From Enterocloster bolteae (lineage in GTDB: Bacteria; Bacillota; Clostridia; Lachnospirales; Lachnospiraceae): DNA of 64,000 nt. Under the pieces are notes generated by a model that ran no database searches, was not told the DNA's origin, and worked only from the letters and a program-made list of their open reading frames with translations. Below, in pieces: positions 1 to 64,000 of the stretch. The translations under genes and the position numbers were made by a program. The stretch is taken from contig JAETNT010000006.1 in the NCBI GenBank assembly GCA_021772025.1, positions 1-64,000 on the forward strand. Reading direction: 5' to 3'. How positions within the stretch are numbered: position 1 is the first letter of the stretch; each line of letters opens with the position of its first letter.

Positions 1-81
1 ATATTTCACTGACAGCAGCCGCTTTTATGACTGCTTTATCATGATGCCTTCATGATTGTTGAAAACATTTGTTGTCAAGGT

Positions 82-279
82 TCAGTTCTTGGCTACGAGC
101 TTTATTTTCGTAGCAATGTACAAGGCCATCTTACCAAGCAATAGCTGGGTGAAATACGATTTGCCACTTCCCGTATTCCCGCAGACAATGGCATGGGGTG
201 CCTTTTCTGGTTGCCATGTCGCATACCTCTCGATGCCAAAGGTAAGATAGAACTGGTCTAATAAAATTGGTATCTCCAT
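82..279 (-). pseudogene. Truncated FtsK/SpoIIIE-like conjugation ATPase fragment
   Basis: The 65-residue frame carries an intact Walker A motif (GNTGSGKS, residues about 34-41) in a context typical of the FtsK/SpoIIIE-like coupling ATPases of Tn916-type elements. Those proteins normally exceed 400 residues, but this frame stops 24 residues after the Walker A motif and no continuation of the ATPase fold is seen in any frame down to base 1. The start is supported by AGAGG seven bases upstream. It lies 12 bases after the preceding membrane-protein gene, as in Tn916-like transfer modules. It may be a deletion remnant or a recombination boundary; a sequencing frameshift is less likely because the downstream reading frames do not resume. 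Confidence 0.5.
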
Positions 280-291
280 GTATTCTACCTC

Positions 292-1026
292 TTAGAAATC
301 ACGGTCACGGGGGCGTGAAACCGTCCGGGTACTCACCTGCTGTCTAGCCAGTAATTTCATGTTCTGTTCTTCGCAGAAGCTGTCATTTGTCCACACGATT
401 CCCCAGTTAATATTAATCCCTAAATCCTGGGGTTCAATTACCTGGAGCAGAGGGTAGGCCACGCCATCGTAAATATGTACAGACTGATTAATACCAACAA
501 ATTCCATGGCGTTTAATTTCTGGGTTAACCTTCCCTGCAAAATCGTGCGAAAAGCTTCCAGGTCTATATCACCCTCTTTCAAAGCTGAAAAACGATATAT
601 GGTAATATTCCCTCGTTGATAGTAATGAGGTGTTGTTGCAATCTCGCTTATAAAAGCCGGACGTTTTATGCGTAAACTTTCGTGCATTTCCTGTATTACA
701 ACAAATATAGCCCTTTCCACAAGCTGATAATTAGACTCTGCTAGTTCTGACGCAAGTTGTTGCTGACGCAAAAGTTCCCGACGTTCAATTTCTTCTCTTT
801 CTGTCAGCAATTTTTCTTTCCGTTCATGGAAATAGAAGTAAATTCCCAGAACCACAGCGGTCGTTATCATTATCAAGTCAATATAACGTGCAATCAACAG
901 AATCACAAGATACACTCCGATACACGCCAAGGCGAACATCATAACCATCAATAAGGCATACAGGACAAGACGGCCATACCGTTTATCATTCCACGAGTTT
1001 TGTATATCGTCCAATATCTTTTTCAC
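292..1026 (-). CDS. Conjugative-element membrane protein, two N-terminal TM helices
   Basis: 244 residues from a GTG start that overlaps the stop of the upstream gene (GTGA), showing translational coupling. Residues about 20-50 and 52-68 form two hydrophobic helices, followed by a charged, coiled-coil-prone stretch rich in Glu, Arg and Gln (about 69-100) and a soluble C-terminal domain with no motif I can name. Proteins of this shape lie directly upstream of the FtsK-like ATPase in many Gram-positive conjugative elements, so a role in the transfer apparatus at the membrane is inferred from position. No catalytic residues are recognised. Confidence 0.6.
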   Translation of the reverse strand: MKKILDDIQNSWNDKRYGRLVLYALLMVMMFALACIGVYLVILLIARYIDLIMITTAVVLGIYFYFHERKEKLLTEREEIERRELLRQQQLASELAESNYQLVERAIFVVIQEMHESLRIKRPAFISEIATTPHYYQRGNITIYRFSALKEGDIDLEAFRTILQGRLTQKLNAMEFVGINQSVHIYDGVAYPLLQVIEPQDLGININWGIVWTNDSFCEEQNMKLLARQQVSTRTVSRPRDRDF

Positions 1027-1355
1027 AGAAGCACCACCTTTGAAGCTTTAGCGGTAAAAACATAATCATCACCCCGGTGATAGAAGGAGCCAACAAAGTC
1101 ATTAGCTGTTGCTTTGACAGTGCCGCCTTTTGCTTCTAATTCCTCAGAGGTAATTACAGGAGCCTTTTCCTCTACCTTTATAGAAAACTTCTCATACTTA
1201 TTCTTTGGTGCTGTAACTTCATAGGCATAACCTAAAATGTTGTCGGTCCTTTTTCCGTCAGTATATTCCCGAACTTCTCTTACATTAGTTATTAAAACCT
1301 CTTTTGAATTTGCTACCTGTTCAAGCCCTAATTTAATATCGCTCACTCTAATCAT
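1023..1355 (-). CDS. DUF961-like small conjugative-element protein
   Basis: 110 residues, preceded by a good ribosome site (GAGGAA, seven bases before ATG). It is first in a three-gene leftward run with the membrane protein and the FtsK-like fragment. Small proteins of the DUF961 (Tn916 Orf22/Orf23) family occupy this place at the head of transfer modules; the resemblance is by size, position and general composition, not by a diagnostic motif. A TTGACA box on the minus strand at 1404-1409 could be its -35 element, though no good -10 is evident. Function unknown. Confidence 0.5.
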   Translation of the reverse strand: MIRVSDIKLGLEQVANSKEVLITNVREVREYTDGKRTDNILGYAYEVTAPKNKYEKFSIKVEEKAPVITSEELEAKGGTVKATANDFVGSFYHRGDDYVFTAKASKVVLL

Positions 1356-1756
1356 TCTTTATTCCTCGCTTTCATTGTTAAAGACTTTTCGCAAATTTTT
1401 ACCTGTCAAGCAAAGATGGTCTGTCTCTTGCCATATCTATCACCCCTTTACGAAAGCAGAGGGAAATTTAACGCAAAAAAACCCCTGCAATTATTCAACG
1501 GGTTAGGGAACAGTTTATAAAACAGAAGTATAAAAACGTAAGTATAGCAAAACAAAAAAATCTAAAATAACCAATTATATTATAGACTTTCAGTCTGCTA
1601 ACCATCTGTAATACTGTTTTCCTATCCCTAGTTAGAACCAGCGTTCCAACTTTTGATAAATACAGAGGTAATTATTTGTTAGCGATATTAAATTATGGAT
1701 ATACATTACCACATGTCTTGTGTTTTGTAAAGCATATTTTTGTTTTTTTATAAAAT
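1356..1756. other. AT-rich intergenic region inside the element
   Basis: Four hundred bases without a convincing gene. On the minus strand a short hairpin (AACCC/GGGTT arms at 1480-1504) is followed by seven T, so it could act as a weak terminator or attenuator ahead of the transfer genes. The rest is AT-rich sequence with no clear repeat or ribosome site. An 89-codon plus-strand frame at 1237-1506 runs antisense to the small transfer gene and is not considered real. Confidence 0.4.
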
Positions 1757-2038
1757 CTATTTAAGTGACCTAAAATATTGGACTAGTTCATATAATATTA
1801 TAGTTTCTTTATCGTTAAGCATAGAAATATCTAATGTTGCGGTTTCATTTAATCCCAATAAATAGTCTGTAGATACTTGAAAAAGTCTTGCTAAATCCAC
1901 TATTAATGCTGTAGATGGTACTGATATTCCCATTTCCCACGCATTGACTGAACTTCTCGTTACATTCAGTTTTTTTGCTAATGCTGATTGAGTAAAATTT
2001 TTTTTTTCTCTTAACTGTTTGATTTTATCGGCTACCAT
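1757..2038 (-). CDS. XRE-family helix-turn-helix regulator
   Basis: A 93-residue Cro/CI-type repressor. Residues about 5-58 form the HTH_3 domain with the usual pattern (LREKKNFTQSALAKKL, then SSVNAWEMG, then LARLFQVSTDYLLG). The short C-terminal tail has no sensor domain. ATG at 2038 is preferred over a GTG at 2047 because AGAGG lies eight bases before it. It diverges from the cell-wall-binding-protein gene, and a TGATA-N6-TATCA inverted repeat lies between them, so autoregulation and control of the divergent promoter are likely. Such regulators commonly control element maintenance or cargo genes. Confidence 0.85.
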   Translation of the reverse strand: MVADKIKQLREKKNFTQSALAKKLNVTRSSVNAWEMGISVPSTALIVDLARLFQVSTDYLLGLNETATLDISMLNDKETIILYELVQYFRSLK

Positions 2039-2074
2039 ATTTTGCACCTCTTCCTCATAATACGATAATCAAAA

Positions 2075-2090
2075 TGATATTGCATTATCA
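2075..2090. promoter_or_regulatory. Probable XRE operator, TGATA-N6-TATCA
   Basis: TGATATTGCATTATCA is an inverted repeat (TGATA, six bases, TATCA), and a further GATAAT half-site lies about ten bases to its left. It sits between the XRE gene and the divergent promoter, 15 bases upstream of that promoter's -35 box, which is the usual location for an autoregulatory operator. Binding is inferred. Confidence 0.5.
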
Positions 2091-2105
2091 AAAAGATGTT
2101 ATAAA

Positions 2106-2134
2106 TTGACATTTACTTTGATGTGGGATATAAT
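2106..2134 (+). promoter_or_regulatory. Consensus sigma-A promoter of the cell-wall-binding protein
   Basis: TTGACA at 2106-2111 and TATAAT at 2129-2134 are separated by exactly 17 bases. The ribosome site TTGGAGG and the ATG at 2164 follow. Both hexamers match consensus, so this should be strong unless repressed through the neighbouring operator. Confidence 0.85.
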
Positions 2135-2163
2135 ATGCTTAAAATAAATTTTGGAGGTTTATC

Positions 2164-3333
2164 ATGAAAAGAGGTATGAAAAAAGCTGTTATTATATCCT
2201 TGACAGCGACAATGGCATTTGCAACAAGCAAGTTCGCATATGCAAATACTCAAGCGTTACCAAATGGAACTATTGTTAATCAAAACGGAATATATTATCT
2301 TACAGATTCAAGTGGTGAAAAATATTCTGGTTGGTTTATTGATTCAAAGGAAGATTGGTATTATTTCAATGAATCAGATAAATCAATGAAAACAGGCTGG
2401 CACCATGATGAGAAAGACGGATATTGGTATTATCTAAGCTTGTCAGATGGAAAAATGGTTACAGGTTGGCAGACGATTGATGGAAAAGAATACTTTTTTC
2501 AGCCTGTTAGGGATAGGGGAAATTATGTGTTTAATGATGAAAAGGAGAAGTGGTTGTATTCCATCAATAGTAAAGTTCCGTATGGGGCAATGTATGTGAA
2601 TACTACTACGCCAGACGGCTTGAAAGTAGATAATCAAGGCGTGAAAATAGTTGATGAAAAAATACCAACGGGTAATGATATTAAGACATCTGATATAGTG
2701 AAAAATGGTTGGGTTTCTGAAAACGGAAAATGGTACTATTATAATGCCGGGGCCGTAGTTAAGGACCAATGGTTGGATTTGAATGGAAAATGGTATTATG
2801 TAACATCAGATGGGACAATGGTTTCTAATTCATGGAAAGTGATTAACGGAAATTCTTATTACTTTGGTAATGATGGAGCGATGTATGTCAATACTACCAC
2901 GCCAGATGGTTCAAAAGTTGACGAAAATGGTGTTAAAATTATTATTTCAAATCAGATAGATTATAGCCAATATGTTGGCGATTATGCTGTTATGGAAGAA
3001 CCTAAAATGGGAAATGTTTATTGGGGCGGAGTTTTTGAGATTACAAAAGTAAGCGGTAATAAAATATATGGTAGTTTTACATTACAGGCAAGTGCGTCTG
3101 ATTCTGGAATTGATATAGATTTTTCTAATGGCGTTTTAATGGATAACAATGCTTTTACAATTAAAGGTGATGATTATTATCGCCCATGGGATAAAGATGA
3201 ATATATAACGGAAGATTGCATTATTAATTGTCAATTAGATACATTTAATGGAAAATTAGTTATCAGAACGTCGGGTGATGATAGGATTAACGATACTTAT
3301 TATAAAACTTTAAAATCAATAGAAAATTATTAA
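2164..3333 (+). CDS. Secreted cell-wall/choline-binding-repeat protein
   Basis: 389 residues. The N-terminus (residues 1-27) is a signal peptide with a basic start, a hydrophobic core and an AYA-type cleavage site. Residues about 35-260 hold at least six aromatic cell-wall-binding repeats with the GW..(D/N)GKWYY.....G pattern of the CW_binding/choline-binding family, so the protein should sit on the cell surface bound to wall polymers. The last 120 residues (from about 265) form a separate domain I do not recognise. Its GC content is low, like the rest of the element and unlike the chromosomal genes after 3700. It is probably a cargo gene affecting surface or host interaction. Confidence 0.8.
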   Translation: MKRGMKKAVIISLTATMAFATSKFAYANTQALPNGTIVNQNGIYYLTDSSGEKYSGWFIDSKEDWYYFNESDKSMKTGWHHDEKDGYWYYLSLSDGKMVTGWQTIDGKEYFFQPVRDRGNYVFNDEKEKWLYSINSKVPYGAMYVNTTTPDGLKVDNQGVKIVDEKIPTGNDIKTSDIVKNGWVSENGKWYYYNAGAVVKDQWLDLNGKWYYVTSDGTMVSNSWKVINGNSYYFGNDGAMYVNTTTPDGSKVDENGVKIIISNQIDYSQYVGDYAVMEEPKMGNVYWGGVFEITKVSGNKIYGSFTLQASASDSGIDIDFSNGVLMDNNAFTIKGDDYYRPWDKDEYITEDCIINCQLDTFNGKLVIRTSGDDRINDTYYKTLKSIENY

Positions 3334-3348
3334 TAATAGAGCAATCAA

Positions 3349-3380
3349 GGCTAGATTAGAACTCTGCTTCTAATCTAGCC
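3349..3380 (+). terminator. Hairpin after the cell-wall-binding-protein gene
   Basis: Perfect 12-base arms (GGCTAGATTAGA and TCTAATCTAGCC) with an 8-base loop lie 16 bases after the stop codon. Only a short T-rich stretch follows, so it is a plausible but not ideal intrinsic terminator. Confidence 0.55.
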
Positions 3381-3415
3381 TATTTCCATTATGGGGTTAA
3401 TCCTGCCATACACCC

Positions 3416-3488
3416 AAAAAGTCAAGAGAAAATAAATTTTGCTTTGCAAAGAGAAAATAAATTTTGCTTTGCAAACTCTTGACTTTTT
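3416..3488. repeat. Hairpin enclosing a perfect tandem 25-base repeat
   Basis: Arms AAAAAGTCAAGAG (3416-3428) and CTCTTGACTTTTT (3476-3488) are complementary and enclose two exact tandem copies of a 25-base unit, 3425-3449 and 3450-3474. Each unit contains the short palindrome TTTGCTTTGCAAA at its end. The T-run of the right arm makes it a possible terminator on the plus strand. It may belong to the element's end structure. Confidence 0.55.
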
Positions 3489-3579
3489 TCATCACATTAA
3501 GCTTATTTCTCTGGTTACACTACTGGTTACACTCAAGACAGACGGCGTACAACATACCTTTCTACCTATGTTTTTTACG

Positions 3580-3609
3580 GTGATATGGGTTCAAGTCCCA
3601 TTTCCCGCA
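3580..3609 (+). other. tRNA 3'-end fragment, probable attachment site (attR)
   Basis: ATGGG-TTCAAGT-CCCAT (3585-3601) is a complete T-arm, followed by TTCCCGC (3602-3608), the 3' half of an acceptor stem, and discriminator base A (3609). No 5' half, D-arm or anticodon arm precedes it; the sequence upstream is unrelated. The implied 5' acceptor is GCGGGAA and the discriminator A favours a tRNA-Leu. A lone tRNA 3' end at the boundary between AT-rich element genes and housekeeping genes is the expected duplicate left by site-specific integration into a tRNA gene. The matching intact tRNA should lie left of the window. Confidence 0.6.
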
Positions 3610-3612
3610 TGA

Positions 3613-3657
3613 AAGGTGCCGTATTTTTTGAAACTTCAGAAAATACAGCACCTTTTT
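3613..3657 (+). terminator. Intrinsic terminator after the tRNA fragment
   Basis: Arms 3613-3627 and 3640-3654 pair over 15 bases with one mismatch and are followed by T's. It most likely was the terminator of the original tRNA gene, which supports the reading of the preceding bases as a tRNA 3' end. Confidence 0.75.
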
Positions 3658-3724
3658 GCATCTAGGAATCTTTTGCATATAAGCTGAAAATCCGTATAAA
3701 TTTCACCCCTTGCAGAATCAGAGA

Positions 3725-4309
3725 CTAAGAGTAAGTTTTGATAATGTCTTCGGCGATGCATTTTTTAGAGATACATCGATCCATAGCCTGTTTTTCTATG
3801 TAGCGATGCGCCTCGGGTTCGCTCAAGTTCAGCTGGCTGATTAAAATCCATTTTGCTTTATTAACCAGACGAATTTCCGCCATTTTTTCTTCAATAGACA
3901 ATGACTTTGTTTCCAATTGCCTTAACCGTTCTCTGGCGCTTTCCATCCAATGAAGAGCAAGGATCATGATTGGTTTAGAAGTGGGCTTGGGCAAAGTGAA
4001 TACACCGTATTCTGCGACCTTATCATGAATGCCGGCATGAATATCGCTTTTTACCAGAAGCAGCACTGCTGTCGGTTTGGCGGTACTGATATCAATGGCA
4101 AAACGAGTGCCGTTATCATCCGGTAATGGAGCATTGATAATAAGAAAATCAAAATCTTTTTCTGAGAGAATTCTTTTGGCGGTGCTAACACTTGCAACGA
4201 TGTCAACAGGACTGTACCTTGATTCCGGGAGCAGGCCGGTAAAGGCAGAAGCGAAGCTGTTTGCCGCAGACACGATGAGTATACTGTAAACACGCTCTTT
4301 TAAGCTCAT
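3725..4309 (-). CDS. ANTAR-domain antiterminator with a pseudo-receiver
   Basis: 194 residues, last gene of the leftward nitrogen operon, 81 bases after the glutamine synthetase gene. Residues about 5-120 align in pattern with a response-regulator receiver (LPDDNG after beta-3, PKP near beta-5). However, the phospho-acceptor Asp is replaced by Asn59 (FLIINAPLPDD) and the acidic pair after beta-1 is missing (ILIVSAAN). Residues about 125-190 form the three-helix ANTAR RNA-binding domain. ANTAR proteins bind nascent leader RNA and prevent termination; several control nitrogen genes. Co-location with GOGAT and two glutamine synthetases suggests it controls these operons, with an input other than phosphorylation. 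Target hairpins are not proven here. Confidence 0.85.
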   Translation of the reverse strand: MSLKERVYSILIVSAANSFASAFTGLLPESRYSPVDIVASVSTAKRILSEKDFDFLIINAPLPDDNGTRFAIDISTAKPTAVLLLVKSDIHAGIHDKVAEYGVFTLPKPTSKPIMILALHWMESARERLRQLETKSLSIEEKMAEIRLVNKAKWILISQLNLSEPEAHRYIEKQAMDRCISKKCIAEDIIKTYS

Positions 4310-4390
4310 TTGGCCCCTCCTGTTTTTGTAATTGCTGCGTATCCGGCACGAAAATGCACCGATGATGCGCTTTGCCGGATTTCTTATGAA

Positions 4391-5623
4391 TTACTGGTCT
4401 GCAGGCGGCATAGCAGGTCTGCAGTAGATGTCCAATATAGACTTAGGGATATGGTCTTTGATAAAGCGGCTGCCTGCCGCTGCCGCACATGCGGATTGCA
4501 AACTTCCCGGTAATTGCTGAAACTTGGCAAGGGTATCTGTGCCGGCTTTATACAGGTTGATATCGGCAGGCTCCGGTAACTCCAGCTTCTCTTTAATTCC
4601 ATGAAGGCCGGCATATATCATTAATGCAAATGCCAGATAGGAATTTGCCGCAGGATCCGGAGAACGGAGTTCAACACGCCTGTATTTGCCTACAGCGGCG
4701 GGAACTCTCACAAGCTGAGAACGGTTCTCTCTGGACCAGGAAATATATCTGGGCGCTTTATAACTGCCAAAGCGTTGATAAGAGCTTTGCAGCGGGTTCA
4801 AAAAAACGGTCATTTCCGCCGCTTTATCAAGGATACCGGCAATCAAAAAGTCCATATAATCTTTATTGTCCGATGATTTTACCGACATATTAATGTGGAA
4901 TCCATTTCCGGGCCTATTATCCAGGGGTTTTGGGCTGAAATCAGCATGAAGTCCGTTACGGCGGGCTACAATCTTTACAACGGTCTGAAAGGTCATGGCA
5001 TTATCTGCGGCAGTAAGGGGATCGGAATAGCGAAAGTCAATTTCGTTTTGCCCGGGGCCTTCTTCGTGATGTGAACTTTCAGGGCGTATCCCCATCTGCT
5101 CAAGTGTGAGACATACTTCACGCCGGATGTTTTCTCCTCTGTCTTCCGGGGCAAGATCCATATAGCCGGCATAATCGTAAGGCTCTTTTGTAGGATTTCC
5201 ATTGTCGTCCAGATTAAAAAGATAAAATTCCTGTTCCGCCCCAAAGAAGAATTGGCAGCCGGCTTTTTCGGCGTCCCGGACAGCTTGCTTTAAGATAGAG
5301 CGTGAATCACATTCAAATATTCTTCCGTCCGGATAGGAAACGCTGCAGAACATGCGGACTACCCGACCGTTCTCCGGCCTCCATGGGAGAGGCGTCAGAG
5401 TGTCCGCATCGGGGTGAAGCAGTAAATCCGAATGAGCTTCATCACCAAAGCCCTGGATGGCGGACGCATCAATGGCAATTCCATATTCAAAAGCACAGGG
5501 AAGCTCGTCCGGCATAATGGATATGTTCTTTTGTTTGCCAAATACATCACAAAAGGCCAGACGGATGAATTTTACATCCTCCTCCTGTACATATTGGATA
5601 ACCTCTTGCTTTGAATATTTCAT
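4391..5623 (-). CDS. glnA: Glutamine synthetase, type I-like
   Basis: 410 residues, somewhat short for GlnA (usually 440-470). It joins ammonia to glutamate using ATP. The beta-grasp N-terminus (residues 1-85) is followed by the catalytic domain with the conserved E-Q-E-F-Y metal-binding segment (GAEQEFYLF, about 123), the HHEEGPGQNE box (about 186) and the GFHINMS histidine-containing box (about 240). An RVP(A)A arginine-containing segment (about 303) and an ELRSPDP box (about 318) complete the active site. It is cotranscribed with the split glutamate synthase, completing a GS/GOGAT ammonia-assimilation unit. The missing C-terminal stretch suggests a shortened adenylylation/loop region. A second, type III enzyme is encoded divergently. 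Confidence 0.9.
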   Translation of the reverse strand: MKYSKQEVIQYVQEEDVKFIRLAFCDVFGKQKNISIMPDELPCAFEYGIAIDASAIQGFGDEAHSDLLLHPDADTLTPLPWRPENGRVVRMFCSVSYPDGRIFECDSRSILKQAVRDAEKAGCQFFFGAEQEFYLFNLDDNGNPTKEPYDYAGYMDLAPEDRGENIRREVCLTLEQMGIRPESSHHEEGPGQNEIDFRYSDPLTAADNAMTFQTVVKIVARRNGLHADFSPKPLDNRPGNGFHINMSVKSSDNKDYMDFLIAGILDKAAEMTVFLNPLQSSYQRFGSYKAPRYISWSRENRSQLVRVPAAVGKYRRVELRSPDPAANSYLAFALMIYAGLHGIKEKLELPEPADINLYKAGTDTLAKFQQLPGSLQSACAAAAGSRFIKDHIPKSILDIYCRPAMPPADQ

Positions 5624-5640
5624 AAGCCACCTGCTTTCCT

Positions 5641-6363
5641 TTAATTTGCTGCATACATTTGCTTATAAGGGCTTTTGCTGTCCGGCGTAATGACAGTGAA
5701 AGGGGAGGATAAAACCCTATCCACATCATATTTAAAGTCAGAACAATATTCGGACAGATATTCACGGATCTCCGTCAAATCTTCAAAAGAGGCAGGCCTA
5801 ACGGTAACCTGCGGGGGAAAGACAATGTCTGTGCAGTCGCCTCGAAGATACATTTTACCGCCGTGCATACCTGTACAAGGAAAATTGCCCACAATATGGT
5901 TTTTGCCGGAAGTCAGGCCAAGGACAATGATAATCCCGCCTGCCTGATATTCCCCCAGAAAGCTTCCGGCAGAACCGCCGATTATCATCACGGGAACCTT
6001 TTCTTTATATGCTTTCATATGGATTCCTGCCCGATACCCGGCATTGTCCCGGACATATATTTTGCCGCCGCGCATGGCATACCCGGCAGCATCTCCAATG
6101 CTTCCGTGGATCAGCAGTTTTCCTTCATTCATGGTATCGCCTACGGCGTCCTGCGCGTTGGAATTTACCGTAATGCAGGCATTGTTTAAATAGGCCCCCA
6201 GAGCATTTCCGGGGATTCCGTTAATGATAAGGGTTTTGTCCGACATTCCTGCGGCAATGAACCGCTGGCCGCAGCATCCGTTGATGGTACAAGCTTCACC
6301 GGTTTGACGCAGCGCCTCGTTTAAAGCCCTGTAATCCAAATTTGCAGCATCAATTATTTTCAT
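5641..6363 (-). CDS. Glutamate synthase GXGXG-domain subunit
   Basis: 240 residues, equivalent to the C-terminal alpha-subunit domain of GltB. Repeated G-x-x-G-x-x-x-G turns (GNALGAYL, GDTMNEGKLL, GDAAGYAMRGG, GGSAGSFLGEYQAGG) between residues about 45 and 150 build the right-handed beta-helix seen in that domain, whose role is structural. The last 70 residues are specific to this stand-alone form. It lies between the FMN/Fe-S subunit and glnA, with a GGGAGGTG ribosome site. Splitting GltB into separate glutaminase, synthase and GXGXG chains is known from archaea and some anaerobes. Confidence 0.85.
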   Translation of the reverse strand: MKIIDAANLDYRALNEALRQTGEACTINGCCGQRFIAAGMSDKTLIINGIPGNALGAYLNNACITVNSNAQDAVGDTMNEGKLLIHGSIGDAAGYAMRGGKIYVRDNAGYRAGIHMKAYKEKVPVMIIGGSAGSFLGEYQAGGIIIVLGLTSGKNHIVGNFPCTGMHGGKMYLRGDCTDIVFPPQVTVRPASFEDLTEIREYLSEYCSDFKYDVDRVLSSPFTVITPDSKSPYKQMYAAN

Positions 6364-6398
6364 AAATTATATCACACCTCCCAATACATGTAAATTTT

Positions 6399-7904
6399 TT
6401 ATTGGCCGGCATAAGAGATGCCGAGAATTTCCAGCTCTTTTTCGTTCAGTCCTATGCCGCGGAGCATCAGGCGGTTTCCACGCAAAGCTTCGATAGAATT
6501 AATTCCCATGCCTCCCAGTAGTTCTTTGATTTCATGATTCCATGCCGTCATCAGGTTTACCAGGCGCTGACTTCCGATTTCCGGATCAAGCCTTTTTACA
6601 AGTTCAGGGCGCTGAGTAGCGATTCCCCAGTTACAATTTCCGCTTTGACAGGTCCGGCAAAGATGACATCCCAGAGCCAGCAGAGCGGCAGTGGCAATAT
6701 AGCAGGCATCGGCGCCCAGGGCAACGGCTTTCACAACATCTGCCGCGGTTCGAATACTCCCTCCGACCACCAGAGATACATGACTGCGGATCCCTTCGTC
6801 CCGAAGCCGCTGGTCAACAGCAGCCAGAGCCAGCTCAATAGGAATTCCTACATTATCACGGATCCTGGTAGGAGCCGCACCTGTGCCTCCGCGGAAACCG
6901 TCAATGGCAATAATGTCGGCGCCGCTCCTTGCAATACCGCTGGCAATTGCGGCAATGTTATGAACGGCCGCAACCTTGACAATAATCGGCTTTTTGTATT
7001 GGGTAGCTTCTTTTAAAGAAAACACAAGCTGGCGTAAATCTTCGATGGAGTAAATGTCATGATGGGGAGCCGGGGAAATGGCATCGGAGCCCTCGGGTAT
7101 CATTCTGGTGCGGGATATATCCCCGACAATTTTTGCTCCCGGCAGATGGCCGCCGATACCTGGTTTTGCTCCTTGTCCCATTTTAATTTCAATAGCGGCG
7201 CCGGCGTTGAGATATTCCGCATGAACTCCAAAACGTCCGGATGCAACCTGAACAATGGTATTTTCTCCATAGCAATAAAAATCCTCATGGAGGCCGCCTT
7301 CGCCGGTGTTATATAAAATGCCTAGTTTGGAGGCCGCCAAAGCCAGGGATTGATGAGCATTGTAACTGATGGAGCCATAACTCATTGCCGAGAACATAAC
7401 GGGCATGGAAAGTTCCAGCTGGGGCGGAAGCTTGCAGGTTAACCTGCCGTCAGGAGTACGCTGCACTTTCTGGGGTTTCTTTCCCAGATAGACCCGGGTT
7501 TCCATCGGCTCTCGCAAAGGATCGATAGAAGGGGCCGTTACCTGAGAAGCATTCAGCAGAAGCTTATCCCAATACACGGGAAAAGGTTTGGGATTGCCCA
7601 TGGAGGATAAAAGGACGCCGCCGGTGTTTGCCTGCTTATAAAGCTCTTTAACCGTATCGCTTTGCCAGTTTGCGTTTTCGCGGAGGGTACAATCGCTTTT
7701 TACGATTTTTAAGGCTCTGGCAGGACAGAAAGAAACGCAGCGCTGGCAGTTTACACATTTGCTTTCGTCGCATTTCATCCTATGAAGCTGGGGATCAAAT
7801 TGATGTACTCCATTGGCGCATTGCTGCTGGCAGATTTTACAGACAATACATTTATTCTCGTTTCTGATAACTTCAAATTCAGGGTAAATAAACTCTATAC
7901 TCAT
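6399..7904 (-). CDS. Ferredoxin-type glutamate synthase, FMN/Fe-S subunit
   Basis: 501 residues. Residues 19-70 contain two CxxCxxCxxxC clusters, a 2[4Fe-4S] ferredoxin-like module that the bacterial NADPH enzyme's alpha chain lacks. Residues about 80-480 form the FMN-binding synthase barrel (PVMFSAMSYGSIS; KMGQGAKPGIGGHLPG; GFRGGTGAAPT), and a later cysteine group (CHLCRTCQSGNCNWG, about 415) matches the Fe-S loop of GltB. It transfers ammonia from glutamine to 2-oxoglutarate with electrons most likely delivered by ferredoxin, since no NAD(P)H-binding GltD is present. The start overlaps the glutaminase stop by one base (TGATG). Confidence 0.92.
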   Translation of the reverse strand: MSIEFIYPEFEVIRNENKCIVCKICQQQCANGVHQFDPQLHRMKCDESKCVNCQRCVSFCPARALKIVKSDCTLRENANWQSDTVKELYKQANTGGVLLSSMGNPKPFPVYWDKLLLNASQVTAPSIDPLREPMETRVYLGKKPQKVQRTPDGRLTCKLPPQLELSMPVMFSAMSYGSISYNAHQSLALAASKLGILYNTGEGGLHEDFYCYGENTIVQVASGRFGVHAEYLNAGAAIEIKMGQGAKPGIGGHLPGAKIVGDISRTRMIPEGSDAISPAPHHDIYSIEDLRQLVFSLKEATQYKKPIIVKVAAVHNIAAIASGIARSGADIIAIDGFRGGTGAAPTRIRDNVGIPIELALAAVDQRLRDEGIRSHVSLVVGGSIRTAADVVKAVALGADACYIATAALLALGCHLCRTCQSGNCNWGIATQRPELVKRLDPEIGSQRLVNLMTAWNHEIKELLGGMGINSIEALRGNRLMLRGIGLNEKELEILGISYAGQ

Positions 7905-8998
7905 CAGAATGTCCCTTCCTTTACTTTTACGATTACAGGTTTGCCGCCGGCAGGAGACCAGATATTTTCAGCGTCAGGCTCCATTGTACGAATGGCAGCT
8001 TCTTCACTGGCAATGAATACCCGGTCGCCTTTTTCGCCGACAACCATAGAACGCAGCTTTAAACGGTCATTAAGGGCCATTAGACCGCCATTAAATCCCA
8101 GCACGATGGAAAAGGGGCCGGTTATCAGAAGACTTGGAAACATGGTACGCAGATAGGTATATTTTTTCTGCTCTTCGGAGTCTGTTTTAGCGGCGATGGT
8201 ACTCCAGAACGGGGCGGCAATTACGCCTGCCGTTTCATCAAGAGTAAGTCCCTGCACACGAAGGAGATAGTCGATAATATAAGTAATGACCTCCGTATCG
8301 GTCTGAAGAGTACATTTATAGCCGAACATTTCAATAAACCTGCGGTTGGCATCATAAGAAGAAATTTCACCGTTATGTACGACCGAATAGTCAAGCAGTG
8401 TAAAAGGATGGGCGCCGCCCCACCAGCCGGGGGTATTGGTTGGATAGCGCCCGTGAGCCGTCCAAGAATACCCCTCATATTCTTCTAATTTGTAAAATAC
8501 TCCTACATCTTCCGGAAAGCCTACTGCTTTGAAAGCGCCCATGTTTTTGCCGCTGGAAAAAACGTAGGCTCCCGGCATTTCTGAGTTGATTTTCATAACG
8601 GTTTTTGCAACAAATTCTTTTTCATCTAACTGCATGGATGTTAGTACGGATTTTAGAGGTGCAGCAAAATATCTCCATATAATAGGCTCATCGGTAATAG
8701 CCGGAATCTTACGGGTTGGGATAATTTCTGATTGTATAATCTCAAATCGTTCTTTAAGAAAAGCCTCGCAGTCCTTTCGCGTAGAGCGGGTATCAAAAAA
8801 CATGTGCAAAGCATAAAGCTCTTTATATTCAGGATAAATCCCGTAACCGGCAAAGCCGCCGCCTAATCCGTTGGAGCGGTCATGCATTGGTTTCATAGAA
8901 TTTGCGATCCGTTCACCGGACATTTTATTTCCTTCTTTGGAAATCACGGCTGCAATGGCACATCCGGAAGGGATTCGTACTTGGCCTTCCATTTTCAT
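7904..8998 (-). CDS. Glutamate synthase glutaminase (class II GATase) subunit
   Basis: 364 residues from ATG at 8998, chosen because GGGAGG lies nine bases upstream; an in-frame ATG at 9034 falls inside the leader terminator and is rejected. The class II (Ntn) amidotransferase fold is shown by a candidate nucleophile Cys13 (SGCAIAA, implying removal of a 12-residue propeptide), HGRYPTN and VVHNGEISS. It would hydrolyse glutamine and pass ammonia to the FMN subunit. First gene of the leftward operon (glutaminase, synthase, GXGXG, glnA, ANTAR). Expression probably passes through the 5' hairpin at 9022-9089. Confidence 0.88.
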   Translation of the reverse strand: MKMEGQVRIPSGCAIAAVISKEGNKMSGERIANSMKPMHDRSNGLGGGFAGYGIYPEYKELYALHMFFDTRSTRKDCEAFLKERFEIIQSEIIPTRKIPAITDEPIIWRYFAAPLKSVLTSMQLDEKEFVAKTVMKINSEMPGAYVFSSGKNMGAFKAVGFPEDVGVFYKLEEYEGYSWTAHGRYPTNTPGWWGGAHPFTLLDYSVVHNGEISSYDANRRFIEMFGYKCTLQTDTEVITYIIDYLLRVQGLTLDETAGVIAAPFWSTIAAKTDSEEQKKYTYLRTMFPSLLITGPFSIVLGFNGGLMALNDRLKLRSMVVGEKGDRVFIASEEAAIRTMEPDAENIWSPAGGKPVIVKVKEGTF

Positions 8999-9021
8999 CT
9001 GTTTATGCCTCCCTTTCAGAA

Positions 9022-9089
9022 AATAGAAAAGCAAAGGCGCTCATTTCAAGAGCAGATAACCATCTGCACAAAAAATGAACGCCTTTGCT
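9022..9089 (-). terminator. 5'-terminal terminator-like hairpin before the GOGAT operon
   Basis: On the minus strand AGCAAAGGCG (from 9089) pairs with CGCCTTTGCT (to 9030). Inside, TCATTT/AAATGA and GCAGAT/ATCTGC extend the helix around a symmetric internal loop and a GGTT tetraloop. TTTT, then a T-rich stretch, follows. It is predicted to start about five bases into the transcript and to end 32 bases before the glutaminase ATG, so it should act as an attenuator of the operon. Confidence 0.75.
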
Positions 9090-9100
9090 CATATCACTAA

Positions 9101-9129
9101 TTTATACACCTGCCTTCGGAATTTGTCAA
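9101..9129 (-). promoter_or_regulatory. Sigma-A promoter of the GOGAT/GlnA/ANTAR operon
   Basis: Reading leftwards: TTGACA (9129-9124), 17-base spacer, TATAAA (9106-9101). Transcription should begin near 9094, five bases before the long hairpin that ends in T's. Confidence 0.8.
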
Positions 9130-9153
9130 CAATATTTTGGGCAAAATTAAAGG

Positions 9154-9182
9154 TTGACAACTTTTTTAAATAGGTGTATTAT
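9154..9182 (+). promoter_or_regulatory. Sigma-A promoter of the GSIII/amidotransferase operon
   Basis: TTGACA (9154-9159), 17-base spacer, TATTAT (9177-9182). The predicted start is at 9189-9190, two or three bases before the hairpin at 9192. This would drive an operon of about 18 kb. Confidence 0.82.
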
Positions 9183-9191
9183 CACACCCAT

Positions 9192-9243
9192 AAAGGCAAC
9201 GGCGTCTTTGAGGTTAATACCTTAAAGGCGCCGTTGCCTTTTT
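9192..9243 (+). terminator. 5'-terminal terminator-like hairpin before glnN
   Basis: AAAGGCAACGGCG (9192-9204) pairs with CGCCGTTGCCTTT (9229-9241). The helix continues inside through CTTTGAGG/CCTTAAAG to a hexaloop TTAATA, and five T's end the right arm. It forms at the very 5' end of the transcript, about 105 bases before the glnN start, so it should block the operon unless bypassed. The hexaloop lacks the A1/G4 signature of known ANTAR sites. Confidence 0.8.
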
Positions 9244-9261
9244 AGATGGCAGGGTATCCAG

Positions 9262-9330
9262 CAAAACGCGCCAGCAACGCGTTTTGTCAGATTTCTATTT
9301 CAGAAAGGTTTCCCGGCTGCAACAGCCGGG
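9262..9330 (+). promoter_or_regulatory. Tandem leader hairpins upstream of glnN
   Basis: Two strong hairpins lie between the terminator and the start codon: CAAAACGCG/CGCGTTTTG (9262-9286, loop CCAGCAA) and CCCGGCTG/CAGCCGGG (9312-9330, loop CAA). Neither has a T-run. The second ends 17 bases before ATG, just ahead of GAGGAGGAG, so it could tune translation or be one half of a paired RNA recognition element. Role inferred. Confidence 0.55.
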
Positions 9331-9347
9331 GACGGTGAGGAGGAGTC

Positions 9348-11447
9348 ATGATGAAAAATGTTTCAGAGTATTTTGGATGTCTGGTATTTGATGACAGAGT
9401 GATGAAAGCAAATTTGCCGGCAAAGGTATACCAGTCTTTAAGAAAGACGATTGATGAGGGGGCGCGGCTTGATATTAGCGTAGCCAATGCAGTTGCAGCC
9501 GCCATGAAGGACTGGGCGGTTGCAAAAGGCGCAACCCATTATACCCACTGGTTTCAGCCTTTAACCGGCATAACGGCTGAAAAACATGACAGTTTTATTT
9601 CTCTGTCCCCGGACGGCGGAGTCATTATGGAGTTTTCCGGAAAAGAACTGATTAAGGGAGAGCCGGATGCGTCTTCATTTCCTTCCGGAGGGTTAAGAGC
9701 GACCTTTGAGGCAAGAGGATATACTGCATGGGATCCCACATCCTATGCCTTTATAAAGGGAAAGACATTGTGTATCCCTACTGCCTTTTGTTCCTATGGC
9801 GGAGAAGCGCTGGATAAAAAGACTCCCCTGCTCCGCTCTATGGAGGCGCTGAACAGACAGGCCCTCCGCATTCTCCGTTTGTTTGGACATGATGATGTAA
9901 AGTGTGTCCGCACATCGGTAGGCCCGGAACAGGAATACTTTTTGATTGATAAAGAAATGTACGATAAACGTCCTGACCTTCGCTTTACGGGACGTACCCT
10001 TTTCGGAGCAAAATCTCCCAAAGGACAGGAGATGGATGACCATTACTTCGGCGTGATTAAACCCAGGGTTGCGGCCTATATGGAAGAACTGAACAAGGAG
10101 CTTTGGAAGTTGGGAATCCTGGCCAAGACAGAACATAATGAGGTAGCGCCGGCACAGCATGAACTTGCCCCTATTTATACCACAACCAATGTTGCAACGG
10201 ATCATAACCAGCTAACTATGGAGATTATGCAGAAGGTGGCTGCAAAGCACGGACTGGTGTGCCTTCTCCATGAAAAACCTTTTGCAGGCGTTAACGGAAG
10301 CGGGAAACACAACAACTGGTCGATTGCCACAGACGCAGGGGTGAATTTACTTTCGCCGGGAGAAACGCCTTATGAAAATGCACAATTTCTGCTGTTCTTA
10401 TGCGCGGTAATAAAAGCAGTAGACGATTATCAGGATCTGCTTCGGCTTTCAGTGGCAACCGCCGGAAATGATCACCGCCTTGGGGCCAATGAAGCGCCTC
10501 CCGCAGTGGTATCCATTTTCCTTGGGGATGAATTAACCGGGGTCTTGGAAGCAATCGAAAATAATACGCCTTATGCAGGAGCCCAAAAAACTCAGATGAA
10601 ATTAGGAGTGGATGTTCTTCCGAAATTTAATCGGGATACCACGGACCGCAATCGGACATCGCCGTTTGCATTTACAGGAAATAAATTTGAGTTCCGTATG
10701 CTGGGATCCTCCAACAGCATCGCCTGCGCCAATATTATGTTAAACAGCGCTGTTGCGGAAAGCCTGAAGATCTATGCAGACAGGCTGGAAAAAGCTGAAA
10801 ATTTTGAAGATACCTTACATGAGATGATCCGTAAGACCATTAAAGATCATAAAAACATTATTTTTAACGGGAATGGCTATGATGATACATGGATAAAAGA
10901 AGCGGTTGAAAGGAGAGGCCTCCTGAACTACCGCACCACGCCGGATTGTATGCCCCACTTGCTGGATAAGAAAAATGTACAGATGCTGACTTCCCACAAA
11001 GTATTTTCAGAAGCAGAGCTAAAATCCAGATGTGAAATTATGCTGGACAATTACTGTAAGACCGTTGCAATTGAGGCCAATACCATGGCGGGAATGGCAA
11101 AGACGCAAATCGCTCCGGCAGTAGAAGCTTACACAATGGAACTTGCCAAAGCAGTTGCTGCAAAAAAGGCGGTGGACATTTCCCTGGCCTGCAGTTATGA
11201 AAGCGGCTTAATCAAAAAGCTGTCGGCTTTGATTGACAGGATTTCCATTCAAACCGAGGAGCTGGAGGATGTGCTGGCAAAACTTCATGATGCAGAAGAT
11301 ATTATGGAGGAAGCCAATCAGATCAGAGACGCCGTACTGGTAAAAATGGGAGAACTGCGGCTGGCCTGCGATGAAGCGGAAACAGTGACGGCTAAAAAGT
11401 ATTGGCCTTTCCCCACATACGGAGATTTGCTTTTTAGTGTTTATTAA
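9348..11447 (+). CDS. glnN: Glutamine synthetase type III
   Basis: 699 residues, the normal size of the large GSIII (GlnN) family found in Bacteroidetes, cyanobacteria and anaerobic Firmicutes, against about 450 for GlnA. Typical segments are [11 protein letters not shown] (about 205), the [18 protein letters not shown] box (about 262), [13 protein letters not shown] (about 305) and the [19 protein letters not shown] signature (about 437). It forms glutamine from glutamate and ammonia. The long C-terminal helical region (from about 560) is characteristic. First gene of an 11-gene run; a GAGGAGG site precedes ATG (an ATG follows immediately as the second codon). It supplies the glutamine used by the downstream amidotransferases. 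Confidence 0.96.
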
Positions 11448-11464
11448 ATACGGAGGTACAAGAT

Positions 11465-13045
11465 ATGTGCTCGATTATGGGTTATTGCGGCCCCGGCGCG
11501 GCCTTGGATAGGTTTCAGAAAGGATTCCGGAGAACGGTTTCAAGAGGTCCGGACGACAGCCGGATTGTGGATACCGGAAACGGCCTTCTGGGTTTTCACC
11601 GGTTAGCAATTATGGGACTGACTCCATCCGGTATGCAGCCCTTTAAGCTTGACAAAAATTATGTGGTTTGCAACGGTGAAATTTATGGATTTGAGAAGCT
11701 GAAAAAGGAACTTTCCGCCAAATATACATTTGAAAGCGATTCTGACTGCGAGATCCTTTTGCCTCTCTATAAAGAATATGGAACAGAGATGTTTTCCATG
11801 CTGGACGCGGAATTTGCCTGTATTATTTATGACGGCAGCACAGGGGAATATATTGCGGCAAGGGATCCTATCGGAATTCGTCCCCTCTATTATGGGTATG
11901 ATAAAAACGGTGTCATTATTTTTGCCAGTGAAGCAAAAAATCTGGTTGAGCTGACCGATAACATTATGCCTTTTCCGCCGGGACATTACTATAGAGGAGG
12001 CGAGTTTCACTGCTACTGTGACATCGCCGGGGCGGATACGATTTGCCGTGACGATTTGGAAACGGTTTGCCGGAATATTCACCGCAAACTGGTGGCCGGT
12101 GTAGAAAAGCGCCTTGTTGCAGATGCAAAAGTAGGATTTTTGCTTTCCGGAGGATTGGATTCTTCTCTGGTATGCGCTATTGCTGCAAAGAAAAGCAAAG
12201 AACCCATAAAGACTTTTGCCATTGGAATGAGTGAGGACGCCATTGATTTAAAATACGCAAAACAGGCCGCAGAATATATCGGCAGTGATCATAAGGAAAT
12301 TTACATGACGCCAAAAGACGTGCTGACATCCTTGGAAACCGTCATTGAGCTTTTGGGGACCTATGACATTACTACAATTCGCGCATCCATGGGAATGTAT
12401 CTGGTGTGCAAAGCAATCCATCAACAGACGGATATTCGAGTGCTTCTGACAGGTGAGATATCCGATGAACTATTTGGTTATAAATATACGGATTTTGCTC
12501 CCGATGCGGCTGCATTTCAAGAGGAAGCCAAGAAGAGAATCCGGGAGCTGCATATGTATGACGTTCTTCGTGCAGACCGCTGTATTTCAGTAAACTCGCT
12601 GGAGGCAAGAGTTCCCTTTGGCGATATTGATTTTGTAAAATACGTCATGTCTGTGGATCCCGAATTAAAACTTAACCGGTACGGAAAAGGAAAATATCTG
12701 CTCCGCCGCGCATTTGAAAAAGGCGGCTATTTGCCGGAAGAGATTTTATGGAGAGAAAAGGCGGCGTTTTCCGATGCAGTGGGCCACTCTATGGTGGACT
12801 ATTTAAAAGAATATGCAGAAGAAACCTATACAGATGAAGAGTTTGAAACTTTGCGCGTGAAATATACACACGCCAGGCCTTTTACAAAGGAATCCCTGTT
12901 ATACAGGGAGATTTTTGAAAAGTACTATCCGGGTCAGGCGGAAATGATTGTGGATTTTTGGATGCCCAACAGGGAATGGGAAGGATGTAATGTAAATGAT
13001 CCTTCCGCCAGAGTCCTGTCAAATTATGGGGACAGCGGAAAATAA
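11465..13045 (+). CDS. asnB: Asparagine synthase, glutamine-hydrolysing
   Basis: 526 residues. Cys2 directly after the initiator Met is the class II glutaminase nucleophile, followed by [16 protein letters not shown] and CNGEIY. The synthetase half starts near residue 215 with the SGGLDSS pyrophosphate loop, then [10 protein letters not shown]. It amidates aspartate with glutamine and ATP. The gene is 17 bases after glnN. It could in principle be another AsnB-like amidotransferase, but the domain order and size fit asparagine synthase. Confidence 0.93.
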
Positions 13046-13079
13046 GCCGGAGACACTACTTAGAAGGAGGCAGAGGAAG

Positions 13080-13799
13080 ATGGAAAAACGCGGACAGTTG
13101 TATGAAGGAAAAGCAAAAAAAGTTTTTTTAACAGAGGATCCGGATGTTCTCATTGTTTCTTATAAAGATGATGCAACCGCTTTTAACGGACTGAAAAAGG
13201 GAACGATTGCGGGAAAAGGAGCAATCAATAATCGTATCACCAATCTGCTGCTGCAAAAAATGGAAGCAGCAGGAGTACCGACTCATTATATTAAGGAATT
13301 AAATGATAGGGAAACCGCAGTCCGCAAAGTGGAGATAGTTCCGCTTGAAGTAATTGTGAGAAATGTGGCGGCCGGGAGCTTCTCAAAACGTCTGGGCATC
13401 GCCGAAGGAAAAGAACTGGCGGAACCTACCATTGAATTTTCTTATAAAAATGATGAGCTTGGAGATCCTCTCATTAACAGCTATTTTGCAAGAGCCCTGA
13501 ATCTTGCAGATTCAAATGAAATAGAAGAGATAAAAAAGTATACATTTATGGTAAATGATATATTAAAAGAGGAATTTTTGAAAGCCGGACTCCGGCTCAT
13601 TGATTTTAAAATAGAATTCGGACGTTTTCATGGAAAGATTATTCTGGCGGATGAAATTTCACCGGATACATGCCGCTTATGGGATGCCAAAACCGGAGAG
13701 AAAATGGATAAAGACCGTTTCCGGCGGGATTTGGGAAATGTAGAAGAGGCCTATCTTCAGGTAGCTGAAAGGCTGGGATTAGAAACAGGGAAGGAGTAG
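13080..13799 (+). CDS. purC: SAICAR synthetase
   Basis: 239 residues from ATG at 13080, preceded by AAGGAGG; an upstream in-frame start inside asnB is rejected because it adds an unrelated tail. It condenses CAIR with aspartate in purine synthesis. Family features are the [14 protein letters not shown]-loop start, the [15 protein letters not shown] segment and the IDFKIEFGR signature followed by [15 protein letters not shown]. Isolated here from the rest of the inosinate pathway except purB, purA and purF. Confidence 0.95.
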
Positions 13800-13806
13800 A
13801 CAGCTA

Positions 13807-15243
13807 ATGAGAACGGATATTTACCAGTCGCCTTTATGCGAGAGGTATGCAAGCAATGAGATGAAACAGATATTTTCCAATGACAGGAAATTTTCAACAT
13901 GGAGAAAGCTGTGGGTTGCCCTTGCAGAAAGCGAGAAAGAGCTGGGACTTCCTATTTCCGATGAACAGATTCAGGAGATGAAGTCTCAAATCAACTGTAT
14001 AGACTATGAAAAGGCAAAGGAATATGAAGGCCGGCTCCGTCATGATGTGATGGCCCATGTCCATACTTTCGGCGATGCCTGTCCTAAGGCTGCCGGAATC
14101 ATTCATTTAGGAGCTACTTCATGCTATGTGGGGGATAACACAGATATTATCCTTATGCAGAGCGCCCTGATGCAGATTAGGAACCTGCTTTTAAACGCAG
14201 TAGAGGCGCTTAGTAAGTTTGCAATGGAGTATAAAGCCCTTCCTACCCTGGCATATACGCATTTTCAGGCAGCACAGCCAACCACTGTAGGAAAGAGGGC
14301 GTGCCTTTGGATCAACGATTTGTTGTTTGATCTGGAACAGCTTGATTTTCAATTAAATCATTTAAAACTCCTTGGCTGTAAAGGAACTACCGGGACAGGC
14401 GCCAGCTTTTTAGAACTGTTTGACGGCGATGAAAAGAAGGTAGAGCAGCTGGAGCAGAAAATTGCAGATAAGATCGGCTTTTCTAAATGTCAGAGTGTAA
14501 GTGGTCAGACATATACAAGGAAAGCTGATTTTGCAGTATTACAGGTTTTGTCCGGGATTGCTCAGAGCAGTTCCAAATTCTCCGGCGATATCAGGCTGCT
14601 CAGCCACTTAAAAGAGGTGGAAGAACCTTTTGAAGAAAAACAGATTGGTTCTTCTGCCATGGCATATAAAAGGAATCCCATGAGAAGTGAACGGATTGCT
14701 TCCCTGTCCCGCTATGTGATCTGTGATCTGCAGAATACAGCAATTACCGCATCGGCCCAATGGCTGGAGAGAACGCTGGACGATTCGGCGAACAGGCGGT
14801 TATCGATACCGGAAGCATTTCTGGCAGCAGACGGAATTCTTAATTTGTATATTAATGTGGCCAGAGGGCTGAAGGTTTATCCGGCTGTAATAAAGAAACA
14901 TCTGGACGAGGAGCTTCCGTTTATGGCTACAGAAAATATCCTGATGTATTGTGTAAAAAACAAAGGCGGAGATCGGCAGAAATTGCATGAGATTATACGC
15001 AGGCATTCGGTTAAAGCGGCAGAACAGGTAAAACTTTATGGGAAGGAAAATGATTTGCTTGACCGGCTTAAAGCCGATGAGAGTCTGGGATTGACATCTG
15101 AAGAAATAGAATTATTGCTGGATCCTGTAAAATTTACAGGAATGGCGGAATACCAGTGTGAGAAATATATAACAGAGACCGTAAAACCACTGTTGGAGAG
15201 AAACAAACAGCGAGTTAGCGTTGCCGCACAAATTAGTGTCTGA
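13807..15243 (+). CDS. purB: Adenylosuccinate lyase
   Basis: 478 residues, seven bases after purC. It releases fumarate from SAICAR and from adenylosuccinate, finishing both aspartate-dependent nitrogen transfers. Features are LGATSCYVGDNTD (about 100), the TLAYTHFQAAQPTTVGKR region (about 151), and the fumarase-superfamily signature GSSAMAYKRNPMRSE (about 281) with the catalytic serine loop. The pairing of purC and purB just upstream of purA groups all three aspartate-using steps. Confidence 0.95.
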   Translation: MRTDIYQSPLCERYASNEMKQIFSNDRKFSTWRKLWVALAESEKELGLPISDEQIQEMKSQINCIDYEKAKEYEGRLRHDVMAHVHTFGDACPKAAGIIHLGATSCYVGDNTDIILMQSALMQIRNLLLNAVEALSKFAMEYKALPTLAYTHFQAAQPTTVGKRACLWINDLLFDLEQLDFQLNHLKLLGCKGTTGTGASFLELFDGDEKKVEQLEQKIADKIGFSKCQSVSGQTYTRKADFAVLQVLSGIAQSSSKFSGDIRLLSHLKEVEEPFEEKQIGSSAMAYKRNPMRSERIASLSRYVICDLQNTAITASAQWLERTLDDSANRRLSIPEAFLAADGILNLYINVARGLKVYPAVIKKHLDEELPFMATENILMYCVKNKGGDRQKLHEIIRRHSVKAAEQVKLYGKENDLLDRLKADESLGLTSEEIELLLDPVKFTGMAEYQCEKYITETVKPLLERNKQRVSVAAQISV

Positions 15244-15258
15244 AAGAGAGGGACAGGA

Positions 15259-16536
15259 ATGTTTACATCAATCGTCGGAACAAACTGGGGAGATGAGGGA
15301 AAAGGCCGTATGGTGGATCTTTTAAGTGAAAATTACGATATTGTTGTCCGCTATCAGGGCGGAAACAATGCAGGCCATACGGTAATCAATGATAAAGGTA
15401 AATTTGTTATGAATTTGATGCCTTCCGGAATATGCAGGGAGAATACCGTAAATATTCTGGGTCCGGGTATTGTCATTGATTTGGAGCATTTATACGGCGA
15501 AGTGCAGAAACTGGCTGAAAAAGGAGTGGAGGTAACGCAGGAACACTTAAAAATCAGTGACAGGGCAACCATCTGCATGCCTTATCACAAGCTGATGGAC
15601 TGCCTGGAAGAAGACAGGCTTCTTGATAAAAAATTCGGTTCCACACGCAGGGGAATTTCTCCGGTATATGCAGATAAATATATGAAAAAAGCTTTGCGGA
15701 TGGGAGACCTGTTCCATATGGATTGTTTGGGAAAAAGACTTTCTGAGCTTGTAGAATGGAAGAACCTGACCGTGGAAAAGGGATATGGACATGCGCCTGT
15801 GTCTTCAGAAGAGATGCTTACTTGGCTGAAAACCTATGGAGAATTCTTCCTTCCCTTTATTTGTGATACAACAGAATATCTGGAAAATGCAATTTCAGCA
15901 GGAAAGTCCGTTATGTTTGAAGCGCAGCTTGGAGCTCTAAGAGACATTGATTTTGGCATTTACCCCTATACGTCTGCATCGACTACACTGGCAGCCTATG
16001 CTCCTATTGGAGCAGGAGTTCCCTTTGTCAGACTGGATGAGAGTATTGGGATCATGAAAGCGTATTCCAGCTGCGTGGGAGAAGGCCCCTTTACCTGCGA
16101 ACTGTTTGGCGAGGCGGCGGAAAGACTCCGGGAAGCAGGCGGCGAGTATGGAGCTGCAACAGGAAGGCCCAGGAGAGTAGGCGGCTTTGATGCAGTTGCT
16201 TCCCGATACGGTACGAAAATGCAGGGCTGCACTTATGTGGCCCTTACGAAACTGGATGTGCTTTCTTATATGGATAAGATTCCGGTATGTGTTGCTTATG
16301 AAATCAATGGACACAGGGAAGACAGATTCCCTTCCGGCATAGAAGAATTAAATTCCGCAAAGCCCATTTATGAATTCCTTCCGGGGTTTAAGCGTGACAT
16401 CAGCGGCTGCCGGACGGCAGAGGATTTGCCGAAAGAAGCGCTGGGGTATATCCGGTATATTGAAGAGGCGATAGAGTGTCCGATTAAATATGTATCCGTC
16501 GGCGCAGAGCGGGATGCGTATATTACAATGTTTTAA
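15259..16536 (+). CDS. purA: Adenylosuccinate synthetase
   Basis: 425 residues. It joins IMP and aspartate using GTP. The N-terminal GTP-binding P-loop reads [11 protein letters not shown] (usual last residue Lys), followed by GGNNAGHTV and the GLY/IMP-binding segments FGSTRRGI (about 130) and GATTGRP-type loop ([12 protein letters not shown], about 295). The [18 protein letters not shown] region (about 332) is the guanine-binding part. Fifteen bases separate it from purB. It is more divergent than most PurA, but the catalytic segments are intact. Confidence 0.93.
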
Positions 16537-16546
16537 GAGGTACAGG

Positions 16547-19716
<3,170 letters not shown>

Positions 19717-19720
19717 GATT

Positions 19721-21559
19721 ATGTGCGGGATAATAGGATTTTCCGGAAAAACAGCGGCTGTTCCGATTTTACTGGACGGTCTGGAGAGGCTGGAATACAG
19801 AGGATATGATTCAACAGGAGTGGCTGTTGTATCGCCGGACGGAAAACTGCAGGTGAAAAAGAGCAGGGGCCGCCTGGCTGTTTTGAAGGCAATGCTGAAG
19901 GAAGAGAAATCCTTGCCAGGAAGCATCGGAATCGGACATACCAGATGGGCTACCCATGGAGAACCCAATGACGTCAATGCACATCCTCATGTTGGCCAAG
20001 AGAAAAAAATCGCGGTTGTCCACAACGGAATTATCGAAAATTATCTTGAGATCAAGAATTCTCTGATACGCAAAGGGATTCGGTTTTCTTCTGACACAGA
20101 CACGGAAGTAATCGTACAGCTGTTGGAATATTATTACAAAAAGGATTCTAACTTGATGGATGCGGTATACAGAGTGTTAAATCGGATTAAAGGCGCATAT
20201 GCTATGGGAATCCTCTGCTCGGATTATCCGGAACAGATGGTAGCGGCGAAAAAGGATGCTCCTCTGCTAATCGGATTTGGCAATGACGGCAATTATATGG
20301 CATCGGACGTTACGGCTCTTCTTTCACATACCAGAACCGTGACTTATCTGGAAGATGATGAAGTGGCGGTAATTACGGCGAATACTGTGAAAGTATACGA
20401 CAGCGACAGATGCCCTGTGGAAAAAGAAAAGCATGTTATTGAATGGGATGCAGCTGCAGCAGAAAAAGGTGGATATGCCCATTTTATGCTTAAGGAAATT
20501 ATGGAACAGCCAGAGGCGGTCCGAAAAACAGTCTCTCCCCGATTGGAAAATGGAAAAATCCTGTTCAATGAATTAAAGAACGCAGGAGACATAATACGAA
20601 ATATTTCCAGAATCTATATTGCCGCATGCGGTTCCGCCTATCATGTAGGAATGATTGGGAAATATATATTGGAAAAATTGCTGCGTATTCCGGTGGAGGC
20701 ATGTCTTGCATCAGAATTCCGATACAGCGAACCGCTGCTTGGAGAAGACGCATTGGTGATTGTAATCAGCCAGTCAGGAGAAACTTTGGATTCTATGGCA
20801 GCGCTTCGCGAAGCAAAAAGAAGAGGCTCAAAAGTCCTTTCTATTGTAAATGTTATGGGAAGCTCCATTGCAAGGGAATCGGATTTTGTCCTTTACACAT
20901 GGGCAGGCCCGGAGATCGCGGTGGCCACTACAAAAGCATATACCACACAGATGGTGCTGCTGATTATGCTGGGAGTCTGGTTTGCCGGGCAATTAAAACT
21001 GATTGGACAGGATGAGTATGACAGGATTGTAGAAGACCTTATTCTCCTTCCGGAAAAAATAAAAGAAGTCTTAAAAGACCTTAATAACTATCAAAAAGCA
21101 GCGTCCAGATATTTTAACCATAACCAAGTATTTTATATCGGGAGAAATCTGGATTACGCATTAGGGCTGGAAGGTTCCCTGAAGCTGAAAGAGATTTCCT
21201 ACATTCACTCAGAATCCTATGCCGCCGGGGAACTAAAGCATGGAACCATTTCTCTTATAGAGCCGGGAACCTTGGTAATTGCCTTGGCAACTTATGCGCC
21301 CCTAGTAGAAAAATCATTATCAAACATTGCAGAGGTAAAGTCCAGAGGTGCAGAAGTCATAGGAATGACTACGGAAAAAACAGCAGATATCATAAGCCGT
21401 CAGGCATCGGAGCTGTTTGTGATTCCTCAGGTGCATCCGGTTTTGCAGCCTGTATTAGGGGTGATACCATTACAGCTTTTCGCATACTATGTGGCGCTGA
21501 ATCGGGGATGTGATATTGATAAACCAAGAAATCTGGCAAAGTCGGTTACGGTAGAGTAA
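19721..21559 (+). CDS. glmS: Glucosamine-6-phosphate synthase
   Basis: 612 residues, four bases after pyrG. Class II glutaminase with Cys2 (MCGIIGFSG), EYRGYDSTG, HTRWATHG and VVHNGIIENY. Two SIS sugar-isomerase domains follow (AACGSAYHVG about 308, SQSGETLDS about 348, and the C-terminal KELKHG-type lysine at GELKHGTISL, ending DKPRNLAKSVTVE). It makes glucosamine-6-phosphate for wall precursors from fructose-6-phosphate and glutamine. No glmS ribozyme could be present in the four-base gap, so control must come from the operon. Confidence 0.97.
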   Translation: MCGIIGFSGKTAAVPILLDGLERLEYRGYDSTGVAVVSPDGKLQVKKSRGRLAVLKAMLKEEKSLPGSIGIGHTRWATHGEPNDVNAHPHVGQEKKIAVVHNGIIENYLEIKNSLIRKGIRFSSDTDTEVIVQLLEYYYKKDSNLMDAVYRVLNRIKGAYAMGILCSDYPEQMVAAKKDAPLLIGFGNDGNYMASDVTALLSHTRTVTYLEDDEVAVITANTVKVYDSDRCPVEKEKHVIEWDAAAAEKGGYAHFMLKEIMEQPEAVRKTVSPRLENGKILFNELKNAGDIIRNISRIYIAACGSAYHVGMIGKYILEKLLRIPVEACLASEFRYSEPLLGEDALVIVISQSGETLDSMAALREAKRRGSKVLSIVNVMGSSIARESDFVLYTWAGPEIAVATTKAYTTQMVLLIMLGVWFAGQLKLIGQDEYDRIVEDLILLPEKIKEVLKDLNNYQKAASRYFNHNQVFYIGRNLDYALGLEGSLKLKEISYIHSESYAAGELKHGTISLIEPGTLVIALATYAPLVEKSLSNIAEVKSRGAEVIGMTTEKTADIISRQASELFVIPQVHPVLQPVLGVIPLQLFAYYVALNRGCDIDKPRNLAKSVTVE

Positions 21560-21580
21560 GACAAAAGAGGAAATAAGTTT

Positions 21581-22999
21581 ATGGCGATTCATGAGGAATG
21601 TGGCGTATTTGGGGTGATAAGCCCAAAAAAGGAAAATATTGCGGATATTGCCTATTATGGCTTATATGCATTGCAGCATAGAGGACAGGAGAGCTGCGGG
21701 ATTGTGGTAAATGACGATGGCGTATTTTCTTCCTATAAAGATTTGGGGATTGTCAGCGAAGTGTTTTTAAAAGATACGTTATCTGCTTTGCCTGCCGGAA
21801 AGATGGCGGTAGGCCATGTCCGATACGGAACTACAGGAGGAAACACAAGAAATAACTGCCAGCCAATGGAAGTAAACCACCAGAAAGGAAAGATGGCCCT
21901 GGCTCATAACGGTAATTTGAGCAATGCTTTGGAGCTGCGGGATAAACTGGAGCTGTCAGGGGCTATTTTCCATACAACCAGCGATACAGAGACAATAGCA
22001 TATGTGGTTACCAGAGAAAGACTTGCAGCCCCCAGCATTGAGGAAGCAGTAAGCAGGGCAATGAATTCTCTTGAAGGAGCATATTCCCTGATTTTAATGT
22101 CTTCCACGAAACTGATTGCGGCGAGGGATCCTTATGGCTTCCGGCCTTTGTGCTATGGACAGATGCCGGCCGGAGGGTATGCAATTGCATCTGAGAGTTG
22201 TGCGCTGTCAGCAGTAGGCGCGGAGTTTATCAGAGACGTATTGCCGGGAGAGATCCTGGTGTTCAGTGACAGTGGAGTGGAGGCCCGCAGGGAACACTGC
22301 GAAAAACAGAGGAGAAAAATCTGCATTTTTGAATACATCTATTTCGCAAGGCCGGATTCGGTTATTGATAGTATTTCAGTGGCTGAGTCCCGGACGCGGG
22401 CAGGGGAATTGCTGGCGGAAAACTATCCGGCGGACGCGGACATTGTCATTGGAGTTCCGGACAGCGGTCTGGAGGCGGCTCTGGGATTTTCAAAGGCTTC
22501 AGGAATTCCATACGGAATCGGATTAATTAAAAACAAATACATAGGAAGGACATTTATTTCCCCAGGGCAGGATGAACGGCTGGATCAGGTAAGGATTAAA
22601 TTAAGTCCTGTAAAAAATGTGATAGAGGGGAAAAAGGTGGTGCTGATTGACGATTCCATTGTCAGAGGAACCACCAGCAGACGCATTGTGAAACTTTTGC
22701 GTGACGCAGGCGCGCGAGCGATACACATGAGAATTTCAGCTCCGCCGTTTTTGCATCCTTGTTATTACGGAACAGATATTGATTCAGAGGAAAATTTGAT
22801 TGCATGCCATCATAATCTGGAGGAAATTGCAAAAATAATCGGGGCGGATACTCTGGCCTATTTCCCCATTGAAAAACTGGACGAGCTTGTGAAAAATCAA
22901 GACTATTGCGCGGCGTGCTTTAATGGGGATTATCCAACGAAAATTCCGTCGGATCTTCGTAAAGATCGGTTTGAAAGAAAACTGTCTGAAAAAGTCTAA
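21581..22999 (+). CDS. purF: Glutamine PRPP amidotransferase
   Basis: 472 residues. A six-residue propeptide (MAIHEE) precedes the nucleophile Cys7, as in the Bacillus-type enzyme. YALQHRGQES, GHVRYGTTG and LAHNGNLSN define the class II glutaminase; VVLIDDSIVRGTTS is the PRPP-binding loop. Cysteines at KICIFEYIYF, HPCYYGTD and CAACF match the positions that hold the [4Fe-4S] cluster of oxygen-labile PurF, in keeping with an anaerobe. It starts purine synthesis with glutamine nitrogen. Confidence 0.96.
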   Translation: MAIHEECGVFGVISPKKENIADIAYYGLYALQHRGQESCGIVVNDDGVFSSYKDLGIVSEVFLKDTLSALPAGKMAVGHVRYGTTGGNTRNNCQPMEVNHQKGKMALAHNGNLSNALELRDKLELSGAIFHTTSDTETIAYVVTRERLAAPSIEEAVSRAMNSLEGAYSLILMSSTKLIAARDPYGFRPLCYGQMPAGGYAIASESCALSAVGAEFIRDVLPGEILVFSDSGVEARREHCEKQRRKICIFEYIYFARPDSVIDSISVAESRTRAGELLAENYPADADIVIGVPDSGLEAALGFSKASGIPYGIGLIKNKYIGRTFISPGQDERLDQVRIKLSPVKNVIEGKKVVLIDDSIVRGTTSRRIVKLLRDAGARAIHMRISAPPFLHPCYYGTDIDSEENLIACHHNLEEIAKIIGADTLAYFPIEKLDELVKNQDYCAACFNGDYPTKIPSDLRKDRFERKLSEKV

Positions 23000-23020
23000 T
23001 ACATATAGGGGACTGCTATT

Positions 23021-24118
23021 ATGAAAAAATTTAATAGGAAACTTATACTGGAGGACGGCAGCGAGTATTATGGATACGGCTTCGGCTCCATGGAAGATAG
23101 AATCACGGAAATCGTATTTAATACCTCACCGGTAGGATATCAGGAAATTATTTCGGATCCGTCCTATACTTACCAGACTGTTGTGATGGCATATCCGCTT
23201 ATTGGAAATTACGGAATTGCAGAAGATGATTTTGAAACAGAAATACCTACAACCGGCGGTTTGGCGGTAAGGGATTATAACGATACCCCTTCCAACTTCC
23301 GCAGCAGGCACACCTTGTCGGAGGTGATGGAGCAATACCATATTCCGGGAATCTACGGAATTGATACGAGAAAGCTTGTACGTTCTATAAGGAATCTGGG
23401 AAGTCGTAAAGCCTTAATTACCAATGCGGACACAACAATCCGGGAAGGGTTAAGCAGGATTGAAGAGTATGAACTGCCCAAAGACGCAGTGTCAAAAGTA
23501 AGCAGAGAAGCACGGCAATATTTTATTCCCCACGGAAAATACCATGTAGCGGCTATAGACTGCGGGATGAAGAAGAATATCGTATGCAGTTTAAATAAGA
23601 AGGGATGCAATGTAACCGCTCTGCCATGGGATTCGTCCCTGAAGGATGTGGAAAAGCTGAAACCGGACGGGATTTTCTTTTCAAATGGGCCGGGAGATCC
23701 GGCGAATGTGGAGCCTGCCATTAATCTGATGAGAGATTTGCGCGGAAAGTATCCGGTTTTTGGCATTTGTTTGGGACATCAGATTATTTCACTGGCGTAT
23801 GGAGCCAAAATTTATAAGCTGAAATTTGGTCACAGAGGAGGGAATCATCCGGTAAAAAATCTTTTGACAGGAAAGGTTGAAATTACGTCACAAAATCATT
23901 CTTATGCGGTGGATATGGAAAGTGTTCGACATACAGGGCTTGAGATCACACATCTGAACTTGTTGGATCATACTGTTGAAGGAGCCGCGTGCAGAGAGGA
24001 CAGAGTGCTTTGCGTGCAGTATCACCCGGAAAGCGCCCCGGGGCCCCGGGACAGTGAATACTTATTTGACCAGTTTATTGAAATGATGAAAGGAACAAAA
24101 AATGGCAAAAAGAACTGA
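23021..24118 (+). CDS. carA: Carbamoyl-phosphate synthase small subunit
   Basis: 365 residues. The N-terminal half is the CarA-specific domain ([27 protein letters not shown]); the C-terminal half is a class I glutaminase with [21 protein letters not shown] carrying the nucleophile Cys, and [10 protein letters not shown] with the His-Glu dyad. It releases ammonia to CarB. Its 3' end overlaps carB by 17 bases, so the two are coupled. Confidence 0.97.
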
Positions 24119-27100
24119 TTTAAAGAAGATACTTGTCATTGGTTCCGGACCGATTGTGATTGGCCAGGCCGCAGAATTTGACTATGCCGGCACACAGGCC
24201 TGCCTTGCTCTGAAAGAAGAAGGATATGAGGTGATTCTCTGCAATTCTAATCCGGCCACAATCATGACGGATACGGCCATGGCGGATAAGGTATATATGG
24301 AGCCGCTGACCTGTGAATACATGACCAAAATCATTTCCTGCGAGCGTCCGGATGCCATTGTACCGAATATTGGAGGACAGACAGGGCTGAATCTGGCCAT
24401 GCAGCTGGAAAAGAAAGGAATATTGAAAGAATATCAGGTTGAACTTCTGGGAACCGGAAGTGAAAGTATTGAATGTGCGGAAGATCGTCAGCGATTTAAG
24501 GAACTTTGTGAAGAATTGGGAGAACCTGTTTTGCCTTCCGCAATTGCAAATACCGTGGAAGAAGCAGAAAAGGCTGCCGAAAAAATCGGTTATCCGGTAG
24601 TGCTTAGACCTGCTTTTACCCTTGGAGGGACCGGCGGCGGCTTTGCTGATGATGAACAGGAGTTTATGGCACTAATTAAAAATGCTCTGGCATTATCTCC
24701 GGTTCATCAGGTGCTGATTGAAAAGAGCATCAAAGGATTTAAGGAAATTGAATACGAAGTGATAAGAGATGCTAATGATACGGCAATCACGGTCTGCAAT
24801 ATGGAGAATTTGGACCCCGTTGGCATCCATACAGGAGATTCCATTGTTGTATGTCCGTCCCAAACCCTTACAAATAAGGAATACCAGATGCTGCGGGACA
24901 GCGCGCTGAAAATTATCCGGGCGCTTAAAGTAGAAGGCGGGTGCAATGTGCAGTTTGCATTGGATCCGGATTCATTCCGGTACTATTTGATTGAAGTAAA
25001 TCCAAGAGTATCCCGCTCGTCTGCGCTGGCATCCAAAGCAAGCGGATACCCGATTGCCAGGGTGTCCGCCAAAATCAGCGTGGGAATGACATTAGATGAG
25101 ATCATGCTGGTAAATACTCCGGCGTCTTTTGAACCGGCCTTAGATTATGTAGTAACGAAGATGCCGCGTTTCCCTTTTGATAAGTTTACGGATGCAAATC
25201 AAAAATTAGGCACACAGATGAAAGCAACAGGGGAAGTCATGAGCGTAGGCAGGACCTTTGAGGAGAGCCTGTTAAAAGCAATCCGTTCCCTTGAAACAGG
25301 CTTGGATCATTTATATATGCCGAAATTTGAGAAAGAAAAGCCGGAAAATCTGATGGACTACATTAAAATAGGGACAGATGACCGCATTTATGCCATTGCA
25401 CAGCTGCTGCGCCTTGGATGGGAGATTTCCGCCATTGCACGGGAAACGAGGATTGACCGCTTTTTCCTATATAAAATGAAAAAGATTGTTGATATGGAAA
25501 GAGAGCTGGAGCAGGCGATAGGCAGCCGGGAGCTTCTGTATCAGGCAAAAAAATCCGGTTTTTCGGACAGAGCCATTGCGTGGCTGTGGAAACAGAAAGA
25601 AATAGATATATTTGAAATGCGTAAAAAATATGGGATTTTTCCTGTTTACAAGATGATTGATACCTGTGCATCAGAATTTGAGAGCTATGTTCCGTACTTT
25701 TATTCTACTTATGAGGATGAAAATGAATCCATAGCAGAGGACAGAAAAAAGATTATTGTTCTTGGCTCCGGACCAATCCGAATCGGGCAGGGGATAGAAT
25801 TCGATTACTCTGCCGTACATGCGGTAAAGACCATTAAGGAATCCGGCTATGAGGCGATTATCATCAATAATAATCCGGAAACGGTTTCTACGGATTATAC
25901 CACATCGGATAAACTGTACTTTGAACCTCTTTGCGTAGAGGATGTGATGAATGTTATAGAATTGGAGAGACCGGACGGAGTTATTGCATCACTAGGCGGC
26001 CAGACGGCAGTTAATCTTGCGAAGCCGCTGGAGGAACGGGGAGTGAAAATTATCGGCACGGATTGTGCTGCTATTGAAAAGGCAGAAAACAGAGGTGCAT
26101 TTGAAAACCTGCTGTCGGAGCTTAGGATTCCGCAGCCTAAAGGGTTTGCGGTTACCAACATAGAAGACGGCCTGAAAGCGGCGGAAAAGATTGGTTATCC
26201 CGTACTTGTGCGTCCAAGCTTTGTATTGGGGGGAAGAGCTATGCAGGTGGTGGCAAAAAAGGAGGATCTGCGCCTCTATTTAAAAACAGCAGTAGAGATA
26301 GATGAAGATAAGCCGGTGCTGGTAGATAAATATATTTGCGGTAAGGAAGTGGAAATAGACGGAATCTGCGATGGAAAGGAGGTATTTGTTCCGGGGATTA
26401 TGGAACTGGTAGAACGGACGGGCGTTCATTCCGGAGATTCTATCAGTGTATATCCAAGCTTTAGTATTTCAGAGCAGGTGAAAGAAACCATATTGGAATA
26501 TGCCGGAAAACTGGGGATCGGAATTGGTATTGTAGGGCTGTTTAACATACAGTTTATCGTAGATAAGGAAAACCGAGTGTATATTATTGAGGTAAATCCC
26601 CGCTCATCCCGAACCGTACCGTTTTTATCAAAAGCAACCGGATATCCTCTTGCGGATATTGGGACAAAAGTGATCCTTGGAAAAAGTTTAAGGGAACAGG
26701 GAATCAATAAAATGTACCCGGAGAAGAAAACCCAATGGTATGTAAAAGCGCCTGCCTTTTCCTTTGTAAAGCTAAAAGGAATGGATGCCTGCCTTTCACC
26801 GGAAATGAAATCCACGGGAGAAGCCATTGGATATGATGAAAATCTTCCCCGGGCTATGTATAAAGCTTTGATTGCTTCCGGCGTTAAAATGCAGAATCAG
26901 GGAACCGTAATCGTTACTTTGGCAGATGAAGACAAAGAGGAGGCATTGCCGCTAATAAAAAGATTTTATGATAGGGGCTTTTGTATAGAAGCAACTGCGG
27001 GAACCGGCGAATTTTTAAATGCCCATGGAATTCCTGCCCGTATCCGAAAGAAGCTTAGTGAAAATAGTACAGAAATTTTGGAAGCGATACGATCCGGATG

Positions 27101-27329
27101 TGTAAGCTATGTAATTAATACCCGTGCCGTATTATCAGGAATCCATTATCAGGACGGCCTGGCGATCAGAAGGGCGGCGATAGAGAATAATGTAACAATG
27201 TTCACTTCCCTGGATACGGTCAGAGTACTTCTGGACGCGATGAAATGTTTAGCAGCACATTTAGAGAAAAGTGCTGTGCCTCTTTCTCTGTCAGAATTGC
27301 GCCATGATATTTTTCCGCCGCTGCCTTAA
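24102..27329 (+). CDS. carB: Carbamoyl-phosphate synthase large subunit
   Basis: 1075 residues with the duplicated ATP-grasp layout: carboxyphosphate half (1 to about 400, [19 protein letters not shown]), helical linker, carbamoyl-phosphate half (from about 545, [17 protein letters not shown]), and the MGS-like allosteric domain (about 930 on). It makes carbamoyl phosphate for pyrimidines and arginine. The conserved end ([10 protein letters not shown]) is followed by about 28 further residues whose coding bases overlap the 3' end of the opposite-strand kinase gene. It is the last gene of the 18-kb run; no terminator is visible after it. Confidence 0.97.
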
Positions 27330-28512
27330 TGCTGGAAAGTCCGGTTCCTGCCGGAGGGAGAGGTCCATCTGAACAAGAGTTTTCAAATTCCAGCATATAG
27401 AAATCTCCCTGCTGCCGGCCGGAAATACGAATGAATTTGTTTTCCGAGACGGATTGGCAGGCATGGATGGCATTGTCCAGAGCGTTGGCGAAAATTACGC
27501 ACAGATCAAAATCATCTACTCCGAAAAATTTTGGCAAAACTAAGGAGACTTCAGCGGTGATTCCCTTTGTCCCTGCCAGCCCCAGTTTTTCACTTAACAA
27601 AATATCCACTATAGAATTGCCGGTCTGATAGGGAAAGGACAGGGAGACGGAAGCGGCCTCCAGCTTTTTAAGATACCTTCTGCCTTCTTCCGTTTTTCCG
27701 TCCCTGAGCAGGCCATCCAGGACGGATAAGTGATTTTTGATATCATGGCGGAATACCCTTGTCTGTTCATAGCGCATCTGTGCTTCAGCAATATATACTT
27801 TTTGGGCCTTAGCGGCTTGGGTAAGAAAGGCCAGGGCCGCCTGCGTTTGAAAACTGCGGCAAATATGCCGGTAGGCGTACAGGGTACAGAAAAGCGTTCC
27901 CAACCCCAGGGCCTGCAGGAACAGTAACGCAACGTGTTTTCCCGCTTCAGCCAGAGAATAGGAAGACGGTAAAACGCTGTAAGCGGTGTGGAGAATATAT
28001 AATTCCGCAATAAAGAAAAACAGACCGGGAAACAACAGAAGCCCTATATAAGGGAACCGGCTATTATGTTCTAAGGATAAAAGTTTTAAGACGGCTCTAT
28101 AGCAAAAGATGCATAACACAGCAGAGGCAAGGGCAGCCAAAAAGACCAGGAGATACAGAACGGGTTTTCCGATAAAGCGGGGAAAAAGTATGGCCTCCAC
28201 AGGATTGACAAATCCAAAAGAAAGCTGGGAGATGTAGACGGAGAGGACTGCGGCGGTTCCGGACACAGAGCGCCCGTTTCCCAGCCATAAGCGGTTTATG
28301 CCATATAGCACAAAAAGCTGCAAAATAATGGTCCATATTCCGGGAAGGGCAGTACGGACGGAGATCCGCTGCAGAATGCACAGAAGAAAAAAATAGCCCA
28401 AAACGTGCCGCGGCTTTTGAACCTTTCCGGTAAAACGGCCTGTAAAAAGGATATGCATTACGCTCTGTGCCGCAAGATTAAAAATATCTAAAAATATACT
28501 GAAATAGTCCAT
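27220..28512 (-). CDS. AgrC-like sensor histidine kinase (GHKL type)
   Basis: 430 residues. Residues 1-200 contain six or seven hydrophobic segments and no extracellular domain, as in AgrC/ComD-type quorum kinases. The dimerisation His lies in [17 protein letters not shown] (about 250); the ATPase has NALDNAIHA (N-box) and [16 protein letters not shown] (G-box). It is two bases downstream of the LytTR regulator and most likely its partner. No AgrB/AgrD-type peptide genes adjoin, so the ligand is unknown. The last 36 codons overlap carB tail-to-tail, but they encode the G-box end of the ATPase, so the overlap is genuine. The ribosome site is weak. Confidence 0.88.
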
Positions 28513-28513
28513 A

Positions 28514-29227
28514 TTAATATTCTCTTTCTTTCATATGGCGCAGCAGCGCCTCGGTTAATTCCCGTTCTCTCAATCTGGAAACAGGAACTTCACTCCCGCA
28601 TGACAACGTAGCCAGCCCGGCAGCACACCCGCGAATGTAATCGAGATTTACCAGATAGCTTCTGTGGCATCGAAAAAAACGCCCGTCAACACGCCGCTGA
28701 AAATCCTCCAGCCTGTCATAGTAGTCAATTACTTTCCCGTCAGTCTGATGGATATAGATTTTCCGGCCCAGCACCTCACAGTACATGATTTGGGACAGAG
28801 GGATAACCTGGCAGGAATTATTTTTTCGAATGACAAGATGTCCGGCCGCCTCCTGCCTTAAATCTTTCAGGGCCCGATCCATAGTTTTTCTGAAACGCTG
28901 ATAATCCAGGGGTTTGACCAAATAGTCATAGGCATGAACCTGAAATGCGTCAAATACACATTCTTTCATTACCGTTACAAAAACCAGCAGGCTGCGGTTT
29001 TTTCGCCGCCGCAGCATTTTAGCGGTTTCCATCCCGTCCGGCTGTTCCATCTGAATATCCAGAAAAATCAAATCAAAATCACAATCACTTTCCAAAAGCA
29101 GGCGGCCATTTGAAAAGCTGTTGACACAATACGAAACCATGTTTTTTTCTTCCATGTACCTTGTAAGGCATTGGGAGATCTCTTCTGCCATAAATGGCTC
29201 ATCATCACAGACTGCAAATTTTATCAT
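28514..29227 (-). CDS. LytTR-family response regulator
   Basis: 237 residues from ATG at 29227, chosen because AGAAGG lies eight bases upstream; longer frames run back through the tRNA gene and are rejected. Receiver domain (1-120): CDDEP acidic pocket, FLDIQMEQPDG with the phospho-acceptor Asp, YLVKP with the conserved Lys. The LytTR DNA-binding domain follows (about 135-235: YCEVLGRKIYIH, RFFRCHRSYLVNLDYI). It forms an AgrA-like pair with the kinase next to it. Targets not evident. Confidence 0.92.
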   Translation of the reverse strand: MIKFAVCDDEPFMAEEISQCLTRYMEEKNMVSYCVNSFSNGRLLLESDCDFDLIFLDIQMEQPDGMETAKMLRRRKNRSLLVFVTVMKECVFDAFQVHAYDYLVKPLDYQRFRKTMDRALKDLRQEAAGHLVIRKNNSCQVIPLSQIMYCEVLGRKIYIHQTDGKVIDYYDRLEDFQRRVDGRFFRCHRSYLVNLDYIRGCAAGLATLSCGSEVPVSRLRERELTEALLRHMKEREY

Positions 29228-29322
29228 TGTCATCACCTTCTCTAGAATATCAAAAGTCAGGCAAAAGGACAATATGATTTCTGCTTTTAATAGAAAATGC
29301 AAAGTATAGACGAAATTAATCG

Positions 29323-29351
29323 TTGACAAATGGAAGAGTTTGGGATATACT
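29323..29351 (+). promoter_or_regulatory. Promoter of the tRNA-Leu gene
   Basis: TTGACA (29323-29328), 17-base spacer, TATACT (29346-29351). The tRNA 5' end lies 33 bases further on. The minus-strand regulator gene must share this region for its own promoter. Confidence 0.8.
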
Positions 29352-29383
29352 GATTTAGTCGCTGAGAAGTAGAGCGACCTGCT

Positions 29384-29467
29384 GCAGAAGTGGCGGAATT
29401 GGCAGACGCGCACGGTTCAGGTCCGTGTGGTAGCAATACCGTGAGAGTTCAAGTCTCTTCTTCTGCA
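29384..29467 (+). tRNA. tRNA-Leu (anticodon CAG)
   Basis: An 84-base cloverleaf can be folded: acceptor GCAGAAG/CTTCTGC with discriminator A, D-arm with GGCAGACGCG, anticodon stem CACGG/CCGTG with loop TTCAGGT (anticodon CAG, reading CUG), a long class II variable arm, and T-arm GAGAG-TTCAAGT-CTCTT. The long variable arm and discriminator A fit leucine. CCA is not encoded. Confidence 0.95.
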
Positions 29468-29479
29468 TTGTCTAAAGAG

Positions 29480-29521
29480 AATCCGAATCTGTCTCAAAAA
29501 AGAAACAGATTCGGATTTTTT
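29480..29521 (+). terminator. Terminator of tRNA-Leu
   Basis: Arms AATCCGAATCTGT (29480-29492) and ACAGATTCGGATT (29505-29517) pair perfectly and run into six T's. Confidence 0.9.
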
Positions 29522-29555
29522 AAATATTGCCCTAGTAAAGAGTGGGACAATCGTG

Positions 29556-29561
29556 TATAAT
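29556..29561 (+). promoter_or_regulatory. -10 box upstream of the SufC/SufB pair
   Basis: TATAAT at 29556-29561, 40 bases before the ATG. No good -35 hexamer is found at 16-18 bases, so the promoter may be weak or activator-dependent. Confidence 0.5.
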
Positions 29562-29600
29562 AGCCCTTACAGGCTATTTTTTTCAATTCAGGAGGAACGC

Positions 29601-30329
29601 ATGCTTACATTAGAGAATGTATCCTTTGACGTAAAAGACGAAAAAGGAGAAAAGGATATTATTAAAGATTTAAGTCTTACCATAGACGACAACAAATTTG
29701 TGGTCATTACCGGCCCAAACGGCGGCGGCAAGTCTACTCTGGCGAAACTGATTGCCGGAATCTATACGCCTTCCGCCGGTAAAATTTATTTTAACGGCCG
29801 GGATATTACAGAAGCATCTATTACCGAGAGAGCGAATATGGGGATCAGCTTTGCATTTCAACAGCCGGTGCGGTTTAAAGGAGTTCAGGTGCTGGATTTA
29901 ATCCGTCTGGCGGCAAAGGAAAAGCTGTCTGCGGCGGATGCCTGTAAGTATCTCTCTGAGGTAGGCTTATGCGCCAAGGATTATATTAACCGGGAAGTTA
30001 ACGCAAGCCTTTCCGGCGGCGAGCTAAAGCGCATTGAGATAGCAACGGTAATTGCCAGAAAGACCCGGCTTTCCGTATTTGACGAGCCGGAGGCAGGCAT
30101 TGACTTGTGGAGTTTCCAGAATTTAATCCAGGTGTTTGAGCGGATGAGGGAGAATACTCAGGGGTCTATCCTCATTATCTCCCACCAGGAGCGGATTCTA
30201 AATATTGCGGACGAGATTGTGGTCATCACAGAGGGCCGGATCTCCAAACAGGGCTCCAAAGAGGAAATTCTGCCTCAGATTTTGGGGACGGCGGCGGCAG
30301 TAGATGCCTGCAGCGTGTTAAGTCGGTAA
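29601..30329 (+). CDS. sufC: SufC-like Fe-S assembly ATPase
   Basis: 242 residues from ATG at 29601 (AGGAGG site just upstream); a longer frame from 29553 adds an unrelated tail and overlaps the promoter. ABC ATPase with Walker A GPNGGGKST (about 34), signature LSGGELKRIEIA (about 139) and Walker B VFDEPEAGIDLW. It lies 18 bases before a SufB/SufD-like gene and no transporter permease is present, so it is the soluble SufC ATPase that drives Fe-S scaffold remodelling, not a transporter. The order SufC then a single SufB-like gene matches minimal SUF-like (SMS) systems of anaerobes. Confidence 0.88.
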   Translation: MLTLENVSFDVKDEKGEKDIIKDLSLTIDDNKFVVITGPNGGGKSTLAKLIAGIYTPSAGKIYFNGRDITEASITERANMGISFAFQQPVRFKGVQVLDLIRLAAKEKLSAADACKYLSEVGLCAKDYINREVNASLSGGELKRIEIATVIARKTRLSVFDEPEAGIDLWSFQNLIQVFERMRENTQGSILIISHQERILNIADEIVVITEGRISKQGSKEEILPQILGTAAAVDACSVLSR

Positions 30330-30347
30330 TGGGGAGGATAAGAGAAT

Positions 30348-31286
30348 ATGGCACAGTTTGATCAGAAGATAGACGAGATTCAGATGCGTCTCTTGGCGGA
30401 GGTGGCAGACCTTCACCAGGTTCCGGCGGGGGCCTTTAACCTGCGTTCTAACGGACAGACGGCACAGAGAACGACTACTGCCAATATTGATATTGTTTCC
30501 AAAGAGGACGGAACCGGTATTGACATTAAGATCAAGCCTCATACCGTTCATGAGAGCGTACACATTCCGGTGGTGCTGAGCCAGAGCGGACTTACGGAGA
30601 TGGTGTACAACGATTTTTATGTGGGAGAAGGGGCGGATGTAGTCATTGTAGCCGGCTGCGGTATCCACAACAGCGGAGATCAGAAGTCTGAGCACGATGG
30701 CATTCATCGTTTCTTTATCGGCAAAAACGCCAAAGTAAAATATGTGGAGAAACACTATGGCAGCGGAGACGGCCGGGGAGAGCGGATTTTAAACCCTACC
30801 ACGGAGATTACCATGGAGGAAGGCAGCTACCTGGAAATGGAGTCGGTTCAGATTAAAGGAGTAGACTCTACGGACAGAAAAACCTCTGCTACTCTGGAGA
30901 AGAATGCCAAACTAGTGATTAAAGAGCGCCTTTTGACCCATGGAACTCAGGAGGCAAAGAGTACCTTTGTGGTGGATTTAAACGGCGAGGATTCCAGCGC
31001 CAACGTGATTTCCCGATCCGTTGCCAAGGAAGAATCCCACCAGATCTTCATTTCGCGGATTAACGGAAATACCCGATGCGCCGGTCATACGGAGTGTGAT
31101 GCCATCATTATGGATCACGCCAGAATCGAAGCGGTTCCCGAATTGACTGCCAACAATGTGGATGCCGCTCTGATCCACGAGGCGGCTATCGGAAAGATTG
31201 CAGGTGAGCAGATAATTAAGCTGATGACCCTGGGCCTTACGGAAGAAGAGGCGGAAGCTCAGATTGTCAATGGTTTCTTAAAATAA
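30348..31286 (+). CDS. sufB: SufB/SufD-like Fe-S scaffold protein
   Basis: 312 residues, much shorter than classical SufB (about 470) or SufD (about 420), matching the single-scaffold version of minimal SUF-like systems. The right-handed beta-helix core covers residues about 60-260, and the family's C-terminal signature is clear (GHTECDAII, then IEAVPELTANN, then LIHEAAIGKIAGEQ). Cys residues (CGIHNSG, ARCAGHTECD region) are candidates for cluster ligation. With SufC it would assemble [4Fe-4S] clusters for the many Fe-S enzymes nearby. No SufS, SufU or SufE is in the window. Confidence 0.88.
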   Translation: MAQFDQKIDEIQMRLLAEVADLHQVPAGAFNLRSNGQTAQRTTTANIDIVSKEDGTGIDIKIKPHTVHESVHIPVVLSQSGLTEMVYNDFYVGEGADVVIVAGCGIHNSGDQKSEHDGIHRFFIGKNAKVKYVEKHYGSGDGRGERILNPTTEITMEEGSYLEMESVQIKGVDSTDRKTSATLEKNAKLVIKERLLTHGTQEAKSTFVVDLNGEDSSANVISRSVAKEESHQIFISRINGNTRCAGHTECDAIIMDHARIEAVPELTANNVDAALIHEAAIGKIAGEQIIKLMTLGLTEEEAEAQIVNGFLK

Positions 31287-31317
31287 CTATTATATAAAAG
31301 TAACAGTTCAGCCATGC

Positions 31318-31382
31318 GAAGATTTAGAGCGAAAAAAGCGTTGAAAACTTGTTTTCATAAGCATTTTTCACTCTGAATCTTC
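31318..31382. repeat. Long imperfect hairpin after the SufB-like gene
   Basis: The 65-base element folds on itself: GAAGATT/AATCTTC, AGAG/CTCT, GAAAAA/TTTTTC, GC/GC and GAAAAC/GTTTTC pair in order, with single-base mismatches between them and a TT loop. No T-run follows, so it is not a standard terminator. It may be a processed RNA element or a dispersed palindromic repeat. Confidence 0.55.
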
Positions 31383-31482
31383 ATAGGGCGGACGCCCGGC
31401 GCTTCTTGTCCGCAATACGCGAGCAAGATTATTGTGTATTTTGCATAAAAGGGATGCGCCGAATTTTTGGGAAAAATCACTT

Positions 31483-31512
31483 TTGAAAAAATGCACCGGA
31501 TTTTGTTATAAT
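31483..31512 (+). promoter_or_regulatory. Promoter of the subtilisin-like protease
   Basis: TTGAAA (31483-31488), 18-base spacer, TATAAT (31507-31512), giving a leader of about 80 bases. Confidence 0.65.
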
Positions 31513-31598
31513 TATATTATTGAAGAATTCTCCCGCACGATTTTACATAACCTTCCTGTCCGGCGCATAAACTGGCAAAAAGCTGTGGCAGAAATATT

Positions 31599-33338
31599 AT
31601 GCAGGATCAAAAACTGGAAAATCTTTTAAATCTGGCTCTGGATGCGCCGCCGGAAGATTTTGAACAATCTCAATCTCTTCAGGTGGGATACAATTTTGTA
31701 CAAAAAACCTGGGAATTGATTGTTCGGTACAGCGGGGATTTAACTCCCCTTGACTCTATGGGGGTAAAGAGGGAAGAACTGCTGAACGGGTATGCAATTT
31801 TAACGGTTCCGGAAGAACAGGTGGAAGCGGTCAGCAGCCTGACGCAGATTGAATATGTGGAAAAGCCCAAGCGTTTATTTTTTGCCCTGAATCAGGGGAA
31901 AAGCGCCTCCTGCCTGGGAGCGGTTCAGACCGGAGGGCCCGGAGGGCAGGCGTTTCGTTCCGGCCTTTTAAATCTTACCGGAAGGGGAGTGATTGTGGCG
32001 GTAATTGATTCCGGCATTGATTATCTCCATCCGGATTTTATAAAACCTGACGGAACTACCCGGATTCTGGAGCTCTGGGACCAGGATTTAAACCGGGTAT
32101 TTTCGGAAGAAGAAATTAATGAGGCTTTAGAGGCTTACCGGATTTCAGGAAGAGCGGCGGCCAGAGCTATCGTGCCCTCATCCGATTTAAGCGGACACGG
32201 AACGGCGGTAGCCGGAATAGCAGCGGGAAACGGCAGAGCAGGAGAGGGACAGTACCGGGGGGTAGCTTATGAGAGCAGGCTTTTGATTGTAAAGCTTGGG
32301 ACACCGGCCAGGGAAGGATTTCCCAGAACCACGGAATTGATGCGGGCTCTTAACTATGCGGTGAAAAAAGGAGTGGAGCTTTCAGCTCCTATTGTGATTA
32401 ATTTAAGCTTTGGCAATACCTACGGTTCCCACGACGGGACCAGTCTTTTAGAAACCTTTTTAAGTGACATTTCCGGATATGGAAAGACCACGGTTGTGGT
32501 GGGCACAGGCAATGAAGGAAGCAGCGCCGGCCATACCTCAGGCCGGGTGGAGCTCGGTCTGACAGCAGAGGTGGAGCTTTCTGTGGCACCCTATGAGACC
32601 GGGATGGGCCTTCAGTTATGGAAAAATTATGCAGATATTTTTACTATTAATCTTATCACTCCTAACGGGGAAGAAAGCGGCCCCATTGACAGCCGCTTGG
32701 GGCCGCAGACCCTGCGTTATCGGGATACCCGGGTACTCTTGTACTATGGAAAGCCCAGCCCCTTCAGCACGGCCCAGGAGATTTACTTTGACTTTCTTCC
32801 GCGGAGGGATTATTTAGACAGCGGAATCTGGCGGATCCGTCTGACTCCGGAAAAGGTGGTTACCGGCCGCTATGATCTGTGGCTGCCTTCCCGTAATATT
32901 TTAAATCCGGCTACCCGTTTTCTTTACGGAGATCCGGACACTACGCTTACGATTCCTTCTACTGCAGCCAGAGTAATTACAGTAGGGGCCTATGACGACT
33001 CCTATCAGGCTTACGCGGACTTTTCCGGAAGAGGATTTAACCGCAACGGCCTGGTGAAACCGGATCTGGCGGCTCCCGGAGTAGGAATTATGGCTCCAAA
33101 CCGTCAGGGAGGTTATGAACCGGTTACGGGTACTTCTTTTGCAGCGCCTTTTGTCTCCGGCAGTGCGGCACTTTTGGCTCAGTGGGGAGTGGTAGAAGGG
33201 GAAGATCCGTTTTTATACGGGGAGAAAATCAAAGCATTTTTTATCCGCGGCGCCAGACAGCTTCCGGGATATGATTTCTGGCCCAATCCGCAGTTGGGAT
33301 GGGGGACGCTTTGTGTGGCGGATAGTCTGCCGAGGTAG
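31599..33338 (+). CDS. Subtilisin-like serine protease (S8), Csp-like
   Basis: 579 residues with the complete catalytic triad: Asp137 (VIDSGID), His200 (SGHGTAVAG) and Ser513 (GTSFAAP), with the oxyanion region around GTGNEGS (about 303). An insertion of some 150 residues between His and Ser, a short N-terminal prodomain-like segment, and absence of a signal peptide recall the Csp germination proteases and related intracellular or spore-associated S8 enzymes of Clostridia. There is no spore gene adjacent, so that role is inference. Monocistronic: own promoter before and terminator after. The ribosome site is weak. Confidence 0.9.
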   Translation: MQDQKLENLLNLALDAPPEDFEQSQSLQVGYNFVQKTWELIVRYSGDLTPLDSMGVKREELLNGYAILTVPEEQVEAVSSLTQIEYVEKPKRLFFALNQGKSASCLGAVQTGGPGGQAFRSGLLNLTGRGVIVAVIDSGIDYLHPDFIKPDGTTRILELWDQDLNRVFSEEEINEALEAYRISGRAAARAIVPSSDLSGHGTAVAGIAAGNGRAGEGQYRGVAYESRLLIVKLGTPAREGFPRTTELMRALNYAVKKGVELSAPIVINLSFGNTYGSHDGTSLLETFLSDISGYGKTTVVVGTGNEGSSAGHTSGRVELGLTAEVELSVAPYETGMGLQLWKNYADIFTINLITPNGEESGPIDSRLGPQTLRYRDTRVLLYYGKPSPFSTAQEIYFDFLPRRDYLDSGIWRIRLTPEKVVTGRYDLWLPSRNILNPATRFLYGDPDTTLTIPSTAARVITVGAYDDSYQAYADFSGRGFNRNGLVKPDLAAPGVGIMAPNRQGGYEPVTGTSFAAPFVSGSAALLAQWGVVEGEDPFLYGEKIKAFFIRGARQLPGYDFWPNPQLGWGTLCVADSLPR

Positions 33339-33360
33339 AGTATAGTAGGTTTTTGGGATA

Positions 33361-33406
33361 GTAAGCACTTTATTTTATGACATACGATGTCGAATAAAGT
33401 GCTTAT
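33361..33406. terminator. Bidirectional terminator between convergent genes
   Basis: AAGCACTTTATT (33363-33374) pairs with AATAAAGTGCTT (33393-33404), flanked by T/A-rich sequence on both sides. It separates the protease gene from the convergent hemerythrin-like gene and can serve both. Confidence 0.75.
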
Positions 33407-33447
33407 TATACGTTTATTAATTTTCAGTATATGGTAAATAATCAGTC

Positions 33448-34350
33448 TTATTCCGAACCAACCTTCTTTTTTTTCGCTTTCCATACCCGGGAACAGAAGG
33501 CAAAGTACCCCAACCGTGTTTCAAACAACATACTATAGGGATACCGAGTCATATAATCCGCCCGGAACTCATCCCGGGTAAGCAGTTCTTTTTTACTGAT
33601 TTTGTATTGGAGATCCGACTTTACCAACCGGCTCATATATTGAAGGAATTGTTCCAGAATCTGCAAAGAAACTTCCTTTACCACCTTCGTATTCTGCATG
33701 GCAGAAAAACCACACAGCAAGCCCACTCCCCGCTGGATCAGCTGCTCCTCGGCACCCATAAGGATCTGTACTTTTCCGCCGTCATCGATATCGTAGCAAA
33801 GACGGTAATAATACGCTGTGCCGATGCTCCGGCCATCATAATGACTGTCTGCCAAGGTTGTTTTAATTCGAAATACATTCTGCATCGCCTGGCTAACCAT
33901 TTCTGCAGCAACCGTTACGTCCGAAGGATCGTAATAAAGTTCCTTCATCAGCCGTTCCCCTGTAATGTCCTGATCTTCGGTCATAATATGGCCTGTCAGC
34001 CACCCCAGAAGAATACTCAGGAAATGTTCCGCGGCACTTTGAGAATAATGGGACAGTTCCAAGGCCTTTTTCAGGGAAACCAATGTCTGATCCCGGAACG
34101 TATCATGGATTTCCTTATGCTTTACATAACCCGGATAATGAATCGAGCGCATATACGTCTCTTCTTCTGAAAAATGCTTTACCGTGTAATCTTCCAGATA
34201 CCGGATTCCTTCTTTGCAGGAATTTTTATAATTTGCCTCATTTTCCACCAGATGCATTAATTTCCCCACTACCCGAAACAGATTTGCATGAGCCGTGTCA
34301 ATCACCTCAACGCCTATATTCAGCCGTTCATTCCATATTACTTTATCCAC
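33448..34350 (-). CDS. Bacteriohemerythrin with unassigned C-terminal domain
   Basis: 300 residues. Residues 1-135 form a hemerythrin four-helix bundle with the di-iron ligands in the usual order: H21 (DTAHANL), HFSEEE, YPGYVKHKEIH, and HIMTEDQD. Bacteriohemerythrins bind O2, NO or iron and in anaerobes supply oxygen or redox signals. Residues about 140-300 form a second domain I do not recognise; it has no HAMP, kinase or DNA-binding motif. Stand-alone gene, convergent with the protease. The combination suggests a soluble gas- or metal-responsive effector. Confidence 0.8.
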   Translation of the reverse strand: MDKVIWNERLNIGVEVIDTAHANLFRVVGKLMHLVENEANYKNSCKEGIRYLEDYTVKHFSEEETYMRSIHYPGYVKHKEIHDTFRDQTLVSLKKALELSHYSQSAAEHFLSILLGWLTGHIMTEDQDITGERLMKELYYDPSDVTVAAEMVSQAMQNVFRIKTTLADSHYDGRSIGTAYYYRLCYDIDDGGKVQILMGAEEQLIQRGVGLLCGFSAMQNTKVVKEVSLQILEQFLQYMSRLVKSDLQYKISKKELLTRDEFRADYMTRYPYSMLFETRLGYFAFCSRVWKAKKKKVGSE

Positions 34351-34530
34351 ATCAATCTCCCTCTCTCCCTTTTCTGTTCTTTCGCTTTTCCGATTTTACC
34401 TTATCTTCAATTATAATGCTTTCCGTTTTTTTGTCTATTTTTTGAAAAAATAATGGTATGTACAATTTAGCCCTTAATAGGTATTTATAATATATATATA
34501 GTATTTATAGCATTTTTTGTCGAAAGAGGA

Positions 34531-34536
34531 TATAAT
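34531..34536 (+). promoter_or_regulatory. -10 box of the molybdenum island's first gene
   Basis: TATAAT at 34531-34536, 52 bases before the ATG, within a very AT-rich stretch. No consensus -35 at the right spacing, suggesting a weak or activated promoter. Confidence 0.4.
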
Positions 34537-34588
34537 ATTGTTTATAAAATTTCATTGACGATAATTATTAGAGAAAAGGCGGAAAAGG

Positions 34589-35620
34589 ATGAAGGAAATC
34601 AACACAAGAGATGCGGCAGGACATGTGCTTTGCCATGACATTACCCGGATTATTAAGGGAGTGACAAAGGATGTGGTTTTTTGCAAAGGGCACGTAATTA
34701 CAGAAGAGGACATCCCGGTATTGCTAAGTGTGGGAAAGGACCATCTATATGTGTGGGAGAAGAATGAGAATATGCTTCATGAAAATGAAGCGGCAGAAAT
34801 TCTGTATTCTCTCTGTAAAAATGCATACATGCGGCCGTCGGAGATAAAAGAGGGAAAAATCGAAGTCATTGCAGAACGCGACGGTCTGCTGAAAGTAGAT
34901 AAGGAGCGATTAAACCGCATTAACGGACTGGGAGAGATGATGATTGCCTCCAGGCATGGAAATTTTCCGGTAAAAGCAGGGGAAAAAATTGCAGGGACAA
35001 GAATTATCCCTCTGGTCATTGAGAAAGAAAAAATGGCACGTGCAAAAGAGATATGCAAAGACAGACCGATTTTTAAGCTTATGCCCTTTTTACAGAAAAA
35101 GGCCGGCATTGTGACGACGGGAAATGAAGTGTATTATGGAAGGATCCAGGACACGTTTACTCCGGTTATTGAAGAGAAACTGGCGGAATATCATGTGGAA
35201 ATTATCGGCCATGAGGTAAGCGACGATAACCATGAGAGAATTACTGCCTGTATCCGGAAATTACTGGATCAGGGAGCAGATCTGATTCTCTGCACCGGCG
35301 GGATGAGCGTAGATCCGGATGACCGCACGCCGCTGGCGATTAAGAATACAGGGGCTGAAATCGTAACCTATGGGGCGCCGGTGCTTCCCGGAGCAATGTT
35401 CCTTTTGGCTTATTATGAGGGAGATATCCCGATTATGGGGCTTCCGGGCTGTGTAATGTATGCGAAAAGAACGATTTTTGACTTGGTGCTGCCGCGGATT
35501 ATGGCGGGAGAAAAACTTGAGGAAAAGGATCTCTCTATACTGGGAGAAGGGGGACTGTGCCTGTCCTGTCCGATATGTACATTTCCAAACTGCGGATTTG
35601 GGAAGGGAGGGGACTGCTAG
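34589..35620 (+). CDS. Molybdopterin-binding (MoCF-domain) protein
   Basis: 343 residues. Residues about 165-320 form a MogA/MoeA-type MoCF domain (GIVTTGNEVYYGRI; VSDDNHERI; ILCTGGMSVDPDDRTP; GLPGCVMY), the fold that binds molybdopterin or adenylylates it. The N-terminal 160 residues lack the MoeA domain pattern and are not recognised. The C-terminus is Cys-rich (CxxCxxCx4C plus a terminal Cys), which could bind metal. It begins the molybdenum island, directly abutting moaC. Related proteins accompany molybdenum hydroxylase clusters; here a cofactor-handling or sensing role is inferred. Confidence 0.75.
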   Translation: MKEINTRDAAGHVLCHDITRIIKGVTKDVVFCKGHVITEEDIPVLLSVGKDHLYVWEKNENMLHENEAAEILYSLCKNAYMRPSEIKEGKIEVIAERDGLLKVDKERLNRINGLGEMMIASRHGNFPVKAGEKIAGTRIIPLVIEKEKMARAKEICKDRPIFKLMPFLQKKAGIVTTGNEVYYGRIQDTFTPVIEEKLAEYHVEIIGHEVSDDNHERITACIRKLLDQGADLILCTGGMSVDPDDRTPLAIKNTGAEIVTYGAPVLPGAMFLLAYYEGDIPIMGLPGCVMYAKRTIFDLVLPRIMAGEKLEEKDLSILGEGGLCLSCPICTFPNCGFGKGGDC

Positions 35621-36091
35621 ATGGGACTGACACATTTTGACCAGGAAGGAAATGCGGTTATGGTTGACGTGACGAAAAAGGAGATCACAGAGCGGGAGGC
35701 ATCTGCGAGAGGCAGAATTCAGGTAAGCAGAGAAGTCTATGAAACAGTAAAAAATGGTACGGCCGCAAAGGGCGATGTACTGGGAGTCGCCAGGGTGGCA
35801 GGAATTATGGCGGTAAAACAGACTTCTGATCTGATTCCGCTGTGTCATGTACTGCCCTTAACAAAAGCGTCTGTAACTTTTCAGATGCTGGAGGACAGCT
35901 GCGAGATTGAGGCGGTCTGTACGGTAAAAACGGTAGGAAGGACCGGGGTGGAAATGGAGGCTCTCACCGGTGTGTCGGTGGCGCTTCTTACGGTCTATGA
36001 TATGTGTAAAGCTATCGATAAGGGTATGGTGATCCAAGGGATCTGTCTGGAAAGAAAAAGCGGCGGAAAGAGTGGGACATATGAAAGATAA
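35621..36091 (+). CDS. moaC: Cyclic pyranopterin monophosphate synthase
   Basis: 156 residues, starting immediately after the previous stop with GGGAGGGG upstream. MoaC converts the MoaA product to cyclic pyranopterin monophosphate, the first isolable precursor of Mo cofactor. Signatures: [29 protein letters not shown] and the [20 protein letters not shown] region ending in MCKAIDKGM with the catalytic Lys. MoaA is encoded 8 kb further on. Confidence 0.96.
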
Positions 36092-36785
36092 ATTTCAGGC
36101 GCAAATGATTGAGGGATTATCACTTTTAAAAGAAGCGGAGCCTGATACGCTGGAGAGGATCAGGGAATACGGAAAAATGCAGGAGTTTCCTAAAGGAAGT
36201 CTGGTTATCCGCGCAAAGGAACCGTTGGAATATGTTTACATACAATTAGAGGGAAAGTCGATTGTCTATAATCTGACCCACACCGGAAAACGAAAAATAT
36301 TATTTATCTTCGGCAATGGCGCATTGCTCAATGAGCATGTGCTGAATGAGCATCATTCGGCCACGTACTGCGAGACCATTGAGAAAAGCCGCATTTTTGT
36401 TATTCCTGCCAGCAGCTTTGTGCGCTGCATGGAACAGGATTTTGCCCTGGCCCGGGCAGTGATTGCAGCTCAGGAGAGGAAGGTTTGGAGGCTTGGCCAT
36501 CAGCTTAAAAATACTATGGGAAGTATCTACATGGAGCGCAAGCTTGCGGCAAAGCTTTGGAAGCTTGCCAGGGACTTCGGCATCAGAGCGCCGGAAGGGA
36601 TTGAAATTAATATTAACCTTTCCGTTACGCTTCTTGCGGATATGCTGGGGACATCCAGAGAGACTGCGTCAAGGCTTTGCCGAACCCTTGTGGATTACAG
36701 GCTGATTCAGATGAGGGGAAAACGGATCATCATTTTAAATCCGCAGAAAATATCTGCATTTTACAGGACAGGAGAAATAAAATAA
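36081..36785 (+). CDS. Crp/Fnr-family regulator
   Basis: 234 residues from ATG at 36081 (a GTG at 36072 is also possible); the start overlaps moaC by 11 bases. Cyclic-nucleotide-type beta-barrel (residues about 20-130), long dimer helix, and winged HTH near 175-225 ([20 protein letters not shown]). It lacks the N-terminal Cys group of Fnr, so it is not an Fnr-type oxygen sensor; a heme, nitrogen-oxide or redox ligand is possible as in HcpR or Dnr proteins. A GTGA-N6-TCAC palindrome stands between it and the molybdoenzyme gene. It is probably the local activator. Confidence 0.88.
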
Positions 36786-36804
36786 TATCTGCAATTTCAA
36801 GAAG

Positions 36805-36828
36805 ATTTCGTGACTTACATCACGGAAT
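36805..36828. promoter_or_regulatory. Crp-type palindrome in class II position
   Basis: The core CGTGA-CTTACA-TCACG (36809-36824) is a perfect GTGA-N6-TCAC Crp-family site, with outer bases ATT/AAT also symmetrical. Its centre (36816.5) is 41.5 bases before the start predicted from the -10 box TAAAAT (36846-36851), the classic class II activator spacing. No -35 consensus is present, as expected for an activated promoter. The regulator encoded just upstream is the likely ligand. Confidence 0.72.
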
Positions 36829-36845
36829 TTTTTTGTATTTATTGG

Positions 36846-36851
36846 TAAAAT
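36846..36851 (+). promoter_or_regulatory. -10 box of the molybdoenzyme operon
   Basis: TAAAAT at 36846-36851 predicts transcription from about 36858, 51 bases before the molybdoenzyme ATG. The -35 position is occupied by the Crp-type palindrome. Confidence 0.55.
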
Positions 36852-36908
36852 ATTGTCATTAAAATGTGTCTACTGGAACGGGAGTTATTTTGACAGATAG
36901 GAGGAGCG

Positions 36909-38999
36909 ATGAAAAAGATACAATCAACCTGTAATTACTGTGCCCTGGACTGTAATCTGGACTTTTATACGGAAGGCGGCCAGATTGTTAAGACAGTCCC
37001 GACGAAAGGGTATCCGGTAAATGACGGATTCTGCTGCATTAAGGGCTTGTCTCTTGATAAGCAGCAGAAGACTGTAAAGCCAAACAGCCTCCCGAGGATC
37101 CGAAAAGCAGACGGAAGCTTCCAGGAGGTTTCCTGGGATGAAGGGTTTTCATATGTGGCGGATAAACTAAAAGAGCTGCAGGATCGGTACGGCCGTGAAA
37201 GCGTGGCGGGTATCAGTACGGGACAGCTTACTTTAGAGGAATTTGCCCTTTTCGGGCATGTAATGAGGAACTATCTGAAGGCAAACGTAGACGGAAATAC
37301 AAGGCTCTGCATGGCAACGGCAGTTGTGGCCCACAAACAGAGCTATGGCTTTGATGCGCCGGGTTTTACCCTGAAAGATTTGGAATTGTCGGACCGGATT
37401 ATTTTTATCGGGGCAAACCCTGTTGTGGCACATCCGATTTTGTGGGGCAGGGTGCGGAACAATCAGGTGGAAGGGCATAAGGTTATTGTGATTGACCCAA
37501 GAAAATCTGAAACCGCTATGAATGCAGATTACTGGTACGGATTAAAATGGAAAAGCGATCTGCTGCTTTTATATACCATTGCAGGCCAGCTGATTGAAAA
37601 GGATTATCTGGATCATAAGTTTATAGAAGAGCACACAGAGAAATTCCGGGAGTTTCAGGAATTTGTAAAGCCCTATACCTTGGAAAGGGGCGCAGAAGGC
37701 ACAGGGCTTTCCAGAGAGCAGATTCTGGAACTGGTAGAATTGATACACAGCGGAAAACGTGTATCCTTCTGGTGGACAATGGGGGTAAACCAGGGGTATG
37801 AGGCAGTCCGCACAGCCCAGGCGATTATCAATCTGGCGCTTATGACCGGCAATATCGGAAAGCCGGGAACCGGAGCTAATTCCATCACCGGACAGTGCAA
37901 CGCCATGGGCTCCCGCGCTTACAGCAATACGGCTGTATTTTTCGGAGGCGGTGATTTTGCCAATCCTGCAAGAAGAGAACGGATCGCACAGGTCTTGGGG
38001 GTCCCGGAAAACATGCTGGCGGAAAAGCCTACAAAAACATACAATCAGATTATAGAAGGAATCAATGCCGGAGAGATTAAAGGGCTTTGGATTTTGTGTA
38101 CGAATCCGAGACACAGCTGGACAAATAATGAAACTTTTGCCGAGGCGACGAAGAAGCTGGAGCTTTTTGTTGTACAGGATATTTATGATACAATAGAAAG
38201 CGCAGAGGACTGCACCGTATTTTTCCCGGTTGTTCCGGGGATCAAGAAAGAGGGAACCTACATTAATTTGGAACGCAGGCTTTCGGCAATGCGCCCGGTA
38301 CTGGCCCGAGGCGAAAATGAAATATCGGATTATGAGGCGATCCTGGGAGTAGGTAAGGCTCTTGGCATGGGGGATGCTTTAAAAGGCTGGGAGACACCGA
38401 AAGACTGCTTCAATCTGATGCGGGAATGTTCCAGAAATATGCCCTGCGATATTACAGGGATTACCTGGGAAGCTTTGGAGAATTCCCATGGGATTCAGTG
38501 GCCCTACCCGGAAGGAAAAGAAGAGGAGAACAAGGAGGAGGAGCGCCGCCTATACGGGGACGGCAATTTCTTTACTCCGTCGAAAAAAGCACAGTTTATG
38601 TTTGAAGAAGTCAGGGAAAACCCCCTTCCGGTAAATGAGGAATATCCCTATGTACTTAATACCGGACGAGGAAGCGTGGGACAGTGGCATACCCAGAGCC
38701 GTACAAAGGAAGTAAAATTTGTTGAGGATGTTTCGGTAAAAAAGGCCTATCTCTATATGAACCCCAAGCTTGCCTGCGAGAATAAAATTGCGGAAAATGA
38801 TAGAATACGGGTATTTTCCGTTAACGGGCAGGAGGCTGTTTTCCTGGTAAAGCTTACAGAAAATGTAAGCTATGGCGAGTTGTTCGCGCCTATTCATTAT
38901 ATAGAATGCAATAAGCTTACTCCGTCATTGTATGATACCTATTCCAAGGAACCGTCCTATAAGGCAACACCGATCCGGTTTGAGAAGGTATCACAATAG
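36909..38999 (+). CDS. Molybdopterin oxidoreductase, nitrate-reductase-like
   Basis: 696 residues, cytoplasmic (no Tat signal). An N-terminal [4Fe-4S] site is formed by C8, C11, C15 and C42 or C43. The Mo ligand region reads NTRLCMATAVVAHKQSYG: Cys134 in the RLCM context typical of NapA/NarB/NasA nitrate reductases, unlike the Sec or Cys in the HGP context of formate dehydrogenases. Further family segments: GANPVVAHPI, GNIGKPGTGANSITGQCNAMG, and the C-terminal cofactor cap (NTGRGSVGQWHTQSRT). With the adjoining ferredoxin and NAD/FAD reductase it would make a soluble assimilatory-type complex. Nitrate is the best guess; selenate, chlorate or another oxyanion cannot be excluded. Confidence 0.82.
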   Translation: MKKIQSTCNYCALDCNLDFYTEGGQIVKTVPTKGYPVNDGFCCIKGLSLDKQQKTVKPNSLPRIRKADGSFQEVSWDEGFSYVADKLKELQDRYGRESVAGISTGQLTLEEFALFGHVMRNYLKANVDGNTRLCMATAVVAHKQSYGFDAPGFTLKDLELSDRIIFIGANPVVAHPILWGRVRNNQVEGHKVIVIDPRKSETAMNADYWYGLKWKSDLLLLYTIAGQLIEKDYLDHKFIEEHTEKFREFQEFVKPYTLERGAEGTGLSREQILELVELIHSGKRVSFWWTMGVNQGYEAVRTAQAIINLALMTGNIGKPGTGANSITGQCNAMGSRAYSNTAVFFGGGDFANPARRERIAQVLGVPENMLAEKPTKTYNQIIEGINAGEIKGLWILCTNPRHSWTNNETFAEATKKLELFVVQDIYDTIESAEDCTVFFPVVPGIKKEGTYINLERRLSAMRPVLARGENEISDYEAILGVGKALGMGDALKGWETPKDCFNLMRECSRNMPCDITGITWEALENSHGIQWPYPEGKEEENKEEERRLYGDGNFFTPSKKAQFMFEEVRENPLPVNEEYPYVLNTGRGSVGQWHTQSRTKEVKFVEDVSVKKAYLYMNPKLACENKIAENDRIRVFSVNGQEAVFLVKLTENVSYGELFAPIHYIECNKLTPSLYDTYSKEPSYKATPIRFEKVSQ

Positions 39000-39066
39000 C
39001 TTCTGCTTAATACCGGAGCGCTGAGCTTTTACAGTAACGACAGGAAAATGATTCAGGAGGGGAATT

Positions 39067-39489
39067 ATGTATCGGATTAAAATAGACCGTGAACGGTGTA
39101 TCGGGTGTCTTACCTGCGTGACGGCGTGTGTGGTGAGCCATGAAACCCAGAGCGGAGATGCCAGAAACCGTGTAACTATTGACAGCGAGACGCGCCCTGC
39201 GCCAATCTTCTGCCGCCACTGCGAAAGGCCGGAATGTGTATATACATGCATGACCGGCGCTATGAAAAAGGATCCTGTGACCGGGTATGTAGAGTACGAC
39301 AAGGAGCAGTGTGCAAGCTGCTATATGTGTATTATGTCCTGCCCTTACGGGATTTTAAAGCATGACAGTGTGAAGAAGACAGAGATCATGAAATGCAATA
39401 TGTGCGTGCACCGGAGTGAGGACGGAAGCGCAAGGCCCATGTGTGTGGAAAAATGTCCGATGAAGGCAATCACAGTAGAGGAGGTGTAG
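39067..39489 (+). CDS. Four-cluster ferredoxin-like electron-transfer subunit
   Basis: 140 residues with sixteen Cys arranged as four [4Fe-4S] sites (CIGCLTCVTAC; CRHCERPECVYTC; CASCYMCIMSC; CNMC then CVEKC), the HycB/CooF/DmsB-type pattern. It should relay electrons between the flavoprotein encoded next and the molybdoenzyme. AGGAGG precedes ATG; it ends three bases before the flavoprotein gene. Confidence 0.9.
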   Translation: MYRIKIDRERCIGCLTCVTACVVSHETQSGDARNRVTIDSETRPAPIFCRHCERPECVYTCMTGAMKKDPVTGYVEYDKEQCASCYMCIMSCPYGILKHDSVKKTEIMKCNMCVHRSEDGSARPMCVEKCPMKAITVEEV

Positions 39490-39492
39490 GGG

Positions 39493-40722
39493 ATGAAGTA
39501 TGTAGTGTTAGGCTCCTCGGCGGCAGGTATTAATGGGATAAGAGAACTTCGAAGGCTTGATAAGGAGGCAGAGATTGTCCTGATTTCCAAAGACGAGACG
39601 ATTTATTCCCGCTGCATTCTCCATCACTATCTCGGAGGAGAGCGGGATAGGGAGAGGCTTTGCTTTGCAGAAAAGGACTTTGAAAAACTTTATCGGGTTT
39701 TATGGATGAAGGGAAGGAGCTGCATCGGATTAAAAAAAGAAGAAAAGAAAGTTCTTTTAGACGGAGGAGAAGAGGTTTCTTATGATAAGCTTCTTATCGC
39801 AACCGGTTCTCATACCTTTATTCCGCCTGTGAAAAATCTGAAGGAGGCAGGAAATGTTGCAGGCTTCCGCAACATTGAAGATATAGAGGTTCTCAAAAAA
39901 GCAGCAAAGACGGCAAAGCATATCGTGGTTATGGGAGCGGGACTCGTAGGGCTGGACTGCGCCAGCGGTTTTTTAGAGCTGGGGGTTTCCGTAACGCTGG
40001 TGGAAATGGCCGGATGGCTTCTGTCCAAGCAGCTGGATAAGCGTGCGGCAAAGACTTATCAGGAGGCATTTGAAAAGAGAGGGGTCAGCCAGTATTACGG
40101 CGTGGGTATCGCGGAAGCGGTGCTGGATGAGAACCATCAAATTACGGAAATTATCTTAACAGACGGAAAGAGGCTTCCTTGTGATTTTGTGGTGGTGACT
40201 GCCGGTGTACGCTCGAATGTGGAATTTCTTGAGGATTCCGGAATAGAGCTCAGCCGTTTTGGGCTTGTCTATGATGAGACCGGAAAGACCAGCGACGAAT
40301 ATATTTACGGAGCAGGAGATGTGTCGGGAACCAGCCCAATCTGGCCGGTGGCAGTGAAAGAAGGTATTATTGCGGCAGGCAGCATGGCAGGAGAAAAAAG
40401 AGCGATGACCGATTTCTTTGCAAGTAAAGCTACGATGAACTTCCTTGGAATTCCCAGTATGTCGCTGGGGGATGTCAATGCAGAGGATCCGGAAGCAAAG
40501 ACAGAGATTATGGAAACAAAGGAGTCCTACAAAAAAATAATCCATAAGAACGGAAGGATAATCGGCGCGGTTTTACAGGGAGATTTGGCATACGGCGGTA
40601 TCCTGCAGCAGTTGATTGCAAGAAAAATTGATATTTCGAAAGTGAAAAAGCCGGTGTTTGATATTGATTATTCCGATTTCTTCCACATGAAAGACAATTT
40701 TGAATTCTATTATGACGAATGA
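39493..40722 (+). CDS. NAD(P)H/FAD-dependent oxidoreductase
   Basis: 409 residues of the pyridine nucleotide-disulfide class I fold: FAD loop VLGSSAAGINGIREL at the N-terminus, ATG motif LLIATGSHTF, NAD(P) loop VMGAGLVGLDCASG (about 153), and the second FAD motif YIYGAGDVSG (about 274). It resembles the flavoprotein parts of NasB/NirB and rubredoxin reductases. No redox-active Cys pair is seen. Placed between the ferredoxin and channel genes, it likely feeds NAD(P)H electrons to the molybdoenzyme. GGTGTAGGGG precedes ATG. Confidence 0.88.
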   Translation: MKYVVLGSSAAGINGIRELRRLDKEAEIVLISKDETIYSRCILHHYLGGERDRERLCFAEKDFEKLYRVLWMKGRSCIGLKKEEKKVLLDGGEEVSYDKLLIATGSHTFIPPVKNLKEAGNVAGFRNIEDIEVLKKAAKTAKHIVVMGAGLVGLDCASGFLELGVSVTLVEMAGWLLSKQLDKRAAKTYQEAFEKRGVSQYYGVGIAEAVLDENHQITEIILTDGKRLPCDFVVVTAGVRSNVEFLEDSGIELSRFGLVYDETGKTSDEYIYGAGDVSGTSPIWPVAVKEGIIAAGSMAGEKRAMTDFFASKATMNFLGIPSMSLGDVNAEDPEAKTEIMETKESYKKIIHKNGRIIGAVLQGDLAYGGILQQLIARKIDISKVKKPVFDIDYSDFFHMKDNFEFYYDE

Positions 40723-40739
40723 TAATGAGGAGTGAGGAT

Positions 40740-41669
40740 ATGGAGAGATTAGAGAGAATGCCCGTACCGGTTCTCCCCACTTTTGTAGGGGCTCTGACCC
40801 TTGGAAATGTGTATTCCGGAATGGGATATCCGTGGATCCGGCATATGAGTATGTGGGCGGCTACGGTAATTATTTTGTTATATATCGTAAAGATTGTAAA
40901 ATATCCGAAAGTATGCAAAAAGGAATATGAGGCGGTGGTACCCTGCAGTCTCTATGCGGGATTTACCATGGTGCTTATGCTTCTGGGAAGCTATTATTTT
41001 GAGTATATACCGGCTTTGGGAAAGGGAATGTTAATCGCTGCGGTTTGTCTGCATGCCGTACATATCCTGGTGTTTACTTACAGAAATGTCATAGTGAAAA
41101 GAGATATTAATACCTTCGTTCCCAGCTGGTTTGTGACCTATAACGGAATTATGGTAAGCAGCGTGGTGGGAGGAGCGATGGGAATCAAGCCTCTTCTCAA
41201 GTGCGTACTGTATTATGGAATTGCGGTTTATTTTGTAATACTGCCTTTTATGCTCAGAAGGCTTATCACTGTAGAGGTAAAGCCGCCGGTATACCACACA
41301 ATGGCTGTCCTTTTGGCGCCCTGCAGTCTGTGTCTGGTGAGTTATCTGAATCTTTCAGAGGCGCCGAACCAGATTCTGGTATATTTGCTGTATATCTGCG
41401 TACTGGCTTCCCTGACATTTATAATCCTTAAGCTGCCGAAATTCTTTGCCTTTTCCTTTACTCCGGGCTTTGCAGGAATGACGTTCCCCATGTGTATCGG
41501 AATCGTGGCGACAAATAAGATGAGCGGTTATCTTGCAGGAACGGGAAAAGAAGCCTTGGGAGCGGCAGTGTCCCAGCTTGGGGGCATTCAGATTTATCTG
41601 ACGACAATGATCGTAGGTTTTGTGCTTTTGAATTTTTTGATAATGGCGCTTAAGGTAGAGAAACAATAA
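40740..41669 (+). CDS. TDT/SLAC1-family anion channel or transporter
   Basis: 309 residues from ATG at 40740, chosen because GAGGAG lies seven bases upstream. About ten hydrophobic segments in the TehA/SLAC1/Mae1 arrangement (opening PVPVLPTFVGALTLGNVY; central SWFVTYNG). Members carry tellurite, dicarboxylates, chloride, nitrate or sulfite. It is the last gene before the Mo-cofactor leader and follows the molybdoenzyme electron chain by 18 bases, so a substrate or product channel for that enzyme (for example nitrate/nitrite) is inferred. Confidence 0.8.
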   Translation: MERLERMPVPVLPTFVGALTLGNVYSGMGYPWIRHMSMWAATVIILLYIVKIVKYPKVCKKEYEAVVPCSLYAGFTMVLMLLGSYYFEYIPALGKGMLIAAVCLHAVHILVFTYRNVIVKRDINTFVPSWFVTYNGIMVSSVVGGAMGIKPLLKCVLYYGIAVYFVILPFMLRRLITVEVKPPVYHTMAVLLAPCSLCLVSYLNLSEAPNQILVYLLYICVLASLTFIILKLPKFFAFSFTPGFAGMTFPMCIGIVATNKMSGYLAGTGKEALGAAVSQLGGIQIYLTTMIVGFVLLNFLIMALKVEKQ

Positions 41670-41712
41670 TATCATATCGGTTCTTTGAGCGAAAGTATCT
41701 AAGTCGTAAAGA

Positions 41713-41835
41713 TAGGATACTGAGCCGGGATAAAAGCATACTTTTATCCCCGGGGTTTATGCGGAAACGCCTGAGCCTTCCTTATTCCCGCAGCCAGGCA
41801 TGCGTGCATGCACATCTGGCGTCTGCTGCGGGGAT
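41713..41835 (+). ncRNA. Probable molybdenum-cofactor (Moco) riboswitch
   Basis: The RNA has ACTGAGCC, then a strong hairpin GGGATAAAAG/CTTTTATCCC, then GGGGTTTATGCG-GAAACGCCTGAGCC, and a further CCCGCAG/CTGCGGG stem enclosing CCAG/CTGG. The GAGCC and GAAACGCC elements flanking a hairpin are those I associate with the Moco RNA motif, which occurs upstream of Mo-cofactor and molybdate-transport genes, exactly the genes that follow. The assignment rests on remembered motif elements and context, not a covariance search; a tungsten-cofactor variant is possible. Confidence 0.5.
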
Positions 41836-41904
41836 CGAACACCCTGCCGTTTGCGGCAGGGCATTCGTATGAAAAAAAGAACACGAAGCAGCCGTATTGT
41901 TTTT

Positions 41905-41945
41905 ACAGAACAGTAGGGGGACTTTGTGTCCCCCTACTGTTCTGT
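41905..41945 (+). terminator. 18-base perfect hairpin in the Moco-operon leader
   Basis: ACAGAACAGTAGGGGGAC (41905-41922) and its exact complement (41928-41945) enclose the loop TTTGT. Only TATAC follows, not a T-run, and the ATG is 40 bases further. It could be the expression platform of the upstream riboswitch or an RNA-processing site. Confidence 0.5.
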
Positions 41946-41985
41946 TATACAGGGAACGGCCAGACTATAATACCGGGAGGAGTCC

Positions 41986-43779
41986 ATGCAGGCGGAAGGG
42001 CTGATTCTTGCAGGAGGCAGGAGCAGAAGGATGGGAGGCATCCATAAAGGAATTCTTATATATAAAGAGGAGACGTTTACGCAGATTCTGATAAAAGAAC
42101 TGAAAAAGGAAATCGACTGTGTGCGTATATCCTATGGAAGCGAGATAAGAGAAGACTGCGGCGCCTGCCCGGTCGTTATGGATATTTATCCGGGCTGCGG
42201 CCCAATCGGGGGAATTCACGCGGGACTTAAGTCCTGTAAAAGCAGGTGGCTGGCGGTGGCGGCCTGCGACATGCCCCTTTTAAAAACAGAATTATTCTGT
42301 CTTCTGACAAAAAGGCTTTCTGAGACGGAAAGGGAGGGGATTTCTTATGACGGAGCAGTGCCTGTATTGGGCGGCAGGATACATCCATTGGCGGCAATCT
42401 ATCAAACAGGTGCGGCGGAGATATTTGAAGAGCAGATCAGGAAGGGAAATTACCGGCTCAGAGATGCCCTGAAACGGCTGAATATTTTATATGTAGACCT
42501 GGCAGGCCGGAAATTATTTGAAGAAATGCTTCAGAATATCAATACAGCAGAAGAATATGAAAGGCTGGTAAACATGAGTGAATTGACATTGGAGCAAGCG
42601 CAGAAGCTGCTTCTTGAACGGACGGAAAGAATTGAAGAAACAGAGATAATTCCACTATGGGAAGGCGTGGGCAGGACGCTGGCAGAGGATATTCTGGCAA
42701 GGCATGATCAGCCGCCGTTTCCACGTTCTCCTCTTGACGGATATGCGGTAAGAAGCAGGGATATAGAGGGAGCGTCAAAGGAACGGCCGGTACGGCTTGC
42801 GGTAATTGATGAGGTGGATGCCGGCTATGTGAGCAGCCTGCGGGCGGAGAAAGGAACGGCTATAAGGATTATGACAGGCGCGCCTATACCAGAAGGAGCG
42901 GACTGTATCGTCAGGCAGGAAGATACCGATTATGGGGAAGAGACTGTGGAAATTTATAAAGAAACAGGAGCCTATGAAAATTATTGCTTTGCCGGGGAGG
43001 ATTATAAAGCAGGATCAAAAATATTAGAAAAGGGAGCAAGGCTTGGGGCAATAGAAATCGGGACGATTGCAAGCCTTGGTGTGGAGAAAGCACAGGTTTT
43101 TCGAAAAGTACGGGCGGCAGTACTTACAACGGGAGATGAGCTTGCGCTTCCGGGAGAGGAACTGAAGCCGGGAAAAATTTACGATTCGAACCTATATATG
43201 CTGGTTACCAGGCTGACGGCCCTTGGAGTGGAGGCAGTTCGGAAAGGACGGACAGGGGACAACCCAAAGGAAGCGGCAGCATGGATCAGAGAGGCAGCCA
43301 AGGAAGCAGATATCATTCTTACAACTGGCGGAGTGTCAGTCGGAAAAAAGGACATCATGCATGATGTATTGAAGCTTTTAAATTGCCAGAGGATTTTCTG
43401 GAAAATTGCCGTAAAACCGGGAATGCCGACTTTGTGTGCACAGTATGAAAGGAAGCTTCTCATATGTTTATCCGGGAATCCGTTTGGCGCAGCCGCAAAT
43501 CTTGAGCTTTTAGTGCGGCCTGTTCTGGCAAAAATGGCGGGACGGAAGGAGCTGGAACCCAAAAGGCTTCGCGCAGAGGCGGAAAGTGAATTTCCCAAAC
43601 GAAGCGGCGTAACCAGGTATGTCCGTGGCTTTTATGAAGATGGGAAAGTAAGGATTCCGGAGGGTTCCAATGCGTCGGGAATTTTAAGCTCCATGTGCGG
43701 CTGCAACTGCCTGATTGAAATTCCGGCAGGAACGCCGGCGCTTAAAAAGGGAGACGAGGCGTGGATTATTCTATTATAG
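41986..43779 (+). CDS. MobA-MoeA fusion, Mo-cofactor insertion and nucleotidylation
   Basis: 597 residues joining two enzymes. Residues 1-190 are MobA (GLILAGGRSRRMGG nucleotide loop; PVVMDIYPGCGPIGGIHAGL; AACDMPLL), which adds GMP to the cofactor. From about 195 the MoeA part follows: linker domain (ELTLEQAQKLLLERT), PRSPLDGYAV, GTAIRIMTGAPIPEGAD, MoCF domain (LTTGDELALPGEEL; LTTGGVSVGKKD; SGNPFGAAAN) and a C-terminal beta domain. MoeA inserts molybdate. The fusion implies direct hand-over from metal insertion to dinucleotide formation, i.e. the enzyme served uses a bis-MGD-type cofactor. GGGAGGAG precedes ATG. Confidence 0.93.
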   Translation: MQAEGLILAGGRSRRMGGIHKGILIYKEETFTQILIKELKKEIDCVRISYGSEIREDCGACPVVMDIYPGCGPIGGIHAGLKSCKSRWLAVAACDMPLLKTELFCLLTKRLSETEREGISYDGAVPVLGGRIHPLAAIYQTGAAEIFEEQIRKGNYRLRDALKRLNILYVDLAGRKLFEEMLQNINTAEEYERLVNMSELTLEQAQKLLLERTERIEETEIIPLWEGVGRTLAEDILARHDQPPFPRSPLDGYAVRSRDIEGASKERPVRLAVIDEVDAGYVSSLRAEKGTAIRIMTGAPIPEGADCIVRQEDTDYGEETVEIYKETGAYENYCFAGEDYKAGSKILEKGARLGAIEIGTIASLGVEKAQVFRKVRAAVLTTGDELALPGEELKPGKIYDSNLYMLVTRLTALGVEAVRKGRTGDNPKEAAAWIREAAKEADIILTTGGVSVGKKDIMHDVLKLLNCQRIFWKIAVKPGMPTLCAQYERKLLICLSGNPFGAAANLELLVRPVLAKMAGRKELEPKRLRAEAESEFPKRSGVTRYVRGFYEDGKVRIPEGSNASGILSSMCGCNCLIEIPAGTPALKKGDEAWIILL

Positions 43780-43803
43780 AAGGCAAAAATTGGAGGAAAA
43801 TCT

Positions 43804-44313
43804 GTGGAAAAAGCAGGACAGAAAATTGTGGCGGTCTGCGGTGTGAAGAATTCCGGAAAAACCGCTTTGCTTGCAGAGCTCATAAAAGAGCTTGCGGCGC
43901 GGGGGAAGAGGGCTGCCGTAATTAAGCACGACGGCCACGACTTTTCCTGCGATATCCCGGGAACGGACAGCTATCTGTTAAAAGAGGCCGGGGCATACGG
44001 AACAGCAGTTTTTTCCGATTCCCGGATATTTATACACAAAACAGGAACCGGAGAAAGGGAAAAAGAACTGATCGGAATGTTTCCCGAAGCGGATGTTATT
44101 TTTATTGAAGGCATGAAGGAGAAAAGCTTTCCCAAAATAGAAGTAATCCGAAAGGAAATTTCCGTACATCCTGTTTCTAATCCGGAAGGGAGATTTCTGA
44201 TTGTGACGGACAGAGATCCGGCAGACTACAAGGAGGAGACAGCCGGCTTTGAGGAGGTAGGCAGGATTGTAGACAGGATATTGCAAACAGGGGGAAAGGC
44301 TTATGAAAGATAG
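43804..44313 (+). CDS. mobB: Molybdopterin-guanine dinucleotide adaptor MobB
   Basis: 169 residues from a GTG start. P-loop GVKNSGKTALLAELIKEL at the N-terminus, KHDGHDFSCDIPGTDS (the MobB metal/nucleotide segment) and VIFIEGMK. It is a GTP-binding helper of MobA. It lies 24 bases after the MobA-MoeA gene and overlaps moaA by 11 bases. Confidence 0.92.
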   Translation: MEKAGQKIVAVCGVKNSGKTALLAELIKELAARGKRAAVIKHDGHDFSCDIPGTDSYLLKEAGAYGTAVFSDSRIFIHKTGTGEREKELIGMFPEADVIFIEGMKEKSFPKIEVIRKEISVHPVSNPEGRFLIVTDRDPADYKEETAGFEEVGRIVDRILQTGGKAYER

Positions 44314-45292
44314 CTTTGGGAGGGAAATTGATTACATTCGAATCTCTGTTACCGATAGATGCAATTTAAGATGCAGTTACTGTATGCCCGGAGAAGGAAT
44401 CGAATTGGCTCCGGCTGAGGAGATTCTGACTTTTGAGGAGATTGTCCGAATCGGTCAGGCCGCTGCGGATCTTGGAATCAGGAAATTTAAGATTACAGGA
44501 GGCGAGCCTTTAGTCCGGCCCGGCTGCCAAAAGCTTGTGGGGATGATTAAGAAGCTTCCCGGTGTCCGCCAGGTCACTCTTACTACAAACGGCGTTCTTT
44601 TGGGCTCGCATCTTAACGGGCTTTTAGAAAATGGATTGGATGCGGTAAATATTAGCCTGGATACATTAGACAGGAAGGTTTACGGACAGATTACCGGCTT
44701 TGACCAGCTTCCGGCAGTGAGAGCCGGAATAGATAAGGCAGTGGAAAAGGGGCTGAAGGTAAAGATAAACAGCGTGCTCCAGAAAGGGATCAATGACCGG
44801 GAATGGATGCGCCTTGCAGAGCTTGCAAAAGAAAGGGCGATAGATGTCCGTTTCATTGAGATGATGCCTATAGGTCTGGGAAAGAAATGTGAAGGGGTTT
44901 CCGGAAAAGAAGTGTTATTAAACTTGAAGAAAAAGTATCCTGGGATAAAGCCGGACAGTACCTTTCATGGAAACGGTCCGGCTGCATATTACCGGATTCC
45001 TGGCTTTGCCGGAAGTATTGGTTTTATCAGCGCGGTGCATGGGCGGTTCTGTGAAAGCTGCAACCGCATTCGCCTGACGGCAAGGGGGGAGCTAAAGCCC
45101 TGTCTTTGCTATGGAAACTCAATAGATGTAAAGAAGATACTCCGAAGTCCGGTATATGCGGACTTGGAAGAAAGAAAAGAAGCATTAAAAAATGCCGTGA
45201 AGCAGGCAATAAGTCAGAAACCGGAAATGCACTGCTTTGAGGAAGAGGGGCAGATTACGGAAGGAAGGCAGATGGCCCAGATTGGAGGATAA
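44303..45292 (+). CDS. moaA: GTP 3',8-cyclase (radical SAM)
   Basis: 329 residues, normal length. Radical-SAM cluster CNLRCSYC (C22, C26, C29 region) with TGGEPLVRP, and the C-terminal substrate-binding cluster CESCNRIRLTARGELKPC. It performs the first step from GTP to the pyranopterin, feeding MoaC encoded 8 kb upstream. The usual C-terminal GG is absent as a plain end, but the protein closes with a Gly-Gly pair (QIGG), the feature needed by MoaC. Confidence 0.96.
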   Translation: MKDSFGREIDYIRISVTDRCNLRCSYCMPGEGIELAPAEEILTFEEIVRIGQAAADLGIRKFKITGGEPLVRPGCQKLVGMIKKLPGVRQVTLTTNGVLLGSHLNGLLENGLDAVNISLDTLDRKVYGQITGFDQLPAVRAGIDKAVEKGLKVKINSVLQKGINDREWMRLAELAKERAIDVRFIEMMPIGLGKKCEGVSGKEVLLNLKKKYPGIKPDSTFHGNGPAAYYRIPGFAGSIGFISAVHGRFCESCNRIRLTARGELKPCLCYGNSIDVKKILRSPVYADLEERKEALKNAVKQAISQKPEMHCFEEEGQITEGRQMAQIGG

Positions 45293-45296
45293 AAAA

Positions 45297-46256
45297 GTGG
45301 AAAAGAAACGAAAAAACGATACGGGCAAAATAATCGCAATCTGCATAAGCGAGAAAAAAGGCACTCAAAAAACGGAGGTTCCCTATGCAGTTCTTAAAGA
45401 AAACTGGGGGATTCGGAAAGATGCCCATGCAGGGGACTGGCACCGCCAGGTAAGCCTTCTTTCACGGGAAAAAATTGAGGAATTTAGAGCAAGGGGAGCC
45501 GATGTGGAGTTCGGCGCATTTGGGGAAAATCTGGTTGTAGAAGGCTTTGAACTGGGAAAGATTCCGGTAGGCACCCGGTTTGAAATTGGGGAGGCGGTTT
45601 TAGAACTTACTCAAATCGGAAAGGAGTGTCACAGCCATTGCGCCATTTATAAGGCAGTAGGAGATTGCATTATGCCCCGGGAGGGTGTATTTGCAAGGGT
45701 AATAAAGGGTGGGGAGATTCACCCGGGGGATGAAATAAGAATGATGGCTTTTGACAGAGAGAAGCCATTTACCGCGGCAGTGATCACTCTTAGCGACAAA
45801 GGCTATAGAGGAGAACGGGAGGACAAAAGCGGTCCTGCCGCCTGTGGCATGCTGACGGAAGCGGGTTATGAGATAACGGAAAGCCTTCTTCTGCCGGACG
45901 GGGAGGAAAGACTAAAAAAGGAACTGATCCGTTTATCTGACCAGCGGCAGGTAAATGTTATTTTCACTACAGGCGGAACCGGTTTTTCCCAGCGTGACGT
46001 AACGCCGGAGGCAACAAAGGCGGTCTGCGACAGGATGGCTATGGGAATAGCAGACGCAATTCGGATACATTCTATGACTATTACAGACAGGGCTATGTTA
46101 AGCCGGGCGGTATCGGGAATACGGGGAAAAACCTTGATTGTAAATCTTCCGGGGAGCCCGAAAGCAGTCAGGGAAGGTTTGGAATATATCCTTCCGTCAC
46201 TGGCGCATGGACTGGGAATTTTACGAGGAACGGAAGGAGAATGCGGGACAAAATGA
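45297..46256 (+). CDS. MOSC-MogA fusion protein
   Basis: 319 residues from GTG at 45297 (GGAGG eight bases upstream); a longer frame inside moaA is rejected. Residues about 10-150 are a MOSC domain (DAHAGDWHRQVSLLS; FGAFGENLVVEG; IGKECHSHCAIY with a Cys typical of MOSC pockets; GDCIMPREGVFARVI). Residues about 160-319 are MogA/MoaB (VITLSDKGYRGEREDKSG; TTGGTGFSQRDVTPEAT; NLPGSPKAVRE), which adenylylates molybdopterin before metal insertion. Linking a cofactor-binding MOSC domain to MogA in one chain is uncommon but known in Clostridia. Confidence 0.92.
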   Translation: MEKKRKNDTGKIIAICISEKKGTQKTEVPYAVLKENWGIRKDAHAGDWHRQVSLLSREKIEEFRARGADVEFGAFGENLVVEGFELGKIPVGTRFEIGEAVLELTQIGKECHSHCAIYKAVGDCIMPREGVFARVIKGGEIHPGDEIRMMAFDREKPFTAAVITLSDKGYRGEREDKSGPAACGMLTEAGYEITESLLLPDGEERLKKELIRLSDQRQVNVIFTTGGTGFSQRDVTPEATKAVCDRMAMGIADAIRIHSMTITDRAMLSRAVSGIRGKTLIVNLPGSPKAVREGLEYILPSLAHGLGILRGTEGECGTK

Positions 46257-47092
46257 AAAAAAGAATTCTGACAATGCTCTTGGCGATGGGAGTGATTCTT
46301 GCAGCAGACGGCTGTACAGGAAACAAAAGGAATGAGGAAGAGGTGGAGATTCAGGTATTTATTGCAGCAAGTCTTAACACGGTTATGACAGAGCTGGGAG
46401 AAATGTATCACCAGGAGCACCCGGAGATAAAAATTACATACAATGCGGACAGTTCAGGTACGCTTCTTACACAGATTGAGGAAGGGTATGAATGTGATAT
46501 TTTCTTTTCAGCGGCACAGAAGCAGATGGATCAGCTGGAAGCAGACGGATTTGTGAAAGAAGGAACGCGGGCTAACGTAGTCAATAATCAGGTAGTTGTG
46601 GTGACACGAAAGGACAGCGGTACAAAGGTAAAGGGGCTTAAAACCTTAAAGGATGCAGAAAGCATTGCAATGGCAGGCGGAAGCGTGCCTGTGGGAAAGT
46701 ATACGAGACAGGCGCTGGTAAGGTCCGGAATTTTAGAGGAAGCAGAGGAGGTATCGGCAATTACAACACGCCAGATATCAGACGCGCTTGGCGGCGTGGA
46801 AATCAGCGAGCAGGATAATGTAAGCAAGGTATTGTCCGCTGTGGCGGAAGGCTCTTGCCAAGTCGGGACCACTTATTACTCGGATACTTATGGCTACGAA
46901 GATGAGCTTGATATTTTGGAGACCGTAAGCTATGAGCTGACAGGAGATGTGATTTATCCGATTGCCCGGGTGACAAATAAAGAGGCGGACCAGGAGCAGA
47001 GCAGGGCAGCAGACGAGTTCTTGGAATTTATTTTGTCAGATGAGGCAAAGGCAGTGTTTAAGAAATATTATTTCGATACGGATGTGAGGTAA
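46253..47092 (+). CDS. modA: Molybdate ABC transporter binding lipoprotein
   Basis: 279 residues from ATG at 46253, which overlaps the MOSC-MogA stop (ATGA) and has AAGGAG twelve bases upstream; ATG at 46241 is too close to that site. Signal peptide with a lipobox-like ADGC. ModA features: VFIAASLNTVMTEL, YNADSSGTLLTQIEEG, CDIFFSAAQKQMD, and a C-terminal DEAKAVFKKY segment. Longer than average by about 20 residues. It binds molybdate (or tungstate) outside the membrane. Confidence 0.92.
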   Translation: MKKRILTMLLAMGVILAADGCTGNKRNEEEVEIQVFIAASLNTVMTELGEMYHQEHPEIKITYNADSSGTLLTQIEEGYECDIFFSAAQKQMDQLEADGFVKEGTRANVVNNQVVVVTRKDSGTKVKGLKTLKDAESIAMAGGSVPVGKYTRQALVRSGILEEAEEVSAITTRQISDALGGVEISEQDNVSKVLSAVAEGSCQVGTTYYSDTYGYEDELDILETVSYELTGDVIYPIARVTNKEADQEQSRAADEFLEFILSDEAKAVFKKYYFDTDVR

Positions 47093-47098
47093 AGGATC

Positions 47099-47797
47099 GT
47101 GGATGTTTGGAAAAATCTGGACTGGAGTCCTTTATATATTTCTTTGAAAACAGGAGCAGCGGCTACCGTAATCTGTTTTTTCTCCGGTTTATTTGCGGCG
47201 GAGAGAGTAATGAGGCTGCCGCCGGGGAGAAAAGCAGTTGTTGATGGAATTCTGACAATGCCGCTGGTACTCCCTCCGACGGCAGCGGGATTTTTCCTGC
47301 TGCTTCTGTTCAGCAGGAGAAGGCCTCTTGGGATTTTCCTGTTTCAAAATTTTGGAATCAAGGTGGTACAGACCTGGCTGGGATGTATCATTGCGGCAAG
47401 TGTCATTGCTTTTCCGCTGATGTACAGAAATGCCCGGGGAGCATTTGAACAGGTGGATGTGAATCTGATATATGCAGGAAGGACTCTGGGAATGTCGGAA
47501 GTTCAGATTTTTTGGAAAATCATTCTTCCGGAGGCAGGACCAGGCATTGTTTCAGGAACCGTCCTGACCTTTGCACGGGCGCTGGGGGAGTACGGCGCTA
47601 CCTCCATGCTGGCGGGAAACATTCCGGGAAAAACAGGAACCATATCCCAGAAAATCGCAATGGTGATCCAAGACGGCGATTATGGTACGGCAGGCATATG
47701 GGTTGCCGCCGTTCTGATTATTGCCTTTGCGGCTGTTTTCTTTATGAATCTGGCTGCGGGAAAGAGAATGAAGAGGAATAGGCAATGGCAGAGGTGA
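47099..47797 (+). CDS. modB: Molybdate ABC transporter permease
   Basis: 232 residues from a GTG start, six bases after modA. Five or six membrane helices with the BPD EAA loop (AGRTLGMSEVQIFWKIILPEAGPGI) that contacts ModC. ModB-type sequence TMPLVLPPTAAGFFLLLLF at about 58. It forms the channel for molybdate uptake. Confidence 0.95.
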   Translation: MDVWKNLDWSPLYISLKTGAAATVICFFSGLFAAERVMRLPPGRKAVVDGILTMPLVLPPTAAGFFLLLLFSRRRPLGIFLFQNFGIKVVQTWLGCIIAASVIAFPLMYRNARGAFEQVDVNLIYAGRTLGMSEVQIFWKIILPEAGPGIVSGTVLTFARALGEYGATSMLAGNIPGKTGTISQKIAMVIQDGDYGTAGIWVAAVLIIAFAAVFFMNLAAGKRMKRNRQWQR

Positions 47798-47800
47798 AAG

Positions 47801-48868
47801 ATGGCGGTATGTGTGGATATTAAAAGAAAATTAGAAGAGTTTTCCATAGAATTGCAGGTACAAAGCAGTGCAGGACGAATTGGGATCCTGGGAGCTTCCG
47901 GCTGCGGGAAAAGCATGACTCTGAAAATGATTGCCGGAATTGAGACGCCTGAGGAGGGAAAAATTCAGATTGGCTCCCGGGTTCTGTTTGATTCGCGAAA
48001 TAAGATCAATGTAAAGCCGCAGAAAAGAAATGTGGGCTATCTTTTTCAGAACTATGCGCTCTTTCCAGCCATGACAGTAGAGGAAAATATTGCCGCAGGG
48101 GTAAAAGGAAATAAAGAGGAGAAGAAAAGAAGGGTTAAAGAAATGACAGAAAGGTTCCGCCTTGAAGGACTGGAAAAACGCCTTCCCGGGGAACTTTCCG
48201 GAGGACAGCAGCAGAGGACGGCCTTGGCAAGAATTATGGCATATGAACCGGAGGTGATTCTCCTGGACGAGCCCTATGCCGCTCTGGACCTGTTTCTTCG
48301 TGACAGGCTGGAACAGGAACTTCTTGCCATGCTGGAGAATTATAGGGGAACGGCTATTTTAGTTTCTCATAACCGGGACGAAATCTATCGGTTCAGTGAG
48401 GATCTGATTATTATGGAGGAAGGGAAAGCGGCAATTTTTGGAAAAAGCAGGGATATTTTTGAAAATCCCCAAAAAATTGCTGCCGCAAGACTAACTGGCT
48501 GTAAGAATATTTCAAGAGTAGAAATTTTGGACAGACATTCCATGCGGGCGCTGGACTTCGGCGTCATGCTGCATACAGAGAGGGAGATCCCCAAGGATAC
48601 ATCGGCTGTAGGCTTCCGGGCACATGAATTTGTCCCTGTGTGGGGGAAGAGAAGGAAGAACTGCATCAGGGTACAGATAGAAAGCCGGGCCGAGGTTCCT
48701 TTTGAATGGAAGTATTATCTTAGGCCGGAAACGGAGGAAGAAGGAAACAGGGAGAGGGAGCTTCTCTGCTGGTTTGTACAGAAAGATAAATGGCAGGAGC
48801 TTTCCGAAAAAGGACTGCCGGATTATCTGCAATTCCCTGAAGAGAAGCTGCTGTTTTTAAGATACTAG
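47801..48868 (+). CDS. modC: Molybdate ABC transporter ATPase
   Basis: 355 residues. Walker A GASGCGKS (about 31), Q-loop FQNYALFPAMTV, signature LSGGQQQRTALARI, Walker B VILLDEPYAALD, H-loop VSHNRDEIY. The final 110 residues form a regulatory TOBE-like region. Three bases after modB. Last gene of the molybdenum island; a short AATACCT/AGGTATT stem after it has no T-run. Confidence 0.95.
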   Translation: MAVCVDIKRKLEEFSIELQVQSSAGRIGILGASGCGKSMTLKMIAGIETPEEGKIQIGSRVLFDSRNKINVKPQKRNVGYLFQNYALFPAMTVEENIAAGVKGNKEEKKRRVKEMTERFRLEGLEKRLPGELSGGQQQRTALARIMAYEPEVILLDEPYAALDLFLRDRLEQELLAMLENYRGTAILVSHNRDEIYRFSEDLIIMEEGKAAIFGKSRDIFENPQKIAAARLTGCKNISRVEILDRHSMRALDFGVMLHTEREIPKDTSAVGFRAHEFVPVWGKRRKNCIRVQIESRAEVPFEWKYYLRPETEEEGNRERELLCWFVQKDKWQELSEKGLPDYLQFPEEKLLFLRY

Positions 48869-48917
48869 TTACAAATCAATACCTTTGAGTTTGCCGCAGC
48901 TGATTTGCCAGGTATTA

Positions 48918-48947
48918 TTGACAACTCGCCGCCTGATATTTTATAAT
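48918..48947 (+). promoter_or_regulatory. Promoter of the chemoreceptor gene
   Basis: TTGACA (48918-48923), 18-base spacer, TATAAT (48942-48947). The bases TTGACAACTCGC are shared with the feoAB promoter. Confidence 0.8.
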
Positions 48948-48999
48948 GAAATTAAGTAGGGATTACAAAGAATAAATGGCAAAAGGGGAGAGCATTGAG

Positions 49000-50972
49000 A
49001 TGAACAGTATCCGAAAAAAATTACAATCTGTCTAATCACTACAGTTTTTATCGCTTTGCTTGTGGTGGGAATTTCCAGCATGGCGCTGAACTACAGGAGT
49101 ACCTTGTCTACAGTGGAACAGATGATGAGAGAAACGGCTGTACTGGCCGGAGAGCGCATTGAGCAGGAATTAGGCGCATATAGAAATGTAGCTATGGACA
49201 CCGGCTGTATCCCCCAGCTATCCGACGAAAACGTGTCGAAGGAAGAAAAGCGGGCCATTATAGACGAGAGGGTGCGTATGCACGGCTTCCAGCGGGGCAA
49301 TATTGTTGGCGCGGACGGAATTAGTGTTTTTGACGGAAATGATTATTCTGACCGGGAATATGTGCGGCAGGCTATGAAGGGAAATGTATATGTATCTGAG
49401 CCGCTGGTAAGTAAAGTCACAGGGGAGCTTTCCATTATGGTGGCGGCTCCGCTGTATGCCGACGGGAAGCAGGGTGCTGAGATTGTAGGTGTGATTTATT
49501 TTGTTCCCCCGGAGACATTTTTGAACGATATTGTTTCTTCTATCAAGGTAAGCGAGAGCAGCCATGCCTATATGATCAATAAATCCGGTGATACCATCGC
49601 CGATACTACTTTGGAGACCATTACCACCCAGAATATTGAGCGGGAAGCGGAAAGCAACGGAGATTTGAAGGAGCTGGCCGCAATACATAAGGCCATGCGC
49701 CAGGGGAGCGAAGGGTTTGACAGTTTTCATGATTCTGACGGCCCCCGGTTTGCAGCTTATGCCCCGGTGGGCGGTACAGACGGCTGGAGCGTGGCAGTCA
49801 CTGCGATGAAAAAGGATTACTTGGCTGATACATACTTCGGCATGTTTGCTAATGTGGCGGTTATGCTTGTTTCTATCCTGGCATCTGTTTTTGTGGCGCT
49901 GAAGCTGTCCAATAATATCAGCGTGCCTATGCAGGCCTGTGCCAGACGGATGAAGCTGCTGGTAGAGGGAGATTTAACGTCTCCTGTGCCCGAGAGCCAC
50001 GGACAGGATGAAACGGCCGAATTAATCAAGTCCACAGCGGATTTGGTAACCGGCCTGAACACGATTATTCATGACATTTCTTACTTGCTGACAGAGATGG
50101 CAGGAAAGAATTTTGATATACAATCTGCCCATCGGGAAGCTTATGTAGGCAGCTTTCGGGGAATCCTGGAGTCCATGCGGACTCTAAAAGTTCAGCTAAG
50201 CGGCACTATGAGGCAGATAAACTCGTTTGCTAAAGAAGTTGCCGCCGCCAGTGACCATGTTTCCAGCGGGGCTCAGACTCTGAGCCAAGGGGCCATAACC
50301 CAGGCCAGCTCGGTGGAGGAGCTGGCCGCTACTATCAATGAAATTTCCACCAGTGCCAAGCAAACCAGCTCTGCTGCAGAAGAAGCAGGTCATTTTGTGG
50401 AGCAGGCCGGTGCACAGCTGAATGCAAGCGTGAGTCATGTGGGTGAGCTGAACAGCGCCATGGAAAAAATCTTTAGCTCTTCCAAGGAAATTTCTGCCAT
50501 TATCGGCACTATAGAGAGCATTGCTTTTCAGACCAATATACTGGCTCTAAATGCCGCTGTAGAGGCTGCCCGTGCAGGTACCTCAGGCAAAGGCTTTGCC
50601 GTGGTTGCCAATGAAGTGCGGAACTTGGCCTCTAAATCCGATGAGGCCGCCAAAGCTACCAAGGAATTAATCGAACATTCCATTGAAGCTGCCAATGAGG
50701 GCGGCGAGGCTGTATCCAGAGTCACAGAGTCTCTGGAACGTACCAGCACTTTAGCAGGAAATGTATCTGCACAAATGAATATTGTGGTGGAGGCAATAGA
50801 GAGGCAGACTACCGCTATCGGACAGGTAAACGAGGGCGTAGAGCAAATTTCTTCTGTGGTACAGGCAAACAGCGCCACTTCAGAGGAGAGCGCCGCTGTC
50901 AGTGAGCAGCTTTCGGCGGAAGCAGCCAGTCTGAAGAATCTGGTAGATCAGTTTACCCTTGCAAAAGAGTAA
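49000..50972 (+). pseudogene. Methyl-accepting chemotaxis protein, frameshifted at a 7-A run
   Basis: The natural start is ATG 49000, with GGGGAG nine bases upstream. After seven codons (MNSIRKK) the frame enters a run of seven A (49014-49020) and meets a stop; one extra A would join it to the long frame that encodes the first membrane helix ([17 protein letters not shown]). The remaining frame (about 640 residues) has a dCache-like sensor region, a second helix near [19 protein letters not shown], and the signalling hairpin ([34 protein letters not shown]). As written, only a weak TTG start at 49056 could express it. It may be a phase-variable gene, a recent mutation or a base-calling slip. 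Confidence 0.82.
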
Positions 50973-51010
50973 GGTTTCTTTGAAAAATTAAAAGCGCCAT
51001 TTTTTATAGA

Positions 51011-51067
51011 GTGCTGTCAAACAGCCTGGAATTTATTGGCATTTCAGGCTGTTTGGCAGCACTTTTG
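51011..51067 (+). terminator. Terminator after the chemoreceptor gene
   Basis: Eighteen-base arms (51011-51028 and 51045-51062) with one G-T pair, followed by TTTTG. A standard strong intrinsic terminator. Confidence 0.88.
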
Positions 51068-51079
51068 TATGTAACAGTC

Positions 51080-51108
51080 TTGACAACTCGCAAGAAGCTA
51101 GGTATAAC
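51080..51108 (+). promoter_or_regulatory. Promoter of feoAB
   Basis: TTGACA (51080-51085), 17-base spacer, TATAAC (51103-51108). It sits 39 bases before the start codon and overlaps possible metalloregulator half-sites. Confidence 0.75.
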
Positions 51109-51126
51109 TAAGTTAGCCTGAACTAA
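51098..51126. promoter_or_regulatory. Possible DtxR/IdeR-type iron operator at feoAB
   Basis: Around and after the -10 box lie repeated TTAG/CTAA half-sites, including TTAGCCTGAACTAA (51112-51125), which resembles the DtxR/IdeR consensus TTAGGNTANNCTAA, and an overlapping AACTAAGTTAG. Iron repression of feo genes by this family is common. The match is imperfect. Confidence 0.4.
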
Positions 51127-51146
51127 TGACGAAAGGGATAATGAAC

Positions 51147-53519
51147 ATGACATTAAAGGAACTGCCAATTGGAAAAACCGCTACAATTTTATCAGTGGGA
51201 GGAAGCGGCGCCCTCCGCCAGCATCTGCTGGATATGGGGCTGATACAGGGGGCTGAAGTAACGGTTGTAAAATATGCGCCTATGGGAGATCCCATAGAGC
51301 TGAAAATACATGGATATGAGCTGACTATCCGACTGGATGACGCGGCCAAAATTGAAATCAGCAGCGCCCGCGGCGAAGCGGATAAGACTCAGGCGGAAAA
51401 TGAAAGGGGGCAGACAGAAAGCAGAGAAGCGGCAGGCAAGCGGAAGCGGGCCGAACACCCCGGTTATGGGGAGAGTGGAAAGTATCATGAGAAAAGGACA
51501 GAAAATCCGCTGCCGGATAAAGAAACTCTGACCTTTGCCCTGGTGGGAAACCAAAATTGCGGAAAAACCACCCTGTTTAATCAGCTTACCGGTGCAAATC
51601 AGCATGTGGGAAATTTTCCCGGCGTTACGGTGGATCGAAAAGACGGCGTTATAAAAGGGTATGCCAATACCCTGATTACGGATCTCCCGGGAATTTATTC
51701 CATGTCTCCTTACAGCAGCGAAGAGATCGTAACCAGAGAGTTTTTGCTGGAGGAAAAGCCGAAAGGGATTATCAATATTGTGGATGCCACCAATATTGAG
51801 AGGAATCTGTATCTGACAATGCAGCTGTTAGAGCTGCAGATGCCTATGGTGGTAGCCCTGAACATGATGGACGAGCTGAGGGAAAACGGCGGAGCCGTTT
51901 TGGTAAATGAGATGGAAGCTTATCTGGGGGTTCCGGTGGTTCCTATCTCTGCCGCCAAAAGCGAAGGCATCGATGAGCTGGTAAGGCATGCCGTACATAT
52001 TGCAAAGTATCAGGAGGCTCCGGAAAAAGCAGATCTATGCGGTGATACAGAGAGCGGGGTTCACAGAGGAATCCATGCGGTTATGCATTTAATTGAGGAT
52101 CATGCCGGGAAAGCCGGCATTCCTGTCCGGTTTGCCGCCAGCAAAATTTTAGAAGGGGATCAAAAGATTTTGGAAAAGCTGTCTCTTTCCAAAAATGAGT
52201 TGGAGATGCTGGAACACATTGCCTGTCAGACCGAGGAAGAAACCGGCATGGATCGGGCTTCCGCCATTGCCGGGATGCGGTTTGAATTTATAGGGAGAAT
52301 CTGCAGCAATACGGTGATCAGGCCCAGGGAGAGCAAGGAGCGAACCAGAAGCAAACATCTGGATCAGATTCTTACGGGGAAGTATACGGGAATCCCTGCC
52401 TTTATCGGCATTATGGCTCTGGTATTCTGGCTCACTTTTAACGTGGTGGGGGCCGCCCTGCAGGGAATATTGGAAACAGCCATTACCTGGCTTACGGAAC
52501 AGGCCGACAAGGCCCTGACGGCAGCAGGGGTAAATGAGGTGCTCCGCTCTCTGCTGGTTGACGGGGTGTTTAGCGGAGTGGGAGGCGTATTAAGTTTCCT
52601 TCCGATTATTGTAACCCTGTTCTTCTTCCTGTCGATTTTGGAAGACAGCGGTTATATGGCAAGAGTGGCTTTTATTATGGACAAGCTTTTAAGAAAGCTG
52701 GGGCTGTCAGGACGCAGCATTGTGCCTATGCTGGTTGGTTTTGGCTGTACGGTGCCAGGAGTTATGGCCAGCCGGACTCTGCCGTCACAGCGGGACAGAA
52801 AAATGACAATCCTCCTCACTCCTTTTATGAGCTGTACGGCAAAGCTTCCTATTTATGCTTTTTTTACAGAGGTCTTTTTCCCGGAGCAGGGAGCCTTGGT
52901 AATGATTTGCCTGTATGTGCTGGGAATTGTAACAGGAATTCTTATGGCCCTTATTTTTAAGAAAACCATGTTTACCGGAGAGGCGGTGCCGTTTGTCATG
53001 GAACTTCCTAACTATCGGATGCCTGGTGCTCAAAACGTGGCCCGGCTTCTCTGGGACAAGGCAAAGGATTTTCTGGAACGCGCTTTTACGGTAATTTTCC
53101 TCGCAACGATTATTATCTGGTTTCTTCAGAGTTTTGATATGCAGTTTAATATGGTGGCGGACTCCCATAACAGTATTCTGGCTATGGCGGCAGGAGTAAT
53201 TACTCCGCTATTTGCCCCTCTGGGCTTTGGAGACTGGAGGATTTCCACAGCTTTGATCTCCGGATTTATGGCCAAGGAAAGCGTGGTTTCTACTTTGACG
53301 GTATTATTTGGAACTACAGATGCCCTTTTAACCGGACTGACGACAGCAGGAGCCGCGTCCCTTTTAGTTTTCTGTCTTTTGTATACTCCCTGCGTTGCCG
53401 CTATTGCGGCGGTGAAACAAGAACTGGGAGGAAAATGGGCGGCAGCAGTGGCTTTCGGTCAGTGCGCGGTGGCCTGGGTGGCTTCGTTTCTTATATACCG
53501 CATCATTATGCTTTTGTAA
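51147..53519 (+). CDS. feoB: FeoA-FeoB fusion, ferrous iron transporter
   Basis: 790 residues from ATG at 51147 (AAGGG nine bases upstream; earlier in-frame ATGs lack spacing). Residues 1-75 are an SH3-like FeoA domain (LRQHLLDMGLIQGAEV), 76-130 a highly charged linker, then the FeoB G domain: G1 GNQNCGKTTLFN (usual GNPNSGKT), G2 GVTVDRKDG, G3 DLPGIYSM, G4 NMMD. The membrane part follows with about ten helices, two Gate domains and GCTVPGVMASRTL. It imports Fe2+ under anoxic conditions and would supply iron for the abundant Fe-S enzymes. The fusion fixes FeoA to its partner. Confidence 0.95.
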   Translation: MTLKELPIGKTATILSVGGSGALRQHLLDMGLIQGAEVTVVKYAPMGDPIELKIHGYELTIRLDDAAKIEISSARGEADKTQAENERGQTESREAAGKRKRAEHPGYGESGKYHEKRTENPLPDKETLTFALVGNQNCGKTTLFNQLTGANQHVGNFPGVTVDRKDGVIKGYANTLITDLPGIYSMSPYSSEEIVTREFLLEEKPKGIINIVDATNIERNLYLTMQLLELQMPMVVALNMMDELRENGGAVLVNEMEAYLGVPVVPISAAKSEGIDELVRHAVHIAKYQEAPEKADLCGDTESGVHRGIHAVMHLIEDHAGKAGIPVRFAASKILEGDQKILEKLSLSKNELEMLEHIACQTEEETGMDRASAIAGMRFEFIGRICSNTVIRPRESKERTRSKHLDQILTGKYTGIPAFIGIMALVFWLTFNVVGAALQGILETAITWLTEQADKALTAAGVNEVLRSLLVDGVFSGVGGVLSFLPIIVTLFFFLSILEDSGYMARVAFIMDKLLRKLGLSGRSIVPMLVGFGCTVPGVMASRTLPSQRDRKMTILLTPFMSCTAKLPIYAFFTEVFFPEQGALVMICLYVLGIVTGILMALIFKKTMFTGEAVPFVMELPNYRMPGAQNVARLLWDKAKDFLERAFTVIFLATIIIWFLQSFDMQFNMVADSHNSILAMAAGVITPLFAPLGFGDWRISTALISGFMAKESVVSTLTVLFGTTDALLTGLTTAGAASLLVFCLLYTPCVAAIAAVKQELGGKWAAAVAFGQCAVAWVASFLIYRIIMLL

Positions 53520-53541
53520 ACAAGAATTATTGATAAACTTT

Positions 53542-53587
53542 CAGCCGGCAGCCGGATGTAAATCCGGACTTGCCGGCTGTATATATT
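53542..53587 (+). terminator. Hairpin after feoAB
   Basis: CAGCCGGCA (53542-53550) pairs with TGCCGGCTG (53571-53579), with CGG/CCG inside, then TATATATTT. Probable intrinsic terminator. Confidence 0.7.
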
Positions 53588-53672
53588 TCAGGGTATAATA
53601 CCTTCAAGCGGACAAGGCGAGTATGCCTATATCTGTTAAGGCAGAATAATGTAAATGATGCAGAGGTGAGCG

Positions 53673-55190
53673 ATGTTGAATCTGTCAAGAAAGATTTGGT
53701 TTTCTATATCCCTTCAGCAGAAGCTGCTGCTGTTTGCCGGTATCGTTACGGTAGTGCTGGCGGTTTCTGCTTTTTTTAATTTTAAATTGACCCAGTTTTC
53801 CATAGACGGATTCCGGACTATTTTGTCTGACAATGTAAGATGCGGAGAGTTCTTGGAAAATATGAAGGCGGAACGGACGGCATTTGAGGAGCTGATTCGG
53901 GAGAACAGCGGGGAGGCCAGAAGGATCTATGAGGAAGCGGCTCAGGATACCAGAAGGAGTGTCTCCAGACTTCCCTATTCTTATGGAGCAATGGGGAGCC
54001 GGCGCTATGCGAGAACCTGGTCCATTAAAAATGCATACGAGAGCTACACCGCTTTGCGGGATGAGGTTTTGTCTATGAGCCCTGAATCTCCGGATTTTGT
54101 GGATAAGCTTTATTGGGTCTATGATATTCAGGAATACCTGGAGCTGTACGGGAGCCGCCTGATTCAGGAGACTCTAAATCAGGGAAACGAAAGCTATGAA
54201 GAAAAAGCAGGGCGCTTTTCCCGGATTGTCTATGGTATGCTGGCTGGTTTCGCTTTGATGCTGGGAGTGATTTTGTGGCTTACTAAGATGCTGTCCGATA
54301 CTATGGTGGAGCCGATTTTAAAATTGTCTGACAGTTCTTCCAGAATTGGAGCAGGAGACTTTACGGAAGCGGACCTGGAGATCGAGAATCAGGACGAGAT
54401 GGGGCGTCTGGTTCAGGATTTCAACAGGATGAAGCATGCATTGGAAGAGTATATACACATTCTTCAGGAGAAAAATGAAATGAGAGAACGCCTTCACCGA
54501 GAAGAGGTGGAGCGCATAGAAACGGAGAAACGCCTGGAAGCCGCCAGGATGGAGCTGCTAAAAAGCCAGATTAACCCCCATTTTTTATTTAATACCCTGA
54601 GTATGATCACCAGCATGGCCCAGTTAGAGGATGCCCGGGTTACAGAGAAAATGATCACCAGCATGAGCAGCTTGTTCCGGTATAATTTAAAGACCTCAGA
54701 GCAGATTGTCTTTCTAAAGCAGGAGCTGGACGTAGTAGAAAACTATATTTATATTCAGAAAATGCGGTTTGGCAGCCGTGTCCAGTACGGGACGAGCATC
54801 GAATTGGATGCGGCTAAGGTGCGGATTCCGGCCTTTACTATGCAGCCCGTGGTGGAAAACGCTATCATTCACGGAATTTCCAAAAAGGAAACCGGAGGAA
54901 GGATTTTTGTCCGGGCCGTAAAAAAAGGCAGCGGCATTTTGGTTTCGGTAGCAGATAACGGCGTGGGTATGGAGGAGAGCCGTCTTGAGGAAGTACGGGA
55001 AGGCCTGAAAGAAGGCCGTACCTCAAAAGTAGGGATCGGTTTCGGAAACATTTACAAACGGATTGACAGCATTTACCAAAAAGGAGATTTTCAGATTTAC
55101 AGCCGGAAAGGCTGCGGAACTGTGGTGCAGATGTTTATTCCTCAAGATGAGGAAGCAGAGGAATATAGGGAGGAAAATAAGAGTGGATAA
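53673..55190 (+). CDS. YesM-type sensor histidine kinase
   Basis: 505 residues. Membrane helices near 20-40 and 185-205 enclose an extracellular helical domain of about 140 residues. HAMP (about 210-265), then a His_kinase domain with the phospho-acceptor in KSQINPHFLFNTLSMI (about 305) and an HATPase with VVENAIIHG (N-box) and GVGMEES, GIGFGNIYKRI. The family controls nutrient uptake in Firmicutes together with AraC-type regulators. It overlaps the regulator gene by eight bases and is followed by a TRAP transporter, so the transporter's substrate or a related compound is the likely signal. Confidence 0.92.
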   Translation: MLNLSRKIWFSISLQQKLLLFAGIVTVVLAVSAFFNFKLTQFSIDGFRTILSDNVRCGEFLENMKAERTAFEELIRENSGEARRIYEEAAQDTRRSVSRLPYSYGAMGSRRYARTWSIKNAYESYTALRDEVLSMSPESPDFVDKLYWVYDIQEYLELYGSRLIQETLNQGNESYEEKAGRFSRIVYGMLAGFALMLGVILWLTKMLSDTMVEPILKLSDSSSRIGAGDFTEADLEIENQDEMGRLVQDFNRMKHALEEYIHILQEKNEMRERLHREEVERIETEKRLEAARMELLKSQINPHFLFNTLSMITSMAQLEDARVTEKMITSMSSLFRYNLKTSEQIVFLKQELDVVENYIYIQKMRFGSRVQYGTSIELDAAKVRIPAFTMQPVVENAIIHGISKKETGGRIFVRAVKKGSGILVSVADNGVGMEESRLEEVREGLKEGRTSKVGIGFGNIYKRIDSIYQKGDFQIYSRKGCGTVVQMFIPQDEEAEEYREENKSG

Positions 55191-55989
55191 GGTTCAGGTT
55201 TTAATCGCAGATGACGAGCAGATCGAAAGAGCAGCCTTAAAAAAGACTTTGGTGAAGAATTTTGGAGAGCGTTGTGAGATTTTTGAAGCGGAAAACGGCA
55301 GGCAGGCCTTGGAAATCCACGAGGAGAAAAATATTCGGATTGCAGTTCTGGATATTGAAATGCCGGGAGTCAGCGGTATCCAGGCGGCGGAGCGGATTCG
55401 GGAAAGCGATAGAAAATGCTGTATTATTTTCCTTACTGCCTTTGACGAATTTTCCTATGCCAGAAAGGCCATTACCGTGCGGGCTATGGACTATCTGCTA
55501 AAGCCTTTTGACGAGAAGGAGCTTCTGCTGGTGATGGAGGAAGCGATACGGACGGCAGAAAGCCTTCAAGCAGACTTTAAAGCCGGAGAAAAGCTTTTCC
55601 TGGAGCCGAAAGAGGAGCCGGAGGAAGGGGAGGAACTGGGCTTTGGCCGCCAGCAAAAGGTAATACAGATGCTGGAAGAATATATACAGAGCCATTATAT
55701 GTATGACATTTCCATGCAGGACGCAGCTCAGACGATGAACTATTCCGAGGCTTATTTCAGCAAATTGTTTAAACAGTGCTTTCAGAAAAATTTCACTTCC
55801 TACCTGACAGAATTCCGGGTAGAGGAAGCCAAACGCCAGCTGAGACAGCCGACTATAAATGTAAAAGATGTAGGAAAAGCGGTGGGATACAGCGATTCCA
55901 ACTACTTTACAAAAGTTTTCCGCAGGATTACGGGGATGAGTCCTACCGAATACCGTTTGTCGGTTTTTCAAGATAATATCCAGCGCTAA
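55183..55989 (+). CDS. AraC-type response regulator
   Basis: 268 residues from GTG at 55183, chosen because GGAGG lies upstream and the receiver begins there (VQVLIADDEQIERAALKK); a frame from 55063 runs inside the kinase gene. Receiver: phospho-acceptor in AVLDIEMPG, YLLKP Lys. C-terminal AraC double HTH (about 165-265: DISMQDAAQTMNYSEAYFSKLFKQ; DVGKAVGYSDSNYFTKVFRRITGMSPTEYR). Most likely activates the TRAP operon 170 bases downstream, whose -10 box lacks a good -35. Confidence 0.93.
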   Translation: MDKVQVLIADDEQIERAALKKTLVKNFGERCEIFEAENGRQALEIHEEKNIRIAVLDIEMPGVSGIQAAERIRESDRKCCIIFLTAFDEFSYARKAITVRAMDYLLKPFDEKELLLVMEEAIRTAESLQADFKAGEKLFLEPKEEPEEGEELGFGRQQKVIQMLEEYIQSHYMYDISMQDAAQTMNYSEAYFSKLFKQCFQKNFTSYLTEFRVEEAKRQLRQPTINVKDVGKAVGYSDSNYFTKVFRRITGMSPTEYRLSVFQDNIQR

Positions 55990-56090
55990 TGCGGGAGTAT
56001 TGCCTTTTTGTACAAAAAACAGAAAAGAAGTAGTTAAAAAAATACTAGAATTCACAAAAATTTACCATATAAAAAATCCTCCCGGGCCTT

Positions 56091-56096
56091 TATAAT
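56091..56096 (+). promoter_or_regulatory. -10 box of the TRAP operon
   Basis: TATAAT at 56091-56096 without a usable -35 at 16-18 bases, 62 bases before the DctP start. The arrangement fits activation by the adjacent AraC-type regulator. Confidence 0.5.
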
Positions 56097-56158
56097 TAAG
56101 ATAGCGTTAAAAAGGTAAAATTTTTATTAATAACGCGTAAAAAGGAGGAAAAATAAAT

Positions 56159-57274
56159 ATGAAAAAAAGATGGTTATCTGCAATGCTGTGTGCAGCAATG
56201 GCAGCCGGTTCTGTAGCAGGCTGCGGATTAAAATCTCCGGAAGCTCCGGCAACTACGGCAGCTCCTGCAGCAACTGAGGCTCCTGCAGCAACGGAAGCTC
56301 CCGCAGAAAATGCAGGCGGGGAGGCAGAAGCTCCTGCAGCAGGAGAAGCGGTAGGTCCTGCAATTACTTTTGTTATGGCAGAGGTTAACCCTCTGGATAC
56401 TATCGTAGGCCAGACAGATACCGCATTTAAAGAGAAAGTGGAAGAGCTTTCCGGCGGTTCTATTACCATTGACCTTCAGGCCAGCGGTGTTCTTGGCTCT
56501 GAAAATGATGTATTAGACGCTATGTTAGGCGGCGGCGGCGGAATCGATATTTCCCGTATCTCCGCATTTGCATTAACCAGCTACGGCGGAGAAAAATCCA
56601 AATTATTATCGGTTCCCTTTACCTTTGTAAGCCGTGAGCATTTCTGGAACTTTGCCGAGAGCGACTTAGCTGCTGAGTTCTTAATGGAGCCTTATGAGAG
56701 CGGTTCCGGCGTTAGAGGCTTATTCTACGGGGAAGAAGGCTTCCGTCATTTCTTTACGGTAAAAGAAATCAGCGGCATTGAAGACTTAAAGGGCATGAAG
56801 CTGCGTGTGTCCAATGATCCGATTATGAACGGTATGGTAGAAGGCCTTGGCGCAAGCCCCACCGTTATTTCCTTCGGCGAGCTGTATTCCGCACTTCAGA
56901 CCGGCGTTGTAGACGGCGCCGAGCAGCCGATTGCAAACTACCAGTCTAACGCATTTCCTGAGGTTGCTCCCAATCTGATTCTGGACGGCCACACCTTAGG
57001 CGCTATCCAGGTAGTAATTACTGACGAGGCATGGAACAAGTTAACTCCCGAGCAGCAGGATATCATGGTTGAGGCCGGCAAGTATGCTTCCGAGTTTAAC
57101 AAGAAGATTTCCGCCGATGCCGAGAATAAAGTTTTGGAAGAGTTAAAGGCAAGCGGCGTTAACGTAGTAGAGGTTTCGGATATCACTCCCTGGCAGGAAG
57201 CTTGTAAGGGAATCATTGAAGAATCTACCAAGGACAACGCAGAGCTGTATCAGCAGATCTTGGATATGCAGTAA
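56159..57274 (+). CDS. dctP: TRAP transporter solute-binding lipoprotein
   Basis: 371 residues. Lipoprotein signal (residues 1-22, lipobox VAGC), then a 45-residue low-complexity tether of Ala, Pro, Thr and Glu containing APAATEAPAATEAPAE, then the DctP fold (residues about 70-371) with FTVKEISGIEDLKGMKLRVSND and FGELYSALQTGVVDGAEQ, which includes the ligand-contacting Arg. It captures an organic acid outside the membrane and delivers it to the DctQM channel encoded next. Substrate not predictable from sequence. AAGGAGG precedes ATG. Confidence 0.95.
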   Translation: MKKRWLSAMLCAAMAAGSVAGCGLKSPEAPATTAAPAATEAPAATEAPAENAGGEAEAPAAGEAVGPAITFVMAEVNPLDTIVGQTDTAFKEKVEELSGGSITIDLQASGVLGSENDVLDAMLGGGGGIDISRISAFALTSYGGEKSKLLSVPFTFVSREHFWNFAESDLAAEFLMEPYESGSGVRGLFYGEEGFRHFFTVKEISGIEDLKGMKLRVSNDPIMNGMVEGLGASPTVISFGELYSALQTGVVDGAEQPIANYQSNAFPEVAPNLILDGHTLGAIQVVITDEAWNKLTPEQQDIMVEAGKYASEFNKKISADAENKVLEELKASGVNVVEVSDITPWQEACKGIIEESTKDNAELYQQILDMQ

Positions 57275-57351
57275 TACAGAACATTTAAAAGGTGCAGGGG
57301 AAATGCAGAGTACAGCCTCTGCGCCTTTCTTTTCTGAAGGGAGAGTAAAAT

Positions 57352-57876
57352 ATGCCAGCAATTTTTCAAACAATCGATAAGATCAAGCCAGCATATGATA
57401 TTACATATAAGATTACCCTGACAATCTGCAAACTTTTGCTGATTGTGGACATTCTGATTACCAGTATGGCGGTTGCGGGAAGATATATTCCGTTTATTCC
57501 GGATCCGGCCTGGAGCGAGGAAGTGGTGTTAACCTGTATGTCCTATATGGCGGTTCTTTCCGCCGCTTTGGCGATCCGCAGAGGCGCCCATATCCGCATG
57601 ACCGCATTTGACCGCTATCTTCCGGTCCGGCTGGTTAAGGTTCTGGATATCATTTCTGACATTGCCGTGCTGGCATTGGCAGTGATTATGATTACCGTAG
57701 GTTGGAAGTATGCCTCCGGTATCGGTTCTAAGGGCACTTATGTCAGTATGCCGAAAGTTTCCAGATTCTGGATGTATTTTCCGGTTCCGCTTGCCGGCAT
57801 CGCCATGCTGGTATTTGAGCTGGAAGCCATTTACAACCATATCAGAAGCTTTTTTGTAGAGGAGGACAGCAAATGA
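57352..57876 (+). CDS. dctQ: TRAP transporter small membrane subunit
   Basis: 174 residues with four membrane helices and the DctQ pattern (RRGAHIRMTAFDRYLP in the loop after helix 2). It pairs with DctM. It overlaps dctM by four bases (ATGA). Confidence 0.92.
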   Translation: MPAIFQTIDKIKPAYDITYKITLTICKLLLIVDILITSMAVAGRYIPFIPDPAWSEEVVLTCMSYMAVLSAALAIRRGAHIRMTAFDRYLPVRLVKVLDIISDIAVLALAVIMITVGWKYASGIGSKGTYVSMPKVSRFWMYFPVPLAGIAMLVFELEAIYNHIRSFFVEEDSK

Positions 57877-59186
57877 TAATGATTAATGGTATTGCCGTAG
57901 ACAGTATGGCAATTATGGTCCTTTTAGGCTCCTTCTTTTTAATGGTATTTTTGCGTTTCCCCATTGCTTATGCGGTTGCGCTTTCCTCTGTCTTTTCCCT
58001 GCTGTACCAGGGCCAGGATCTGGCGGCTATCTGTCGTTTGATGGTAAAGGGTATCAGCTCTTTCAGCCTGATGGCGGTTCCCTTCTTTATCACCATGGGA
58101 TGTCTCATGGGCTCCGGCGGCATTTCCGAGAAGCTGATTGCCCTGGCGGATGCCTGCGTAGGGTGGATGCGAGGGGGAATGGCTATGGTAAACATTGTAG
58201 CCTCCTATTTCTTCGGCGGTATTTCCGGATCCGCCTCTGCTGATACGGCGTCTTTAGGTTCTATTCTGATTCCTATGATGGTGGATCAGGGATATGATGA
58301 CGACTTCTCTACCGCGGTAACCATTACCTCATCCTGTGAGGGCCTTTTAGTTCCCCCCAGCCATAATATGGTTATCTATGCAACCACTGCAGGCGGTATT
58401 TCCGTAGGAAGCTTATTCCTGGCCGGTTATGTTCCGGGAGCGCTGCTGGCTCTTTCCCTGATGATCGGCTCTTATATTATTTCTGTTAAGAAGAATTATC
58501 CCAAGGGCGCAAAGTTCAGCGTGATGAATCTGCTGAAACAGCTAAGTGTTTCCTTCTGGGCTCTGGCGGCAGTTCTGATTGTAGTATTCGGTGTTGTAGG
58601 CGGCGTGTTTACCGCTACGGAGTCTGCGGCAATCGCAGTTATCTACAGCCTTTTGGTCAGCGTATTTATTTATAAGGGCTTAGACTGGAAGGGTGTTTGG
58701 AGAGTGCTGGGCGACTGCGTGGATACACTGGCAATCGTATTGATCCTGATTGCAACCTCCAGCATTTTCGGCGACTGCTTAACCCGCCTCCACGTTCCGG
58801 AGCTGGCGGCTAATGCCATTACGGGACTGACTACCAATCCTATTTTGCTGGCCCTGCTGTTAAATCTGATCCTGCTGATATTAGGCTGCATCATGGATAT
58901 GGCTCCCATCATTCTGATTGCAACCCCTATCCTTCTGCCTATTGCAACCTCTATCGGATTGGATCCGATTCAGTTCGGCATTATGGTAGTCTTAAACTGC
59001 GGTATCGGCCTTCTGACCCCTCCGGTAGGAGCCGTATTGTTTATCGGTTCGGCTATTGCCAAGGTGCCCATGGAAAAGGTAGTAAAAGCGACTCTGCCTT
59101 TCTATGTGTGCATGATTATTACCTTGCTTTTGATTACCTTTATTCCGGGTATCAGCCTGTGGCTGCCGGCAGTATTGGCAAAATAA
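57873..59186 (+). CDS. dctM: TRAP transporter large membrane subunit
   Basis: 437 residues, about twelve membrane helices, of the IT superfamily. Typical segments: VPFFITMGCLMGSGGISEKLI, GGISGSASADTASLGSILIPMM and GIGLLTPPVGAVLFIG. It forms the ion-coupled channel for the solute captured by DctP. Confidence 0.95.
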   Translation: MIMINGIAVDSMAIMVLLGSFFLMVFLRFPIAYAVALSSVFSLLYQGQDLAAICRLMVKGISSFSLMAVPFFITMGCLMGSGGISEKLIALADACVGWMRGGMAMVNIVASYFFGGISGSASADTASLGSILIPMMVDQGYDDDFSTAVTITSSCEGLLVPPSHNMVIYATTAGGISVGSLFLAGYVPGALLALSLMIGSYIISVKKNYPKGAKFSVMNLLKQLSVSFWALAAVLIVVFGVVGGVFTATESAAIAVIYSLLVSVFIYKGLDWKGVWRVLGDCVDTLAIVLILIATSSIFGDCLTRLHVPELAANAITGLTTNPILLALLLNLILLILGCIMDMAPIILIATPILLPIATSIGLDPIQFGIMVVLNCGIGLLTPPVGAVLFIGSAIAKVPMEKVVKATLPFYVCMIITLLLITFIPGISLWLPAVLAK

Positions 59187-59205
59187 TTTCAGACAAATTA
59201 CACAG

Positions 59206-59265
59206 GGGATGCTGCAAAATGAAATAGAAAGACAGATGGTTTCATTTTGCAGTATCCCTTCTTTT
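59206..59265 (+). terminator. Terminator after dctM
   Basis: GGGAT-CTGCAAAATGAAA pairs with TTTCATTTTGCAG-ATCCC across an 18-base loop region, followed by TTCTTTT. It lies before the YcxB-like gene's start at 59281, supporting that start rather than one at 59209. Confidence 0.78.
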
Positions 59266-59280
59266 ATGGAGTTATGTAAA

Positions 59281-59751
59281 ATGAGATTTGAGTATACTTA
59301 TCGGAACACAGCGGTTGATCTTTGGCAGCTTTCCATATACTATACCTACGGTTCCATGGTGGGAGCCTGCAACATCATCTTTACGGCGGCAGTCTGGATT
59401 CTGACGGGGATCCGTTGGGAAGAGGCCGGAGCTTGGATGCGGGCGGCGCTGGTGTTTGGATGCCTGCTGTTTCCTGTAATTCAGCCGCTTGTGGTGTACC
59501 AAAAGGCCAGACGTCAGGCGGCGGGCATTACCCAGGATACCAGAATCGTTTTTGACGAGAGAGAGATTCATGTAACAGTGGGGAAAGAACATTCTGATTT
59601 AGAGTGGAAATCCATTAAACGGGTATCTCAAAAGCCTACCTTAATTGTTATCTTTTCTGATACTACCCATGGATTCATTCTTCCTAACCGGATTTTAGGG
59701 GCAGAGAGGGAAAAATTTTATCAATTTGTGTCGTTAAAGGTTGAGAAATAA
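59281..59751 (+). CDS. YcxB-like membrane protein
   Basis: 156 residues from ATG at 59281 (GGAG nine bases upstream). Two membrane helices (about 25-45 and 58-75) separate a short N-terminal segment from a C-terminal soluble beta-rich domain (ITQDTRIVFDEREIHVTVGKEHSDLEWKSI region), the YcxB-like domain of unknown function. It precedes a second DctP-like gene by 19 bases. Function unknown. Confidence 0.7.
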   Translation: MRFEYTYRNTAVDLWQLSIYYTYGSMVGACNIIFTAAVWILTGIRWEEAGAWMRAALVFGCLLFPVIQPLVVYQKARRQAAGITQDTRIVFDEREIHVTVGKEHSDLEWKSIKRVSQKPTLIVIFSDTTHGFILPNRILGAEREKFYQFVSLKVEK

Positions 59752-59770
59752 ATATTAGGAGGGATGGAAG

Positions 59771-60802
59771 GTGATGAAAAAATGGCTGGCCGGTATGGCT
59801 TGTCTGTTTTTGTTTATAGGAGTAGTAGGGATCGGTCTGTCCAAGAGATATGAAAATAAGCCTTCTGTTCCGTCTTTTGTACTGACCTATGCGGAAAACC
59901 AGGCAGATGATTACCCTACCAGCTTAGGGGCTTATCGGTTCTCCCAGCTTGTCTGGGAGAGGACAAATGGAGCTGTGGAGATCCAAGTCAATACCGGAGG
60001 AGTGCTGGGGGACGAATGGGAAATTATCCGCCAGATGCAATTTGGCGGGGTGGACTTTGCCAGGGTCTCTCTGTCTCCTCTGTCAGAATTTATCCCCAAG
60101 CTCAATGTCTTGCAGATGCCCTATTTATACAACAGCTCAGAACATATGTGGAGCGTGCTGGAGGGGGATATTGGCCATGAGTTTTTAAACTCCTTTGAAG
60201 GAAGCAATCTGGTGGCCTTATCCTGGTATGATGCCGGAGCCAGAAGTTTTTACAGCTCTAAAAAACCTATCCGGACTCTTGAAGATATACAGGGGATGCG
60301 GATTCGGGTTCAGGAGTCCGGCCTGATGCGGGAGATGATAGCGGCTTTAGGGGCAAATGCCGTATCCACCAAATACGAAGAGGTGTATTCCGCTTTTCAG
60401 ACAGGGGAGATTGAGGCGGCGGAAAATAACTGGTCCTCTTATGAATCTACAGGGCATTATGAGGTTGCCCCTTATTATACCGTTGACGAGCACACCCGTG
60501 TACCGGAAGTTCAGATTGTATCGGAAATTACCTGGGATAAGCTGCCGGAGGAATATCAGAACATTATCCGGGAATGTGCCCGGGAATCCGCCAAATATGA
60601 AAGGGAGGAGTGGGAAAAATATCAAAAAGAGGCGGAGAGAAAGATACGAAATCAGGGGAACAAGGTGGAGGTAGTGACCATGCCTGCAGAGGAACGGCTT
60701 CGGTTTCGTCAGGCAGTAGAGCCTTTGTATGAAAAGTTCTGCTCTGACTATATGGATATTGTGGCAAGGATTGCAGAAGAAGGAAAGAAGACAGGAAGAT
60801 AA
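59771..60802 (+). CDS. Second DctP-like solute-binding protein
   Basis: 343 residues from GTG at 59771 (AGGAGGG with eight-base spacing; ATG at 59774 is the alternative). An N-terminal hydrophobic segment lacks a lipobox, so it may be membrane-anchored or released. The DctP fold includes NTGGVLGDEWEIIRQM, IRTLEDIQGMRIRVQES and VYSAFQTGEIEAAENNW. The usual ligand-binding Arg (in IRVQES) is kept. No second DctQM follows, so it may be an alternate binding protein for the same transporter or a sensor partner of the upstream kinase. Confidence 0.88.
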   Translation: MMKKWLAGMACLFLFIGVVGIGLSKRYENKPSVPSFVLTYAENQADDYPTSLGAYRFSQLVWERTNGAVEIQVNTGGVLGDEWEIIRQMQFGGVDFARVSLSPLSEFIPKLNVLQMPYLYNSSEHMWSVLEGDIGHEFLNSFEGSNLVALSWYDAGARSFYSSKKPIRTLEDIQGMRIRVQESGLMREMIAALGANAVSTKYEEVYSAFQTGEIEAAENNWSSYESTGHYEVAPYYTVDEHTRVPEVQIVSEITWDKLPEEYQNIIRECARESAKYEREEWEKYQKEAERKIRNQGNKVEVVTMPAEERLRFRQAVEPLYEKFCSDYMDIVARIAEEGKKTGR

Positions 60803-60808
60803 AAAGTA

Positions 60809-60863
60809 AAGGTGATGCTGTAAGAGGAAACCGGCGGTCTTTTAGATTTGCAGCACCACCTTT
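60809..60863. terminator. Hairpin between convergent genes
   Basis: AAAGGTGATGCTG and CAGCACCACCTTT pair with one mismatch between the DctP-like gene and the opposite-strand small gene. T-runs are weak on both sides, so termination is plausible only. Confidence 0.5.
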
Positions 60864-60888
60864 CATTCATTACAGAGCGTTCTGCATT

Positions 60889-61080
60889 TTATCGGATCTT
60901 CTGCTTATCCTTTTTCGCCTTGGCCATGAAAGGATACAGGTCTTCATAGGATTCAAGCTGATCCTCGTTTTCCGGAAGGGCAGGGATAAGCCCGGTACAG
61001 TCCATGGCGGAACAGGCCTGGATAAGTCCGGTGTCGTCATGCTCATGATAGGAAACGGCTTCTTTTTTTTGATTTTTCAT
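60889..61080 (-). CDS. Small acidic protein, 63 residues
   Basis: Lys-rich start and end with an acidic middle containing two Cys (GLIQACSAMDCTGLIP) and repeated GLI segments. AAAGGAGG is nine bases before ATG, so translation is well supported. No transmembrane segment or known domain. It diverges from ftsH and converges on the DctP-like gene. Function unknown. Confidence 0.7.
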   Translation of the reverse strand: MKNQKKEAVSYHEHDDTGLIQACSAMDCTGLIPALPENEDQLESYEDLYPFMAKAKKDKQKIR

Positions 61081-61189
61081 AGCGGCAATCCTCCTTTGTT
61101 ATTGACAGTCCCTTTTAGTATCTCCAAAGAAAATCGGGAAATAAGTGGAAGAATTTAGGAAATTTTCATACTTTTTAAAGTGGTTTTCC

Positions 61190-61218
61190 TTGATTTATGG
61201 AAAGACTAACATTATAAT
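61190..61218 (+). promoter_or_regulatory. Promoter of ftsH
   Basis: TTGATT (61190-61195), 17-base spacer, TATAAT (61213-61218), 52 bases before ATG. Confidence 0.75.
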
Positions 61219-61269
61219 GGGATAGAATAGGCGGAAGAGGTCGTTTATTCAGAAGGAGAGTAAGTACGT

Positions 61270-63135
61270 ATGGATAATAACAACAATCAGGATAAGAACA
61301 ACGGCAAAATGTCGCCCAACGGCCAGACAATCTTGGTACTGGTGGTTGCGGCGCTCATTACGCTGATGGTCATTACGCTGATGCGGGATATGGTCACGAG
61401 AAATTCTACAGAGGAGCTTTCTTATACGGAGTATGTAGATATGGTGGAAGCGGGAAAAGTAGAAGCGGTTCTCATCAGCAACTCGGAGATTACGGTTTAT
61501 CCCAGGAAAGAAGCAGATGAATATTCTCAGCTTATCCGGTATTATACGGTGCGGGTACCGTCGGATTATAATAATACCGAGAGACTTTTGAAAAACGGTG
61601 TGGATATCAGGGAGCAGAAAACAGATTCCAGCATTATATTAGAATCCATTATCAGTTTTGTCATTCCGTTTATTCTTATTGTAGTTTTTATGAACTTTAT
61701 GATGCGCCGCATGGGAGGCGGCGGGATCATGGGCGTTGGAAAAAGCAATGCTAAGGTCTATGTACAAAAGGAAACAGGAATTACCTTTAAAGATGTGGCC
61801 GGCGAGGATGAGGCAAAAGAGTCGCTGACGGAGATAGTAGACTTTCTCCACAATCCGGCTAAATACACTCAGATTGGAGCAAAGCTTCCCAAAGGCGCTT
61901 TGCTGGTAGGACCTCCAGGTACCGGTAAAACTCTTCTTGCGAAAGCAGTGGCCGGAGAAGCCCAGGTGCCTTTTTACTCTTTGTCCGGTTCCGACTTTGT
62001 GGAAATGTTTGTAGGCGTGGGAGCGTCCCGGGTAAGAGACTTGTTTAAGCAGGCCCAGCAGTCTGCCCCCTGTATTATTTTTATTGATGAGATTGATGCC
62101 ATCGGCAAGAGCCGGGACACCCGTTTTGGAGGAGGAAATGACGAGCGGGAACAGACATTAAACCAGCTTCTTTCTGAGATGGACGGCTTTGATTCTTCTA
62201 AAGGACTTTTGGTTTTAGGAGCTACCAACCGGCCTGAGATTCTGGATCCCGCCCTTCTTCGTCCCGGCCGTTTTGACAGGCGGATTATTGTAGATAAACC
62301 GGATTTAAAAGGGAGAGTAAATATTTTAAAGGTTCACTCCAAGGACGTTCTGTTAGATGACAGTGTGGATTTTGAAGAAATTGCCCTGGCAACCTCCGGT
62401 GCGGTTGGAGCAGACCTTGCCAATATGATGAACGAGGCGGCTATTAACGCAGTGAAAGGCGGCCGGCAGGCGGTTTCCCAGAAGGATCTGTTTGAGGCGG
62501 TAGAGGTAGTGCTGGTAGGTAAAGAAAAGAAAGATCGAATCTTGAGCAAGGAAGAACGCCGGATTGTTTCTTACCATGAGGTGGGCCACGCCCTGGTCAG
62601 CGCCCTTCAAAAGGATGCGGAGCCGGTTCAGAAGATTACCATTGTGCCCAGAACTATGGGGGCTTTAGGTTATGTGATGCAGGTTCCCGAGGAAGAGAAA
62701 TATTTAAACACGAAAAAAGAAATTAATGCCATGCTGGTGGGATATCTGGCCGGCCGGGCTGCAGAGGAACTGGTGTTTGATACCGTTACTACCGGCGCTG
62801 CCAATGATATTGAGCAGGCCACCAAACTTGCCAGAGCCATGGTGACCCAGTACGGTATGTCAGAGCGTTTCGGCCTTATGGGCCTTGCCAGCAAAGAGGA
62901 TATGTATTTAAGCGGCCGTACCGTATTAAACTGCGGCGATGCCACTGCTGCCGAGATTGATCAGGAAGTTATGCTGATCTTAAAGCAGTCCTATGAAGAA
63001 TCCAAACGCCTTCTTTCTGAAAACAGGGCGGCTTTGGATAAGATCGCAGCCTTCCTTATTGAGAAAGAGACGATTACCGGAAAAGAATTTATGGAAATTT
63101 TCCGCAAGGTTCAGGAAGAAGAGAAGGGAGAGTAA
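61270..63135 (+). CDS. ftsH: ATP-dependent membrane protease FtsH
   Basis: 621 residues. Two N-terminal helices (about 17-37 and 120-140) flank a small extracytoplasmic domain. AAA module: Walker A GPPGTGKTLLAKA (about 215), Walker B IIFIDEIDAIG, pore loop FVEMFVGVGASR, second region of homology ATNRPEILDPALLRPGRFDR. Zinc protease motif HEVGH (about 435) with the later metal-ligand Asp in NDIEQAT. It degrades misfolded membrane and regulatory proteins. Own promoter; a nitroreductase gene follows by three bases. Confidence 0.97.
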   Translation: MDNNNNQDKNNGKMSPNGQTILVLVVAALITLMVITLMRDMVTRNSTEELSYTEYVDMVEAGKVEAVLISNSEITVYPRKEADEYSQLIRYYTVRVPSDYNNTERLLKNGVDIREQKTDSSIILESIISFVIPFILIVVFMNFMMRRMGGGGIMGVGKSNAKVYVQKETGITFKDVAGEDEAKESLTEIVDFLHNPAKYTQIGAKLPKGALLVGPPGTGKTLLAKAVAGEAQVPFYSLSGSDFVEMFVGVGASRVRDLFKQAQQSAPCIIFIDEIDAIGKSRDTRFGGGNDEREQTLNQLLSEMDGFDSSKGLLVLGATNRPEILDPALLRPGRFDRRIIVDKPDLKGRVNILKVHSKDVLLDDSVDFEEIALATSGAVGADLANMMNEAAINAVKGGRQAVSQKDLFEAVEVVLVGKEKKDRILSKEERRIVSYHEVGHALVSALQKDAEPVQKITIVPRTMGALGYVMQVPEEEKYLNTKKEINAMLVGYLAGRAAEELVFDTVTTGAANDIEQATKLARAMVTQYGMSERFGLMGLASKEDMYLSGRTVLNCGDATAAEIDQEVMLILKQSYEESKRLLSENRAALDKIAAFLIEKETITGKEFMEIFRKVQEEEKGE

Positions 63136-63138
63136 AAA

Positions 63139-63714
63139 GTGTTAAAGGATTTAGTAGCAGTAAACCGTTCTTACCGCCGTTTTTACCAGAATGAGAAAAT
63201 CAGCAGGGAAACCTTAAGAGAGCTGGTGGATTTAGCCAGAATGACAGGCAGCGCCGGTAATCATCAGCCTCTTAAATACTGCTTGGCTGTTGACGAGGAA
63301 CTTTGTAAGCGGATATATCCCACCCTGCTCTGGGCCAGGGATTTACCTGACTGGGACGGGCCGGAAGAGGGAGAACGTCCTTCCGCGTATATTATCATTT
63401 TGTGTGATCAGACCATCGGTAAAAATAGAATGTGGGATGAGGGGATTGTTGCTCAGACCATTATGCTGGGAGCAGCGGAAAAAGGCCTGGGAGGCTGTAT
63501 GATAGGAAGCCTTAACCGTCAGGAGCTGGCAAAAGCGCTGGAGCTGGACACAGATCGCTATGCTGTCAGCCTGGTTCTTGCTCTTGGAAAGCCTAAGGAG
63601 AAAGTGGTGGTAGTTCCGGCAGGGCAGGACGGAAGCGTTAAGTATTATCGGGATGAAAACCAGACCCATTACGTTCCCAAGAGAAGTCTGGAAGAGATCT
63701 TGATAAAAGAATAG
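63139..63714 (+). CDS. Nitroreductase family protein
   Basis: 191 residues from a GTG start with GGGAGAG upstream. FMN-binding nitroreductase fold: NRSYRRFYQNEKISRETL at the start, RMTGSAGNHQPLKY (FMN contacts), and GLGGCMIGSLNRQEL in the second half. Reduces nitro or quinone groups with NAD(P)H; physiological substrate unknown. Cotranscribed with ftsH. Confidence 0.9.
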   Translation: MLKDLVAVNRSYRRFYQNEKISRETLRELVDLARMTGSAGNHQPLKYCLAVDEELCKRIYPTLLWARDLPDWDGPEEGERPSAYIIILCDQTIGKNRMWDEGIVAQTIMLGAAEKGLGGCMIGSLNRQELAKALELDTDRYAVSLVLALGKPKEKVVVVPAGQDGSVKYYRDENQTHYVPKRSLEEILIKE

Positions 63715-63744
63715 AATTTTCAGAGAATAAAGATAATAATCTAT

Positions 63745-63779
63745 GGCGGTTCATATCATCAATATGAACCGCCGAAATT
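63745..63779. terminator. Terminator after the nitroreductase gene
   Basis: GGCGGTTCATAT (63745-63756) pairs with ATATGAACCGCC up to 63773, followed by GAAATTTTT. It also lies at the end of the convergent DUF1846 gene and may serve both. Confidence 0.85.
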
Positions 63780-63783
63780 TTTG

Positions 63784-64000
63784 CTAGTGATAAATTTTCT
63801 TGTGCTCATAAATAGGCTCAGAAGTCAACTGAACTCCCAATTTCTTAAACATGGTAATATCCACGGAAGAGAGCATAACCGAAGTATGAACCTGACATCC
63901 CCGAAGCTTGGGAAGCTGCTCCAAAGCAACCTGTGCGTTGCGGTCAGTGGCGGCGCACATGGATAGAGCAATAAGAACTTCATCTGTGTGAAGCCGGGGA
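63784..64000 (-). CDS. DUF1846 (UPF0371) family protein, C-terminal part
   Basis: The last 71 residues of a leftward gene run from the window edge to a TAG at 63786-63784. The sequence has the conserved DUF1846 ending: LHTDEVLIALSMCAATD, LEQLPKLRGCQVH, FKKLGVQLTSEP and a KKIYH terminus. Complete members are about 500 residues, so some 430 residues lie beyond base 64000. Crystal structures exist for the family but the function is unknown. This short gene end has no ribosome site in the window to check. Confidence 0.85.
   Translation of the reverse strand, partial: PRLHTDEVLIALSMCAATDRNAQVALEQLPKLRGCQVHTSVMLSSVDITMFKKLGVQLTSEPIYEHKKIYH

Follow-up and report, generated by a model that had tools for sequence, protein, structure and literature searches.

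The window analysed here, a stretch of 64,000 nucleotides of Enterocloster bolteae DNA, carries two divergently transcribed operons of nitrogen genes with a promoter, a predicted terminator and a small hairpin at the head of each (Table 1). The GlnA-like and ANTAR genes follow the GOGAT genes in the left operon, and such linkage of an ANTAR gene to GS/GOGAT genes, as in NitR-type systems, is found in the window and in its relatives. Elsewhere in the window, positions 3588-3609 (GGTTCAAGTCCCATTTCCCGCA) look like a tRNA 3' terminus standing without the remainder of its gene, and ARAGORN calls no tRNA there; with a helix-turn-helix gene and a gene for a choline-binding-repeat protein as neighbours, this may be the attachment site of a mobile element. 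A match to the molybdenum/tungsten cofactor riboswitch at 41671-41816 scores 36.7 bits against an Rfam threshold of 36.

Table 1. Genes and predicted regulatory features of the two divergent operons
Feature	Position	Strand	Basis
ANTAR protein with pseudo-receiver, putative antiterminator, end of left operon	3725..4309	-	Pfam ANTAR, 57.6 bits
GlnA-like protein, flap Glu to Lys, putative non-catalytic sensor partner	4391..5623	-	Pfam; alignment
GXGXG subunit of split GOGAT	5641..6363	-	Pfam
GOGAT FMN/Fe-S subunit	6399..7904	-	Pfam Glu_synthase
GOGAT amidotransferase (GATase_2) subunit, left operon gene 1	7904..8998	-	Pfam
Predicted intrinsic terminator hairpin, left leader	9029..9090	-	Fold -38.4 kcal/mol, z -10
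Predicted antiterminator of the left leader: one ANTAR-type hexaloop hairpin, AUGAGC[AAAGGC]GUUCAU	9075..9092	-	Fold; conservation
Left operon promoter, TTGACA-17-TATAAA	9129-9101	-	Sequence; 11/12 consensus matches
Right operon promoter, TTGACA-17-TATTAT	9154-9182	+	Consensus scan; 11/12 matches
Predicted antiterminator of the right leader: one ANTAR-type hexaloop hairpin, UAAAGGC[AACGGC]GUCUUUG	9191..9210	+	Fold; conservation
Predicted intrinsic terminator hairpin, right leader	9192..9241	+	Scan; fold -40.4 kcal/mol, z -11
Type III glutamine synthetase (GSIII), right operon gene 1	9348..11447	+	Pfam GSIII_N and GS C-terminal domains
Asparagine synthase B (glutamine-hydrolysing), right operon gene 2	11465..13045	+	NCBIfam PRK09431 above cut-off

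Near-consensus promoters facing both ways had been proposed by the first-pass annotation, and the 11 of 12 matches of each bear this out; with transcription assumed to start about 7 bases past the -10 element, the predicted 5' ends lie near 9094 (left) and 9189-9190 (right), where that annotation had placed them. The right promoter is one of only two sites with 11 of 12 matches among the 33 promoter-like sites recovered by a consensus scan of positions 3600-23100, and the left one is absent from this list because the scan rule demands a T at the last -10 position. Since the scan totals are no better than chance (33 promoters versus 33.3 after shuffling, and 23 terminators versus 21.2), only the strength and the conservation of these particular promoters and terminators are counted here. 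Long terminator-like hairpins beginning 2-5 bases into both RNAs had likewise been claimed, and folding agrees: T's stand at the end of each hairpin, and none of 200 shuffles reached the stability of the left hairpin, nor any of 200 that of the right. The latter, with 20 pairs of which 11 are GC, has the most pairs of any terminator-like site in the 19.5 kb scanned, and only an inner piece of the left hairpin (9054-9038) is picked up by the terminator scan. With such hairpins at the extreme 5' ends, it is probable that both operons are off by default, as was also suggested.

When the first 25 bases of each RNA are folded alone, a hairpin of 6-7 bp is obtained whose six-base loop carries A1 and G4. 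These two bases are hallmarks of ANTAR recognition (PMC3369931), and by hand count the left hexaloop agrees at 11 of 13 positions with the eut sequence AGCAANGRRGCUY given in that account. Both hexaloop hairpins fold at -4.8 kcal/mol, a value equalled by 2 of 200 shuffles on the left and 17 of 200 on the right; folding energy alone is thus no proof, and it is conservation that argues for their reality. The hairpin sits within the terminator's own 5' arm in both leaders, which disposes of the earlier view that almost no leader is left for an antiterminator, and because the two structures use the same bases they are mutually exclusive. The AAAGGC that the first-pass annotation had noted in both helices forms the hexaloop on the left; on the right it belongs to the stem, and the hexaloop reads AACGGC.

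The conservation of this unit was followed in GOGAT-type clusters from the best 80 of 576 confirmed candidate contigs, which are not a random sample, together with 7 genomes of the family, loci being counted only where at least 250 nt lay upstream of the gene; the GOGAT type of the window is present in 8 of 150 family-sample genomes, its own included. A hexaloop hairpin, defined by a GC-AANGRN-GU-like pattern with a C-G closing pair and a stem of at least 4 bp, was found upstream of the GOGAT amidotransferase gene at 82 of 85 loci (directly after a promoter in 81) and upstream of GSIII at 73 of 75 (directly after a promoter in 53), and in 2 of 228 upstream regions of four other genes in the same clusters, taken as control. 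The combination of hexaloop and overlapping terminator (-12 kcal/mol or lower) occurs at 73 of 85 GOGAT loci, 72 of 75 GSIII loci and none of the 228 control regions. One of the 73 GSIII matches (L007) is a chance match in coding sequence and one match among the 85 GOGAT loci (L077) is the antisense of its neighbour's unit, neither being a real leader. As to the exceptions, the loop is retained with an altered closing base in two GOGAT loci (L046, L049) and a third (L054) is without a recognisable leader; before GSIII, a remnant is seen in L050 and nothing in L055.

Among 121 unique leaders chosen blind to pairing, by promoter plus AAnG only, stem pairs 1-5 are formed in 117-120. Between the two operons pairs 3, 4 and 5 swap (A-U/G-C, G-C/A-U and U-A/A-U, respectively), and since the stem hardly varies within one operon, covariation lies mainly between the two. 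The first-pass annotation had proposed a covariation search of the hairpin upstream of GSIII and GOGAT genes, and its outcome is that the stem pairs are kept through A-U/G-C/U-A swaps. Information content in GOGAT leaders amounts to 1.82 bits per base within the 18-base hexaloop hairpin versus 0.36 in the next 24 bases, and in GSIII leaders to 1.75 versus 0.39 beyond the hairpin; A1, A2, G4 and the closing pair are fixed because the leaders were selected for the loop, the other 13 positions having been free to vary.

The competing terminator is a similarly regular companion of the hexaloop. Of 137 leaders, 136 continue into a terminator-like hairpin with a T-run, which ends at a median of +57 and in 128 of these 136 overlaps with the hexaloop hairpin; shuffling of the sequence past the hexaloop hairpin leaves 78 hairpins in the 137 leaders, 24 of them overlapping, and the number of leaders that attain at least -20 kcal/mol in stability falls from 109 to 5 on such shuffling. 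Loop position 3, whose partners were read off predicted folds, covaries with the terminator 3' arm as A-U, G-C and C-G; at other positions the 5' arm hardly changes, and drift by way of G-U pairs is seen in the 3' arm. Folding of the growing RNA, performed as equilibrium folds of prefixes and not as a kinetic simulation, favours the hexaloop at first in 136 of 136 leaders; it stays the best structure until the RNA has reached a median length of 49 nt, and its displacement occurs a median of 9 nt ahead of terminator completion. For the window, the switch points are predicted at 53 of 67 nt on the left and at 38 of 50 nt on the right.

The reading we prefer, and to which we assign a probability of close to 80%, is that each operon is preceded by a single hexaloop inside a terminator, at which transcription is predicted to stop unless the ANTAR protein binds and causes read-through. 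RNA polymerase would leave a strong promoter and the hexaloop would form within the first 20 bases of the transcript; by default it would be absorbed into the terminator and transcription would likely end at about +50 to +70. Under nitrogen shortage, the ANTAR protein would hold the hexaloop and so permit read-through, the signal perhaps reaching this protein through the GlnA-like protein; and since the left operon includes the ANTAR gene, self-amplification of the circuit would follow. Termination, ANTAR binding, read-through and induction under nitrogen limitation are all things that we infer, in the last case from NitR (PMC6316151). The first-pass annotation had suggested antitermination by the ANTAR protein through an unknown mechanism. 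The first part of this guess is well supported, because a conserved, covarying hexaloop unit is predicted before GOGAT and GSIII, and the contact residues of the protein are intact (see below); the second part does not stand, as ANTAR antitermination is already known, for GS/GOGAT genes in outline (PMC6316151), with a suggestion to this effect for C. thermocellum (PMC4676874). A build with one hexaloop placed at the very start of the transcript, together with its breadth, appears to be undescribed as far as open-access literature searches show.

What is known of related systems speaks for two hexaloops. Both hairpins matter to EutV, whose natural linkers measure 5-12 nt and whose induction is drastically reduced by linkers of 3 or 14 nt (PMC3369931), NasR binds one hairpin weakly, at about 12 uM (PMC7496416), and according to Walshe et al. 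preventing termination requires contact to each of two hexaloops (PMC8934654); these findings stand against a single-hexaloop model. The window's leaders could be ordinary dual-hexaloop ANTAR targets in which the second hexaloop has degenerated, for instance to UUC-AGAGCA-GAA inside the terminator. In the first 110 nt of both window leaders, however, there is no second A1/G4 hexaloop, even at 3 bp and with any closing pair, and among 190 units of relatives a strict second hexaloop (at least 4 bp, linker 3-20 nt) was found in just 6. Looser candidates (3 bp, C-G closing) occur in 16 of the 190 and rank A1/G4 first of the 16 base combinations, a rank that drops to fifth of 16 once any closing pair is accepted, and the terminator interior in which they would lie is unconserved. 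A second hexaloop is thus present in too few units to be the rule, and we regard its degenerate form as an improbable explanation, even though one GOGAT leader (L057) carries a genuine-looking dual hexaloop with at least 4 bp.

The upstream side was considered in the same way: the position of the promoter leaves no space there for a further hexaloop, and 50 of the 190 single units have no promoter immediately before them. In 4 of these 50 a loose candidate is seen on the upstream side, a point in favour of a degenerate dual target. Such promoterless units occur, for example, between glutamate dehydrogenase (gdhA) and GSIII genes. In 22 of 87 loci GSIII and GOGAT have a glutamate dehydrogenase gene between them, that of L016 being full-length and identified by Pfam, and a 70-residue fragment in L145 gave no Pfam match. 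Among the 75 GSIII leaders, 35 contain two units and 2 contain three, mostly 65-82 nt apart, arranged as tandem attenuators. In the right leader of the window, two further hairpins are predicted by folding beyond the terminator, at about 9261-9287 and 9308-9327, neither with an ANTAR loop, the first of them being covered by the second-hexaloop scan; at the place corresponding to 9260-9327, 37 of 75 relatives carry a further hexaloop unit. The dual hexaloop of L057, with a linker of about 12 nt, offers a natural control for single versus dual architecture.

Conservation of 18-20 bp immediately at +1 could also mark a DNA operator for a repressor, the terminator being incidental. The element does form an imperfect inverted repeat, and its spacing to the promoter is fixed: among 88 GOGAT upstream regions (window's included), 83 have the hexaloop 12-16 nt past the -10, exactly 14 nt in 63 of these 83, and their promoters have 10-12 of 12 consensus matches. 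Against an operator, 115 of the 121 leaders have G-U as their second stem pair, which in DNA would be a mismatch; conservation of the loop is asymmetric, with G5 present in 103 leaders and C6 in 102 of 121 (a count in which 8 of 52 GSIII leaders are misregistered and A1, A2 and G4 are preset); the promoterless units described above make up 50 of 190; and there is a strand bias, the unit lying in the sense direction in 150 of 162 upstream ends and in the antisense direction in 7. An operator is, on these grounds, very unlikely. Still less likely is that the terminated RNAs of 55-70 nt act in trans, either as small RNAs or by soaking up the ANTAR protein as sponges. The sequestering RNA EutX of the eut system provides a precedent (PMC8934654), but a terminated RNA would bury the hexaloop in a helix of -38 to -40 kcal/mol, and beyond the 18-base hexaloop hairpin the leader shows hardly any conservation, which also tells against the pair of regulatory small RNAs that the first-pass annotation had offered as its other option. 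A metabolite-binding riboswitch, although common where leader terminators precede biosynthetic genes, hardly merits consideration, as Rfam covariance models gave no family at gathering score over 9022-9243 and the conserved part, 18-20 nt at the extreme 5' end, is small for an aptamer.

In all 55 ANTAR orthologues, the window's included, Asn59 occupies the phospho-acceptor site and Ser14 opens the acidic pair, both sites being placed by alignment, so that the phospho-acceptor Asp and the acidic pair of an EutV-type response regulator are absent in 55 of 55 and the receiver is thus a pseudo-receiver. The RNA-contact positions K153, E164, H168 and M176 are invariant in the same 55 sequences; they correspond by alignment to K149, E160, Y164 and M172 of EutV, among the residues named in PMC8934654. 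By alignment, AmiR likewise has a His at the EutV Y164 position. As the receiver lacks a phospho-acceptor, the signal probably arrives via a partner protein, and the adjacent GlnA-like protein is put forward, as a hypothesis, as the best candidate for carrying it.

In glutamine synthetase, the flap glutamate is catalytic. The flap of the GlnA-like protein is one residue shorter than the PGYEAP of solved glutamine synthetases and has Lys in 57 of 58 sequences, the remaining one having Arg; incomplete genes were excluded. Eight residues presumed to bind metal or substrate are kept in 57 or 58 of the 58. A protein of this kind may possibly be a dead glutamine synthetase used as a sensor; that it senses glutamine or glutamate and signals to the pseudo-receiver ANTAR protein, which in turn rescues RNA polymerase through one hexaloop, a single one thus being enough for antitermination, is as a whole a tentative proposal that we would not bet on. 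A second glnA-ANTAR pair is present in the window's own genome (contig C1, L152 1185-3186), with Asp in the flap of its glutamine synthetase, and no hexaloop leader was found for it.

The GlnA-like and ANTAR genes travel together: at 66 assessable loci of 80 (the further 14 being not assessable for the pair), both follow the GOGAT genes in 56, neither in 9, ANTAR only in 1 and GlnA-like only in none. Of the 9 genomes lacking the pair, 7 were searched and contained no close orthologue of the window's ANTAR protein, the best match having an E value of 1.1e-5 and one genome giving no match at all. All 7 carry another ANTAR gene beside a glnA of ordinary length type, and that protein would therefore have to read the same hexaloops; the presence of this other gene counts for the model, the lack of a close orthologue against it.

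Further regulon members were sought in the window's own assembly, which is fragmented (198 contigs) and has 7.26% contamination. A third leader copy stands before an ammonium transporter gene (amtB) fused to a P-II domain (C52, L153 1274-2995), and this amtB leader includes a second A1/G4 hexaloop of 3 bp. Stem-loop searches of this genome brought no convincing copy beyond the three leaders. A perfect match on contig C149 lies inside a coding sequence, which we take to resemble fliE, and was set aside as chance. With one mismatch allowed, the GSIII-type pattern gave 9 matches versus 15 for the control and was thus no better, and the GOGAT-type pattern returned the window's site alone (1 versus 0).

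In the family, the promoter-linked pattern was present in 31 of 150 genomes (the window's own included) versus 2 with the reversed control, and in the phylum in 20 of 398 versus 3 with the control. Of 50 promoter-linked sites listed, 37 distinct ones were examined; 29 of them precede nitrogen or glutamine genes, namely GOGAT, GSIII, GlnA, amtB/P-II, asnB, purC, pyrG, guaA, a distant class II amidotransferase and urease genes, and 8 have no identified or related gene. That motif and ANTAR domain occur in the same genomes is weak evidence, because the domain is present in 131 of the 150 family genomes anyway, and was rejected as proof. Two of the 31 motif-positive genomes (G087 and G114) have no ANTAR domain, and no nitrogen gene was recognised at their sites.

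These leaders form a large natural set of single-hexaloop sites in which the polymerase sets the limit, completion of the predicted terminator having its median at +57, and they make it directly testable whether one hexaloop suffices. They further suggest a common nitrogen control among Clostridia, many of them sampled from the gut. Should the GlnA-like partner be confirmed, RNA-based control would gain a nitrogen sensor of a new type.

AmiC and NasS are sensors of the solute-binding type, and the candidate partner described here differs from them in being a glutamine-synthetase-like protein. The resemblance to the AmiR/AmiC and NasT/NasS pairs lies in a pseudo-receiver ANTAR protein (reported for AmiR in PMC8934654) under the control of a partner, which is here proposed. 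At the RNA level, the units resemble the dual-hexaloop targets of EutV (Enterococcus faecalis), NasR and AmiR in the A1/G4 hexaloop, in preceding nitrogen genes and in a hairpin that shares bases with the 5' part of an intrinsic terminator, here a predicted one; unlike those targets as they are described (PMC3369931, PMC8934654), they possess a single hexaloop, located at the first nucleotides of the RNA without an upstream P1. A parallel in function is NitR of Clostridium saccharobutylicum, an ANTAR protein with reported antitermination of GS/GOGAT-cycle genes in response to nitrogen limitation (Stutz 2007, cited in PMC6316151); the passage on NitR in that review mentions neither a GlnA-like partner nor a GSIII/purine operon. 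Clo1313_2030, at the end of the GOGAT cluster of C. thermocellum, is similarly an ANTAR gene clustered and co-expressed with GS/GOGAT genes, and its authors propose an ammonia-sensitive antiterminator (PMC4676874), the passages on this gene describing neither leader RNA nor hexaloop. Finally, the proposed use of a glutamine synthetase fold as nitrogen signal to a regulator recalls GS-TnrA in Bacillus subtilis (PMC6316151), with the difference that TnrA is a DNA-binding factor, whereas the regulator here would be an RNA-binding antiterminator and its GS-like partner a protein without the flap glutamate.
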